Part shown: positions 1 to 64,000 of the stretch, one piece after another
Layout: each line of letters starts with the position of its first letter
How positions within the stretch are numbered: the stretch's first letter is position 1
From: Bryoerythrophyllum caledonicum
Taxonomy: Eukaryota > Streptophyta > Bryopsida > Pottiales > Pottiaceae
Assembly: GCA_963971425.1 (NCBI GenBank)
Contig: OZ020519.1
Coordinates: 25,274,786 to 25,338,785, forward strand
Direction of reading: 5' to 3'
DNA: 64,000 bases
Notes under the pieces: generated by a model
Seen by the model: only the letters and a program-made list of their open reading frames with translations
Database searches by the model: none
What the model was told of the DNA's origin: nothing
Translations under genes and position numbers: made by a program

Positions 1-529
1 TATTCATGCACATCATATAAAATACAATCAGTTATAACCACTCCATCAAATCAAAAGTTTTCAAGAGAACCACTAAGTATCTTATTTTTCAAAAAGCACT
101 AGGTTTGAATCATCAAATAATTCAAAGTTTTGTACAATCTCATCTAAATAGGACCCAAGTGCCTAAATTCCATTTGAAGCTGAGCCTACACCTAAGAATG
201 TCAACAAATATTATGGCCATTCAACCCAACCTATTCTACACTAACAAATAGATTTCCAAATACTTATCGTACTGACAATAAAAATTCAGCACTACAGTGC
301 CAAATAATTATTTATTTCTAAAAATAGACGTGTTGCTAAACGATATCCCATAAAATATGTTTTTTCACCATGCTAAGAAATTGTTTTTTTTAAAAACTAA
401 TTTCCGAAGAATTCAAAAAAAAAATTTAGAAATATTTTATGCCAAATATGACCCTTTGGATACGGTAGTATAAATGTTATAAGAGCAAATCTTTACTGGA
501 ACACATATTGCTGCAATACAACGATACCT

Positions 530-1320
530 TAAATTCTGGTTTTAACCCCAAAGGTATTGTGACAGTTTTACACCAAAAACACTTCAAAATTGTTGGATTC
601 TAGTGCAATGAACAAAGAAGGAAACAAAAACTTTTATTTCTATCTCTGACCGTAGAATCTCAATTAAAAATTATTAAGTAATATACTCTCAAAATTTCAT
701 AAAGTTTGACCACACGGATTGAAAGATTATAGTGTTTGAAGTCAAGCAAATGGTTCATTTTCTTCCCTGTGTTTAGTGGATCAACAAACTTTGACTTCAC
801 TTGGTGTCAATTTTTTGCACTACACAAGGTCTACATCCGTACCATCTTGTTTAGCAAGATGTTAGTTCCTTATAAACCAATTTGAAGACGTAGAGGACGA
901 GTGTAGCATATTCAAAACAATTGTGCAAGGAGCGGAGGTTCAGAATTTGCCAATTCACACTTTAATTTTTTGTGAGCTTAATATGTTTTCGATTGATAAT
1001 CCGGATGGCAAAAAATAAGGGTTACACCACATATTGTTGTGGAAAAAATAAAAAGTGAAAAATATTAAGATATCTAGGTTTTATGTCGAAAAGAAGAAGT
1101 TTTCTTGGTACCTTGCCCAATAATGAGAGACAATGTGTGAAAATGTTTGACTTGGGTTGGTATGCTATTTTTCACTAAAGACAAGAACTTTTTTGGACAA
1201 TATGAAGGGAAATAATATTACTTGCGAGTATTGAAAATCTCACATTCAATAGTCTAAGTGTCCTTGCAAAAGTTTTTGGAGGTGCCCCAGGTGCCCGCTC
1301 TTCCCATTTGAAATTCAAAT
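530..1320 (+). repeat. AT-rich dispersed repeat, family R1, copy 1
   Basis: No gene is visible in the first 1.6 kb. The stretch shares a series of recognisable blocks with other places in the window: a block around 570-600 with a CACTTCAAAATTGTTGG core, a block around 650 (TAGAATCTCAATTAA), a block around 780-830 (TTTGACTTCACTTGG, then CACTACACAAGGTCTA), and a block around 1165 (CACTAAAGACAAGAAC). The same blocks recur at about 58.2-59.0 kb in this orientation, and inverted at 24.2-25.0, 43.1-43.4 and 57.0-57.65 kb. I see no coding capacity. The block order differs between copies, as would be expected from tandem units or rearranged non-autonomous elements. The type of element is unknown. Confidence 0.6.
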
Positions 1321-1744
1321 CCCTGTAACTTTTTCATCAAATGTCCAATTTAGGAAAAAGTTGTTTTCCTACTAAGGTCTTGGTAATGCCTTTTTGTACT
1401 AAAAATTTCAAAGAGGAATGTTGGAAATTGACACCATAGGAACATGACCAAACTTTCAAAAAGCCCATTTTTGACACTTGATCCTTTAGGGGTTCATATT
1501 TGGAAGTTCCAAATTTTCAAAAAACTTTGAAAAGTTTACTTCAGTTTAAAGAAAATGAAAAACACGCATAAATTTAGACGATGATAAATAACATGGCACA
1601 ATGAAATTATCAAGCCATCGTGCACGGGCTTCAAAATTCAACTCATCTTTTGATCAGTGGTAACCACAAAGACCTATTTTATCTCACAAAGAATGCATTC
1701 AACTTCTACACATCTGCAGGTTCTCCTCTAAGCGCAAAAACAAC

Positions 1745-2110
1745 CATCTCCACCCCTGAACGCCAACCCGATCCACGCCACGCACGAGACGCAGGAGTGG
1801 AGAAGGCACGGTTGGAAGCATGCAAGGATTTCGTCGCACCGGTTGAGAGCGTCCCATAATGGAAAGCCAAGTAGCCAACTCCCGTCAAGTGTCGTAGAGG
1901 GCCATGTGTCAATAGGAGAGTAGCACTCACAGACGGGGAAATTTTACCCGGACCCGACAAGTTGAGGTTTTCTGGCGTTAGATCCATTTTCTCTCACCAG
2001 CCCGGCGGATCAAGACCCCGGGAAGGTGCTTCCAGTGGGGCATGCTCAACTAATATACACGGGGCCAACAAATCTGCCGGGGGCCCGTGCCCCGATGGAG
2101 ATGCTCTAAG
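1745..2110. mobile_element. Possible small TIR element, decayed
   Basis: A GC-richer island in AT-rich DNA begins near CATCTCCACCCCTG (about 1748) and ends with GGAGATGCTC (about 2095). These ends resemble the terminal inverted repeats of the clearer element at 42401-42796. The ends match each other only partly and no target-site duplication was found. The short ORFs inside show no recognisable protein. Confidence 0.25.
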
Positions 2111-2129
2111 GACCCAAAGTGACCATACC

Positions 2130-2352
2130 TTACAATGGATGTGTTAGTGGATGTAAGTTGGTGAATAGATGTGCCATGGATGTACTAGTGGATGAAACTT
2201 CAGGGATAGATGTGTTGTGGATGAAGCTTATTGAATGGATGTGTGTGTGGATGGAGCTCATATGATGGATGTGTTTAAGGATGAAGTTTATGGAATGGAT
2301 GTGTTCGTCGATGAATCTCAGATCGTGGATGTATCACTGGATGAAAGCTGTA
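2130..2352. repeat. 30-bp minisatellite with GGATG core
   Basis: About seven degenerate units of roughly 30 bp, each with the pattern ATGTGTT(N)GGATGAA. The array lies just upstream of the point where the duplicated EAF1 5' region begins. Confidence 0.7.
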
Positions 2353-2399
2353 TCCTTGCTTCGTCAACAACGGAGTTCATCACTTTAAAGAAGGTGACC

Positions 2400-3548
2400 T
2401 ATCTGTGAGGAATGGCGCACGCTGGAGCCGGAATTGGGAATTTGGGGATGTGTGGGATGTCGCGAGCTGCGTCGCACATGGAAATGTAGCAGGGGTGGCA
2501 GCCGCGAAATCGCAAAGGATTCTGCGACGGGGGCGATTGCGGGCCAATTCGGGGCGGCATCGGCGGCAGGCCACGACCGGCACATCGCCATCGGCAGTCC
2601 CAGCTCGATTGCGCAGGTACGTGCGCGATTTCGATCGCGTGGGGCTTTCTAGGGTTTGCAAGCTGGGGTTTGTGGAATTCGGCGATGGAGGAGCTGTGCT
2701 TAGCGCAGAGCGGAGCTCCGGAGGGGCGGCTTTTTGGGATTTCGGTCGATGCGAGGTCGAGTCTCTCGCTTGTGGCCGTGCTGTGGTCTGGCGTTTCATC
2801 GTCTAGTCCGTGGGCGCACAACGGGGCCCGTATCTAGTGTTTCCGGCCCGCCTCGATACTTTGCCTGCGGGGGTTGATGGTGCGCGTATCTAGGGTTTTG
2901 CCAGTCTGGTTCGGGGAGCAATGTTTGTTGCTGCTGGACGGCGTGCGAGGAGGTCGGGAGTATCGGCTAGACTGTCCTCGTTGCGATATTCGGTGGATGT
3001 GGAATCGTGGAGGTGAGATGAGAGCGGACGTGATGTTGAACGGCTGAGGGTGATGCGTTTTCCGTGGGAATTGCAGCGGGGAAAATCCTCGCTATGTCGA
3101 AGTCTCCGCCCGAGCTGATCCCGTGGCGGGGGAAGCGCTGTGAGATGTAACCCGTTCTTGTGGACAGGTTCCTCGTTGTGTTGGGACCTACCTGTTAGTG
3201 CGCTGCGGTTCTGGACGTCTGAGGTTGATGCGGATGTCAGTGGAGGAGTTGGATCCTTAATCACTGGCATGCTAGATCCTCGCTTCTCTGTGCAGTAGCC
3301 TGGGGAAGGTGTGGGCTTGTTGTCGTCCCTGGTACAAAGATTTAAGGGGAGTCGGGGTTGTGCTCACCTGAGGGGGCGGACTGCGCGTTGGAGGCGTTGG
3401 AATGTGCAGTAATATCAGCCATATGCTGTTTGGAGCTTTGGTTGGTGGCTGACTCCGTGCGACTACGTTGCAGGTTGGTGGATGTGGAGGTGAAGGCGAG
3501 GGGTTTCTGTCATCATGTCAAGGAGCAGGGAGGACGAGGATAAAGTGC
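2400..3548 (+). promoter_or_regulatory. Putative promoter and 5'UTR of the U-box gene, derived from EAF1
   Basis: Because the EAF1 upstream duplicate ends against the U-box start codon, this region is the likely promoter and leader of that gene. A leader exon probably ends at 2616, with the conserved donor gtacgtg. No TATA box stands out. The transcription start cannot be placed from sequence alone. Promoter identity is inferred from the duplicated EAF1 context. Confidence 0.5.
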
Positions 3549-4085
3549 ATGAATATAAAGGTGGACCCTGGATGTGGACCGAGGTTTGAGCTCGGAGTCA
3601 ATGCGGAGCCAGGTCCCATGGGAGCCATAGACAACAATGAGCCCTCTTTACGCGGCGCTGCCATTGAGAAAACTCAACCTGAACTCAGGTTGAGAGAGGG
3701 AGAGAGAGAGAGAGGGAGCGGGTTACTGAGTGATGGGTTGGGTGGTGGTGTGTTGTGTGATGTTGTTTTTGGTCTTGACAGAGCACTTTGTGTGACTGAC
3801 GGAAGGCGTGGTTGGTTGTTGGATTGGGGCAGGGAGAATCTTGATGCCCGGCAGGAACGGAGGACGGAGTTGGAGTTTCTAGAGAAGGTGGTGATGCTGT
3901 CCTCACCTGGTCGTCCTTGAATGTGATGGGGTTGTTTGGTCTATCATGAGGGGGTTGATGAGATTGAAGTCAGTGGATCTGGGAGCGGGCGGTGTGTGAC
4001 GCGGTGTGAGGTTTGAGACGCTGTTTATGACGATGTGTGACGGATTTGGTTGCAGGGAGGAGAATCGGTGGAGTTCCTGGGTACC
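2400..4085 (+). repeat. Segmental duplication of the EAF1 promoter, leader and 5' exons (upstream copy)
   Basis: This stretch aligns collinearly with about 9090-11305, the 5' end of the EAF1 gene. The shared parts are the GC-rich promoter (for example GATTGCGGGCCAATTCGGGG in both), a leader exon with the same donor (GATTGCGCAG then gtacgtg, at 2616 and 9312), an ATG at 3549 matching that at 10620, the exon 1 and 2 splice sites, and the intron 2 acceptor GGTTGCAG followed by GGAGG. Similarity stops a few codons into exon 3, immediately before the start of the ubiquitin ligase gene. Introns have diverged by indels and substitutions, so the event is not very recent. Confidence 0.85.
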
Positions 4086-4106
4086 TGTAGTCGCATTGTA
4101 TATTAG
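3549..4106 (+). pseudogene. Truncated EAF1 N-terminus (exons 1-3), likely upstream ORF of the U-box mRNA
   Basis: With the same splice sites as EAF1 (exons 3549-3688, 3833-3887, 4056 onward) the frame encodes the EAF1 N-terminus, including the conserved segments GAAIEKTQPELR and RRTELEFLEK. Exon 3 starts GGE as in EAF1, then runs out of similarity and stops at TAG 4104-4106 after 81 codons. The stop is 12 nt before the U-box ATG at 4119. As a free gene it lacks the HSA and SANT domains and everything else known for EAF1, so it is non-functional as a NuA4 subunit. If transcribed with the downstream gene it would be an upstream ORF. Transcription is inferred. Confidence 0.7.
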
Positions 4107-4118
4107 AGTGATCCCAAG

Positions 4119-7100
4119 ATGGGGGACGGTCCGCTGACGCAAGTGCAGTTGATTCAGTCTCTCGTGGACGTTGTCAACACGATAGGTTTAAAAGGAGACT
4201 ACATAAAAAGTCATAAGAAGGAATGTGCTGCCCTGACTAGGAGAGTTAAGCTGCTGGCGCCGCTTTTTGAGGAGCTAAGGGAGTCTCGTCAGAAGATTTC
4301 CTCTAGGGCGTTGTCTGCTCTTCAGGATCTCGAAGAGGCTCTACAGTCGGCCAACAAGTTGCTCCAGATGTGCCATGATGGCAGCAAGCTGTATTTGGTT
4401 AGTGGATCTTGCTAATCCTTCTCGTTCGTTGTTCTCTGTTTCCTAAACCTCCGGTGTTTTTTGTTATGATGATTGTCGCCTTACCTTCGTGCTTTGGGAA
4501 TGGGACTGGTGTAGCTTAGATTCTTTGTTCATGGAAAGTTTGGAAGACTTTGCACATAATTTTGGGCTCATGAGATGTTCTGAAATTTTTGGTATTGTTT
4601 GTCTCTGATATATATTTTCTGTATCCAACACACTGGATATACGTCATGTCAGCCTATTTTTGAAGAGCATAGTGCAGAATCTAACTTCCTGGATTTTACC
4701 AGGTTTTGGAAAGAGAAGCCGTTGCAGAGGAGTTCGATAAAGCGAATGCTGATTTTGAGAAAACATTGGGTTTACTTCCTTATGAACAGTTTGCTTCAGA
4801 TGAAGTCAAGGAACAGGTGTGTATTGAAGTTTGCCGTTGATTGTGATTTATTTTTTGTGGTTGTGGCTATTATACTTTCCAGCTTTGGTGGATTTTGGTA
4901 TCTTACATACACATTATTCTTGAGGTCTTTCTAGAACTGAGGACTTGTATAATGGCTAGTTTATATGATTAGAATCGGATGATGGCGTTTAGTTTTTGAA
5001 GAATCAGTCTCACAATTCTATAATTTTGAAATCTAGTTAAAGTAGAGAATTAGGTTTTAAGCATTGTGTTTTTGGATAAATCTTACTTCGATTTGCACGA
5101 ACAGGGTTGAACTGTTACTTTACACTTTTTGTCCTAGTGGATTCATTGCTGTCACTAATGTAGGCTTGTCCTTCAAAATAATCGGTTTGAAACTGAGAAT
5201 TCTTTCTATGAAAGTTTGGAGGCTTCTATGTAGCTGGTTCTGTATCTCTTTGTTTGTTGACTGTCCAGGTTGATCTTGTGCGGAGCCAGCTTAAGAGGGC
5301 CAAAGGAAGGACTGATAACTATGATTTACAAGTTTACTTAAGTTTACTTGCTTTGTTATGGGAGAAAGACGATGGTCGAGCTGGATCAGAGGTGCTTGAG
5401 AGGTTAGCTGAGAAGCTTGATCTGAGAAGTCCTGCCGCAATTAGACTAGAGAATCGAGCATTGCAGGAGATGATGTTAGTCAAACAAAATCTTGGCGACG
5501 ACAATCATGAACAGGAATTGAGATTTCAACAGTTATTTACGGTTTTGCGAAAGTTGACGAGCATCTTACCACCGGAGGACACAGATGATGACAGTCCGGA
5601 GTTAGACAGGGTTAATATTGCAGCTGGAGTATTTGTTCCAAAAATTCCTAAGCATCAGTCTGAGGTTCGAGCTGGGTTAGGACATGAGCAGCAGAGTTCA
5701 CAGGGTTCATTTGATGTCGGAGGGACAGGCACGGAGAAATTGAAGACGCAAGCAATACCTGATGACTTTAAGTGCCCGATTTCCTTGGACTTGATGAAAG
5801 ATCCTGTCATCGTGGCTACTGGACAGGTTGGTTGGTTCAGTCGTAGAAATCGTAATATTTTTTTTCCTGTATTGAATTTATTTGTAGTTTGTCCAGGAAG
5901 TGTTGCCTATCTGAGGTGCCAATTTGTGCTCTGTAGTAATGGAACTAGTGAAAATCAGGTTCTGGGCAGAAGCATTTTCGTGTTTGTTAGCTTTCTATGA
6001 CAAAGAACCAATTACCGGATATGAGTAGCTAGAAAACTGAACATCGCATGCCTCTGCTTACAGACATATGAGCGTGCTTGTATACAAAGATGGCTGGACA
6101 GTGGCCATAAGAATTGCCCGAAGACAGGTGTTCTGTTGTCTCATGTGGGGTTGACTCCGAACTACAGCCTTCGGAGTGTCATTGCCCAATGGTGTGAAAC
6201 CAATGGCATAGAAGTACCCAAGACATCAAGTAGCAAACCTAAACAATCCAAGGTTCCAGAATATTCTGCTGGTGAGCGGGCTACTGTTGAACACCTACTT
6301 CAAAAACTCAGAAGTGGTCAGGCTGACATGCAGCGCGCTGCAGCTGGAGAGCTTCGGTTGTTGGCAAAGAGGAATGTCGAGAATAGGGTCTGTATTGCCG
6401 AGGCAGGAGCTATTCCTCTTTTAATTGAACTTCTCTCGTCTCAAGATTTGAAAACTCAGGAGCATGCAGTAACTGCATTGCTAAACTTATCTATTAATGA
6501 CAGCAATAAAGGAATTATTGTAAATTGTGGAGCTATTAATCCAATTGTTGAAGTGCTGAAGAACGGAAGCAAAGAAGCACGGGAGAATGCCGCTGCTACT
6601 TTGTTTTCTCTCTCGGTTGTGGATGAGAACAAAGTTACAATCGGCAGTCTGGGGGCTATTCCTGCCCTTGTTGATCTGCTCAAGGATGGGACGTCAAGAG
6701 GGAAGAAAGACGCTGCTACAGCGTTATTCAACCTGTCCATTTATCAAGGAAACAAAGCTCGTGCAGTGAGGGCTGGTGTTGTTCCTCCTCTCATGGGGTT
6801 GCTGAGAGACCCTAGTGCCGGTAAGCCATTTTTTAACCCGTGATGAAATTTATAATGCGATTTGCTTTCTTGGTTTGTTGGAAACATAACTAGATGAAGT
6901 AACAGCCGAGTGTAGTGCAGAGTCCGGTTAGTGGATGTGACGTGAATGACGTCATGCTGGTGGGTCATCTCTTTTCGTTTGTATTTGTTCATTTGTGGTT
7001 TTTTGCTGATGACTGTAATTTCGGTCTTCAGGTATGGTGGACGAAGCTCTCGCCATTCTTGCCATTTTATCTACGCACCAGGATGGACGTGTTGCCATAG

Positions 7101-7372
7101 GACAAGCTGCGGCTGTACCTGTACTTGTTGAACTCTTAAAGTCAGGTTCTCCTCGAAACAAGGAAAATGCCGCCGCAGTTATACTTGCCTTGGCCACATA
7201 TGATCCTCGGCATTTAGAAACCGCATACAAGTTGGGAGCCCAGGGCCCTTTACATGCATTGGTAAGTGATGGGACGGTGCGTGCGAAAAGGAAGGCTGCG
7301 CAGCTTCTCGAGCAAATGCGCATCCAGCACGAATCTACAACCCATTTAACTAGTTCAGAAGGTTGCATGTAG
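4119..7372 (+). CDS. Plant U-box E3 ubiquitin ligase with ARM repeats (PUB14/PUB13-like)
   Basis: Transfers ubiquitin to substrates from an E2 bound at the U-box. Family members act in the cytoplasm or at the plasma membrane, in immunity, cell death and hormone signalling. Five exons join in frame to 682 residues: 4119-4397, 4703-4816, 5269-5826, 6064-6820 and 7032-7372. Residues 1 to about 235 form the helical UND domain. The U-box spans about 294-366 ([18 protein letters not shown], then [19 protein letters not shown]). Armadillo repeats follow to about 665 ([12 protein letters not shown], then [13 protein letters not shown]). The domain order and length match the class. The start is the first ATG after an 81-codon upstream ORF that ends 12 nt before it. 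The 5' flank is EAF1-derived. No damage is seen in the CDS. The specific subfamily member is uncertain. Confidence 0.94.
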
Positions 7373-9085
7373 CGAGCGTGTGATTCATGTGTTAGTCTGT
7401 AGTCATGTATTCGAGCGTGTTCAACTTGTTTACTGTTACCATAGGTGGCGAGAGGCTAGCTTTGTGCTGGAATTAAGTACTTTTCCTATAGTAAATCTCG
7501 TTGTGTTTGATGCGAAAGCTACTTGTTCCTCGTGTTCCTCCATTTCTGTTGAGGAACTAGTGTTTTGGTCGTTTCGCCAAAAGGCGTCATTCATGTCAAG
7601 CATAGGATTACATTCTGAAATCGAAGCTTTTGAATTGTGCAAATTTAATGGCACCACAGTGTGTCACCCTTTGTTTGAACTTTAAGAAAATCCTTTGAAC
7701 CCGAAATCTACAGTTGCCACAAAGTCAATTTGTAGGCGATGCTAAATATGTTTTCTTGGAACTGTCTGATAAATACCTGGTGGAAACAAGACCTTCATCA
7801 CTTTCAAGGTTCTGAAGGAATATTATCCGGGCTGAATTCTTCGCAAACAAAAGAAAATCTTCCTTCGAGGAACAAAACCAAGTCAATTGCTCACAAACTT
7901 GCTATAAAGATAACAGAAATAATAGAGTTATTTGTTCAGTCAACTAATTAACAATTCCACCGTGTCTTGGTTTCTACAACTTTGATCCCTTGTAGAATAC
8001 CGTGATCTATAACTAGTATGATCTCCAGTCAGCATGGAAGGATTTTGTTAAATTTGAGGTTTAAATAGTGGAAAGGTAGTAAATATATATGCCTTCAGAT
8101 AGATACTCCAGTGTGTGCTTGGAATTTGAAAACAAAAAAATAGCGCAGTATTATAATTTGAGTTGTTATGTTTAGAAGCAAGAAATAATCATTCACGTGT
8201 CATCGCTGATCTGCGAGATAGACATTACCGGCAAAATGAGCTGAAGTTCAGCACATCTGGAGCAACTAGCATCCCAGCAAAGCATACACATGTCGGACTC
8301 TTCAATTGTAGGACATGCCAGTACAGAAGAAAAGCAGGCAATCAAACCCAGACAATCCTCCCCGAAGCTTATGCTCCACTAGAACCCTCACACCCTGAAA
8401 GACACCCTCGGCGAAGGTTTCCATAGCCCTGCTCAAGGTTTCATCATTTCGAGAGGGGTCACGATGCGGAACCACGCTCTTGTGACCTAACAACATGCAC
8501 TGAAAAGTACAATCCTCAGGCAATGAACCCCACAAAGTACATGCCCAAAAACAGAGCCCAGACTGCAGAAGATGGATCGGATGTGACTGAGATGCCCCGC
8601 CGAAGAGGCCAGGGTCCATCATCCTCATGCACCGGTGGCGGGTGCGGGTGCTGGAATTGGACTCCAGTGCAACGCTGCGTGCGCGGACAGAGAGGCCGAC
8701 GCGCAGGGAGTGGACGTGCAGCTCGTCCAGACACGCATGAGTAGGATCCAAGCACTGCAAGCCTCGGAGCCGGAGTCGGCCGAACGCGGACAGCGCCTGC
8801 CGGAATACGGAGGGCGTATGTGTACGAGAAGCCAGTTCCCGTACGGGATACGGCGTGGGAACGCGGGGGAGCGTGGGAGACGGGCGCGGGCAGGAGGGGA
8901 TAGGGAGCGGCGGGAACGCGGCGTAGTGGGGTGCGGGGACATACGGAATACGGCGTAGCGCGACGCATACGGTGGGGGGCGGGGCAGGAGGTCCAACAGG
9001 GAGCCCCAGCGTCGTCGACGACGACCCGCGGTGGACGCCTGACGCGATTGGGGAGCGATTGCGACGAGATGCACGCCATGGGGAG
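7373..9085. other. Gap between the U-box gene and EAF1
   Basis: The first several hundred bases (to about 8000) are probably the 3'UTR of the U-box gene: T-rich, with no long conserved frame. From about 8300 the DNA becomes GC-rich. Long antisense frames there are made of low-complexity R, P and A residues and show no family resemblance. No gene can be supported. Confidence 0.5.
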
Positions 9086-10619
9086 CTGGGATTAGGGCGC
9101 CCGCGCGACGCTGGGGCCGGAATTGGGGATCCGGGGATGTGCGGGATGTCGCGAGCTGCGTTCCGCATGGAAATTTAGGGGTGGCAGGCGCGATATCGGT
9201 CGGATTCCGCGACGGGGGCGATTGCGGGCCAATTCGGGGCGGGCATCGGGGGCGGGGCGCGGCACGAGCGTCGCCATCGTTGGCCATCGCCGGTCCGAGC
9301 TCGATTGCGCAGGTACGTGCTCGATTTCGATCGCTTGGGGCTTTCTAGGGTTTGCAGGGTGGGGTTTGTGGTGTGGCGGGATTTGGCGGGCCCTTGGGGT
9401 GGAATTTGGCGATGGAGGAGCTGTGATTAGGGCAGGGCGGAGGTCCGGAGGGGCGGGGTGTTGCGGCTTTTTGGAATTGCGGAGGCGTTGGCCCGATGCG
9501 AGGTTTTTTTCGGGGCGAAAAGAGGTCCCTTGCTCGTGGCCATGGTGCGGCGTGTGTTTTGGTGTGGCGTTCCATGGTCTAGTTCGTGGGCGTGGCAGGG
9601 CCCGTTTCTAGCATTTTTGGAGGCCTTCTAGACGTGATGTTCGGGTGCGGGGGTGGATGGCGCGCATGCCTAGGGTTTTGGCAGTGTGGAGCGCTTTTGT
9701 GGCGCGGAGCGATGTTTCCTCGGTGTCGGGCGGCGCGGGAGGAGGTCGGGAATATCGGCTAGGCTGTCCTTGGTGCGAAATTCGGTCGGGAGTGGGTGGA
9801 TGTGGAATCGTGGAGGTGCGATGAGGGCAGGCTTGATGGTCAAGGGCAGAGGGCGATGTGTTGTTCGGGGGAGTTGGAACGTGGGGTAATCTACGGACGT
9901 TCATGCCATGTCGAAATCTTTATCTGAGCGGATCCCGTCCCGGGGCAGTGCCGGGGAGAGCTGAGCGAGTTGTGGCCGAAGGCTGCCCGGGTCTCCTTAT
10001 GGCGTGCACATCTGGAAGGGCCGTAGCGTGTTGAATGCAGCGTGATGAGGGTGAATTATCAATGGAGGTGGACGTAGGCAGGCCTTGGGATGTCCCCGGT
10101 GCGTTGTGGATGGTGCGGGGAGTGGATGCTTAGATATGGAGGCTGTGAGAATAGGTGGATGGAGTGATGAGCGTGGTTCGGTTGTGGTATGAGCATAAGC
10201 GGATGTGGGTGCGGCGACGTCATGGAATGCTGGATTGGGGCCAGTGGCTTGCAAGCTGCAGTCGTCGTCTGGGACGAGTGTGCAGTAGCCCGGGCATGGT
10301 GTGGGCTCTGTCGTGGTGGTCGTGGGCGGTGCTGCATGTGCTGCATGTGCGACCGTGCGACCGGGATGTGTGTGCGGTTCTGGTGTGGATGTGTGCATCG
10401 ACGGAATATGGTTGCGTTGACCTGCGCGTGGTTGTCCGTGTGAGGGGATGGAGTGTGGTGTTGGAGTGTGGCAGTAAAAGGCGTTTGATGTTTGGGTTTG
10501 TGTGGGTGGGTGACTGGTGGGTGATTGCAGGTTTTTGGATCGTGTAGAGGTGGGGAGGTGCCGGCGAGGGGTTTCTGTCATGTCAAGGAGGCGGGAGGAC
10601 GAGGATCGAGATAAAGTGT
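9086..10619 (+). promoter_or_regulatory. EAF1 promoter and 5'UTR
   Basis: GC-rich upstream region of EAF1, collinear with the copy at 2.4-3.55 kb. A leader exon ending at 9312 with donor gtacgtg is conserved in both copies, and the CTTGGGGCTTTCTAGGGTTT block just after it is also shared. Conservation of the donor across the duplication supports a spliced 5'UTR, with the start codon in the next exon. No TATA element was recognised. Confidence 0.6.
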
Positions 10620-13600
10620 ATGAATATAAAGGAGGACCCTGGATGTGGACCGGGGTCTGAGGTGGGAGTCGATGCGGAGGCAGGTCCCATGGGAGCAGGA
10701 GCTGGTGCTGCAGCCGCCATAGACAACAATGAGCCCTCTCCACGCGGCGCTGCCATCGAGAAAGCTCAAGCTGAACTCAGGTTGAGAGGGAGAGAGAGGG
10801 GGAGTTAGGGGGAGTCAAGTGGGTGGTGGGCTTGGGCGGTGGTGAGATGTGTGATGTGCCCTTTTTGGTTGTGTCGAGGAGTGATGGGGGCGGTGTGTGA
10901 CTGACAGACAAACGGTGTGGTTGGTTGTTGGATTGGGGCAGGCGGGATCTGGCCGTCCGGGAGGAACGCAGGAGGGAGTTGGAGTTTCTAGAGAAGGTGG
11001 TGATGCCGTCCGTTGCTGGTCGTGGGTGGATTTGATGATCGTGAATGGTGGCTGTGTTTATCGTGAGGGGTCCGGGGAGGTTGTAGTCAGTGGATGTACG
11101 CTCTGGGACGGGGATCGTGTTTGTACGAGGGTGAGCTTTGGGTCGTCCTGGTGGTGTGGTTGTGTAGTTTGGCGCGAGTGTCGTGTGCGGGGAGTGGTGT
11201 GTGGGATCGTGTGGTTTTGTGAGAGGGTGTGCACGACGATGAGATGGTGTTTTACGATGCGTGGCGGGTTGGTTGCAGGGAGGGGAGCCGTTGGATTTTG
11301 AGTTTGGTGAGGCTCCCGTGGTGAAATTTATCCAAGTATCAGCGAAGGAGGCGGTTGTTGATGGGCCGTTGCCATTGAAGAGGTGGGTGCTGCTGTGGCG
11401 ATGCGACATTGTGGAAACCTGTTTCGTGCGATGGTTTTTGTTTTGGAGTGGTGATGGGACGTGGTGGTGTGTCGGTCGGGTTGTGTTCGAGTAGTCGGTC
11501 GGTGTGGCGCTGGCAGCCCGTGAGCGAGCGTGGCTGTCATGGACATTGTTTAGCGTGGGCAGGTGCCGTGGGGGAGGGGTACGAGAATTGCATGAGAGTC
11601 GGGGGAGGGATTGTGGGTGGATCGTGCATCCTCACCTCGTTGGCACGCGGATGAGCGGTGTGGTTTGGAATGGTGCGTGGGGTTGTGCACGTCTGTGAGC
11701 GCGTGCTTGTGTGGTCGAGGGATGCCCCGGAGGTGCAGGACATGGTCGAGATGTACGCATCACGCCGGTGCTGCAGTTCCAGCTTGTGGGCTTGGACGGG
11801 GGGATTTGGCGGTGACGTGGGAGTGCGTTGTGGTGTTGTGGGGAGATGCTGACCTGTCGGTTTTGGTTTTGGTGGTTGGCAGTGAGGGGGAGGTCGTTCA
11901 TGGAGGCGATGTGGTCGTCGGTGGCGATTTGCGGAACGGGGGTCCAGGATGCGCGGGAGCAGGGGAAGGGGTGGATAGCATGTCGGTAGCATCGGTTCCG
12001 GGCAGCGAAGAAGCGTGTCGCAGGTCGAGTTCGGCGGGTGCGGGCGATCTGAGCCGGGCGGTGATCGAGTCCGTGGCGAAGACGGATGGGCAGCACGGAA
12101 GGCCGAGGAGCGGTGGGCATGTGAACAGGAGCAGAGTTCGGAGCCAGAGGGTGGGCAATGGGCATGCATCATCGAAGGAGGTGGGTGGTGAGGTGGGAGG
12201 GGATCGGCAGGTAGCGGAGCGGGAGAGCACGGGGGGCCGTGGCATCGCGGAGAATGAGGGCATGGTCGACATGAGTTACCAGGTTTTGCCGCAGCAGAGC
12301 CAGCATGGTCTCGGGAGCAAGTGGAACGGGCTGAGCGCGAGCCAGGAGTACGAGCCCGTGAACGAGCTCATGGCGAGGTGCGGGCCGGTGCTGGAGCAGC
12401 ATGCGAGCGAGCACGGCCCCAGGGACAGAGGCCAGCTGTCGTCGCTGAAGCCCCTGGCGGCGTCGGACGTTCGAGGCGGTTCCCGGGCCGTGGCGACGGG
12501 GAGGGATTCGGATCGAGCATGTGTGGGCGGCGAGTGCGTAAAAGATGAGGCGAGGGATGGGGCGGAGGCGCATGTGCAGGCGGTGGGTGGCGGTCGTGTA
12601 GGCGCGAGGCAAGCGGAAGGCGTGTCGAGCAGTGACGTGGGGGCCGCAGAGTCGTTGACGAGCCGTGGGGACAATGCAGGGGACGGCGAGCAGGCGACGG
12701 AGAACAGGGACAGGACGGGGGCGGGCGTGGAGAAGGCGGGCGAGCCGGGTGCGGGCCCGCGCGTGGTGTCCGGTGGCGGTGAGGAGGGCCATGGCGGCGA
12801 GGGCCGGGGTGCGCAGGATCCGCGCAGCCAGGTCCCCGGAGACGGATCTCGAGGCGGGCCGGCGCAGAGGGATGCGAGGGTGGTGAAGAAGGTGGGCGGT
12901 CCGTCTCGAGGGGGCAGCCACTTGCGAGTGGGAAGGGGCGGGGCGGAGGAGAGGAAGGCGAGCGCTCACCACGCTCGGCTGAAGTTGGAGGATGGGGTGG
13001 TGGAGGACAGGGCGAAGCATCTGGCGACACAGGCCGAGGCGGGGTGTCAGGAGGCGAATGGCGCCCTGTCTCAGGAGCTTCGGACGGGGGCGCAGGCCGG
13101 GGCGGCGGTGGGCGGCGCTCCACGGAGCGTGGGTCGGCCGCCGAGCAACTCCGGGACAGCTCACTGCAGGTTCCCGGTTCCGTGGGAGAAGGGGCAGGAT
13201 CTGGCGGTTCAAGCCGAGGCCGAGAGGGTTCGGGAGAAGCTGGCGAACAAGGCGCGCGAGGACTTCATCCTGGAAGAGGCGGAGCATCTGAAGGTAGGGG
13301 AAGGGTGGTTGGTGATGTGATGATGGTTATGCCATGCGTGGCGGTGAGTCGATCTGTCGGTGGGGTGTGTTTGTGTGACGTAGCCGTGGTCTTAACCCGG
13401 TCACTCGGTCGTGCAGGTGAAGAGGAAGCTGGTGGAGGAGCGGAGGAGCATAAAATCGGCGGCGGAACCCGGGCGGCGGAAGTCGCATTGGGATTACGTG
13501 CTGGAAGAGATGAAGTGGATGGCGAACGATTTCTGGCAGGTACACGGTCCTGGGGTGGTGGATGGGGTCGCGGTGTAGTTGTTGGGCCGCGGTTGTTGCG

Positions 13601-16600
13601 TAATAAGGCGCGTGGGGAGCTGCGTAGATGTAGATTGTTTGTGGCGCGTCTGTTGTTGATCCGTCCGCCGACTTTGATGTCGGTGCATTAGAATGGATGT
13701 GCGGTGGGCAGCTTTGTCGGGCGGGGCATGCCGGTATGGCATATTGCATGACATGGGTGGTATGTGACTGAGCGGAGTTGTCTGGTGGGGTGGTTCAGGA
13801 ACGGATGTGGAAGAGGTACCAGGCTGCCCATGTTTGTCTGGAGATCGCGATGAAGAAAGGGGAAGAGGATTTTGTGGCGGGCGAGGTGGCGAGGGAGCAG
13901 CACAGGGTAGCGAGGATGCTGGCGAGCGCGGTGAAGGATTTCTGGCGGAGCGCGGAGGTTCTGTCGACGAAGGAGAAGAGCGAGAGCAGGAGTTCGGGGC
14001 AGGAGCAGAGCGTGAGGCGAATGGGGCAGAGCGAGGCGGTTCCCATGGACGTGGACTTCCCCGTGCCGAGAGAGGTGAGTGCAGATGAATGTTGTTTGGT
14101 CGTCTGCTGTGTTGGTTGGTTGGTTGCAGTGGGGGCCTAGTAGCAGTAGCAGGAGGAAGATGCAGGTGGGGGGAGTGGGGTGGATTTGTGCAGGGCGAGT
14201 CGTAGTCGGTGAGGGGCACGAGGGTCTGGTGGGGATTGGCATCGCGTGGCAATGATGTGTTGGATGTTGTTGGAGGTGAGCAGGGTCCCGAGAAGGCGGC
14301 GCGTCACGAGAAGAGTGGGAAGGAGCAGGTGGTCGGGGTCCAGAAGTACGCCATCCAGCTGGTGAGAGAGTGGGGCTTGTTGAGGGCGGGACACGCCGAG
14401 GCCCCTTCGACGCCGGTGCGGCGGCGAGAGAGCAACAGCATCCTGGAGCAAGTTCGCGAGGTGAGTGCAGGGTGGCTTACCGGGTGCGATGCGACGGTTG
14501 TGTCGTGTTTGTGTGCGCGGGACGGGATGGCAGATTGTCTTGCAGCAAAATGCGTGTGGAGTGGCAAATGCCGGGTGTGATGACATTTGTGTGGTCTTGT
14601 GTGCTCTGGTATGCTGGGGGTGGGGCAGAAAAGGCTTGGGTTGGGCGTAGCGTGCAGGGAGGGGGTATTTGGAGGATCGGTGTGGGTAGTGGTTGACTGA
14701 CGTTTGGGCGGGTGAATCAGGTGCCGCTGTTCTACGAGGTACCGATGGGGTCGATGGAAGCATACCGAGCGGCAGTGGAGGGCGAGCACGCGAGGTGTGA
14801 GGAGGTATGGAGAGCTGGCGTTGGGAAGGATGTTGTGGGTGTGGTAGTGGAAGGGCGTGTAGGGGCGGAGGGCAAATCTGACGGCGGCGTTTGCGTGGTG
14901 GGTTTTGGTGTGCAGGAGCATGAAAGGAGGCGAGCAGCCGCGAGTGCCGAGGCGGAAGCTCTGGGCGAAGCAGGCGATGATGGGAATGCGGGAGGCGACG
15001 TGAGCTATGCGGAGCTGTCGAACGACGGGGGCTCGCAGGAGGACGAGCCCGCGTTTTTCACGACGGAGGGGTCTCGCATATCGAAGAAGAAGCGGAGGAA
15101 GATATTCAAGACGAGCAGCATCGGATCGAGAGGCGAAGGTAGTGTTGTGGATTGGCGGGGAGGGCGTCGAATTGGGCGTGCGGAGGGATTGGAGGGTGGG
15201 TTATAGTAGGTGTGGTAGATCCGATGAGGCAGTGCATGTGCTGAGGCCGGGGTGGTTGGTGTTGCTCGTTGGTGTTTGGTTGGCAGGGCTTGCGTATCGG
15301 GGGCCAGGTTCGTTGAGTTCGGAGGCGGGCATCCCTTCGCCGGTGGTGACCGGGAAGCGATCGTTGACGGGAGGAGTTGGAGCGAATAGCTTGCCCGGAA
15401 GCATCCCGGTGAAGCGTGCGCGGTCGTCAGCGGTGAATGGGCGGCCGCGTGGCACACAACCTGGGACCTCTCCAGGTAAGAGTGGTTTGTGAGGGACGCG
15501 GGTGTTCGATGTAGGTGTGATGGGTGAGTGTCGGAGTCGCAGGGGTGTTGGAGCAGCGTGGTGTGGGGTGGTGCCGTGGTAAGGATGTGGTTGTTGTGGC
15601 ATGTCCGGGTGCAGGTGCTTACATGGTACAGAGGGGAAGCGGGTCGCCATTCCAGCAGGACGACGGGATGGACGCCCTGGATGGGTCGAACCAAGGCGAC
15701 GTGAGCAGCGACACTCCTGGCAGCAAAGGGGTGGCTGGGGATGTGAGGGCGAAGAAGAAGAAGAAGACGAGGCCGTATTCGGGGCTGTCGCCTTCGGACG
15801 GCGGAATGGGGTCGGACACGGCTGGCAAGGTAACGCGCAGTGGAGTTGTGTATGCGTGGCTCGGTTGGGGGTTCCAGTTGGTGTGTTGTGTAAGTCTTTG
15901 GACGCAGTGTGTCGCGGATGGTGTGTGGCTTGTGGTCTGGCTGAAGCAAGTGGATGTGGGTATTGGTGCAGAATTCCGATGGGGTCGCTCAGGATGGTCG
16001 CCCTGAGCAGGTGCGTGTATGGGGTGGTGTCTGGTGTGGGTCGTTTAGTGATAGATCGGAGGGGTGATCCTGTCGGCATGGGGTCCGAGGGTGGATGGTA
16101 TTTGGGTCTGAGGTGTTGGCGGTGGCGGTGGGTGGCGGTGTGGATTTCCTGACATGACGCGAGAGTGCCTGGATGTGGGACGATTCCGTGTGATGGTGGA
16201 TTGATGGGTCCCGTCCTGAAGGCCTTGTATGTGTGGTTGTTTGTGGCAGATGAAACGGAAGGCCGATACGCACTGGGTGTCGATCGGAGGATCCGATGCA
16301 GGCCTGGGTGAGTGGGTGGCTGGGCGAGAGGGCCGGTGTGTGATGTGATGTGATGTGAGATGTAGTGTGAGGAATGAGATGGTTGGCGGTATATGGAAGT
16401 GGATTGTCGGTGCGCATGGCAGCGACGGCATGCGTGTGGTCTGTGTGGGCTGACGTGTGAGCGGGGGTGGGTGCAGATACACCGGGCACGCCAGGGTCGC
16501 AAGGTGCATCCGGTCAGCAGAACTCGAAGAAGCAGAAGTCTCTGCGGCAGGCGGAGGCGAACTCGGAAGGAGGCCAGACAGGGCAACAGGCAGGGTCGGC

Positions 16601-19600
16601 AGCGGGTGCAAGTAAACTTATTCGGCAGAGCAGCATGCGAGACCGCAACCGGAGGGTCCGACCGGCGACGAAGGTGAGGAGTGGGTGGGCAGAGTGTGGT
16701 GGTGGGGTGGTTGGTTGCGGGATGTAGCCGTGGGGGCTTGTGATGAGATATGAAGGGAGCGGTGTGTGGAGAGGAGTGAGCTAGATTGCGAAGTGGATGC
16801 TGATATTGGGCCGGGCGGGCGGGTGTTTTGCAGGTCCCTCTGAGCACACCGACGGGAGGAGTGGGCATTCCGTGGTCCGCGGGCGAAGATCAGGTACGTA
16901 GAGGCGTCCAAGCTTATGTTTGGTTGGTTGGTTGTGAGGGAAGGGTGGCGGGTTTGGGTCCAATGGGGGTTGCATGGCGAATGGAGATGTGTGGGTGCCG
17001 AGAGAGGGGGTGGTATTGAGAGGCGGGGCAAGTGCAGCTGCCGTGGTAGCAGAAAGGGGCACGGAGGCATATGGTGGGCACGGAGGGTGAGGATGAGTCG
17101 GTTCCGTGGTGGTGGCCGCGGGGGCGTGCAGTGTGGTTGGGGGAGACGTGTTGCACGGGCGCGATGGATTAATGAGGATTACCTGGGGTGGGTTGTGCAG
17201 GCCATTCTGGCGCTGGTGCACGATCTGGGCGCGAACTGGGATCTGGTGAGCGACGTGCTGAGCTCGAACTCGCAAATAAAGGTGCGGAGCGATGTGTGTG
17301 GTGGGCGTGGGGCTGTGGTGACAGCAGTTAGAGTATGAGTAGTAGGCGCGGCAGTCGAGACGGGGTCGTTGGTTGGTGGACGAAGTGTGAGGAAGATGTT
17401 GGAGGAGTGGGTGGGTGGTCTCTGTGGGCGTGGTGGGCTGACAGGTTGGTTGCATGGACGGTGTGTGTTGGCGCAGGGCATCTGCCGCAAACCGCAGCAG
17501 TGCAAGGAGAGGCACAAGGCGTTGACGGAGAGAGCGGGTTCGGAGGGGCTGGAGAACACGGAGGATCCGAGCTCGTCGCAGCCGCCGGCGTCGAAGGTAA
17601 GTGGCGGACGTTGTGGCGGGGTGGTGGCGAGTGCGACGATCTATAGTGGTGGTGCATGTTTTGGGGTAGCGCAGGGAGTTGTGGTGGGGCGAGGTTGGGA
17701 GGCCGGTGGCGTGGTTCTGACGTGCTCGGTCGGCATTGGTTGTAGCAGGGTGGCGCGAGGGGCCCGCGGGGCCAGAGTGCGGCAGAGGAGGATACTCTCA
17801 AGCACTTTGAGCAGATCATCGTGATCGTGCAAAAGTATGGTGCACGGAAGAATTCGGTGAATACTTGCATCACTGGCCTGAGTGTTTTGAGCATGCTGGG
17901 ATGTTTGCGTGGGGTTGGGTTGTGCGTTGGTGGTGGTGGTGTGAGGCGTAGTGTGGTTGCTATTGCGAATCCGATGGTTGTGTGCAGTTTGGATGGGATT
18001 GGATGTCTGTCGTCTTTGGATGGTGAGGCCAGGGGTGTAGGGAAAGGCGGGGGTTGTGATGAGCGGCGTGCGTGTCCTGACTGTTGTGTGACTGTGATCC
18101 AGCAGAGTGAGGCGGAGGAGCAGAAGGTGTTGCAAGCCTCGCATTCTTCTCACGGAATCATCATGTCGCAGTTCTGGACCGGTATCGGCGGAACTTCGAA
18201 GTAAGTGGATGTGATGTGCTGTGAGTGGATGTGGATGGTCGTGTTTGGTGAGGTGGCAACGGGTGGGGGACGGAGTGGGTCGTGGATGGTGGGATTGTTT
18301 CTGTTGTCTGGTTGGGAAGTTGGGCTGACGGGCGAGTTGTAGAGTGTCGGAGCGGCGCATGATGTAGAGAGGGTGGTTAGTCGTGTAGAGGGCGGTGCGT
18401 GAGGCCCATACGGTTGCGTGCCGCCGTGATGTGTTGGATGTGGTGTCAGTGGATGGAGTGTGGCGGTGACGATGGAGGGTTCTGACGTGGGGTGGGATCT
18501 GTTGTTGGATGGCAGTCCCGTGGACTTGGCGGATCGGGTGACGGGGAGCGACGATCCCGGGCCACAGGCGCATCCGGCACAGGCTCCGCAGGGGAATGCG
18601 TCGGGGCCGCCGATCGTGGGACCGATGGCTGGGCTGGGGATGAGGCCTCCGTCAGGCGGGCTCCCGCTGGGGATGCCAGGCCCGAATGGTCTGCACGGGC
18701 TGGGGCAAGGTTCTCTTTCGCCTGCGGCGATGAGCGCCGCCGCCAGGTAAGCGCACGCTTGGATGTGAAGGTGGTGATGCTGGTGCTAGTGTAGGTGGGC
18801 AGTGGTGGGGTTGGAGGGTGGCGAGGCAGGGTGTATTGTGGTGAACGTGGGTGAGTTGTGACGAGGCTGTGGGCATTGGGCGTGGGATTGGTTGCGTGGC
18901 ACGAAGCTGCGTGTTGGGCGTGGGTGGTGACGGGGTGGTTGTGTGTGGCAGGGATGCGCAGCGGTTGAACATGAGCAGCTTCTCGAGCGAGGAGCATGCT
19001 CGGCTGCAGATGGTGACGAAGCAGCTGTCCGACCTGAATGCGCGGCGAGCGCAACAGCAGGCCGTGTCGGCGGCAGCAGGGGTGCCCGTGCTGGGTGGGC
19101 TGGCGAACTCGAACGGGCTTCCCATGCTGTCCACGAGCACGAGTGGGGGCATGCTGGTTGGGCTGAACCGTGGATTGTCCCTTCCGAGGGCAGGCTTGGC
19201 AGGTATGGGCTCCCCAGTAGTTTCAAGCATGGGTACAGCTGGTTTGAGTGGCAGGCTTCCCCCATCAGGAAACCTAGCGGCAGCAAGTGTGTCTCGAAGG
19301 ATTGCTGGTCTGGTGAATATGGCACGGGTGAGGAACCTTTTCACAACATGTGTGTTCCGTCTTGTTCACGGTGTGGTGGTTGCGGGCGTGGGGGTGGGGG
19401 TGCACTTGGGGAGTGGGCGTCGTGGTTGACATGATGCGTGCGTGGGTGGGTGTGAGACGATGGTGGAGGTTGGTGATTGCGCCCCGGTGGTGGTAAGGCG
19501 GGGTGGAAGTGGCGGGGTGGCGGCGTGGGGTGTGGTTGTGTGAGAGGATTGAGCAGGAGAGTGGACGTGGATGCGATGTTCGGAGGATGTGATGGGACAG

Positions 19601-20032
19601 GGATGTGCAGGGTGGGTTGATGGGAGTGGGGCAAGCACGGCGTAGTTCTAAGAAACAGATTGGATTTTGCAGAGCCCGGGTTGCGGGGAGGAGCAGCGCT
19701 TGCAAATTCTGCAGCAGCTGCAGTCCATGGCTCAGCAGGGCGACGGTCAAGCTGGAGCTGCTCTGGGCAGCCTGACGGGTGGCGGTGGTGGTGAGATGGG
19801 CAACTCGGTGGAGGGGTTGAACCAGGTGATTGTGGTGCGGCGGTAGATCGGTAGATGCAGGTCGATATGACGTAGACGTGGCGTGCATGTGTAGGAGTTG
19901 GATGTTTGTGAGGACTGGGATGGGGATGTGCGAGGTGGGGAGTGGGTTGAGGCAAATTGTGAGAGGATGAAGTGACGATTGTTCTGACCGGTGTTGTGAC
20001 AGCCGTTTCCACTGCACCATCAGCACCCGCTT

Positions 20033-20072
<40 letters not shown>

Positions 20073-20460
20073 CTCAGGAGCAGCAGCAGCAGCAGCAGTT
20101 ACATCAGCAGCAACAGCTCCACCACCTGAACAACACCGCGAGCAAGCTGCAGGCACAAATTCAGCAACACGGACACCAGGTTGGATTGTGCGGTGCTTTG
20201 GCAGAGTGTTGCGTTTTGATGAAGCGTCTGTTTGGCCGCTTGTATTGGGTGCGTGGTAGTGGGGACTTCGGGTTGGCACGGTGTGGACTCAGAGTTTCGG
20301 TCGCGGGTCTCATTGGTGGAAATTGGTGTCGCGTAAATTGTAACGTGGGATGGGTCCGAGATGCGTGACTGAGCGTGTGGATGGTGTGTGTTTTGTCGCG
20401 AACAGATGCAGCTTCCAGGGGCACCCCAGGGTTACGTGGCAGTACCGACTCGCATGAAAG

Positions 20461-20493
<33 letters not shown>

Positions 20494-23034
20494 AACAGCT
20501 GAGGCAGCAACAGCAACAGCAGCTGCAACAACTCCACAAGCAGAAGCTTCTGGGAAATCTGCCATCAAACCCCCAAGCTCCGCATATGCTGGTCCCCCTT
20601 CACCAAGGACCAGCAGCGGCGACGACGAGTCTTCCCGGTCAGCATCTAAAATCTCAGCCCCACATCCTCCCTCCGCAGCAACCGAATAGCCTGCAGAAGC
20701 AACTGATGCAGCAAGCGGGCAGTGGTTCCCAGGGGGCTCCGCTTTCCGTGGCGTCATCGAGCATGCAGTCAAGCCCAGCGTCTCCGGGGAAAGGAGGCCA
20801 GCCGGGTTCCTTGGGCCAGCAGAATGAGCGTGCAGGAGCGATGGCACAAGGCAGCGTGGCGGCAGCGAAGGCGCCACAAGCGAACCAGGGTCAGAAGCAA
20901 CCAGAGCAGGCGTCCCAGCAGCAGCAGCAACAGGCGGCGGCGAGGAATTCGAAGGGCGTGAGCAGAGGAGCGATGTTGATGCAACCTGGCGGCGGGCAGG
21001 CGGCGCAAGCGGTTAGTTTAGGTGGCGGTGGGAACGGGCAGGCGCAGGTGGAGGGAGGTGGGCAGATGCAAGCGGGACAGAGAGGGGCGGCGCAAGGTCA
21101 GGCCCAGGGTGGGAAGGGGGGAGGCGGAGGTCAGGGAGGCACCCCGGGTGGTGGCCCATCCCAAGGCGGTCAGGGTGGGGGTGCGCAGCCACAAACGGCG
21201 TCCGCCGTGGGGGGCGGGCCGAAGGGAGGGCAGCAGCAGAGCGGTCAGGTACGGTCGAGTTGAGTAGGTAGCCGTGGTTGCGTGAGGTGGATTGTGGTGG
21301 GCAGGAGCTGTGCAGTGTGGGGAGTGTGTGACTGGTGGGTGGCAGGCGTTTTGGTGTTGACGAAGGCGTCTGAGTCTGATTTCAGGGGGGAGTGGGCAAG
21401 GCACAGCAGGGAGGCACGGCCCAGGCCGCGGGACCATCCGGTGGGCAGCAGGCGGGTCCGGCGTCCGCGTCGGGCCAGCATGGCGTAGCGGCAGCGTCTT
21501 CGGGCACTACGAACCCGCAGTCCCAGCAGGCGGCCCGGCGGCAGGTCGCGCAGGCGCAAGCTGCTCGAAGGTGAGTGATCTGAGTTTGTGGGGTGCGTTG
21601 CGAGGGAGCGTCGAGTATGGTCTTAGCGAGTGAGGCCTGAATGCTTTTCGGATTGTCCGTCATTGGGGACACAGCCTGAACTGAAAGGTGATAGATTACA
21701 CCCGGACGTGGTGACTTCGGACGAGTTCGTGAGGGAGGTTGAGCGTATGCACCGTAGCAGCGGGCGATGCGGTTCCATCAGCGTTGGTGTAGTGTGCGTG
21801 GATGTTTGGGAAGTGAAGAGGTGTGATGTGGTTGCGGAGCCACTGGGTGGTGATCCACCTCCAGCAGTGTCGAACCATGCGAGCTGCTTCCAGATGGTGG
21901 GGCGTGTCGTAGGTCCCTGGTTGTGTCCTTGGGTGGGGTTGTCTGACATGGTGGTAGAAATATTTGAGGCCGTCCTGTGATGTGGGTGTGTTCTGGTGTG
22001 GTGCGGTGCGTGTGTCGGTGACGGAGCATGCTTTGGAACGTGTTGCGCGCAGGTCGCAGACTAAGCATGCGAACACGAGCATGAGCGCGTTGATGGCGGG
22101 TCAGCTGGGCAAGGCGGGCGGTCTGGCGGCAGGGCAGGGAGGTCTTCCGCAGATGGGCCAGGGCGGTCCGAACCCGTACCAGTTCGGCGCGACGATCCCG
22201 ATGGGCATGGGCACCCCGAGCCTGCACGGCATGGCCCTGTCATCTGCTCTCAATTCGAGCACAGTTGAAGCGCAGGCGACACAATGGAAGCCGAACCCGG
22301 CACTGCCGCCCCTGGGTGGGGGAATGTACAACCTAACGCGGGGGAGCAGTCCGGGCGGCGGGCAGGGTGCGGCGATGGCGAACGCGGGGCTGATGCACTC
22401 GAACGGGAACATGGGGACGGGGTCGGTGGCGAGTCCAGGCGTCCAGGGTGTGGGCGTGGGAAGTGCGGCCCAGGGCATGAGCGCGGGCGTAGCGAGCCAG
22501 AAACTAGGATCTGGGCCTGGAAGGGGTGGTCTGGGGGTCCCAGTGACTGGCGTGCAACGCAGCCAGCCTAGCGGTTCAGTTCCGGTGCCTTCGGGAGGCG
22601 GCAACATGGGGAGCCATCAAGCGAGGCCTCCCGCGGCGCCGTCAGCGACGTCCACTAGTCCGGCGACGTCAGGCGGAGCGGGCGTGTCACAGGGCTGGAC
22701 AGCAAGTGGAGCGACGGGTAGCAGCGGGCAGGTATGCGAAGACGACATGGATTGTGCGGAGTGGGTAGCAGCGGGAGAGGTCGTCTTGATGTGGTTGCAT
22801 TCCAGTCTCGTGGCTAGCGCACGTGGGCTCACACTGGTGCATGTCTTGTATTTGCAGGCAAGGCAGGCGCAAGGAGAGCATGCATCGTCGAGCGCCATCG
22901 CGCCATCCCCAGCCCTAAGAGCGGTCATTCAACGAGCAATGGGCAGCCGATCCTCCGACAGCAAGATTCCGCCTTCTGCACCCGAGCAGGGTGGAGCCGC
23001 AGCAGGGGAGCCCAAGGCAGCATCTTCTTCGTAG
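10620..23034 (+). CDS. EAF1: EAF1-like HSA/SANT scaffold subunit of the NuA4 histone acetyltransferase complex
   Basis: Platform protein for assembly of NuA4, which acetylates H4 and H2A variants in the nucleus. I model 26 exons giving 2207 codons, in phase throughout: 10620-10780, 10942-10996, 11279-11382, 11883-13293, 13417-13539, 13799-14074, 14284-14460, 14721-14804, 14916-15138, 15287-15475, 15615-15829, 16250-16307, 16477-16673, 16834-16893, 17201-17281, 17477-17596, 17749-17856, 18106-18200, 18450-18746, 18952-19327, 19673-19825, 20003-20179, 20406-21248, 21386-21570, 22053-22731, 22858-23034. Diagnostic pieces are AAIEKAQAEL and RRRELEFLEK, GGEPLDFEFG, the HSA core RRKSHWDYVLEEMKWMANDF (about 593), GSIPVKRAR, and the SANT region (LVHDLGANWDLVSDVL, then CRKPQQCKERHKAL; about 1104-1160). 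A Q/G-rich tail follows. Plant EAF1 is of similar size. Some exon edges, notably 17 and 18, could shift by a few bases. Confidence 0.9.
20032..20530 (+). repeat. CAG/CAA repeats encoding poly-glutamine in EAF1
   Basis: Near-pure CAG runs at 20032-20070 and 20080-20098 (exon 22), and a mixed CAG/CAA run at 20459-20530 (exon 23), encode Q-rich tracts in the C-terminal tail. Q-rich tails are usual in plant EAF1. The runs are candidates for length polymorphism. Confidence 0.85.
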
Positions 23035-23639
23035 GACTCGTTGGAGTCTCTCTATCCCCTCACTCTCAAATTGAGTGTGCAACATGATTTTTAGATCGCA
23101 CAAACAGGCAGGTGCGGTCGCGAGCCCGTCAGGTTTGGGACGTTGTGGAGGTGGGCTTTGGACCCGTGTTGCAAATCCGAGACGAGATGGAGTTGACCTT
23201 GTAAAGAATGCACTTTGGCATTCACGAGCTCGTACATTTCTGTACATTCTTCTTCCCAGGAGCTTTAGTCGCAGCGCTCACACCACAGGCAGAGTCGAGT
23301 GCGAGGCTAGCTTCTGCGGAATATCCCCTGTAACAAAATCTCTTTTTTATTATCAAAGATTCCCAATTTTTTCACACAGCGCTGTCTTTCCCTGGGAGGA
23401 GTTCTTCCGACATTGTTCGGTGAGTGAGCTTGGTTTTGACCAGTCTTTGCACTCTGAAGTTCTTTGTCCTTGTGACCATAATTGCACCCTTGGGCTTTGG
23501 ATAATTGGATCTGAGGTCTACTGCATATTTTCTTCGGTTGTCAACTTGTCACCTTTCAGTTAAGTTGTTATGAGGTTCAAATTAAATTCGATTCTTGTAG
23601 GGCATAAATTGTACAATCAATTTGATGATACTACCGGGT
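23035..23639 (+). other. EAF1 3'UTR and flank
   Basis: Sequence after the EAF1 stop has no conserved frame and becomes T-rich after 23330. It probably contains the 3'UTR. No polyadenylation site can be fixed from the sequence. Confidence 0.45.
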
Positions 23640-23943
23640 TAACCCCAGTCCTCAGCGGTGGGAAAAGCCCAACCTCAAGCAGACGTTATTTGCTTCGAGG
23701 CTGCCTCGTAAGTTCCAGAAGGTGAGCAGATTTTGGCTTCTCCTTCGTGGAGTGGCGCTCTGGACGATTTGGGTTGCGCGCAACGATTGGGTGTTTCATC
23801 AGCAGCGTTGGAATGTTTACAAGGTGCAAAGCACCATTTGGCATGGACTTACCGATCGTGGCAGGATTGCGTGGGGACCGCCAGCACGGAACAAAAGAGA
23901 TTCAAGAGTAGGTTCCCTCCACATATTTTTGTTGAAAGGATGA
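23640..23943 (+). mobile_element. LINE retrotransposon fragment (3' end of the reverse transcriptase ORF, zf-RVT region)
   Basis: One open frame from about 23640 reads through a PNLKQTLFASRLPRKFQ segment into RGVALWTIWVARNDWVFHQQ. This is the characteristic tryptophan- and RN-containing region downstream of the reverse transcriptase domain in plant non-LTR elements. Only about 100 residues remain. Endonuclease and catalytic RT motifs are absent, so it is a dead 5'-truncated remnant. Confidence 0.65.
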
Positions 23944-23949
23944 AGTTTT

Positions 23950-25020
23950 CTTCCCCGCTTGTCCGAAATGTGTAAAAATGTTTGACTTGAGTTAAAATGT
24001 TTTTTTACACTAAAGACAAGAACTTTTTTTTGACATCATCAAAGAAGGTAATATTCTCTACACGTATGAAAAATCTCAATGTCAATAGAAAATTCAAGTA
24101 AACTTTTGGAGCTACCGGGAGTCCCCATTTTAAACTTTGAGTGGCATTAACTTTTAAACCATGAATCCAAAATAAATAATAGAAATACCTCCAGAAAGCT
24201 CTTTTAGGGACCATCTACTATAAAATTTCAATTTTTTATTTTAAAAAAATAATTTTAGGAACTTGCCCAAAATCAAAATCGTCTCCCAAAGGGACACTTG
24301 GTCATTTAGGTTAATTAAAAAAAATTGGATTATCATATTAAATCATATTAAGTTTCACAAAAGAATAAAACTTGAATTGACAATTTTTGAACCTCCGTCG
24401 TGGCACACTTGTTTTGAATATGCTACACCTCTATTTTATTTCTAAAAATTGGTTTAGAGGGAACTAAAATCATGCTTTATACAATGGTAATGGATTTAGA
24501 CCTTGTGTAGTTTAAAAATTTGATACTAAGTGAAGTCAAAGTCTGTTGATCCACTCAACTTGGGAAAGAAAATGAACTTTTGTTCAATTTCAAACACCAT
24601 AATCTTTCAATCCGTGCGGTTGAAGTTTTTGAAATTTCATAAGTATGTTACTTAGTAGGTCTTAATTGAGATCCTACGGTTAAAACTATAATTTAAAGTT
24701 TTGTTTCCTTCCTTACTCATTGCACTAGAATCAACAATTTTGAAGTGTTTTTGGTGTGAATTGTCAGAGTGCTTTAGAGGTTAAAAAGAAAGTTATATTA
24801 CTTTGAGTGCAAAACTGGGGACTTTGAGCAGCTTCAAAATTTTGCTAGAAGTTTCTATTGACATTAAGATTTTCCATACATATAAAGAATATTACTATCT
24901 TTGAAAATGTCAAGAATCAACTCTTGTCTTTAGTTCATGAAAACATTTTAACCCAAGTCACATTTTCACACATTGTTGGGCAAGGGGGGAAACAATTTTT
25001 TCTTGCACTTCAAACGTTAT
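23950..25020. repeat. R1 repeat copies with inverted ends
   Basis: The left edge (about 23960-24130) carries R1 blocks in plus orientation (ACACTAAAGACAAGAAC at 24009). The right part (24240-24990) carries them inverted (for example CTTGTCTTTAGT near 24925, AAGTGAAGTCAAAG near 24525). The arrangement looks like two R1 units in opposite orientation. No coding capacity is seen. Confidence 0.55.
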
Positions 25021-26160
25021 GATATTCCTATTCATACAATGGATTGCAACATATAGGTGCGAAAATACATTTTTTTCTTCCAAGGACCATTTTTGCACCT
25101 AATTATCCACCGAATAAATATCCAAGTGAGAAAAATGCATTCGGCATCCAAATTAAGAAGAAAGTCACTTTTGGCAAGAAATCACACATGTCTATATTTA
25201 GCACGTTTGGCAACCATAGGGGTTGAACCTAAGACCTTGGATTCCAATCCAAAGCCCACATGCATGTGCAACCAAGGATGAAGGCTTTTCCAAGCTCCAC
25301 TCCCCTTTGAGGTCTCTCCATGCAACATAATCTGATAATATGTAGATTCTCCAATTTTAGCATTTGCATTTAATAATTTTCAACTTAATTCGGCATGCAT
25401 TTTTCTAATTAATAAACACCAAACTAGATATCCAATCTTGATTTAAATTAGTGTAGATGGTGAGATTCAACATGTATGTGCAGAATATTTATTTTTTCTT
25501 CCAAGGATGACTTTGGCATATGGGTATATGACCTAGGCATAACATTGGTATCACCTAAACAAATCTCTCTTATATTTAACCAAATTTTTTGACATTCTCC
25601 ATTGTGAAGTAATTACGTACGAAAGTGATTTGCAAGTAGGGTACTACATCCACGTACATATGGTGTACGTCGGTATAGTCAATAGAGTTTTCCTAAAAAT
25701 TCTTTTTGAAAGAGAAAGCTACTAGGAAAATGGTGCCAGACACGAAGGGAAAAGCTACTAGGAAAATGGTGCTACTTCCAAAAATCTCATACTCCCTTTT
25801 TTTGCACCAATGAGATGCATGGCTAAATCAATGCTCTTGCGCCCTACCCCATGCAAGCTAAAGCTTCCCCGCGGTACCCAAGTTCCCAAAAAATTGACCG
25901 GTGGTTCCCCACACCTTTCCCAAGCCAAGTCACCATGTGCATATGCTCCCAGCTACTCACAAAAGACCCTAAGATTCGGGGTGAAAGATGCCTTACTTTC
26001 TAATGTCATTCCTGGTTCTACCGAATATGCCACCCCAGAGCTGCTTCAGACGAGACCATCAAAGGACTGCAGGTCGCGGAGGACGCGACCCACCTGACAC
26101 TTGGGACCATCACATGCGCCCGGACCCATTTCCCTGATGTCTTTTTGTCTGTGGAGTGGT
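25021..26160. other. Gene-free AT-rich spacer
   Basis: No supported gene. A 21-bp element (AAGCTACTAGGAAAATGGTG core) occurs twice, near 25716 and 25753. From about 25800 the composition becomes less AT-rich towards the phospholipase gene. Confidence 0.4.
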
Positions 26161-26299
26161 GGGCGCCTCGGATGATGGCCTCACCAAGATTGCGTTACAA
26201 TCCTAGTGCCCATCTCGGCGCCATATCCCAGAACGTGGTGAGCATTAGAACTGAAGATTGGTGTGGGTGCTTGAGTAGACCAAGGAGTGACATTCAGGT

Positions 26300-26565
26300 C
26301 TCGACGTTGCTCTAAGCAATGCGCAGGATTTGCAACTTCTGATGCTTGAGTTGTCAAAGCAGGCCAAGGTATGAGATTTGTCTCTGCAGCTTTCACGTTG
26401 TGACGTTGTACTGAGCAGTAGATTTACCGTAGCCATGGATAGAGCTTGCAGCTTCTGATGCTTGAGTTGCCGAAGTAGGCCAAGATGTGAGGTTTGCCTC
26501 TGCAACTTTCACGTTTTGACGCTGTTCCAAGCAGTAGCTATGGGCAGCAGTTTGCAATTCCTGAG
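26300..26565. repeat. Tandem repeat of about 100-117 bp upstream of the phospholipase D gene
   Basis: Two full units and one partial unit share GCTTCTGATGCTTGAGTTG or its variant, a GGCCAAG block and a CTCTGCAACTTTCACGTT block. On the minus strand the first units read as an open frame with SWPTSATQASEAA-like peptides and a shifted frame in the second. No protein family was recognised. Confidence 0.6.
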
Positions 26566-26751
26566 ACGTATCTAGTATGGCTTGACGGTTGAATGCAGTT
26601 TCCTTCGCCCTTTGTCTTTGCCTGTAGATGAAACATACACGTCCGTGTGTGGAACTCGACGATGCAGACATGAACGCTTGAATGAAAGGGTCGGGAGACG
26701 GAGAAGTGCCTAACCGATAATCAGTGAGTTGCAGTGCCAGTCTTCCCAACT

Positions 26752-29669
26752 ATGGGCAACAGCCATGGCAAGACGATGGGTGACAAGTACGGCAAATCCA
26801 TGGGCAAGTGCTGTGCTTGCGTCCCCGTGAAACACCAGCACAAGCGCCTACCCGGCCCACCGGGGATCGCGCCCGCCGAAGCGCCCGCGCCGCGCCTGCT
26901 CCACGGAGTCCTAGAAATCACTCTAGACGAGGTCGACACAGCAGGAATGCCATCTCTCTTCCGGGTAAATACACTTACGTTTAGTAGTGTTTAATCCATT
27001 CAGATTCCAAGGCTGATACGAGTTATGGCTGTGGCGGTTGCAGAAGGTGGACAACCTGCTGGGTGGCGCGATCGCGACAGTGGAACTGACCCCGGTGCGC
27101 GTGGCGCGCACGCGGTCTATCCACCGCAAGAAGGTGATGCAGTTCCAGGAGTCGTTTCGGATCTTCTGCGCGCACCTGGTGACCTCTATCGACGTGTTCG
27201 TGTACTCGGGCGCGGTGTACTTGGGGCGCGCGCGCATCTCCGTCACGGACCAGATGCTGGACGGCGCGCGCATCGACGGCTGGTACGCGCTCGACGGGAG
27301 CCGCGAGGGCGTCGCAAAGTTCCATATCACGCTCCAGTTCACGCCCGCCACCAGAGATCCCTACTGGAGCAAGGGCGTCGTGGGGGGCGCCTTCGAGGGT
27401 GTGCCTCGCACGCTCTTCCCAATGCGAAAGGGCTGCAAGTTCGTCCCGTACCAAAACTCCCACATCGACGAAAACTTTAACCCTAAGATTACGCTCGAGA
27501 ATGGGGCGCTCTACACGCCGGAGAAGGGCTGGGAGACGCTCTACCACGCCATGGACGCGGCACAGCACTTCATCTACGTCGCCGGGTGGTCCGTGAATGC
27601 CTCCATCGCGCTCGTCCGCGACAAGGAGGGGAAACCGCTGCCGGGGAACTTGGGAGAGACGCTCGGGGAGCTGCTGGTCAGGAAGGCGAACTCCGGCGTC
27701 ACGGTGCTGCTGCTGGTCTGGGACGACAAGACGGACAACACGCACTTGCTCACGGGCGTGATGAACTCGCACGACGAGGACACGTTCGCGTACTTCCGCC
27801 ACACGAAGGTGCACTGCCTGCTGTGTCCGCGCAACCCCGAGGCGAAGGAGTTCAAGCTGGTGACGGGGTTCATCTTCACGCACCACCAGAAGGTGGTGTG
27901 CATGGACGCGCCCGGCAGCTCGTCGTCCTCGCAGCGGCGCGTGCTGGCGTTCCAGGGTGGGATTGACCTCTGCGACGGGCGCTACTGCTATCCCGCGCAC
28001 CCCTTGTTCCAGCACCTCGATACGCTCTTCAAGAACGACTTCCACCAGGGCAGCATCGTGGGCGCCGATCTGGCGCGCGGCGGGCCGCGCGAGCCCTGGC
28101 ATGACTGCTACACGCGGCTCGACGGCGAGATCGCGTGGGACGTGCACGAGAATTTCCGGCAGCGGTGGTTGAAGCAGGCGGGGAAAATGAGGGCGCATCT
28201 CCTGGTGTCCATAGCGGATCGGGAGGTTTTTTCTCCGCCATCGCCCGCGACGACGGAGGACGACCCGGAGTCATGGAACTTGCAGCTCTTCCGCTCGCTT
28301 GATGAAACCTCCGGAATCGATCTCCCGCAGGACGCGGGCGAGGTTTTCCGCGCCGGGTTGGTGCGCCAGGCGGCGGGGAACGTCACCGAGAGGAGCATCC
28401 AGGACGCGTACATCCACGCCATCCGCCGCGCGCACCGCTTCCTCTACATCGAGAATCAGTACTTCCTCGGGAGCTCCCACATGTGGGAGCTCGCGCTGCG
28501 CGACGAGTCCGCCGCGCAGCTCATCCCGCTCGAGATCGCGCTCAAGATCGCCAGCAAGATCCGCGCCGGGGAGGAGTTTCGCGTCTACGTCGTGAACCCG
28601 CTCTGGCCCGACGGCGCGCCCACCAGCTTGTCGGGCCAGGACATCATGCTCTTTCACCGGAAGACCCTGGAGATGATGTACCGGATCATCCACAAGGCGC
28701 TCGCCGACACGGGCCGCGCCGGGGACGACATGACGGAGTATCTCAGCTTCTTCTGCCTGGGCAACCGCGAGACCGTCAAGCCCGGCGAGTACGACCCGCC
28801 GCTGCGCCCGAACCCGGACTCCGACTACCACAAGTCGCAGACCAGTCGGCGCTTCATGATTTACTGCCACTCCAAGATGATGGTCGGTAAGTATCACTAT
28901 CGTAGCTACTCGACATGGAGCCACTTCAAGGTTTCTCTTAAAGAAGCTTTTTTAACACGGAGGTGTGGGAACCTTCACCACTTCACCGGTTTGACATGAC
29001 AAGAGAAGATTGGATGCGAGCGCCACTTATATTTGATGAAGGAGGGTCGGACCCTCCTTCATCACGTGGAAGTGGCTCTCGAATCCAATTTCTCTTGTCA
29101 TGTCAAACAGGTGAAGTGGTGAAGGTCCCCACACCTCCGTGCTACAAAAGCTTTTTCAAGTGAAACCTTGAAGCGGCTCCATTTCGCGGCACCAATCCTG
29201 AACGTGCATGGTTTTTGCTGTGGCAGTGGACGACGAGTACCTCATCATCGGCTCCGCGAACATCAACCAGCGCTCGATGGACGGCGGCCGCGACACGGAG
29301 ATGGCCGTGGGCGCGTTCCAGCCGCACCACACTATGGCGAGTGGCGCGGACGGCGTGGCGCGTGGGTGCGTGCATGGCTTTCGCGTGTCGACGTGGTTTG
29401 AGCATTTGGGGTACCAGGAGGAGGTCTTCGACAGGCCCTGGACGCGTGCGTGTGCGAGGCGCGTGAACGAGCTTGCGAGCCGGTACTGGGAGGAGTACTC
29501 CAGGCCGGAGCCGATTGTTGACATGCAGGGGCATCTCATGCGCTACCCTTATACCATTGGAGACGATGGGGGCGTCGGGATCATTCCTGGTCACGAGTTC
29601 TTCCCGGACTCGAGGGGACCCGTTCTGGGAGCTCAAAAGCCGACTTTTCCAAGGATTCTGACTGTTTGA
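26752..29669 (+). CDS. C2-domain phospholipase D (plant C2-PLD)
   Basis: Hydrolyses membrane phospholipids such as phosphatidylcholine to phosphatidic acid plus head group. It is Ca2+-dependent and acts at membranes in stress and lipid signalling. Three exons (26752-26964, 27044-28886, 29227-29669) join in phase to 832 residues. The C2 domain runs from about residue 50 (LLHGVLEITLDEVD) to about 180. HKD motif 1 is HHQKVVCMD. FQGGIDLCDGRYC and GPREPWHDCY follow. HKD motif 2, HSKMMVVDDEYLIIGSAN, is split by the last intron and restored by splicing. The C-terminus has the usual GHLMRYPY and FFPDSRGPVLG segments. A Cys-containing N-terminal extension of about 45 residues (KCCACVP) precedes the C2 domain; an in-frame upstream ATG at 26734 would add six residues. 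The last intron carries a long foldback. The subclass (alpha or delta/gamma-like) is not settled. Confidence 0.94.
28915..29182. repeat. Nearly perfect 268-bp foldback in the last PLD intron
   Basis: The two halves are reverse complements over about 134 bp each with only scattered mismatches, and the centre is GGAGGGTCGGACCCTCC (29041-29057). It lies wholly inside the intron 28887-29226. It could be a foldback MITE or a young hairpin small-RNA locus. A target-site duplication is not evident. Confidence 0.85.
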
Positions 29670-30588
29670 CAATCGTTGGCTTGAAAGTAGGAATTGATTC
29701 TGTAGCTCAGAATTCGACACGGGCTAGGATCTGATGGTTATGATGTGACACTGTGTACATTAGTAGCCCTCACTGAAGACAGTGATTCGGCCTCCGAACT
29801 TCAGGATGACTTTGTACACTAAATTCTTTTATAATTTGTTCCTGTAAAAAGTTCATATTAAGACTCTAATGTTATGTTACTGCTGATCGTGTGTCTGTGG
29901 AGGGGGTGAAAGTTTTACTAAATGAATTATGTGAAAGATGGGAATGCTGAGTTACGAAGCTCAGAATCTTGCTCGTTTTCTGAACATGATCAGGGTTTAT
30001 GAAGTTGATGACACGATTGAGAAGACTGCTTTTACAATCTGAGTCACAGAAAGTTCTTATTGGCGGCAGTCAAAGAACACAAAACATGCTACTGACTCGC
30101 GAGATATGCAATTGTGAGGTGACACTGTATGAAAGGATTAGAAACGCGACTTACATCGTAGTCCGCTTCCAGAACTGCTGTGAAACAAACTGCCAACGAA
30201 CCATACAACAACGTCGTACAGACTTCCAACTATCGGTAGAGACTGCCAAACAAAGATACGACAATATGGTACAGACTGCGGACAGATAAATTTCTCTATT
30301 CCGATGATGCAAAACGACATGCTTTCTGCTACAAACTTCATGCAACATGCACATGAAGCTACTCCATCCAGATGTCGAATAACCCAGTTCATTTCACTAC
30401 TTCAACAGGGTCCAGAATGGTATCACTGTATGTTTCTCTGTATCTATGGAGACAAGCTTTTCATATGACTAAATGCTGGTGGCAGTCACCATTGAAGAAA
30501 GCATCTACAAGGTAAGGGTGTATGCAGGAAGTAGAACGGACACCAAAGAAGGGTTCCTCATCAACGATCCTGATACCTACATTTCTCA

Positions 30589-31061
30589 CTAGTACTGTTT
30601 CAGCTTCGTCGTGAAGGCCACGTTCTGACTACGGCCAAAGTATGCTGAACACAACTTTGAATCCACATGGTCAGGGAAGTAGGGCGGCCTTCGAAGCTTG
30701 AACTTGAACAATGGGAGGGCACACTTTTTTGTCGTGAAGGGTTTCTGAAAAGTATAGGCCTTGCATCTGTGACTTGGAGCTAACGTCATTGAAAGTGACC
30801 GCAGGCCTCCGCCTACTTCTGATCCTATTCATGCGGTCCTCAGAAACTATCAGAGACTTTCCGTTCATTTGGGTTTTCGTATAGTTTACTGACACGAACT
30901 TGGATGTAGTTGATGTTTGTACATATTCCGAGTGGCTGTGTTTTGGCTTCCTTGAGATGCTGGGGGCTCGAGAAACCAGGGTTGGTTTCTGCACTTGTTC
31001 GCTTTCGCTTCATGATTTCGATTCGGTCTCCTCCCAGAACAGAACAAGGGCTCTTTCTCAT
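30589..31061 (-). other. Possible downstream exons of NAC copy 1
   Basis: Minus-strand frames here (for example MKRKRTSAETNPGFSSPQHL, and an overlapping 107-residue frame ending near 30671) are preserved without stops in both NAC copies. Most differences between copies change the amino acid, which suggests weak or no protein constraint. They could be 3'UTR or C-terminal exons joined from the donor at the end of the NAC frame. No domain was recognised. Confidence 0.25.
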
Positions 31062-31230
31062 TTTTCATTGTTTTCCACTTCTACTACACATGGTACAGCC
31101 TGTTCGTTGCTGCTGCTGCTGTTGTTGCAGAAGAGCAGCAGCGTCAACGGAGGCAATGGAGTAATCCAACTTTGCAGGATGAAGATGTCCCCATTCGTGA
31201 GATTCCCGTAGCAAGAGTCGCTCTCAACTC

Positions 31231-31944
31231 TCACCTCAACAAATCGTTTATTTCCAAGAAGTCATCGTCGTCAGGAAAACCGCCGCCGTTGATGACGGCC
31301 TCCTTCCACATATCCTCCACCTCCATGGTCGCGTGAACAGGCTCCTCCGCCATAAACTCTGCCAGGGCCTGCATGATCATGTTCGTCTCTTCGACCTTCA
31401 CCTCGGGTTCTTCGTGAACAGGGAGGGCTTCCTCGACGAAGGGCGCACCGTACTGCTCCCCGATCTTCGGCCCCGCGCCGCTCTTCTTGAACACGCGAGC
31501 GAGCACATAAGGCTCCTGGTCCCCCGTCAAGCTCTCGTACACCCCGTCCTCCATCCGGTACTCGTGCATCACCCAGTCCGTCCGCTCCCCGCGCGGCGCG
31601 CGCCCCGTGTGGTACACCAGCGTCTTCTTCATCCCGGTCGACTTGGTGGACCGCACGAGGCGATCCTTCCCGGTCGACTTCCAGTACCCGCGCCCCGTCG
31701 CCCGGTTGGTGCGCGACCCGTTCGCATACTTCCTGTCGCGAGCGCAGTAGAAGTACCACTCCTGATCGTCGCTCTGCACCGCAGACAATGCAGGCAAGTC
31801 CCACGGCTCCACCTTGTACAAGTCCACCACTGCTATCGGATTCATCTCGATCACCCGCCCGACTATCTTCCCCTTCAAATAGAACGCCACCAGCTCCACA
31901 TCCGTCGGATGAAACCGAAACCCCGGCGGCAGTCGCTGCGCCAT
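31231..31944 (-). CDS. NAC-domain transcription factor, copy 1
   Basis: DNA-binding transcription factor of the plant-specific NAC family, acting in the nucleus. The 237-residue frame starts MAQRLPPGFRFHPTDVELV and contains all NAC subdomains (LYKVEPWDLP, YFYCARDRKYANGSRTNRAT, GYWKSTGKDR, KTLVYHTGRAPRGERTDWVM, YVLARVFKKSG; about residues 5-155). An acidic tail ends in FLEINDLLR. NAC domains usually have one or two introns, but none occurs here. The codon for the final R overlaps a good donor (GTTGAG then gtgaga), so a longer spliced product with further exons towards 30.6 kb is possible; NTL-type NACs continue after a similar LEINDL motif. The protein is nearly identical to copy 2 over its first 195 residues. 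Confidence 0.9.
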   Translation of the reverse strand: MAQRLPPGFRFHPTDVELVAFYLKGKIVGRVIEMNPIAVVDLYKVEPWDLPALSAVQSDDQEWYFYCARDRKYANGSRTNRATGRGYWKSTGKDRLVRSTKSTGMKKTLVYHTGRAPRGERTDWVMHEYRMEDGVYESLTGDQEPYVLARVFKKSGAGPKIGEQYGAPFVEEALPVHEEPEVKVEETNMIMQALAEFMAEEPVHATMEVEDMWKEAVINGGGFPDDDDFLEINDLLR

Positions 31945-32600
31945 TGCTCCCCCTCAAAATGCACTAAAACCCCTTCTTCGCTAGGGCCTAGGGTTTAAGC
32001 CTCGATGGACAAAATCAAAATAAAGCCGGCAGCCTCCAAGAGCAACAATCCTAAGAAAATTATGTCCCCTCCGCCGACCAAAAACAGCAACACACGCCCG
32101 CTTCCAACAAACTCCACAATCCGCACACCAAATTTGATCAAATCGCGCCTTCTCAAGAAGAGCCACTACCTCCACCTCCGCCTTCACAACACTCTCGAAT
32201 TCTTCAGCAACAACAGAAGCGAAAAGGGGGAGCCACGACGCAGAATGCACCAAACCCTAGCACGACCTCTGGCACTCCGACGTGCGCTCGCTCCTCGTCC
32301 GCTCACCCTCCGCCTCCCTCGCCCTCGCCGATGCATCACCTCAACGCTTCCGCCTGCTCTCCTCCTCGTCCGCCTCGAAGTTGTGAACGATGTGACCCCG
32401 AAGCGAGCAATTTATAAGAGGCTCCACAAACACAGACAGTGTCTTTCCAAAGAGGAGAGCATGAGACGATTGAGTCTGCAGTCAAGTTGGCTTCGTGGTG
32501 AAGGCAAGAATCTATGCGAGACTGAAGACAGGATAGCCGTCCGATGAAGGAGGCAGGACCGTTGGATCCGAGAGGGACTTCAGATAAAGTGCAGTTAAGG
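31945..32600 (-). promoter_or_regulatory. 5' flank and probable 5'UTR of NAC copy 1
   Basis: C-rich on the plus strand and conserved in copy 2 at roughly 96 percent by eye. It contains GCTAGGGCCTAGGGTTTAAG about 40 nt upstream of the ATG, typical of plant leaders, and an AATTTATAA element near 32409. A plus-strand frame of 180 codons (32005-32547) is partly preserved in copy 2 but looks low-complexity. Confidence 0.4.
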
Positions 32601-33788
32601 GGAGACTGGGAGCGGGCCCGCCGTCCGATTCGGCCGATGACGTCGTTAGACCGTGGGATTGGATTGGGAGGGGAATGACTTTTAGTGAGGGTCGTAGTGC
32701 CGTCTGATGGAGCCGATGACGACGTTGGACCGTGGGATTGCGATGGATCTGTCGGCGGGGATTAATTGGTGGATGAAACCGGTACTGGAACCCCAAAGCC
32801 GCGGGGCGTAGATGTGCGTGTAGGGGATCTACAGATCGCTGGATTCTGCAGTGTTGGTTTTGGGTCTTTCTTTCGTTACATGCGTGAAGATACTGTGGAA
32901 TTAACTATGGCGTGTATTTAAATTGGAATTTATATTTTGAAAATACACGGTTGTTATTAGGACGATTCTCTTAACTGTTTCATAAACGCGGGATAAATTC
33001 AACTATCCATCTTATGACGAGTGAATAAATAGATGTTAGTTGAAGATTTGAACTTCTAATGCTCCAAAGGCTTGAGGTGGGTTTTCTAATGATTGAAATT
33101 GAAGTTTAATTAAAAGGATTGCATTGGATGACGATGAGGTAAATTTTTCATGAGATGGGTCGACCTTGTTTTAGCTTGTCTTCAAAAGAGAGCATAGTTG
33201 TTTTTCATTTGCCTCAATAACCCTTGAACATCAAAAGGTGCCACTGGTGGCCATATTATTCTTCATGTATAATGTCGTATTTGAAGATGATAAGGTTAAG
33301 ATATTGATTCAAATGACCTCCAAATGAAAGTTGTTTGTTGATGAATCTGCAATCTAAAGGCGAAATTCTTGCTAAACTTGAATACATTTTATGCATTCTA
33401 CAGAGTAACATATGTGCTGGTATATAAAATTCCCACTGACGTTTAAGGGTTAAATCTAGGTTTGTCCTCTCCTTCTTCTTTCATTATATCTTTATAAATA
33501 ACTCTACTGCCTGTTATTTTTATCATAACTTCACCTACAAAGGCACTACTAGAAATCTTATTGCTCCTCACTCAAAAGGCTTTGCTTTTCAATCGCACAT
33601 AATGCAAAAATTGGTTTTTTTTTCTTGTCTTTGGTGACTAAATTGGCTCACCCACTTCTAAAATGCTTGAAATAGTAAGTGAAAATTGATAGAATTGCTA
33701 ATAGTCAGGGTCTTGTTACATTCATTCCTCAAATCAGCTATAGCTAACTCTGATGCCGATGATAGAGGTAGTAATAACTTAGTAGCGG

Positions 33789-34385
33789 TTAAAAGTTAAC
33801 AACGATTACACTCAATAGAAGTAATTCATCAATAGAGGTCAACAATTTTTTGTATTTTTTAAAGCAAGTAATGGGGTTAGTGTATAGCTCATACAATTGT
33901 GCCCAACACACTTTAACCGCCATAATATAGTCAGAGACAAAGACATCCCTATGTTGAGAGAACTTAATAAGATCATGCATTGACTCTGAGAGAGGCAAAA
34001 CACATAACAATGCAACTAGAACTGGAATGTCACAAAGGAGGTCGAAATTCTTCCTACCAACTTCTCTTGCAGAAGCCTTCAAGTCTTTAAGCATGCAGAC
34101 GTGGGTCCATAGGGGGCCTGTCAAGTCCTGCATGATCGTGGTGGGTCCCACCTGATGGGAACCATATGAGTGGCCGTAGGAGTTTCTTTGGCCAGTTTCA
34201 AGTTGTCCGACTGAACCCATCTCGTTTCCCGGGGCTAAATCCCAAGGATCAGATGGGGTCCTCCTACGACCCCACAACCTCCATGTGCACGTGTTTTTTG
34301 TCGGCCCAATCCTCAGCCAGCTTCACCACGAGCGTTTTGTACTCCCCATGACCGGCTTCAGGGGAGACAACATACTCAACCACTG
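33789..34385 (-). pseudogene. hAT-like transposase remnant, C-terminal part
   Basis: Minus-strand frames read EYKTLVVKLAEDWADKKHV (about 34340-34285), then after a disruptive stretch of about 190 nt NFDLLCDIPVLVALLCVLPL and SQHRDVFVSDYIMAVKVCWA. This combination resembles the DUF4371/zinc-finger-862-like hAT-derived proteins common in plant genomes. Frames are broken by shifts and stops. The N-terminal half of the same kind of protein, in the same orientation, lies at 53.1-54.0 kb, so one gene has been split by about 19 kb of inserted DNA. Confidence 0.6.
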
Positions 34386-35182
34386 CGACTTAACTTGCAA
34401 TTAGTCATGATACAACAAATCTGTAAGAAATGAAATGAAGTAGTGAAATTGTCATGTTTCACAAAGTTTCAATGAAACAAATGAAGTAAGCAAACTGCCA
34501 TGAGTGGCCCTATATCGCAAACCGAAGCTACAAGGAAAGCACTGTACTGAGAATGCTGACCTGCTTGACTATCTTCAAGCCCTTAAACACCATATTCGTT
34601 ACATTGGGAGATTTAGCGACTCCCAAATTAACACATGTAGAACATAAGAGCTAAAGTGCACATCTAAACTTTACACTATGGATGGATATGAGTTTCCATT
34701 AAATTGGGAGGTAATATTCACTACAAAAATCCCTAGAAAAATAAGTACTACGGTTTAGGGTTACATTACAAATCTAACTATAATATTGAAAAGAAGAACA
34801 CATTAGTCAACACTTCTTTTATACCACATGTGTTCATTAAATATGAATAGCTAAATATTCACACTGAAGCCTTAGAAGTTACAAAATTCTCTCGAACCTA
34901 CTAACCCGGATTAACACCATGCTCCAATTTAGCTAAAAGTGAACTCAATGACGGACATATAGCCACTTGTAAGAGAATTCACTAAACATATTCTAATGAG
35001 CCTTTTTTTAATCCAAAAGAATTTCAGTTCACCTTGTCGAATACACATTGGCTAAAAAAAATAAGTAACGAGTTTCAAATGATGGTGTTCAGAAGTAGAA
35101 AAAAAGTTGCACACAGTAGCTCTCTTTGAACTAAAGTGTCCCCATCACATAGAGGTGCAATTAACTCAAAAAAACAATTACA

Positions 35183-35210
35183 CACACTTTAGCTCCAGTT
35201 GACCTAAAGT
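35183..35210. repeat. Palindrome of the AGCTC family, left subterminal
   Basis: ACTTTAGCTCCAGTTGACCT with the symmetric outer arm AAAGT. It is the only copy on the left side of the DUF7869-type gene. Confidence 0.5.
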
Positions 35211-35521
35211 ACAAACGAGCATTTACTTTCTATCATTTACCATGAAGGCAATTACTGGTGTTATTGGTTTCAAGATTAGAAGCAATTTACCACATTGTTA
35301 TTTTAAAAAAGAAACAAAAACATACTGCAAATTATCACTGATACGCAAAAACAATGGAGAGAATATTTCATAGCAATCATTGGCATTTGATATAGTCATA
35401 CAGAGTGTAATCGAATACAAATATCTATAATCTCAGCACCAATGGATCTAACCATACTATATGAATATCACGCATCAAAATCCAAAATCTAGGAAAAAGA
35501 AAGTCCATTTATCTAAGTCTA

Positions 35522-38351
35522 TTACGATTCGGACCTGGCAAGTGCTTCCAAGGAGGCCTTGATAATCGCTACTTGACCCTTCACAATTTTTGTAGTTGAA
35601 TCTTGTACATGACCTCCATTCCTCTTTGAAGACCTAGGTTTCCATGTTGTCAAGATTGAATCGGTATTCTCCCACGTTATGGCTATCCCCTTTTCAACTG
35701 TCCAGCGAAGGTTGCAATGTGTATCCCAGTCTTTATAGAGCTTCAAAACATCCCGATTGCGCGATATAGGGTGGAAGAATTGAATATGGACGGTGTTTCG
35801 AATATACAAGTTAGATTTAGGATATGAAATTGCTTGAGCAATCCAAAACGGGCGCTCGTCTCCATCACAAGGCTGCAATGCAACAAAATAGCGAGCAAAA
35901 AGATCACGACCAACTCTAAAAGAAGGAGGTGGATGATCGTGTCTCTGGCCAACAAAATGCTCATCTTCACGGTACTCCTCGTGAACCTCACCTTCCGTTG
36001 AGAACTCATCTTCAATGGCATGTGCAATTCGCATCGTTGGCCAAAAGCCGTCTTCCAATGATATCCATTGGAAGAGTCAGAGCATCTTTAACGTCGTACC
36101 AATAGTATGATAGCGGCTCAAAACATGATCTGGCTTCAACAGACTCCCACAATGATTGCTCCTAGTGATCGATGAATCCTAAAAGTCTCTTCACCACCTC
36201 AGCGAGATGCCGCATCGTAGAAGGCTTCAATGCATCAGGTTCTCCGCGAGGCCATAAAGCCTAGGCTTCCTTCAGAATCCTCCTTCCACAATTTGATGCT
36301 ACTACCTTCTCCTCCCTTAGGAAGCCAATCCTCATCATGACAAAGGATTTTATACTTCATTACCGGACAACCGCTTGAGTCCACATAAAACTTGAATTGA
36401 TGAGCCTTCGTATGACCCTGCAAAGCTTCATCACCGTCCGTAATCATATCCCCAATGAACTTCTTAAAGTCAAGAACCTCTTGGATGAGATGCGGGATTG
36501 TCGGAACACTCTCATTTTTATGAACGACCTCATGAGCAAAGGAATGGTTGGAAAACTCTCCTTCCTCAGTGTCATACTCCAACGTCCAAATAATGCATCT
36601 ATATCATCATGTGTATGACCAACTAGCATGAAATTAACATATACCCCACGGAAGATGCGTTTTGCAACAAGGAGAGAGCAAAAACAAAAAACAAATCTAT
36701 TTTTTGTTATCACCAACAGCATTGTCCATTTGCACGTTCAATATTGGAGGCAAAGGCCTCCTTGGAATTGGGATATCTGGAATCTGCCCTAATGGATCCA
36801 AACACATCTCTACACCTCGTAATACCGCCGCATACAATGGATGAGAACTAGATTTTGGAAAGAGATGCCAAGACAATGACTTCGGAGGCGCCTCCAAGTC
36901 ATACAATAGTTTTGCGAACGACTCGACCGTGTAATTGGCATCATGGGATTATAAATCAAGGCCGTAATGGGCGTAATGCAGGTCCACATGACCATGGGCA
37001 AGCATGCCTTTGACTGTAAGATGCAACTTCAAAAGCCCATCTAAGTGCTTTGTTTTATGTGAAAAAATTGGGGAGGCGGTCTTTGAGTGATCCATCTTAT
37101 CATGCATGATGGTTAGGACCTCCTGGGACGACGACTTTGATCGAAATCGGTTCAGGTAGTACAAGTCCCGATGTGGGAAAGTAGAATCGATGTGAACCTG
37201 CATCTTCTTTTGCCATAGCGGTGATGCTTGTATTCCAGGTTGAGTAAGCTTCTTCTGATCCTGGTATTTGTCACACGTAGAACAACGGGAAAAATTGTCT
37301 CCACCTTTCTTGGCATAGTACTCAGGGAAGCTCACTCGCCGAATCTTACTCAAGCTTGAGGTTGAGATTGGTGGCAATCCACAATCAGCGAGATGATCAT
37401 CAAGAAGCCCTATCTAATCCTTCCAGTTAAAACTTGGAGGAAAGACCTTTGCCACAAGCTTCTCGCCAGTTGGAAGAACACGAGACTTGTGAGGCATGTG
37501 GTCCTCATGTCTATTGAGGATGGCTCCAAGAGCGATAGTAGCCACAACCGTATGACCTCTAGGCTTACATAAACCGGTTTTCCCATGGTGTTGAGCCGCA
37601 TGACCAGCGGCAGCGTCCTTTGCATTCCGATAGAAAATACTCGAACTTAAACCCATGATTTTCATCCACACATGGGCACAAACGTCCACACCCTCTAGGG
37701 TCACAACCTTCCTACCCGCAGCGTTTCTATGAAACTGTCTATGAACGTCGAGTTTGGAATGATTTCTGAACTGCACAATGGTCTAATTGTACAAGCGCGT
37801 TCGGAGGACTTTTATATTATCACTAGGATAGTGTTGAAAATAGTTTTGAATGCAACAACTATTGCTCGCAACTATGTTAATGGAATGAAGGGTCATGAAG
37901 AATTCAGCATTCCTGGACATTGTTGGACGTGTATTCCTTGAGGAATTGTCGTACGAACGGGAGCTCCCACCTAGAGGTTTGTTACTCTCAACCAATCAGA
38001 CATTATAAACGTCCCTAAGGTGATGATGGAAGAGACTCACACCGTTAAAAAAGACTTGTTGAATTGGCCAGGACTAAAACAAGTACCTCCATTCATTAGG
38101 AGCTTCCTCCTGAACAAAAGTATTAGACACCTGTACTGCAACATTAGAATCCCCAAGAGGACCAGAGGAACCTAGAATTGCACTGGTCCGGACATTGCAA
38201 ACCAACCACTCCACAACGCAAACACCCGAACCATTGTGAAGCGAAACAATCATTCCAACCCAGAGACGGCGAGGAATAACATCAAACTCAGGAAGGTCTG
38301 GGTTCACCGGAGCGTCAACATGAACATCGTCGTCCTCCAAAGACGACATCC
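35522..38351 (-). pseudogene. DUF7869-type transposase-like gene, broken
   Basis: Reading 38351 to 35522: an exon starting after acceptor AATGCAG with MSSLEDDDVHVDAPVNPDLP, a 120-residue frame (37776-37414: VDVCAHVWMKIMGLSS, KPRGHTVVATIALGAI, MPHKSRVLPTGEK), then CSTCDKYQDQKKL, IMHDKMDHSKTASPIFSHKT, LNVQMDNAVGDNK and NFMLVGHTHDDIDALFGRWS. A C-terminal domain with PFWIAQAISYPKSN follows. The HDKMDHSK, QMDN and GHTHDDID motifs match the DUF7869 family seen in many plant and animal element-borne proteins. In-frame stops (TAG after NWKD, TAA after GLDL) and at least two frameshifts (an A6 run near 36700, and at the W-S-M segment near 36575) inactivate it. Function is unproven; an RNase H-like DDD fold is my inference. 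Confidence 0.6.
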
Positions 38352-38530
38352 TGCATTCCAATGAGATAAATATTAGAAAGTCCTTCCAATAAGTATGGAC
38401 GAATACCTTGTAGGAATGGACATCAATGAAGAAGCATATGAAGAGGGTAATTAAGCCCAAATCGAGGTAAGGTTTGGCGCTTGAAAAATAACTTGCATTC
38501 AACTGAATTGACATCGTTGAAGAGGCAAAT

Positions 38531-38552
38531 TTAGCTCGACTCGAGGTAAAAA
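38531..38552. repeat. Palindrome, single copy
   Basis: TTTAGCTCGACTCGAGGTAA core. It lies in the presumed first intron or leader of the DUF7869-type gene. Confidence 0.7.
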
Positions 38553-38684
38553 CATATGGTATTATATGACAAGAATACAATTTCATGTCATCACTTTTAA
38601 TACGAAAATGAAATAATCTCACCCTTGACAATGACATTTTAGCCCGACCCGACCTGAAATGTTGACTATTAGAAGGTATGACAA

Positions 38685-38941
38685 TTTATCTCGAGTCGAG
38701 GTAAACTGACGTAGAAAATAAGGTATGATAGTTTAGCTCGACTGGAGCTAAACTGCCGTTGGAAATAAGGTATGATGGTTTAGCTCGAGTCGAGTTAAAC
38801 TGTCGTTATCAATATCGTACGACAATTTAGCTCGAGTTGAGCTAAACTGTCTTACCTTATTTCCAACGACAGTTTAGCTCGAGTCGAGCTAAACTGTCGT
38901 TAATAATATGGACTAACACCTTAGCTCGATTCGAGCTAAAA
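38685..38941. repeat. Tandem array of six palindromes, 47-bp period
   Basis: Palindromes sit at 38685-38705, 38731-38754, 38778-38800, 38823-38846, 38866-38900 and 38920-38941. The best is symmetric from ACGACAG to CTGTCGT with core TTAGCTCGAGTCGAGCTAA. Linkers repeat as well, some inverted: GTTGGAAATAAGGTATGAT at about 38758 and its near reverse complement at about 38850. Confidence 0.85.
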
Positions 38942-39109
38942 TGTCCTTCCATGATTCTTGGCGTCATTTTCGGGCTTCATATGGAGAAACTCTGCAGCCT
39001 ATGAATCTGCCTTTCTGTATACTAGAACCCAAATCTTTGCGTTAGACGTCAAGAAACTCGTAGTGATGCTTCAAAATCATAGTAGCAACTAGAACCAGTG
39101 CAATAAGCA

Positions 39110-39480
39110 TCATTGTGACATCCTAATTGCTAGAATACACGGAGAATGCAAGAAGTAAACTTTGTGTACCTTATGAAGTAGACAACCGGTGCGTTGTTGC
39201 CTCGCGCAAGCGCCCTGCTCAACCGTGCGCAACCTATAAATGATGCCCTCCTCAACCTCCCATAGTTGTACCACCTCCAAGCCTCCTTCCCACCATCCTC
39301 GCACAACAACCAAACTGAGAAGGAAAGAAATGAAGAAACTGGGCGAGGTTTGCCGAGGTCAGTCACGGACACACGACCGTTTCAATTGCGGGCTACGATT
39401 TCAGAATTGGCGGGAGAAAAATTTTCCACAGCCCCTTAAAAAGTGCAAATTTGAAATCTCGGAGGGAAATTGAATAAACT
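39110..39480. other. Unassigned GC-richer stretch with antisense open frames
   Basis: Two overlapping minus-strand frames of 67-80 codons and a plus-strand frame of 77 codons are present, with a CCTATAAATGATG element around 39232. This may be the promoter or first exon of the minus-strand DUF7869-type gene. No homology was recognised. Confidence 0.2.
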
Positions 39481-39561
39481 ATTTTCTGGTTGACTAAAAT
39501 AAGGAAGAGTACATACCTCAAATATACTCGCACATGCAAGTTATATACACGTAATTGTGGG

Positions 39562-39700
39562 ATTCAGGGTTAGGATAACGTTTAGGGTTAGGATTAGGGT
39601 TAGGATTTAGGGTTTAGGATTTAGGGTTTAGGGTTTAGGACTTAGGGTTTGGAATTTAGGTTTAGGTTTAGGATTCGGGGTTTAGGGTCCTTGGTTTAGG
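39562..39700 (+). repeat. Interstitial telomere-like TTTAGGG repeat
   Basis: About 140 bp of degenerate TTAGGG/TTTAGGG heptamers and hexamers, the plant telomere motif. It lies inside transposon DNA, away from any chromosome end in this window. Confidence 0.9.
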
Positions 39701-41104
39701 TATTATCGTTCAGATGATATTTCATTTCAATTTAATATCACTTTGAATATTCCGGATATTGAAAATTTAACTAAGGTATAGGAAATGTAGAGAAGATATT
39801 GAGATGATTAGAAAGAATTTATATTACAATCCAAATAGGACTTATCTATAAAGTTGAAAGCAAAGACCTTAACGAACGAGTAGCATTAAAAAAAACAAAA
39901 AACAAATTCTATGTGCACGTGTATTTTGAGCAAAAAAGTATGTATTCAAACATGCTTTGGACATCATTTTTTTGGGGTTTTTAAAAAGTGCATAAAGTTA
40001 CTATTTTGTAATCAATTTAGAATGTTCATTCTTTTGCAAGAATCCAAAGTGTCCCCATGGTCTGGATTTGGAATTGAAATTGGTTATTATCCACTAAGTA
40101 CTCAAAGGCTGAAAATGTTCGCAAACTAATAGTTGGATTAAAATATCTTATTCTTGAGTTCACATTGTATCATCATAAGTTTAGGGTGTGACAATCTAAG
40201 CATGACATGAAAGATGGAGGAATTCTTGACCATACACAATTTATTTCATGTTTTGACGTGAAATTAAAGACTTTGTCATTTGTAAAACATAGAGAGTGGA
40301 ACAATATTAAAAGATTTAAACAAGAAATGGAATGACCTCTTCATGACAAAACAAGGATAATCAAAATATAAAATATAACTAATACAAAGTGAATCACTTA
40401 GTGCATCAAGCATAATTTAATGTTCATAATGTAAGTAATTTTGAATTTATTTATACATGCAAAAAAAGAATAATTGGTTTTTGAGCACGTTCCAGTGGTC
40501 GCAAATTATATTTTAAATTCTCCAAATTTTGTAGAAGGATGATAGAAGTCATGAGGCATATTATTATGTAATTTATTTTCTCATTGAACGTCTTCAATAA
40601 AAGTCATGCTAGCCAAAAGAGGAACTTCTCGATTGCCAGCACGTCGAGCAGTTTAAAAACCTTTTGCTATGACACACTATGGAATGTGATATTTTTAATA
40701 AATAGAAGTAATATTAGAACGTTTGATATTATGGAAAAACATGTTATTTTTCTAGTGAAAAATAAGATTATATCCCAATTCATACTTTTTCACACATTGT
40801 CACATACTTTTGATTTAGGGTACCAAAAATACTTAGACTTCCTATCCACTAAAGACTAGGAGATCGTCATATTTTTTTGCTTTTTAATATTACTATTGGA
40901 GATTTAGGTCTACATATTTTGAAAATCCTTTTAAAATTCAAAAGATTTCTTTTTCACCTTGTGAAATACTTAACCATTAAGAGAAGTACGGAGTTCAAAT
41001 TGATTGTTTGAAGAAGTGGAAATACACATTGCACATACATCAGCTCGGTTTTTAGCAGAGGTGTGCCCCATCACTATGTGCAATGAACTAAAAGGAGTGT
41101 GTGC

Positions 41105-41206
41105 ACACACTTTAACTCCAGTAGTGCTAACGTGTGCCCCATCACTAGGTGCAATGAACTAAAATGAAAATACGCACAATTTAGCTCTACTAGAGCTAAA
41201 TTGTGC
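41105..41206. repeat. Two palindromes, right subterminal
   Basis: 41105-41136 is degenerate (ACTTTAACTCCAGTAGTGCT). 41174-41206 has perfect 15-bp arms (GCACAATTTAGCTCT and its complement). Confidence 0.75.
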
Positions 41207-41699
41207 ACCATCACTAAATGGAGTGGATTAGAAAGCAAAAATGCATTATGTAGCTCCAGTACACACAAGATGGCTTCTAGTATAGTGGACACTAAATAGG
41301 AATCCATACACTAATTGTAAAATTTACAATATGTGTAGTGACAAAACTATATTACACTAAATGTCAACTACTACACTAAATGTCAATCCTAGTAAATAGT
41401 GGAACATAAAGTTTTTTACTTGTGGACAATTACTATATGAAACCTTAATAATGATTTGATTACATCATGAGCATCAAAGTAAAGAAGGGTTGAGTGCATG
41501 TAGAAAAACAAGAATTTGCAAGAAAGAGCTTGGGAATAATAGGACGTAGGTATGGAGCAAAAGGAAAATCTCAAAAATTGAACAAAGTAGAATGTAAAAT
41601 ATGGAGGGAAAATGAAACTACAAGTAGAAGATTGGAAATATAAGAACATTCTTTTGGGAACGAAAGTGAGAAAAGAAAGGAATATTGGAAAAGGAAAAA

Positions 41700-42110
41700 A
41701 CTTAAACATACAATAAATATAGAAATACAAGTAAAATATTCATTAGATATCCATCACATATGCATTCAATGTGCATTACATATTCAGTAAATATTCATTA
41801 AATACTCATTGAATATTCAAATACACATTGATTTTACATTAGAAATTTATGCACTATTCATTAATTATTCATTAACAATACATTAAGTATTCTATATATA
41901 ATCATTAAATATACAAATATTCATTAAATTGTCATAAAATATACTTTTAAAACTTTAAAGATTCATTAAATAATATTGAAATATTCTTTAATTGTTCATA
42001 AAAGTTACAGATATACAAATATACATTAAATATTGTATAAAAATTCATTACAAAGTCATTAGTTATTGGCTAAATATATGATTATACATTAAATATTCAT
42101 TAGATAATAT
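41700..42110. repeat. Degenerate ATTCATTAAATA low-complexity repeat
   Basis: Extremely AT-rich stretch built from repeated ATTCATTAAAT-like units. No gene. Confidence 0.7.
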
Positions 42111-42400
42111 TAAATAATGTAAAGGGAATGCAAGAGATGGGAATGAGAATAGTTGTGGATAAGATGATAACAATTTGAGGTTGAAGATGAGACAAGAAGA
42201 ATACATGCATGGCAACCGGTAGGTAGAAGATTCTAAGCTAACACTATTTATCAAGTAACAAATTTGTGTGCTAGGGTAGAGTTTTGATTGAAGGCTATTA
42301 CAAAATGAACTGCAGTAGGTGAACGAATGAGGGATAATGTTTAGGACAATGGCGGCTAAAACTAATTGCCAACTTGTTGACAAATAGTGTACTAGAAAAA

Positions 42401-42796
42401 GAGCATCTCTACCGGGGCATAGGGTCCGGGAGAAATGAAAGAATGCAGGAATAAACACGGTAAAGCCCACTCCGCGAGGCCCAGGCCGGTGTCTCGGCCC
42501 ACTGGGGTGACGGCGCCGGTTCTTCTGAATAGTAAATTTACAAAAAGTACAGGGGACACCAAAATTCCCCGGGAGCATGTGTTCAATCATGTAATGACAC
42601 GTGGGAATTAAAAAAAACAATAAAAACCCAAAAGAATTTGGCCAACTACGGCGTCAGCGCCGGGCGCTGGCGTTCCTCCAGAATGGCCAATTCGGGGACG
42701 GTGCGAGGGGGAAAGGGTAACCCCCCTCCCGTCATCTCAAACTTGGGCACCTCTCCCCCTAGCGTGGAAAATTCCTCGTCAGGGGTGGAGATGCTC
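42401..42796. mobile_element. Small non-autonomous TIR element
   Basis: Ends are GAGCATCTCTACC (42401-42413) and GGTGGAGATGCTC (42784-42796), inverted with one mismatch. The interior is GC-rich and contrasts sharply with its surroundings. No transposase is encoded. GAGCATCTCCA-type termini are frequent in plant MITEs. No target-site duplication could be fixed. Confidence 0.65.
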
Positions 42797-42858
42797 TAAC
42801 TACACTATTTGTACGGTTACACTAGAAGCAAAATGAAGTGAAAAACAAAGAAAAAATT

Positions 42859-42959
42859 CACACTTTAGCTCTATTAGAGCTAAAGTGTGCACCATCACTA
42901 AATGTAGGGAACTAAAAGAAAATATGCACACTTTAGCTCCAATAGAGCTAAAGTGTGCA
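42859..42959. repeat. Two palindromes with long perfect arms
   Basis: 42859-42890 and 42925-42959. The second has symmetric arms from TGCACACTTTAGCTC. Both are followed by the sequences seen after the 41.2-kb copy (GCACCATCACTAAATG after the first), so this is a second subterminal region. Confidence 0.8.
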
Positions 42960-43079
42960 CTGCCATTTATTTTAAAATTATACTATTTGAAGATGTGGTC
43001 TTAACATACTTATTGTCTATTCGATTCTCATAGTAAATAATATCAAACTCACAAAAAAGAAAAACTTGAATTCAAAGTA

Positions 43080-43540
43080 ATAGAATCTTAAATCGTAGCT
43101 TTAAAACTCTCTTAAATGTGCTTCACCCCTCTCAAACACGTAAAAACTGGTGTAGGAGGAACTTATATATAACGATGGTAATGAATCTACTCCTTGTGTA
43201 AAGCAAAAATTGAAATCGAGTCAAGTCAGAGCAAGCTGATCCACTTAAAGCATGAAAGAAAACTAAACACTCTAATCCTATTTCTAACACTAAACACTGT
43301 AATTGTTCACTTCTGTGCAATCAAAGTTTGTGTATTATTGAGAAAATGTCAATTTATAAGTTTTAATTGAGATCATACGATTGAAATTAGAAATAATCAC
43401 TTTTCTTTGCTTCCTGCTCGTTGCCCCTGAATAAGCAAATTTGTAGTGTTAATGGCTCAGATAAATTGTGTAGGAAATTTACGAGTGCAAAAATACTAAA
43501 CTCGCGTAATATCTTGAACTTAGCCTAGTGAGATTAAATT
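43080..43540 (-). repeat. R1 repeat, inverted copy
   Basis: Recognisable R1 blocks in inverted orientation: GGTAATGAATCTACTCCTTG, then a degenerate GATCCACTTAAAGCATG segment. No gene. Confidence 0.5.
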
Positions 43541-44335
43541 TACTTCTTTAATTCCGGGTATCAATATTGAAGGTTAATGAATTGTGGTGCATCCAAAACG
43601 AATACCCGAGGGTATTACCTCAATATCGCAAAGAGTATCCCGAGGGTATCGTGGGAGCTACACCGCTACAGGAATTCGTCCCTCCACGGCTTTAGGTGCT
43701 CGAGGGTGTACCCCACAAAGTCGTGGCACGAGTCTCGAAACCCTCACTGTTCTGTGCATGCTTTGTTGCTGTCATTGTTTGCGTTAGACTTGTGAGTTGT
43801 TCGAGTTGTGAGTTGTTCGTGTTGTGTGCGTTAGAGTTGCCGCTTGTGTTCGTGTTGTTTTCAGAAGGGTTTGCTGAGTTTGTAGATGTTGTAGCGTTAG
43901 AATTTAGGGTTTGTTGCGCAATTTTTCTGCAGCACTTTGCTGTCCTGCGGAAAGGATTTGTAGGAAGTGAGGATTATTGTTGTGTGAGTTTTTTAGCACG
44001 TAGAGTTAGAAACGGTTGTGCGCGGAAGACCGACGTGAACGAGGAGCAAGACCTGCAGCAAAGGAGTCGGATTTCTCAATCTTAAAGGTAAGTGCACACA
44101 TTCATGTTTAAATGCAATGTCTTGTATTGCTTTTGATATATGTATAGTTTGGTGGTTTTTTTTGTAGTAGTGTTTTATGTGGTTGTATTTTCTGTTTTGT
44201 GGCATTTTTTGTGTCTCCAGTGCTATTGATATACGTATTGTCTTGTGGAATTGGTGCTATTTTCTGTCGAAGTGTTGATGCTAGTTAGGTTTTTTTTTAA
44301 AAATTTGGTTTCAATGTGTTGCTTTCAATGTACTG

Positions 44336-44425
44336 CTTTGTGTTCAATGTGCTGCTTTTGATGTGTTGAATGTTCAATGTGTTGAAACGTTCAATGTGTT
44401 GAAACATTCAATGTGTTGCTTTTTG
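44336..44425. repeat. Short tandem repeat GTTCAATGTGTTGAAAC
   Basis: About five degenerate units with a TTCAATGTGTTG core, within a probable leader intron. Confidence 0.75.
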
Positions 44426-44725
44426 TTTAGGTTTCTCTGTGGTTCTGCAGTCTATTTGCTTCTGTGTGGTTGTATTTTTTGTGTGCATGTTGTTTTTTTT
44501 GGTTTTGGAATAGAGTTATTGGTTGATGATTGTGTGTGTGGGTTTGTTATTGTTCTTGCAGGACGTCTAGTTCCAACAGAATATTACTGGGATTAAATTT
44601 CATAATCAATGGCTGAAAGGTAAAATCCATACTCTCACCCAGGAGCCCTAAACCCTACGCCTTGAATATCATATGACGGAAGACAAATCTGCACAAATTG
44701 TAATAAAATCAGCATTTCGATCAAC

Positions 44726-44962
44726 ACATTTTAGCTCGAGCCGAGCTAAAATGTGGCCAATAGAGCACAATATTGGCTCCACTTTAGCTCGAGTCGAGCT
44801 AAAGTGCGGCCAATAGTGCACACTGTTGGCTCCATTTTAGCTCGAGTCAAGCTAGAATGCGGACAAAGATGCATTAGACTAGTACACTTTTGCTCAAGTA
44901 GAGCTGAAATGTACCAACTGAATGCGTCTATGGTCGCACTAAAGCCCGACTCGAGCTAAATA
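44726..44962. repeat. Tandem array of five palindromes, about 52-bp period
   Basis: Located at 44726-44754, 44780-44806, 44833-44859, 44883-44913 and 44940-44962. The first three keep symmetric outer arms (ACATTTT, CACTTT, CATTTT). The linkers carry their own dyad, GCCAATA with TATTGGC. The array lies in the intron after the short ATG exon of the ParB-like gene. Confidence 0.85.
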
Positions 44963-45029
44963 GATGATATTATCTACTCTCAAACCCTGTCTCTCAAAAA
45001 AAATATCTTTCTATTCATCAAAGCCAACA

Positions 45030-45056
45030 CACTTTACCTCGAATCAAGCTAAAGTA
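45030..45056. repeat. Palindrome, degenerate
   Basis: ACTTTACCTCGAATCAAGCT with outer arm AAAGT, same intron as the array at 44.7 kb. Confidence 0.6.
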
Positions 45057-45387
45057 TAAAACAAATGACTTAAACCACAACTCAAACACCACTACTTTCG
45101 GACCTAAAAACATGCCAGAAGTAAAATTTACTGATGATATCGATGACACAACTCATGTCTACTTCTTGTTCACCTCTTAGAAATCGTGCATGATTTTAGT
45201 CCCGCTCCAACCACTTGAGAACCTGAAAGAGTGAGGTTCGTGAGTGATTGGATCGGTTCGTAAGCTTTTCCACAATTTCAGGAGTTGAACAAGAAGTAGG
45301 CATGAATTGAATAAAAGGGTCTAGGAAAGTCTTCCAAATGAATATTTAATGTTGCAGAGCTGTAATGATATACATTATATTTTATAA

Positions 45388-45415
45388 CACTTTAGCTCGA
45401 GTCAAGCTAAAAATG
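45388..45415. repeat. Palindrome
   Basis: ACTTTAGCTCGAGTCAAGCT followed by AAAAATG, same intron. A separate direct repeat with a CTCATGTCTACTTCTTGTTCA core lies at about 45156 and 45474 on either side. Confidence 0.7.
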
Positions 45416-46851
45416 AAGCATCAGCTTGAATACAGCAATGTTACCATCGTGTAATTGCAGTCTAGTATCTCAACTCATGTCTACTTCTTGTTCAGCTTCC
45501 TGAATCGTGAATGAGCTTCAGTCCCGTTCCAACCACTTGAGAACCTCGAAGTGTTTGGTCAGACCTTTGCTGGTGATATCGTTGGACCCCAACACATTGA
45601 CTTCACGACCAAAATTACTGATGTAGTCCACGAAGATAACGAGCACGTTAAGTTGTCGTGTGTGACAACCACCAATTTTGTAGAGCCTTATATGTTTACT
45701 ATTGTAGTGAACAATGTTTCATCTCCCTTCTATATCCACGATTTAGTCGATTCTCTTAGGGCGTCCAAATTTGATGAAATAGTGGCTTAGGTCGACCACA
45801 AAATCTCACTAATGAAATGGGAGACTAGTAGTGGTCAGCCGCTGAAAGCAAAGGTTGTAGCGAATAAACTCCGCGTCATTCTATAGAGAATAAATACCTT
45901 TGCCGCTCTGAAGAAGGCAAAAATAATCGCAGGGAGGCGCCCGATAGAAATTTCAATAGTTTCGGGGGCCGTGACCGGGAGTCAAGAGTTGAGTCAAGCG
46001 TCGGTACCGGTTGAAACACCTGGCGCAAGAACGAGTTGAAGCACCTTGTGCAACACGATGTCTGCTTCCCCCGTCAAGAAGCGCTCAGCTGCCAAGAAGC
46101 CGGAGACCTCTTCGAGGAAGAAGATGAAGCTCCTATTAGAGGAGGAGTTGGCCAATTCGATGGCTTGTGCACTCTCGGAGCTCCCTCAGGCGCTCGGGTA
46201 CGGAGAGACAATCGACTACACCAACGTCCAAGAGATTTACCAAAAATTCTGGACGGAGTGTTAGAGTTGCTTCTTCCACGAAGACAGAGAGAAGAAGTTC
46301 AAGCTCGACGTGATGAGGCTGCATAATGCATCGCCAGAGTGGACGATCCGTGCATTCGAACCTCGGGGCATGGAGGAGTTGATGCATTATTACATCGAAA
46401 TGCCCGACAAGACGCAGAAGCAGACTCTCTACGTCATGCCCAAGCTAGATGTTATGCCAACAAAGGTTGAGGACCTCAGGGACTACGTCTACTATATCAT
46501 CAACGGCCAGCATAGCGTTGCAGCATCAAAGGCGATGATAAACGGCAACGTCCCGGAGATAATGAGAAAGCACTTCCGAACATGGCAGTGTTACATTGTC
46601 TGGACGGAGGATTCGGAGAAGCTGAGGAAGATATCCGCCTATTATAATCGCGTAAATCACTTGGTCCAATTCAAGCCGACGTGGGCAACCAATATCCTCG
46701 GCTCTCGGGCTTTGTGGATCCAAGCTAGGAGACCAATGCCGAAGCACTCCGCTGCGGGCATTCGCGGGTCTCACGGGTCAGGTCGGAGAACTGCACTGGA
46801 GATTGCCAATGACAAGAAGTTTGAGGTAATACTCCTTAACCAAGGTCATAT

Positions 46852-46976
46852 ACGTTAGCTCGACTCGAGCTAACGTGCATGTTTGCTCACTATCTGTATA
46901 GTCTTGTATATAGATTCAAATCGCTTATATTGTATACTCTCAGGTTGCAAGTTAGCTCGGCTCAAGCTAACTTGCA
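46852..46976. repeat. Two intronic palindromes
   Basis: 46852-46876 has outer arms ACGTTAGCTCG and CGAGCTAACGT. 46946-46976 has outer arms TGCAAGTTAGCTC and its near complement. Both lie in the intron 46826-47053, and their outer arms differ from each other but stay self-complementary. Confidence 0.85.
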
Positions 46977-48433
46977 GTTTCCGGACCCTGCTGGACATGT
47001 TTATTTTCTACTGTAATTATAAATTGAATTGACCCTGTTTATGTTCTACGCAGCCATTTCTAAGCGCGGTTTGCGAGCGCTTCACAATAATCGACGTTGC
47101 AAAGAGCGAGGTAGTGCTCATGAAAGCCGGAAAGTCGAAGGAGCTCTTGCTTACGAACGAGGTAAAGATCATCCGCGACCAATGAGACCTTCAAGCTCTG
47201 GTCAGATGTCATCTCTTCGGCGGCACAGGGTAACCTCATCAACGTCGATTCAACTTTGACGCCCTTGGCAAAGTTCAAGGACGCCAAGTCTTGGCTCCCA
47301 GAGAAGGATGGGGTGCTGACGTGCGAGTTCTTCAAGTTTTTCGGCAACATGACCGAGGCCGATCACGTGAAAATGTGTAAGCACATTCTCAATCGATCAG
47401 GCCCACTGCGGAGACTGCCTTACCGTAAGGTGGTTGTGAAGCAGCCAAATTTTGTGCTGGAGGATTGCTACACCGCCCGAGACTGGGTCGATCGGAGGAA
47501 GAGGAAGGAGGTCGCTCGAATGGAGCTTCAAGTAATCAGGCCGGAGCTGGGCCTCTTCAAGAGCGCTGGAGCGTACAATCGGGCCAACTAGCGGAAGTTC
47601 AAAAAGGACTACAACATCAGCAAGGCTTCAAAGCGTGCCCTTTTGGATTGAGGTCCATTGGATTCGTACTACGCCAACTCGAGGCAGACGGAGTTTTGCA
47701 ACTGCAAATGTGAAGATCTCTCTCCATATGCTAAGGAGTTCTTCAGAGTCTTCCTCGATGTGCGGTCGCAGTTTGTTCCACCGCTAGGGGCCTTGCACTT
47801 TCGTTCGTACAAGGCGGTGACAAATTCGCTCAGCACGTGGCCTTTGGATTCGTGGCGCAACCAAGGTTGCATCGTGAAGCTCGGCATCATTGACTTCCGG
47901 AACATCCCTGGTTTCTCTGGGAAGGCAAAGTCGTCGTTGGATAAGCCTTTCTTCGACGAGTTCATGACGATGTTCGCATCGAAAGGGCAGCCCCCCTTCA
48001 CCGGTCTTCCAACCTAGCTCTTCATTTGCGGCGACGAGTAGTCCCAACTTCAAGTGAAGGCGTTTGTTGAGGGCCCCTCGTTGTGCCATGCGTACGATGT
48101 GCTGCAGTCGAAGTATCTTCCCTCCAAGAACGAGCGCTTGGGGGGATTCGCCCCAAAGAGCAACAATGCTCTCGACCCTACTGGCCTCCTCTTCCTCTTC
48201 AAGAAAGAGCTCACACAGATCTCGGCGGTGAAGAAGACCTACGCAACTCCGAAGCATGTGCTGCACACCAAGCTTCGCAAGAACAACGAGCTAGCGTACT
48301 CGATGAACATGAACGAGCTGAAGATGGAGTTCTTCATCAAGGTCCTGGAACTGTTTTGCAAGAGGGGGGAGGCAGTTGTCCAACTGTTTTGCGGGACAAA
48401 AATACTAACGGCGAGTGTGGTAAGTTTCCCTGT

Positions 48434-48679
48434 AGTTTAGCTCGAGCCGAGCTAAACTGTAGATACCTTCCTAAGTCGTGCATTGATTGTTTCAGACTGG
48501 TTTTTCTTATGCTTTTTGTAGCATTGCACTTTAGCTCGAGTCAAGCTAATGTGCTGGCTTAGACTTAGATGTTTTTGTATAGATGTTAGCAATCACGTTG
48601 TGTCCTTTGAAGTTAAAATTGCTGGGATTTAGTATTTGTATTGCTTTGCATTCACTTTAACTCGATTCGACCTAAAGTG
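48434..48679. repeat. Three intronic palindromes
   Basis: 48434-48458 (arms AGTTTAGCTCG), 48535-48554 (TGCACTTTAGCTCG with partial complement) and 48653-48679 (CACTTTAACTCGA with TCGACCTAAAGTG). All fall in the intron about 48420-48706. Confidence 0.85.
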
Positions 48680-49761
48680 TTACTTATCTAATCCATTGGT
48701 GTCCAGATGTTGGATCTTGAGGCATTCTGCATCTCCCACGACACCGGTGAGCATGACCTCAACGACGCCGTAGAGGTCCCGTTGACGTTAGATAGGGCCG
48801 ATTTCGTCGTTGGTGTGTATCATGTCAACGGGGAGATCTTCCCCGAGCTTGGCATGGCCGTTGCTAAGGGGAAGGGAAAAGCAAGTATTGACCTCGTCGA
48901 TGAGGAGGAAGATGTGGACTCGATCCCCCTGGATGTGTGCCCGAGCTCGAGCACGGCCACTCCGAAAGATGAATCCCATGACGACTTCAATGACGCCACT
49001 CCGTTGGAGTTTCACAGTGGCTCTCAATCTGAATCGGGAGACACAATCGGTACGTCGGGGCAGCGACTCGAGTTCCTAGAGTTGGATTCCCTAGATATTT
49101 CTAAGAGGCCTCATTCAGCTCCCACCTTGGGCGGGTCATCCGCTCGTCCCGCGGCCAAGAAGAGAAAGGTCGTCAGCGAGAGCGGTCGCTCTCCGTTGGC
49201 TTCGGCGAGCAGTGCTCAAGACGACAACAGGTTGATCACCCTCGAGAAGAAGCTCGAAGAGGAGGCCACCCATCGGAGGTTGATGGAGCAGCGGCTGGTG
49301 GAGCGTGACGAGGAGCTCAAGAGCCTACATCGGAGGCGTGACGAAGAGATGAAGAGGGACCAAGAGTAGAGGCATGCTGACATGATGCTCATGCTAGAGA
49401 GATTCATGTCGACTAAGTTGCATGTTGTCGCCACGACACCATCTGCAGTTAATGCTACGATCTCCCAGCCTCCCCTCTCAACAGAAGAAGGGACTAGGAC
49501 TCTGTCCCACGGTTCGATGCTGCCGTCTCCGGCGGGTTCCTCCCCCGTCTCCATGGAGGCTCAATTGCTTCTTGTTCCTCCATCCTCGTTGAACCGCTCA
49601 TCTTCCCTTCCGAAGTCGCCCGCTCGGGACGTATCTGTCGAAGATGTCCCCAGCTCATTGTCAGGTTAGTATAACGTAGTTGCGAGTGTATAGAGGCAGA
49701 ACATTTTGTAAATGTCTAATTTTGTACTCCAATTTTTTTATAAATATTACAGTACTCAACA

Positions 49762-49790
49762 GCACTTCAGCTCGACTCGAGCTAAATTGC
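49762..49790. repeat. Intronic palindrome
   Basis: CTTCAGCTCGACTCGAGCTA within the intron about 49665-49869. Confidence 0.75.
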
Positions 49791-50280
49791 TTGACATGTG
49801 ACGACTCTGACTTGTATCAGTGTCCTATGTGCGCATCTGCTGATAGGTTGAAGTTGTTGAATTTTTCAGATCTAAGTTTCGGTGATGACGCGATTGCTCA
49901 CCCAGTCATAGATGAGGTCGTCCAAACTGCAGTCCCAGTCGTAGAAGAGGTCGTCCAAGCTTCAGCCATGCTCGTAGACGAGATCAATCTTGATTCTGCT
50001 GTCCCGGAGCCACCTCTTCTTGTCTCGGAACCGTGCCCCCAAATGGTTGTGGAGCACTCGGAACCCTTGGCAGCATGCAGGGTTCGTTGCGATTGATGGG
50101 GGTCCTAGACGAAATGTTGCAAGACGATGAAGTTCTCAAGGTATTCTTCTAACACTTTCCACACTCCACTCTCCTCCATGACACCCCTGGTTTGCCTCTT
50201 TTGTTCTACATTTTGTTGACCCGTCGTTGTTAATGAATCTTTAGTAATATTGTTTGTTCTCCTGGCATTTTCGAACCAGG

Positions 50281-51650
50281 TCTGCGAGGCATCAATAAGT
50301 GGTGCTAGTAATCTAGAAGAAATACCTAGAGTCCTATCAGATTTCGAAGGCAGGTGGTTGAATGTTGTGCTGGACCTCAATGGGATTCTATGCATGTGTG
50401 AGCCCGCGTGGTAGGCCAAGAGATTCAGGAACTCTGACCCATCCATTCACTCGGCTTCGCTGCCAACCAAAGTAGACCCTAAACTAGTCCGAGTGCGCCC
50501 AGGTTGTGCTGAATTCCTCACGAAGTTGTCTAAGTTTGCCATCATCACGATCTGGAGTTCGATGATGACATCTACAACACATCAGATGTATAAATATCTT
50601 TTTCAGCATTGAACTTCGTACCCTCTCAGGATCTTTGGTCAGGAGAATTGCGATAGGATTCCCGAGTGTAGAGTCGGTACCACAACAATCTACATGAAGG
50701 AATTTGGCACTCAAAAAGACATCTTCTTGAAGACGTTATCGTACCATCCCTTTAATAGGTTGGGTCGTGAGTATACCCCGACGAATACACTTGTCATTGA
50801 CAATAGCCCGATTAAGCACATGCTCAATTTGCCGGAGAAAGTCCTACTTCCATCATGGTCGCACAATCATGATGGCGCCAGAGAGCATTCGGTACTACTA
50901 GAGGAATTGCTGCCATATCTCTCTGACCTTCATCTATTTCCGAAGGGTCTAGCTCAGTACCGGGCCGAACATCCCTCGGGTCAGAAGATGTTCTATAATG
51001 ATTAGAAGACGTGTGGTCAATCTCCGAGTATCTAGAACGCAATCCAAGCGTCTCAGAATCTCCCCTCTTAATGTCGTTGAGAACGCTTAGATCTCTATTA
51101 CACTTCAGGTCGGATAGAGCTAAATTGTATCGATTGACTACAGCTCCATTTTGTAAATTTTGTTGGGCCATTTTTTGTGTATATATATTTTTGATAAATG
51201 AAACCGAGATGTTTCACCACTTTGTTTGTTGTGCGGATTGAATACCTACTGCTGATGGAATGTCGTCCTGTTTTGAATGATTGGAATTTTCATCTATTGT
51301 TCTGAGGTATGTGAGCATCACTTTGGTTGAAATTTCTACAGGACTGTGATTGTCGGGCGTCCGTAGATTACTTGTTGGGCCCTGAGGAGTTCGTCCTTTC
51401 CCTTTGGAGTAAAGGGCTTTTGTTGCACTCTACTGCAACCGCGCAGTCAACCATGGATTATTCGACCATGGCAGTGGACGACGGAGTTGTTGAAAGCCCT
51501 ATTGTGCGGGAGCCAATTCATGAAAGGATCAACTCACCTTCGCCATAGTGGCCTCGTTCAGTTCCAAGGTCTCCGTGTCAGAATCCGGATATTTGTACTC
51601 CCGCAAAGCGTATTCTTTATGACGGTTTAAGGGATGTAACTTACCCTCGC
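50281..51650 (+). pseudogene. FCP1/NLI-interacting-factor-like HAD phosphatase segment, broken
   Basis: A single frame from the acceptor at 50280 reads WLNVVLDLNGILCMCEP (motif I region), VRPGCAEFLTKLSKFAIITI and NTLVIDNSPIKHMLNLPE (motif IV region), then HSVLLEELLPYLSDLH. This is the FCP1-homology layout. The second Asp of the DxD motif is Asn, and the DD of the last motif is DN. Stops interrupt it at 50412 (TAG), 50610 (TGA) and 51003 (TAG). A further exon probably starts at 51343 (DCDCRASVDYLLGPEEFVLS). It may be the C-terminal part of the preceding gene: an upstream exon MQGSLRLMGVLDEMLQDDEV (donor at 50139) reads straight into it, but is one frame off the 49.9-kb exon. Confidence 0.5.
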
Positions 51651-51849
51651 TCGCTCACGGTGTGTGTTATGCTCACCTCCAAGTTATTGCACTATTGAGT
51701 CGTTCTTGCCTAGGCAATCTTAGTTTGTTGTTGAGCTACATTGCACTCATGTAGGTTTGCTTCATTTGAGCTTATTTTGATTCGTTGGATGTTAAACGTG
51801 CTCTGTGAATTTATCCTTCATCATTTTAGCTCTATTTGACCTAAAGTGC
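51101..51849. repeat. Two degenerate palindromes
   Basis: 51101-51128 (CACTTCAGGTCGGATAGAGC) and 51823-51849 (TTTTAGCTCTATTTGACCTA), both between probable exons of the FCP1-like frame. Confidence 0.55.
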
Positions 51850-51889
51850 ACTAGGATGGATCTTAATGATACAGTTTTCATGTGTGCCA

Positions 51890-53122
51890 TGTAGGAATAT
51901 TCGACCTAGAGTGGATTTGTTTGGGTTGTATGTGGCACCTATTGTGCAGGAACCATCTGGTAAATGTCTCCGCCCCCGTATTCTCTCAAGAAATACTACT
52001 GAAAACAAATGCTCTCCTTCAGCTCCCACCCGCCGACACTCGCTGCCCAAATCAAACACTGACGAGGTGCGTAGGCGGGGTTTGCAGTGTCTTCTAGAGA
52101 GTCCATTAATGTAAGAGAATGGCACAACATGGACTAGGCAACGTCAGAGGGCTTTTTTGAAGACGCATATAGAGGCTTATGGAGGAACTCCCTAGACCAT
52201 TCAATTAGTGATAGGACGATTGTGTTTTGCCTTGGGATAAATGAGTGTTGTGTGTGACTTTTTTCATGAAGTTTTGAATAAAGCTTGGATTAATGGTACA
52301 TGCTTCCTTTACCGTTACCATTTTTTTGGACATTTGGCTAATTTGGTCCATCCATGGAATGAAATATAGTATTCTTGGTACATTGTCTTTATGCTTTGCA
52401 CCTACAAATGTCTATATATATTGATACTTCAAAGATCATATATCTTCAAAGTCATGGAAATCTCCCAATATAACGAATATGGTGTTCTTTGTGTGCATAA
52501 ATTCAGATAGCTTAGTGAATTTGAAATGTCGACTCATGCTTGCCGAAAAGTACGCATGCAACATTTGCAAAAGCGTCTCAATTTTTGCAATCATCGGTAA
52601 ATGCGTGAGCGTCTTCATGGCCAAGTTTGTTTTGTTACAAGTTTGTTTTGTTACTGAAACGGTGAACGAAGCAACGGTGTCCTAAATGAGCTTGGTAACC
52701 CCCCCTCTTGATCTCTACGCAGAACAAGGTACAATTTAATAGAAAATTAGAAGTTCTTTCGCAATGGCTGAGTAGACCTCTTAAAAATTTTCAGCTCTAG
52801 GTAAGAAAGAAATATGCTATATTAAAAACAGAGAGCAAAAAGGAGGCCCACATCAAAGGATCATATAGGAAACGAAGCAGAGTTTTCAAAATTGTTTGAA
52901 GTTCTTCTTTATAGCTATTCTATAAATTGTTCTGGCAACAAGATTGCAGTGCAAAATGGTGTACGAGGTGTATCAAATGAGGCAGACAACTTGAAGAATG
53001 AGGTCACCGTGAACATACGTCCTTCATCAATGAATGAATCTCACACATAAACCACAACATATAGATGCATCCACACTGAAAGCATCACTGAATCATCCCT
53101 ACACAATACATGATCACTGAAT
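51890..53122. other. Unassigned DNA after the FCP1-like frame
   Basis: A possible last exon after acceptor GTAG (51893) reads IFDLEWICLGC. Beyond 52.1 kb I see no supported gene; the stretch is AT-rich. Confidence 0.3.
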
Positions 53123-54017
53123 TCATCCCCACACAAGACAACTTAGCCATGGAGCAACATAAACCAAAAACTTCACCACACAAAAGATGAGAAACACAAA
53201 ATTGGAGTTGAAGTACCGAAAAACCTCTGCAGTGTCTGCCCCAAATAATATCCACTCGCATTGCATGTCTCCCCGAGACATGCCACCCTTACCCTTGATG
53301 GCATCGATAATGCAAATGGCCAGCTTTGTAACGCTAGCTCCCTCCGTTAAATTCTCCAAGGACAGCAGTAATCATGCACAACGTAAGCATGAATGGATAT
53401 CCAGGAGACGTTGTCAACCGTGGTGACCTTGTGACAAGTGATTGCAAAGTAGCTGCAGGCCATCACTTTCTCTAAATTAGTCTTCAGCACTATCTCTTTC
53501 TGGATATTCAGCCATTGTCCACCCAACCGAATTGCTCAAGTGCATGGGGCTCAAGTGAGTAATCTTCAAAAATGTGAACATGCCTTGTAACTCTCGTACT
53601 CCAGCATGGGGCGACCAGTGGACAACCGGTGGAATATTGTTGCGACGTGTTGTATCTTTCGCTCCTTCTCTCCATTCACCTCGACGTTGACTTGTTCAGC
53701 TATACTTGGCCGATTTATCATTTGCGTATCCTGCACTGTCACGGTCATGGCAGTCTTGTTCAAATAGACGTCGCCCTTCTTCACCCCAAGTGCGGCAGAT
53801 CCTTCTCTGCAGTGCGTTTCCCGACGTGTTTTTCAAGGGTGTTCGTCTTCGGGCCCATGGTGAATGACCTGGCGTTAACCTGAGTGCAGATCTTGCACCA
53901 AACCTTGTGGACAAAGGTGTCCCGCTCCCCACGCACCATCTCTGTCCACAGATGCTGGAGCGCCCAAGTGTCCAGGCATTTCCTCGTGATCTCGTAGCTC
54001 TTAGATTCACTGCACAC
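53123..54017 (-). pseudogene. hAT-like transposase remnant, N-terminal half (BED-type zinc finger)
   Basis: Reading 54017 downward: FVHKVWCKICTQVNARSFTM with LEKHVGKRT (a BED-like C-x2-C-x(n)-H finger), then KKGDVYLNKTAM, then SVTKLAICIIDAIKGKGGMS and CEWILFGADTAEVFRYF. These are the successive N-terminal landmarks of plant DUF4371/ZNF862-like hAT-derived proteins. Frames shift between the pieces, so it is dead. The gene continues, in family order and on the same strand, at 34.39-33.79 kb. The first codon lies only a few bases from the start of NAC duplication copy 2. Confidence 0.6.
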
Positions 54018-55395
54018 AATATTAAATCATAAGTTGTTCGTGTAAAAAGATCATATTAAGACTTCAATGTTATGTTACTGCTGATTGTGTATGTGGAGGA
54101 GGTGAAAGTTTTATTAAATGAATTATGTGAAACCTCATAATATTGCTCGTTTTCTGAACATGATCAGGGTTTATGAAGTTGATGACACGATGGCCCTGAT
54201 GTTCAATTGAGCAGACTGCTTTTACAATCTGAGTCACAGAAAGTTCTTATTGGCGGCAATCAAAGAACACAAAACATGGTACTGACTCATAAGAAGTGGC
54301 ACTGCATGAAAGGACTTACATCGAAGTCCGCCTCCAGAACTGCTGTGAAACAAACTGCCAACAAACCATACAACAACGTCGTACAGACTTCCAACAAACG
54401 GTAGAGACCGCCAAACAACGATACGACAATATGGTACAGACTGCGGACAGATAAATTTCTCTATTCCGATGATGCAAAACGACATGCTTTCTGCTACAAA
54501 CTTCATGCAACATGCACATGAAGCTACTCCATCCAGATGTCGAATAACCCAGTTCATTTCACTACTTCAACAGGGTCCAGAATGGTATCACTGTATGTTT
54601 CTCTGTATCTATGGAGACAAGCTTTTCATATGACTAAATGCTGGTGGCAGTCACCATTGAAGAAAGCATCTACAAGGTAAGGGTGTATGCAGGAAGTAGA
54701 ACGGACACCAAAGAAGGGTTCCTCATCAACGATCCTGATACCTACATTTCTCACTAGTACTGTTTCAGCTTCGTCGTGAAGGCCACGTTCTGACTACGGC
54801 CAAAGTATGCTGCACAAAACTTTGAATCCACATGGTCAGGGACTTGGGGCGGCCTTCGAAGCTTGAACTTGAACAATGGGAGAGCACACTTTTTTGTCGT
54901 GAAGGGTTTCTGAAAAGTATAGGCCTTGTATCTGTGACTTGGAGCTAACGTCATTGAAAGTGACCGCAGGCCTCCGCTTACTTCTGATCCTATTCATGCG
55001 GTCCTCACAAACTATCAGAAACTTTCCGTTCATTTGGGTTTTCGTAGACTTTACTGACACGAACTTGGATGTAGTTGATATTTGTACATATTCCGAGTGG
55101 CTGTGTTTTGGCTTCCTTGAGATGCTGGGGGCTCGAGAAACCAGGGTTGGTTTCTGCACTTGTTCGCTTTCGCTTCATGATTTCGATTAGGCCTCCTCCC
55201 AGAACAGAACCAGGGCTCTTTCTCATTTTTCATTGTTTTCCACTTCTACTACACATGGTACAGCCTGTCCGTTGCTGCTGCTGCTGTTGTTGCAGAAGAG
55301 CAGCAGCGTCAATGGAGGCAATAAAGTAATCGAACTTTGCAGGATGCAGATGTCCCCATTCGTGAGATTCCCGTAGCAAGAGTCGCTCTCAACTC

Positions 55396-56106
55396 TCACC
55401 TCAACAAATCGTTTATTTCCAAGAAGTCATCGTCGTCAGGAAAACCGCCGCCGTTGATGAAGGCCTCCTTCCACCAATCCTCCTCCATGGTCGTGTGAAC
55501 AGGCTCCTCCGCCATAAACTCTGCCAGGGCCTGCATGATCATGTTCGTCTCTTCGACCTTCACCTCGGGTTCTTCGTGAACAGGGAGGGCTTCCTCGACG
55601 AAGGGCGCACCGTACTGCTCCCCGATCTTCGGCCCCGCGCCGCTCTTCTTGAACACGCGAGCGAGCACATAAGGCTCCTGGTCCCCCGTCAAGCTCTCGT
55701 ACACCCCGTCCTCCATCCGGTACTCGTGCATCACCCAGTCCGTCCGCTCCCCGCGCGGCGCGCGCCCCGTGTGGTACACCAGCGTCTTCTTCATCCCGGT
55801 CGACTTGGTGGACCGCACGAGGCGATCCTTCCCGGTCGACTTCCAGTACCCGCGCCCCGTCGCCCGGTTGGTGCGCGACCCGTTCGCATACTTCCTGTCG
55901 CGAGCGCAGTAGAAGTACCACTCCTGATCGTCGCTCTGCACCGCAGACAATGCAGGCAAGTCCCACGGCTCCACCTTGTACAAGTCCACCACCGCTATCG
56001 GATTCATCTCGATCACCCGCCCGACTATCTTCCCCTTCAAATAGAACGCCACCAGCTCCACATCCGTCGGATGAAACCGAAACCCCGGCGGCAGTCGCTG
56101 CGCCAT
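55396..56106 (-). CDS. NAC-domain transcription factor, copy 2
   Basis: Paralogue of the NAC gene at 31231-31944. From the conserved MAQRLPPGF start the frame is 236 residues; an extra T upstream opens an in-frame ATG at 56127 (MHFEGEA extension) in this copy only. The NAC domain is identical in protein to copy 1, and the DNA of about 610 bp differs at one position. The tail differs: HTTMEEDWWKEAFI here against HATMEVEDMWKEAVI, with a 3-nt deletion. The same donor (GTTGAG then gtgaga) overlaps the stop, so spliced extension is possible. Both copies look intact; expression cannot be judged. Confidence 0.9.
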   Translation of the reverse strand: MAQRLPPGFRFHPTDVELVAFYLKGKIVGRVIEMNPIAVVDLYKVEPWDLPALSAVQSDDQEWYFYCARDRKYANGSRTNRATGRGYWKSTGKDRLVRSTKSTGMKKTLVYHTGRAPRGERTDWVMHEYRMEDGVYESLTGDQEPYVLARVFKKSGAGPKIGEQYGAPFVEEALPVHEEPEVKVEETNMIMQALAEFMAEEPVHTTMEEDWWKEAFINGGGFPDDDDFLEINDLLR

Positions 56107-56989
56107 TGCTTCCCCCTCAAAATGCACTAAAACCCCTCCTTCGCTAGGGCCTAGGGTTTAAGCCTCGATGGACAAAACCAAAATAAAGCCGGCAGCCTCC
56201 AAGAGCAACAACCCTAAGAAAATTACGTCCCCTCCGCCGATTAAAAACAGCAACACACGCCCGCTTCCAACAAACTCCACAATCCGCACACAAAATTTGA
56301 TCAAATCGCGCCTTCTCAAGAAGAGCCACTACCTCCACGTCCGCCTTCACAACACCCTCGAATTCTTCAGCAACAACAGAAGCGAAACGGGAGAGCCACG
56401 ACGCAGAATGCACCAAACCCTAGCACGACCTCTGGCACTCCGACGTGGGCTCGCTCCTCGTCCGCTCACCCTCCACCTCCCTCGCCCTCGCCGATGCATC
56501 ACCTCGACGCTTCCGCCTGCTCTCCTCCTCGTCCGCCTTGAAGATGTGAACGATGTGACCCCGAAGCGAGCAATTTATAAGAGGCTCCACAAACACAGAC
56601 AGCGTCGTTCCAACGCAGAGAGCATGAGACGATTGTGTCGGCACAACTTGGCTTCATGGTGAAGAGTGAGACTGGAGACAGGATAGCCGTCCGATGAAGA
56701 AGGCAGGACCGTTGGATGCGAGAGGGACTTCAGATAAAGTGCAATTAAAGGGAGACTGAATTAAAGGGGAAATCGGTATCGGACCCCCAAAGCCGTGAGG
56801 CTTATGTGTGAGTCTTTGTGATCTACGAATGGAAGGTTTCTTTGGGGTTGGTTTTGGGTGATTCGGGACTTATTGTTGAAGGGCTTGTACTAAACTAATC
56901 TTTGAATATTAGACGCTTATTATTAGGACCAATTCGGGCTGGTTCCTATTGACTCACTTTTGATCTTCTTTTTTTTTAGTTTTTTTTTA

Positions 56990-57655
56990 ATGGAGATGTG
57001 GCATTGTAGTAGCTTTGTGGGAATATGAGTTTCTCACACCGCTTTGAAAAAAGAATTATGCTCTTTCAAGTGCAAAGCTAGGGACTGTGGATAGGTTGAA
57101 GATTTTTGCTCAAAGCTTCTATTGACATTAGGATTTTTCGTACATATAAAGGATATTAGTTTCTTTAATAATGCCCAAAACAAATTGTCTTTAGTGTAAA
57201 ATAACTTTCAAACCCAAGTGAAACATTTCACACATTGTCTAGAAGGTACTAAACAAACTTTGTCTTTTTGATTTAAAACTTGGGGATCTTCATATTTTTA
57301 ATTTTTGTGCAACGGAATATGGTGTTAAACTTTGTATTGGCGGTTCGGATGATCAATTTAGAAATTTTAAATTCACAAAACAATAAAACATGAATTGACA
57401 AATTTGAACCTCCTGTCCTTGTACAAATATTTTGAATATGCTATACCCCTTTTTTACCTCTAAAAGTTGGTGTGCAAGGAATTGATACCATGATGGACAT
57501 GATGGTGATGAATTTAGACCTTGTGTGGTGCAAAACTTTCACAATAAGTGAAGTCTAAGTTTGATGATCCACTGAACGAGGAAAGAAAACGAACCAATTT
57601 TTAAACTTTAAACACGATAACTTCTTTAACTTTAAACATTATAAATCTTTTAAGT
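56990..57655 (-). repeat. R1 repeat inserted in NAC copy 2
   Basis: R1 blocks inverted (TTGTCTTTAGTG near 57190, then ATTTAGACCTTGTGTGGTGC near 57511). The corresponding place in copy 1 (about 32.9-33.1 kb) is about 600 bp shorter and lacks these blocks. Confidence 0.6.
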
Positions 57656-57658
57656 AAA

Positions 57659-57737
57659 AAAGTGGTACCATGTCATGAAGCATCTATATGGCATTGGATA
57701 ACAACAAGATAAATTCTTCATGACATGGTACCACTTT
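57659..57737. repeat. Perfect 22-bp inverted repeat with 35-nt loop
   Basis: AAAGTGGTACCATGTCATGA (57659 on) pairs perfectly with the segment 57716-57737. The foldback has the size of a small plant hairpin precursor. The aligned site in NAC copy 1 keeps only a diverged right arm. Confidence 0.8.
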
Positions 57738-58189
57738 GTTTTAGTTTGTTTTAGAAAGGTAGCACAATAGTTTTTCATTTGCCTGTAATCTAGTTTTGTC
57801 CGCTTTTTCTTCTTACACTATGTCCTTGCACAGAATTATTGCCTATAATTTTTATTGAAACTTCAGCTACAAAGGCACTACTAGAAATCTTATTGCTCCT
57901 CACTTTAAAAGCGATGCTTTTTAATCTCGCATGATTCAAAATTGGTGCGTTCTCTTGTCTTTCGTAATTGGATTGACAAACCCACTTTTAAAATACTTGA
58001 AACAATACTAAGTGAAAATTGATTGGGTTATTAGTAGTGAGGGTCCTATTCTACGCATTCCTCATATAAGTTATAACTAAGTGTGTTGCTTGTGGATGGA
58101 GGTGGAAAAAACTTAGTAGGGGTTAAAACTTAACAAAGTTTACTCATCAGTAAAGGTTATAATTTAATCCCTAAATTTCCAAGCCATCT

Positions 58190-59200
58190 TCAAACCAAAA
58201 AAACTTCAAAATAGTTGGTTTCACTGCAATGAGTAAGGAAGAAAACCAAAACTTACATTCCTAGTTTTAATTGAAAGATCTCAATTAAGACTTATTACAT
58301 AACAAACTTATAAAATTTTACAAACTTTCAGTGCATGGATTAAAAAATTATAGCGGTTGAAGTACAAAAAGGGTTCATTTCCATCCTTGCATTGAGTAGA
58401 TCAACAGACTTTGACTTCACTTGGTGTCCAATTTTTGCACTACACAAGGTCTAGATTCATTACCACCATGTTAAGCATGATATTAGTTCCTTGTTCACCA
58501 ATTTTTAGAGGCAAAGGAAGGGTTAGAATATTCAAAAAAATGGTGCAAGGAGTGGAGGCTCAAAAACTGTCAATTTATGTTTTATTTTTTTGTGAACTTC
58601 ATATGTTTTAGAATGAGAATCCAAATGAAAAGGTTTACACCACATAATGCCGCACTGAAAATAAAAGGTAAAAAATATGAAGATCTCAAGGTTTTATGTG
58701 GAAAGGAAGAAGAGTTTTTGGTAACTTGTTAGATAATGTGCGACAATGTATGAGTATGTTTGACTTGGATTGATATGCTATTTTTCACTAAAGACAAGAG
58801 ATTTTTTTTGACATTATGAAAAGAAATAATATTATTTGTTGTTACTGGAAATCTCTCATTCAATAGAGTGTCCTAGTAAAAGTTTTTGGTGCCCAGTCTC
58901 TCTATTTGAACCTCAAAACCCTATAAATTTTTCACTAAATGTTGGATTGATGAAAAAATTGGACTCACACAAAGCTTATAATAATGTCCATCTACGGTAA
59001 AAATTTCAAAAAACAATGTTATAAATTGACACAAGAAGAATATGCCCAAACCTTCAAGAGTTCTTCTAGGGGCTCTTGGTAATTTAAAGGTTAAAAGACA
59101 ATTGTCCTCTTGGGGGACAAATTGAGTTTCAGTTGAGTTCCTTAATTTGAAATTTTGGCATTATTTTTTGACATTCTTCATCAAATGAGCAACCTTTTAT
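58190..59200 (+). repeat. R1 repeat, plus orientation
   Basis: Collinear with about 560-1450 (TTTGACTTCACTTGGTGTC at about 58408, CACTACACAAGGTCTA at 58439, TTTTTCACTAAAGACAAGA near 58782). No gene. Confidence 0.65.
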
Positions 59201-60820
59201 TAGCTTTCCATTGACATAATTTTTGTAGAAATCTGACTTAATGTTCAATAGTTTTACAAACATTTTTCAGTAACATATACAAATAGTGCAACGGTTTAGT
59301 GTGACAAATATAAATAGTATAGCAAAACTTAAATTGATTCTAAATTTAATAAAAACTAGAGTTTTGGTTCAATGTTTGAATAAAAAATCTTTACAGTAGA
59401 TGCAAAGATTATCCTTTCTTTTTGAAGTGGAAACTTTTGAGTTTCAAAAATATGAGAAGGATATGTTACATGCAAAACTTGTTAGTTTATTGTTAATTCT
59501 TGGCACATAATTGCATTGCAAGATTTTTAAGCACATCTTCTACCCCTCTTCTACTTCTAAAATTTGATGCACATGTGACTAACATGATCTTTTTAAGTTG
59601 ATATTAGAAAATCACGCCTTGTAGTGCAAAAAGTTGCCATAAAAGGTGGTCAAAGTTTGTTGAAGGTGTCTTGTATGACCTCAAAAAAGATTTATGTCTC
59701 ATTTCAAAGGCTTATATCTTTCAATCTGGGCGGTAAAACTAATCAGAATTTGTACCATACACTTGTACCATCCTAGAACAAGATCCTACGGTTAGATATG
59801 TATAAAATGCATTTATTTGCATTCCATGTTGAATGCATTGAAGTCGCAGTCTTTAATGAGCTTGGATGCTAAAATAACAAAGAACATTAGGGATTAAAGG
59901 AGATCACACATCACTAGAGGTTGTAAGTTGTTGGAAATTATAAATGAGCAAGGATTATAAGTTAGCTAATAATAACTTATCATAGGATGAGTGCATTGTA
60001 TTTCCAATAACAGTGTTGCCGACCATTCCCCACTTTTCCAGATCTCAATTTTGAGGTTGCACTTCCATTGGAGGGAGGGGGTGGTGTAAAACCTTGCCCC
60101 TATTCTATTTTTGGATATGGGACCTATTATTAGCTAAAATGGGCCTCCATGTGCTTAAATTTTGGTCCTATGGTAGGACCACTTCAACATAGGAAAATCA
60201 GGCTTTGGCTCCAAAGCCTCATTTCTAGTCGCACCTTCATTTGAAAGCGGCGTTTTTTTAAAAAAAACTTCCAATTTGTCTTTGATTTTGCTGAAATTTT
60301 GCCTCATCCTATGATCACTTCATCATTGCCCAATGAGGCTTGGGCGTCGAAGCCTTGCCTTCCAGTAGCACCTCTTTGTAAAACTTAAATTTTTGGAAAA
60401 AATTCATCTTCTTCTTCATTCATTTGGCTAACATTTTTGCATTACGGTACAATCACTTCATCATTGTAAAATGAGGCATCGGCATTGGCACCGAAGCCTT
60501 GCCTTTTGGTAGCATCTCCATGTGAAACTAAAATTTTTATCTTCTTCCATGTTTGTGCTGGAATTATTGTCGTGTACGAAAATTCCTTTAAGATAAAATA
60601 TTGAGGCTTTGGCATCAAAACTTTCTCTCGTAGAAGAACATCAATATCTTAACATCTCCACTGACCCTGCAATTTCTCTTGCTGTAATTGATGCTTCAAA
60701 GATTTGTATCGCTTTTCTCTACTATTTATTATGTATTTTATTTTAAATATTGATTATGATATATTATAATTTTTTATTAATGACATGATATAGTACTTAA
60801 TTCATTATTGTGCTTCCAAA
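59200..60820. other. Gene-free AT-rich DNA
   Basis: No coding frame can be supported. A weak R1-like block lies near 59570-59680. Short repeats of the type CTTCATCATTG followed by GAGGC and CCTTGCCTT occur several times between 60.3 and 60.6 kb. Confidence 0.4.
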
Positions 60821-60823
60821 CAG

Positions 60824-62400
60824 GACTTGGGCAATTTAACCATGAATGATGACGTCGACAATTCTACTAAAGTGAGTTGTCCACCTGGGCTTTAGAACTC
60901 AGATGAAGGACAACGTTCAAAGAGGCTATAGAAAAGATCAAATTTTGTATCTGTTCTTGACAACATGCAGGTGACAAAAAACCGTTTCTACTTCCTTTTT
61001 AACAAAATAATTCCACTTCCAAGAGTTCTACTAGTCTAGGAGGTGGATGTGAGGACCCTAGGAAAGATGTTTGAAGGTGGCTGTATTGATGGAGATCGAA
61101 CATTTTACATATCTCTCTTTGATGACAAAGAATCCATGATGGACGTGACCGAAGACAGGATGGATAAATGGTATACTCACTGGAAGGAGGTAAATGATGC
61201 ATTTTGAACAACAATAGCTCTCTGACCCACAATATGCACATTTTAGTGGTAAGATGTTTTTCATATGGGATGGAAATCATCGACATATTTCTTGGTGGCA
61301 ACACATCAATAGGGAGCATTTCAAAGACCTTGAGTGACATTATTCTGTCTTTAGCATTGTCGTCAACCCCACTGGCAGAATCTTATCGTTGCTCAATTGT
61401 ATGCTCGACGTGAATTGGTAAGGACTATTATCATCAAATCATTTATGTTCTTATAAATTATGATATTTATTCTACATCACCATTGTACTCTTTACTCTAT
61501 TGTTCAGGTCAACTCAACATGATCATATGAAGAGTAGTTTGACCGCTAAGCTTCAATCAGTGCGATACTATGGAGGCTTAAGACTTGGAGATTTCAAGGA
61601 GTTGTTAACGCCAGAGGAGTATATGACATGTTTAAAAGTGAAGAAATCAAGGCCAACTTGGTTTCCTCTAACGGTTGATGTCTTCATATCCTTCTTATAT
61701 TGTATACATATACCACTTCAATGTTTTTGTTTTTTCATCTCTTCAATGTTTTAAACTCTTCTTCTCTCATAATTTACTTACAAATTATAAAATATTTTGC
61801 AGCAAAATATTGCTCCAGCTTTGGATGAAGGTGCAGCGGAATATGAAGAGACCACTCCTGAGGAAGCCAAAACTGCAAAGGGGATTTGGGAAGAAATGAA
61901 AAAAATTGCGGATAAGATGGTGTAAGCCATCAAATTAAAATATTTTGTAAAATTCCTTATAGTTGCAAATCCAAAGAATGGGAAAGACTTTTTTGAAGAG
62001 GTAATTTCTTTCTATGAAAATCAATTTGAACATATCTAGTACTGTGCATGACTATGCTATGATGCAATATTTTTATATTTTTATTTGATGGTCCCATGTA
62101 GATCAATAATCATTTCAGCAATTTTAAAAAACCTCTAGAACCAGGGAGGGTTGCTGCGAGAAAAACTACTGAAAAGCTACAAAAGATTGCTATTTCTCAC
62201 GTAAAGCCTCGCTTTAAGGTAAGGTGGTTGCATTGGTGGAATTCTTTGTGCTTCTTTCAGATTTCTTGTATTCCGCGTGGACTTGTGACTGTGTGTTGCA
62301 TTGCCATCCAATTGGGATCCTAGTTTCGATTCAGGCATAGGCAACGTGGAGATTGACCAAGGAATTGGCAATGAAGTTGCCTAAGGCGATTAAAGATGGG
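60824..62400 (+). pseudogene. ParB-like (DGNHR) element-borne gene, broken
   Basis: Exon-like pieces with splice consensus: 60824 on (DLGNLTMNDDVDNS), 60971-61205 (VDVRTLGKMFEGGCIDGDRT, then YTHWKEV), about 61230-61418 (MFFIWDGNHRHISWW, then IVVNPTGRILSLLNCM), 61508 on (STQHDHMKSSLTAKL, DFKELLTPEEYMTCL), 61803 on, and about 62101-62218. DGNHR is the ParB-like box. The spacing to the following hydrophobic strand and LxxMxDxN-like end parallels the GQHS protein at 46.5 kb. TAG at 61037 and TGA at 61335 interrupt it. The family is not named with certainty; an element origin is inferred. Confidence 0.4.
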
Positions 62401-63781
62401 GCTCACATCGCACCCGGTCTATCCTCTCATTGTTACTTTTCCATATGCTTATTGATTCGGAAACGAGCGACATCTTCAAGTGGATGCATACAGTTGTTGC
62501 AACGACATCACCGTGGCGTTTAGTCTTTTTAATGTTGTTTGGTCCAAGCCGGATAGAGGATCTCTTTATCCGCTAGAAAAGGGCACTTGAGAGTGTACTA
62601 CGTATACTTGTTTTAGACTATGTTTTTTGTTGATTTGATGTTGATTAGGACTCTCGATCAGTTGTGCTTATCGATCTTTCTTTACACGACAAGTGTCTCT
62701 AGATGTGGTGGAAAGGGCCTTTACGTATTGTAGTTTTTTGCATAGATTAGTTTGATACTAATCTAAGGTTTTAAAGACGTACAATGGCGCACCGCATTCA
62801 TCAGTGGATGATTTTTATTGATTTAAGATTGTGTGTGTGTGTATAGCTCTATACACGTCTTTGACTTGAAGTCTTTGTCAAATCAAGCTTTGTAAATGAG
62901 GTTAGAGAGTGTTTAGTGATTACCTTTGCTTGTAAGTAGATGCTAGATGGTTTATCAGTAGTAAAGGCTCCGCATTCTCTTATACTACTTGCATTTCTTA
63001 ATTCTTCCCTTGTGGAGTACGTGTCGCTTGACTACTCTTGTGATTTACTAGTTATCCTTGAGGGTATATTATGTATACTTGTTTTAGAGTATGTTTTTTG
63101 GTTATTTGATGTTGGTTAGGACTGCTAATCTGTTGTGGTTATCAATTTTTCTTACAAGACATATTGTAGTCTAATGCTAATACTATATCCAAAGTAATGC
63201 GAGATGAATAATGCAGGCATTACCTTCAACCATGTTGCTTATCTCTGCCAATAATTTAGAATTTACTAATCTTAATTTCAATTCAAGAAATTGGCCGATT
63301 GAAAACCTAATTCTATATTACATGGAGACATGTGTAACCTCAAAAATGTAAATTACTTAAATTTTTGAGAAACCTTAACTATATTATATTGAGTATAAAT
63401 GGGGTAGGAAATGAGCCAAATGCCATCGCATATTTCCACGTGGACCCACTACATTTTGCCATGTGGCTATGGATGTGCCAATGCGGACATGCCACGAGAG
63501 AAGCGCCATAGTGGCAAAATGCCTAGAAAATTACACCATGGAATTGCCAACATAGACATGGACTTCATGATGTTCCAACGTCCATTGTGGCATTGCCAAT
63601 GTGTAACTGCCACATAAGCAATTCCGTGGAAATGAACTGAAAACTGTACGATCTCATGATGTCCACAGGAAACACCACCTAGGCGTCATACCTTCATAAT
63701 GACGTCTTGAGCAACTTTTGAAGGGTTTTTTTTAGGGTTTTAGTGTATTTAGCAACACCACAAATGTTGCTAAACGCCATG
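62401..63781. other. Gene-free AT-rich DNA
   Basis: No gene seen. Two similar stretches (TACTTGTTTTAGACTATGTT near 62607 and TACTTGTTTTAGAGTATGTT near 63077) are direct repeats about 470 bp apart. A segment at about 63.40-63.62 kb repeats CCATGTGGC- and GCCAC-like motifs. Confidence 0.4.
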
Positions 63782-63794
63782 TTTTCTTGTAGTG
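63782..63794. mobile_element. CACTA-type terminus
   Basis: TTTTCTTGTAGTG is the complement of CACTACAAGAAAA, the classic CACTA-superfamily terminal inverted repeat. The element would lie to the left. The adjoining GTTGCTAAACG block is also found at about 331-341. No matching left end was identified. Confidence 0.55.
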
Positions 63795-64000
63795 ACACCC
63801 TCTTCCGCCCCAGCTCCTGAAGTTCAGTTATTCTTGAAACTAATGAATCGGCCATTGCTCTCTCCACACCCTCACATCCAAAGTTGTTTCTACTGGAACC
63901 AATGATCTGTCTTCAACTTTTTAGATAGAAGGGGGGGGGGTGTAGAAACATGTTGCCGATTAACACTGGAAAAGAAACGTTGAGGCTAGTGGCCACGTGT

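Follow-up and report, generated by a model that had tools for sequence, protein, structure and literature searches.

A decayed two-gene DNA transposon in a moss genome

The window, a stretch of 64,000 nucleotides from the moss Bryoerythrophyllum caledonicum, contains a DNA transposon of about 17.9 kb (17901 bases) bounded by 29-bp terminal inverted repeats. The left repeat (34586..34614, plus strand) is complementary to the right one (52458..52486, minus strand) at 28 of 29 positions, and these are the only two matches to the terminal repeat in the window, where none is expected. A 157-bp miniature elsewhere in the same genome (L028:9438-9594) has the same terminal repeats, being bounded by 25 bases of the right repeat with one changed, and encloses one perfect dyad of the kind described below. 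The miniature is gene-less; by our arithmetic from site density, the chance that a single miniature retains a dyad is about 12%. The ends common to both elements read ACCATATTC and are flanked by CTTA/CTTT in the window and by CAGC/CAGG at the miniature, which is inexact as a target-site duplication. With inverted terminal repeats flanking transposase-like genes, and with a miniature derivative, the locus is a decayed two-gene DNA transposon.

The two genes are divergently oriented. The minus-strand gene (35525..38349), delimited by tblastn with moss homologues, encodes a putative transposase. PF25273 (DUF7869) matched two pieces of it with E values of 9.8e-08 and 2.6e-20, in agreement with the DUF7869 label given to it in an earlier note on this DNA. 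There are five in-frame stops within 38349-36703, and an acceptor, TGCAG|GATG, is located at about 38350, upstream of the gene body. DUF7869 proteins have the conserved motifs HDKMDH, DNxxxDNKNR and GHTHDDID in common, which by their sequence look like those of a DDE-type transposase.

The coding part of the second gene (45515..51690, plus strand) was placed by tblastn blocks, with exons at about 45462-46825, 47054-48419, 48707-49664, 49870-50138, 50281-51066 and 51343-51690 (last borders approximate). It is likewise decayed: the frames read contain 14 in-frame stops, of which 11 are TAG. A NIF/FCP1-type phosphatase domain lies towards its end (PF03031, E 9.8e-15). The canonical FCP1-type motif is DxDx(T/V); since DLNG replaces it here, the domain may be inactive.

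DUF7869 and NIF were the only Pfam families above the cut-off in the element, and scans with Pfam and NCBIfam detected no DNA-binding domain in either protein. The NCBIfam family DGQHR scored E 0.0085, below the cut-off, and did not cover the NGQHS motif. Profile searches of the PDB gave nothing significant, and no relatives were found in viral contigs scanned with the dyad pattern and three protein alignments. Bacterial parS sites are bound by ParB, and the present locus resembles that system in having a dispersed palindrome adjoining a gene that had been labelled ParB-like. This label is unsupported, as is membership in the ParB/parS system, neither Pfam nor NCBIfam having revealed a ParB domain; nothing at the locus bears on partition.

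The dyads are confined to non-coding DNA of the element

When the core TTAGCTCGAGTCGAGCTAA was searched with at most 3 mismatches, 44 strand-matches were obtained at 23 positions, against 0 expected from 100 dinucleotide shuffles, so that the earlier count of more than 20 palindromes holds. A relaxed scan (16 fixed bases, at least 11 matched) returned 52 matches in the window, of which 30 were kept as dyads by eye, according to position and symmetry, and 22 were dropped. Matches at 35433, 38452 and 51756 were dropped despite a score of 13, and those at 38639 and 41250 were kept at scores of 12 and 11, respectively. Without selection by eye, all 31 matches scoring at least 13 fall within 35116-51844, inside the element; the 10 relaxed matches outside it all score 11.

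Two dyads, at 35116..35134 (degenerate) and 35189..35207 (found by core match as well as relaxed scan), lie in the 3' flank of the DUF7869 gene. Both were missed by the originally proposed span of 38531..51849, which is slightly narrow. Upstream of the DUF7869 start codon, a dyad at 38531..38549 (again found by both searches) occupies a probable 5' intron with the acceptor near 38350, and is followed by an array of seven with a period of 47 at 38639..38939 (38639, 38686, 38733, 38780, 38827, 38874 and 38921). Five of the 30 dyads are located between the divergent genes: three spaced by 69 bp at 41112..41268 (41112, 41181 and the degenerate 41250) and two spaced by 68 bp at 42865..42951.

In the plus-strand gene we placed eight introns, one more than previously, and inspected splice dinucleotides for introns 1-6; the borders of introns 7 and 8 are approximate. 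Introns 2, 3, 4, 5, 7 and 8 hold 7, 2, 3, 1, 1 and 1 kept dyads, respectively, and introns 1 and 6 none. Intron 2 (44622-45461) contains an array of five with a spacing of 52-53 bp at 44731..44959 (44731, 44784, 44837, 44889 and 44941) and single dyads at 45034..45052 and 45392..45410. In intron 3, a dyad about 30 bp past the donor (46855..46873) has outer arms ACG/CGT and a second one (46952..46970) TGCAAG/CTTGCA. The remaining sites are at 48437..48455, 48531..48549 and 48657..48675 (intron 4), 49767..49785 (intron 5), 51105..51123 (intron 7, degenerate) and 51826..51844 (intron 8).

All 30 kept dyads are inside the element and none is in an exon, as had been claimed for the introns. Coding-homologous blocks make up 7443 of the 17901 bases, and the probability of such avoidance by chance is about 2e-4 when the 16 clusters are taken as independent. 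Three of the 52 relaxed matches touch coding blocks. Those at 36783 (score 11) and 47511 (score 12) are weak, were dropped and correspond to about the background rate of the remainder of the window, and that at 48657 is due to one Ceratodon gene model reading through intron 4 (48420-48706). Close to the left repeat, a lone half-site, GAGCTAAAGTGCA (34648..34660, plus strand, 10 of 12 matched), could be a chance match; the same score is reached by five matches outside the element.

The 20 kb directly flanking the window contained no core match of at least 13, and in the sampled genome as a whole (16 stretches of 10 kb plus these flanks) there was one, inside the L028 miniature. Within the sequences sampled, the dyad motif is thus confined to the non-coding parts of one transposon family.

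The arrangement recurs in other moss copies with altered cores

Moss DNA in a public MAG provided three contigs for comparison. Two of them, L001 and L002, in which the exons are open, carry 16 dyads, all in introns, with the core altered on both arms (32 of 32 half-sites): half-site position 8 is A in 55 of the 60 half-sites of the window and G in all 32 of these contigs. Among individual positions, covariation reached p below 0.05 in L001 and L002 at 10 and 12 only. The third, L018, has an open DUF7869 frame of 944 codons and 8 matches of at least 13, all outside the frame. A search of the MAG did not find the terminal repeat of the window.

Other moss copies, whose proteins are 38-65% identical to that of the window, retain the core, while outer arms and spacers differ. 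Intron 3 bears a dyad in the window and in these copies, in many of them soon after the donor. Where open reading frames run on into intron 3, their tails contain the dyad in translation: 26 of 49 tails score 17-18 of 18, and none of 123 coding control windows reached 16; many of the 26 are near-copies, and 13 of the 49 tails score 14 or less, inside the control range. Strict peptide patterns of the translated dyad were found 20 times among 252 proteins, compared with 0.11 in shuffles. The type of core tracks the protein clade (6 changes versus 21.9 in shuffles), and part of this clustering is plain descent of linked DNA.

A diverged sister element in the genome of the window (L022) contains 13 dyads with a different core, none in coding blocks, and no dyad with this core turned up in the remaining 170 kb of the sample. 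Covariation of its outer arms is suggestive (p 0.06, for a core read from L022 itself). The terminal repeat of the window was not found around L022.

The arms covary modestly and one spacer is inverted

The earlier note also held that the two arms change together. At outer positions 10-16, the arms of a site agree in 133 of 210 cells, compared with a proportion of 0.50 when right arms were shuffled (highest value in 5000 shuffles, 0.60) and of 0.48 in comparisons between clusters. Individually, pairing exceeded expectation at position 11 (19 of 30 versus 8.7, p 0.0002), position 15 (16 of 30 versus 7.7, p 0.001) and position 2 (20 of 30 versus 13.8, p 0.0008); most core positions show no covariation because they are nearly invariant. 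When each cluster was represented by a single site (16 sites), the median p was 0.025 at position 11, 0.085 at position 15 and 0.005 over positions 10-16. An excess at positions 22-26 (61 of 150, p 0.009) was attributed to a second symmetry axis within arrays. The covariation is real but modest, and the paired change of the inner arms between CTCGA and CTCTA is carried by two sites, 41181 and 42865.

Within the seven-dyad array, the spacer between 38827 and 38874 is inverted. In that orientation its identity is 82% to spacer 38686-38733 and 86% to spacer 38733-38780, against 54% and 46% in direct orientation. Template switching has been reported to homogenise arms and invert spacers (PMC8604942). 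The view that paired change implies selection or a copying mechanism is a fair one, and the inversion points to copying by template switching.

The dyads as probable protein-binding sites

Because related moss sequences repeat this arrangement, the dyads probably serve as docking sites for proteins of the transposon itself. We consider it reasonably likely that they are family-specific sites for one or more element-encoded proteins, comparable to VANC targets, with arms partly homogenised by template switching. The some 30 dyads would then act in cis as recognition sites of two-fold symmetry for a DNA-binding protein that works as a dimer. Of the two putative binders, the second protein with its FCP1-type domain is more likely than the DUF7869 transposase. 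They would be spread across introns, intergenic space and flanks, in non-coding DNA because exons cannot carry them, and each subfamily would have its own core. By marking the element for its own protein, they would most likely prevent its silencing and sustain its transcription, as VANC does for VANDAL; alternatively, they might serve its assembly for transposition. DNA-polymerase template switching between arms, in which one arm is re-copied from the other, could invert the spacer between dyads and would explain why the arms around a fixed core remain complementary.

Among the options raised in the earlier note, transposon protein-binding sites in an unusual internal layout are best supported, judging from terminal repeats, confinement, recurrence and the sister element; mobile palindromes and pre-mRNA hairpins, which it also offered, are unsupported. 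Its statement that no described plant repeat behaves in this way was too strong, since VANC target arrays of Arabidopsis VANDAL elements are similarly placed: PMC5735166 locates VANC21 sites in introns, between genes and in terminal non-coding DNA. The arrays of VANDAL21 and related elements share with the moss dyads a short family-specific motif that is dense in these regions and not in coding DNA, often lies in co-evolving tandem repeats and differs between related families (PMC5735166 and PMC10398659). The moss dyads, too, are family-specific and occur in tandem repeats that change together. The VANC21 motif has 9 bases, a single orientation and a fast rate of change (PMC5735166, PMC10398659), whereas the moss site is a dyad with a 19 bp core and symmetric arms, conserved across distantly related moss copies. 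The moss sites thus form no same-orientation array of the VANDAL type, and judged by Pfam (DUF7869, NIF) the proteins are not of VANA/VANC type. In the VANDAL system an element-encoded protein binds the motif and removes methylation; binding in moss is putative.

A related reading, for which we see some but distinctly smaller probability, takes the dyads as transposase-binding sites for excision and end pairing, akin to the En/Spm sites for TNPA, that have spread inwards. It overlaps the preferred reading and differs from it solely in the purpose of binding, so that the two are not exclusive. The half-site near the left end, the miniature retaining terminal repeats and one dyad, and the apparently DDE-type motifs of DUF7869 would fit it, but most dyads are kilobases away from the ends, with gaps of about 0.5 kb between the left repeat and the first dyad and about 0.6 kb between the last dyad and the right repeat. 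In CACTA (En/Spm) elements TNPA binds subterminal repeats, and the terminal repeats of that superfamily start with CACTA. As a plant DNA transposon, the moss element shares with them large size, terminal inverted repeats and repeated short sites; it differs in having dyads in many introns rather than mainly subterminally and in its repeat, ACCATATTC, and was excluded from the superfamily on account of its ends.

It is improbable that the dyads act as pre-mRNA hairpins in splicing, small-RNA silencing or RNA binding, frequent as they are in introns and often soon past the donor (intron 3 of many moss copies). At sites assigned to a gene, sense-strand mismatches at arm positions 1-15 comprise 24 G-U and 25 A-C and therefore reveal no RNA-strand preference. 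Moreover, five of the 30 dyads are intergenic and two lie in the 3' flank, the gene-less miniature has a perfect one, and between 34500 and 52600 no match to an Rfam family attained the gathering score.

Slightly less probable still are functionless inverted tandem repeats made symmetric through template switching alone. Arrays with 47- and 52/53-bp periods, pairs 68-73 bp apart and the inverted spacer at 38827-38874 speak for them. The copying described in PMC8604942 and PMC8794818 likewise yields complementary arms and spacer inversion, but accounts neither for the conserved core nor for its placement. Against this reading, at 38-65% protein identity the outer arms and spacers have diverged and the core has been conserved, the same both-arm core change is found in each of the 16 dyads of L001 and L002, and the sister element has a different core at comparable locations. 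Independent mobile palindromes inserting into introns, suggested by scattered copies with differing flanks, are very improbable and were rejected, since as far as sampled the dyads occur in this transposon family alone (the sole genomic core match of at least 13 being inside its miniature), different moss copies carry them in the same introns, and the site-specific flanks are inverted where insertion would give direct repeats.

Implications

The literature searched contained no mention of DUF7869 and no description of DUF7869/FCP1 elements; none of the matches listed concerned FCP1, anti-silencing or new superfamilies in moss transposons, or a moss or palindromic system of this kind. As a speculative extension, we may be dealing with an undescribed moss superfamily of two-gene transposons, in which a second, FCP1-phosphatase-like protein recognises palindromes scattered over its own element's introns and through this self-recognition influences RNA polymerase II or chromatin at the element; each lineage would have re-set the core on both arms, and template switching would maintain the arms.

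To our knowledge, the documented cases of anti-silencing by a transposon's own product through dispersed target motifs come mainly from Arabidopsis VANDALs. If our reading is true, mosses would possess such a system with an independent origin, whose sites are symmetric, whose intron positions recur and whose cores differ between subfamilies; the co-evolution of transposon protein and site would be testable there in easily transformed plants. The moss dyads could also separate selection on structure from template-switch copying as causes of covariation, in DNA rather than in an RNA gene.

Dyads in the non-coding parts of one moss transposon

Comparison of the two sides of the dyad-bearing region gave one outstanding inverted pair (34586-34614 and 52458-52486, 28 of 29 bases complementary), a terminal repeat unique to its two copies within the window; a clear target-site duplication was not seen at the element. 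The left repeat continues into a small hairpin (34605-34627, TTGGGAG...CTCCCAA), which is absent at the right end. The transposon sits between the copies of a tandem duplication (29813-32608 and 54011-56758, 93.9% identity) holding a NAC-like gene, so named from ORF reading.

Two divergent genes lie between the terminal repeats, and a degenerate TTTAGGG/TTAGGG telomere-like repeat run (39560-39690) lies between them. The minus-strand gene is a DUF7869 (PF25273) gene with 240 relatives, the named ones among the best 120 of these being Ceratodon and Physcomitrium proteins, which identifies the source as a moss; the gene is decayed, with 5 in-frame stops within 38349-36703. For the plus-strand gene (45515-51690), which the earlier note had called ParB-like, Pfam and NCBIfam searches gave that name no support. 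Relatives of this gene numbered 31 in one search and 101 in another at shorter length; the named moss proteins of the former are 1,042 to 1,548 residues long, several of them bearing the name FCP1-homology protein, and the gene's own sequence contains an NIF/FCP1 domain near its end. It is also decayed, with 14 in-frame stops in the frames read, 11 of them TAG and 3 TGA, a preponderance of TAG that would fit decay of methylated CAG sites by deamination. The FCP1-type phosphatase motif has the consensus DxDx(T/V); at 50281-51066 it reads DLNG, as it does in L002, a moss-type contig of a public MAG, which suggests that the FCP1-type domain of the second protein may be non-catalytic.

With up to 3 mismatches allowed, the core dyad was found at 23 positions of the window (44 matches over both strands, 0 expected), in agreement with the more than 20 palindromes claimed previously. 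The half-site, read from the centre outward, is TCGAGCTAAANTGTG, in which positions 3-9 are largely fixed and position 11 is free. A relaxed scan of the window, reporting sites with 11 or more of the 16 fixed core bases, gave 52 matches; all 31 that scored 13 or more fall within 35116-51844, and the 10 located outside the element each scored 11. By eye, 30 of the 52 were kept as dyads and 22 were left out, 3 of these with a score of 13. Eight of the dyads precede the start codon of the DUF7869 gene and probably lie in a 5' intron; 2 are situated past the end of this gene, 5 in the intergenic region between the two divergent genes and 15 in introns of the plus gene. None of the 30 is exonic, coding-homologous blocks making up 7443 of the 17901 bases of the element, and in the plus gene 6 of the 8 placed introns contain dyads; the earlier claim was of dyads in six of seven placed introns and in no exon. 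A coding block was touched by 3 of the 52 scan matches: those at 36783 (score 11) and 47511 (score 12) are weak and among those left out, and that at 48657 overlaps a block only because one Ceratodon gene model reads through intron 4.

Covariation of the dyad arms

As had been proposed, the outer arms (positions 10-16) covary within sites: both arms agreed in 133 of 210 cells, versus 0.50 when right arms were shuffled among sites, and agreement between clusters was 0.48. Covariation was strongest at positions 2, 11 and 15 (p 0.0008, 0.0002 and 0.001), weaker at positions 10 and 14 (p 0.028 and 0.038), and had faded by 16-18. A further pairing excess at positions 22-26 (p 0.009) was put down to a second symmetry axis within arrays. 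When relatedness was limited by taking one site per cluster, the signal was weaker, with median p values of 0.005 (10-16), 0.025 (11) and 0.085 (15). In a structured count on 22 chosen well-kept sites, a choice that flatters the result, 51 cells were changed on both sides versus 21.6 in shuffles, and 8 pairs showed two-sided changes versus 6.7, a number reached in 72 of 500 shuffles.

Hairpins formed in RNA are one way in which paired arms could be selected. Mismatches in gene-assigned sites showed no G-U strand bias (24 G-U versus 25 A-C), which argues against selection for pairing in RNA. For template switching, the marks reported are homogenised arms and inverted spacers (PMC8604942; see also PMC8794818). 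Within the 47-bp array, spacer 38827-38874 runs in the opposite orientation to spacers 38686-38733 and 38733-38780: its identities to these are 0.82 and 0.86, respectively, when inverted versus 0.54 and 0.46 when direct.

Dyads in other moss copies

Predicted ORFs of further moss copies frequently continue past the intron-3 donor, and the read-through tails hold the dyad in translated form, as SSxRAK and LARxELN. Strict matches to these peptides numbered 13 and 7 in 252 proteins, versus 0.03 and 0.08 in shuffles. From 83 anchored proteins, 49 tails were long enough for back-translation; 26 fitted 17-18 of the 18 core bases, although, given the many near-copies, these are not 26 independent cases, 10 fitted 15-16 and 13 fitted 14 or fewer, while none of 123 coding control windows rose above 15. 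The core type read from the peptides tracks the protein tree (6 changes versus 21.9 in shuffles, an agreement inflated by near-copies), as it should if the sites are passed on along with the protein.

Among prokaryote contigs that were scanned, L001 and L002, from the cyanobacterium-titled AVDCRST_MAG81, encode the moss plus gene; judging from protein similarity, these contigs and L018 of the same MAG are presumably moss contamination. The exons of L001 and L002 are open, with a single stop where the gene terminates, in the last of the exons read. Their 17 scan matches comprise one weak match, which was left out, and 16 dyads, all intronic. The outer arms are paired at positions 10-13 (47 of 64 versus 36.7, p 0.0024; single positions below 0.05 at 10 and 12 only), and core position 8 departs from the window's base in both arms of every dyad (32 of 32 half-sites). 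L018 carries an open 944-codon DUF7869 frame, 75% identical to P0001; its 8 matches of 13 or more all lie upstream or downstream of this frame, which contains one scan match of score 11. This MAG yielded no match to the terminal repeat of the window element.

Dyads elsewhere in the genome

Eighteen 10-kb stretches of the window's genome, 2 of them adjoining the window and the other 16 taken at fixed positions, gave one core match of 13 or more. It is the perfect dyad, with 16-bp arms, of a 157-bp miniature transposon (L028:9438-9594), whose 25-bp perfect terminal repeats match those of the window element with one base changed. A second stretch, L022, contains a diverged sister element (496-8715), in which a DUF7869 gene and weak matches to the second gene (best E 2e-6) occupy opposite strands; terminal repeats of this element were not found. 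Its introns and flanks hold 13 dyads with a core of their own, GTCGGCGGNCCGCCGAC, a count that is partly circular because the core was read from L022's own hairpins (0.03 in shuffles); the absence of this core from the other 170 kb sampled is not affected by the circularity. None of the 13 falls in coding-homologous blocks, three (927, 5898 and 7181) lie between exon matches, and outer-arm pairing was no more than suggestive (p 0.06).

Putative recognition sites

A fixed core with free but paired arms fits two causes acting jointly: protein binding would select the core, and template switching would keep the arms alike. The closest comparison is with VANC21, whose sites, as described in PMC5735166, occupy the introns, the intergenic DNA and the terminal non-coding parts of VANDAL21, make tandem repeats and differ from family to family; the moss dyads have the same placement and turnover. 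However, the moss sites are symmetric, their core is conserved across distantly related copies, and the moss element carries other genes than VANDAL21. VANC proteins are reported to induce loss of silent marks (PMC10398659). We conclude that the dyads are putative recognition sites, specific to the family, in a moss transposon; their binding by a protein may serve anti-silencing or transposition.
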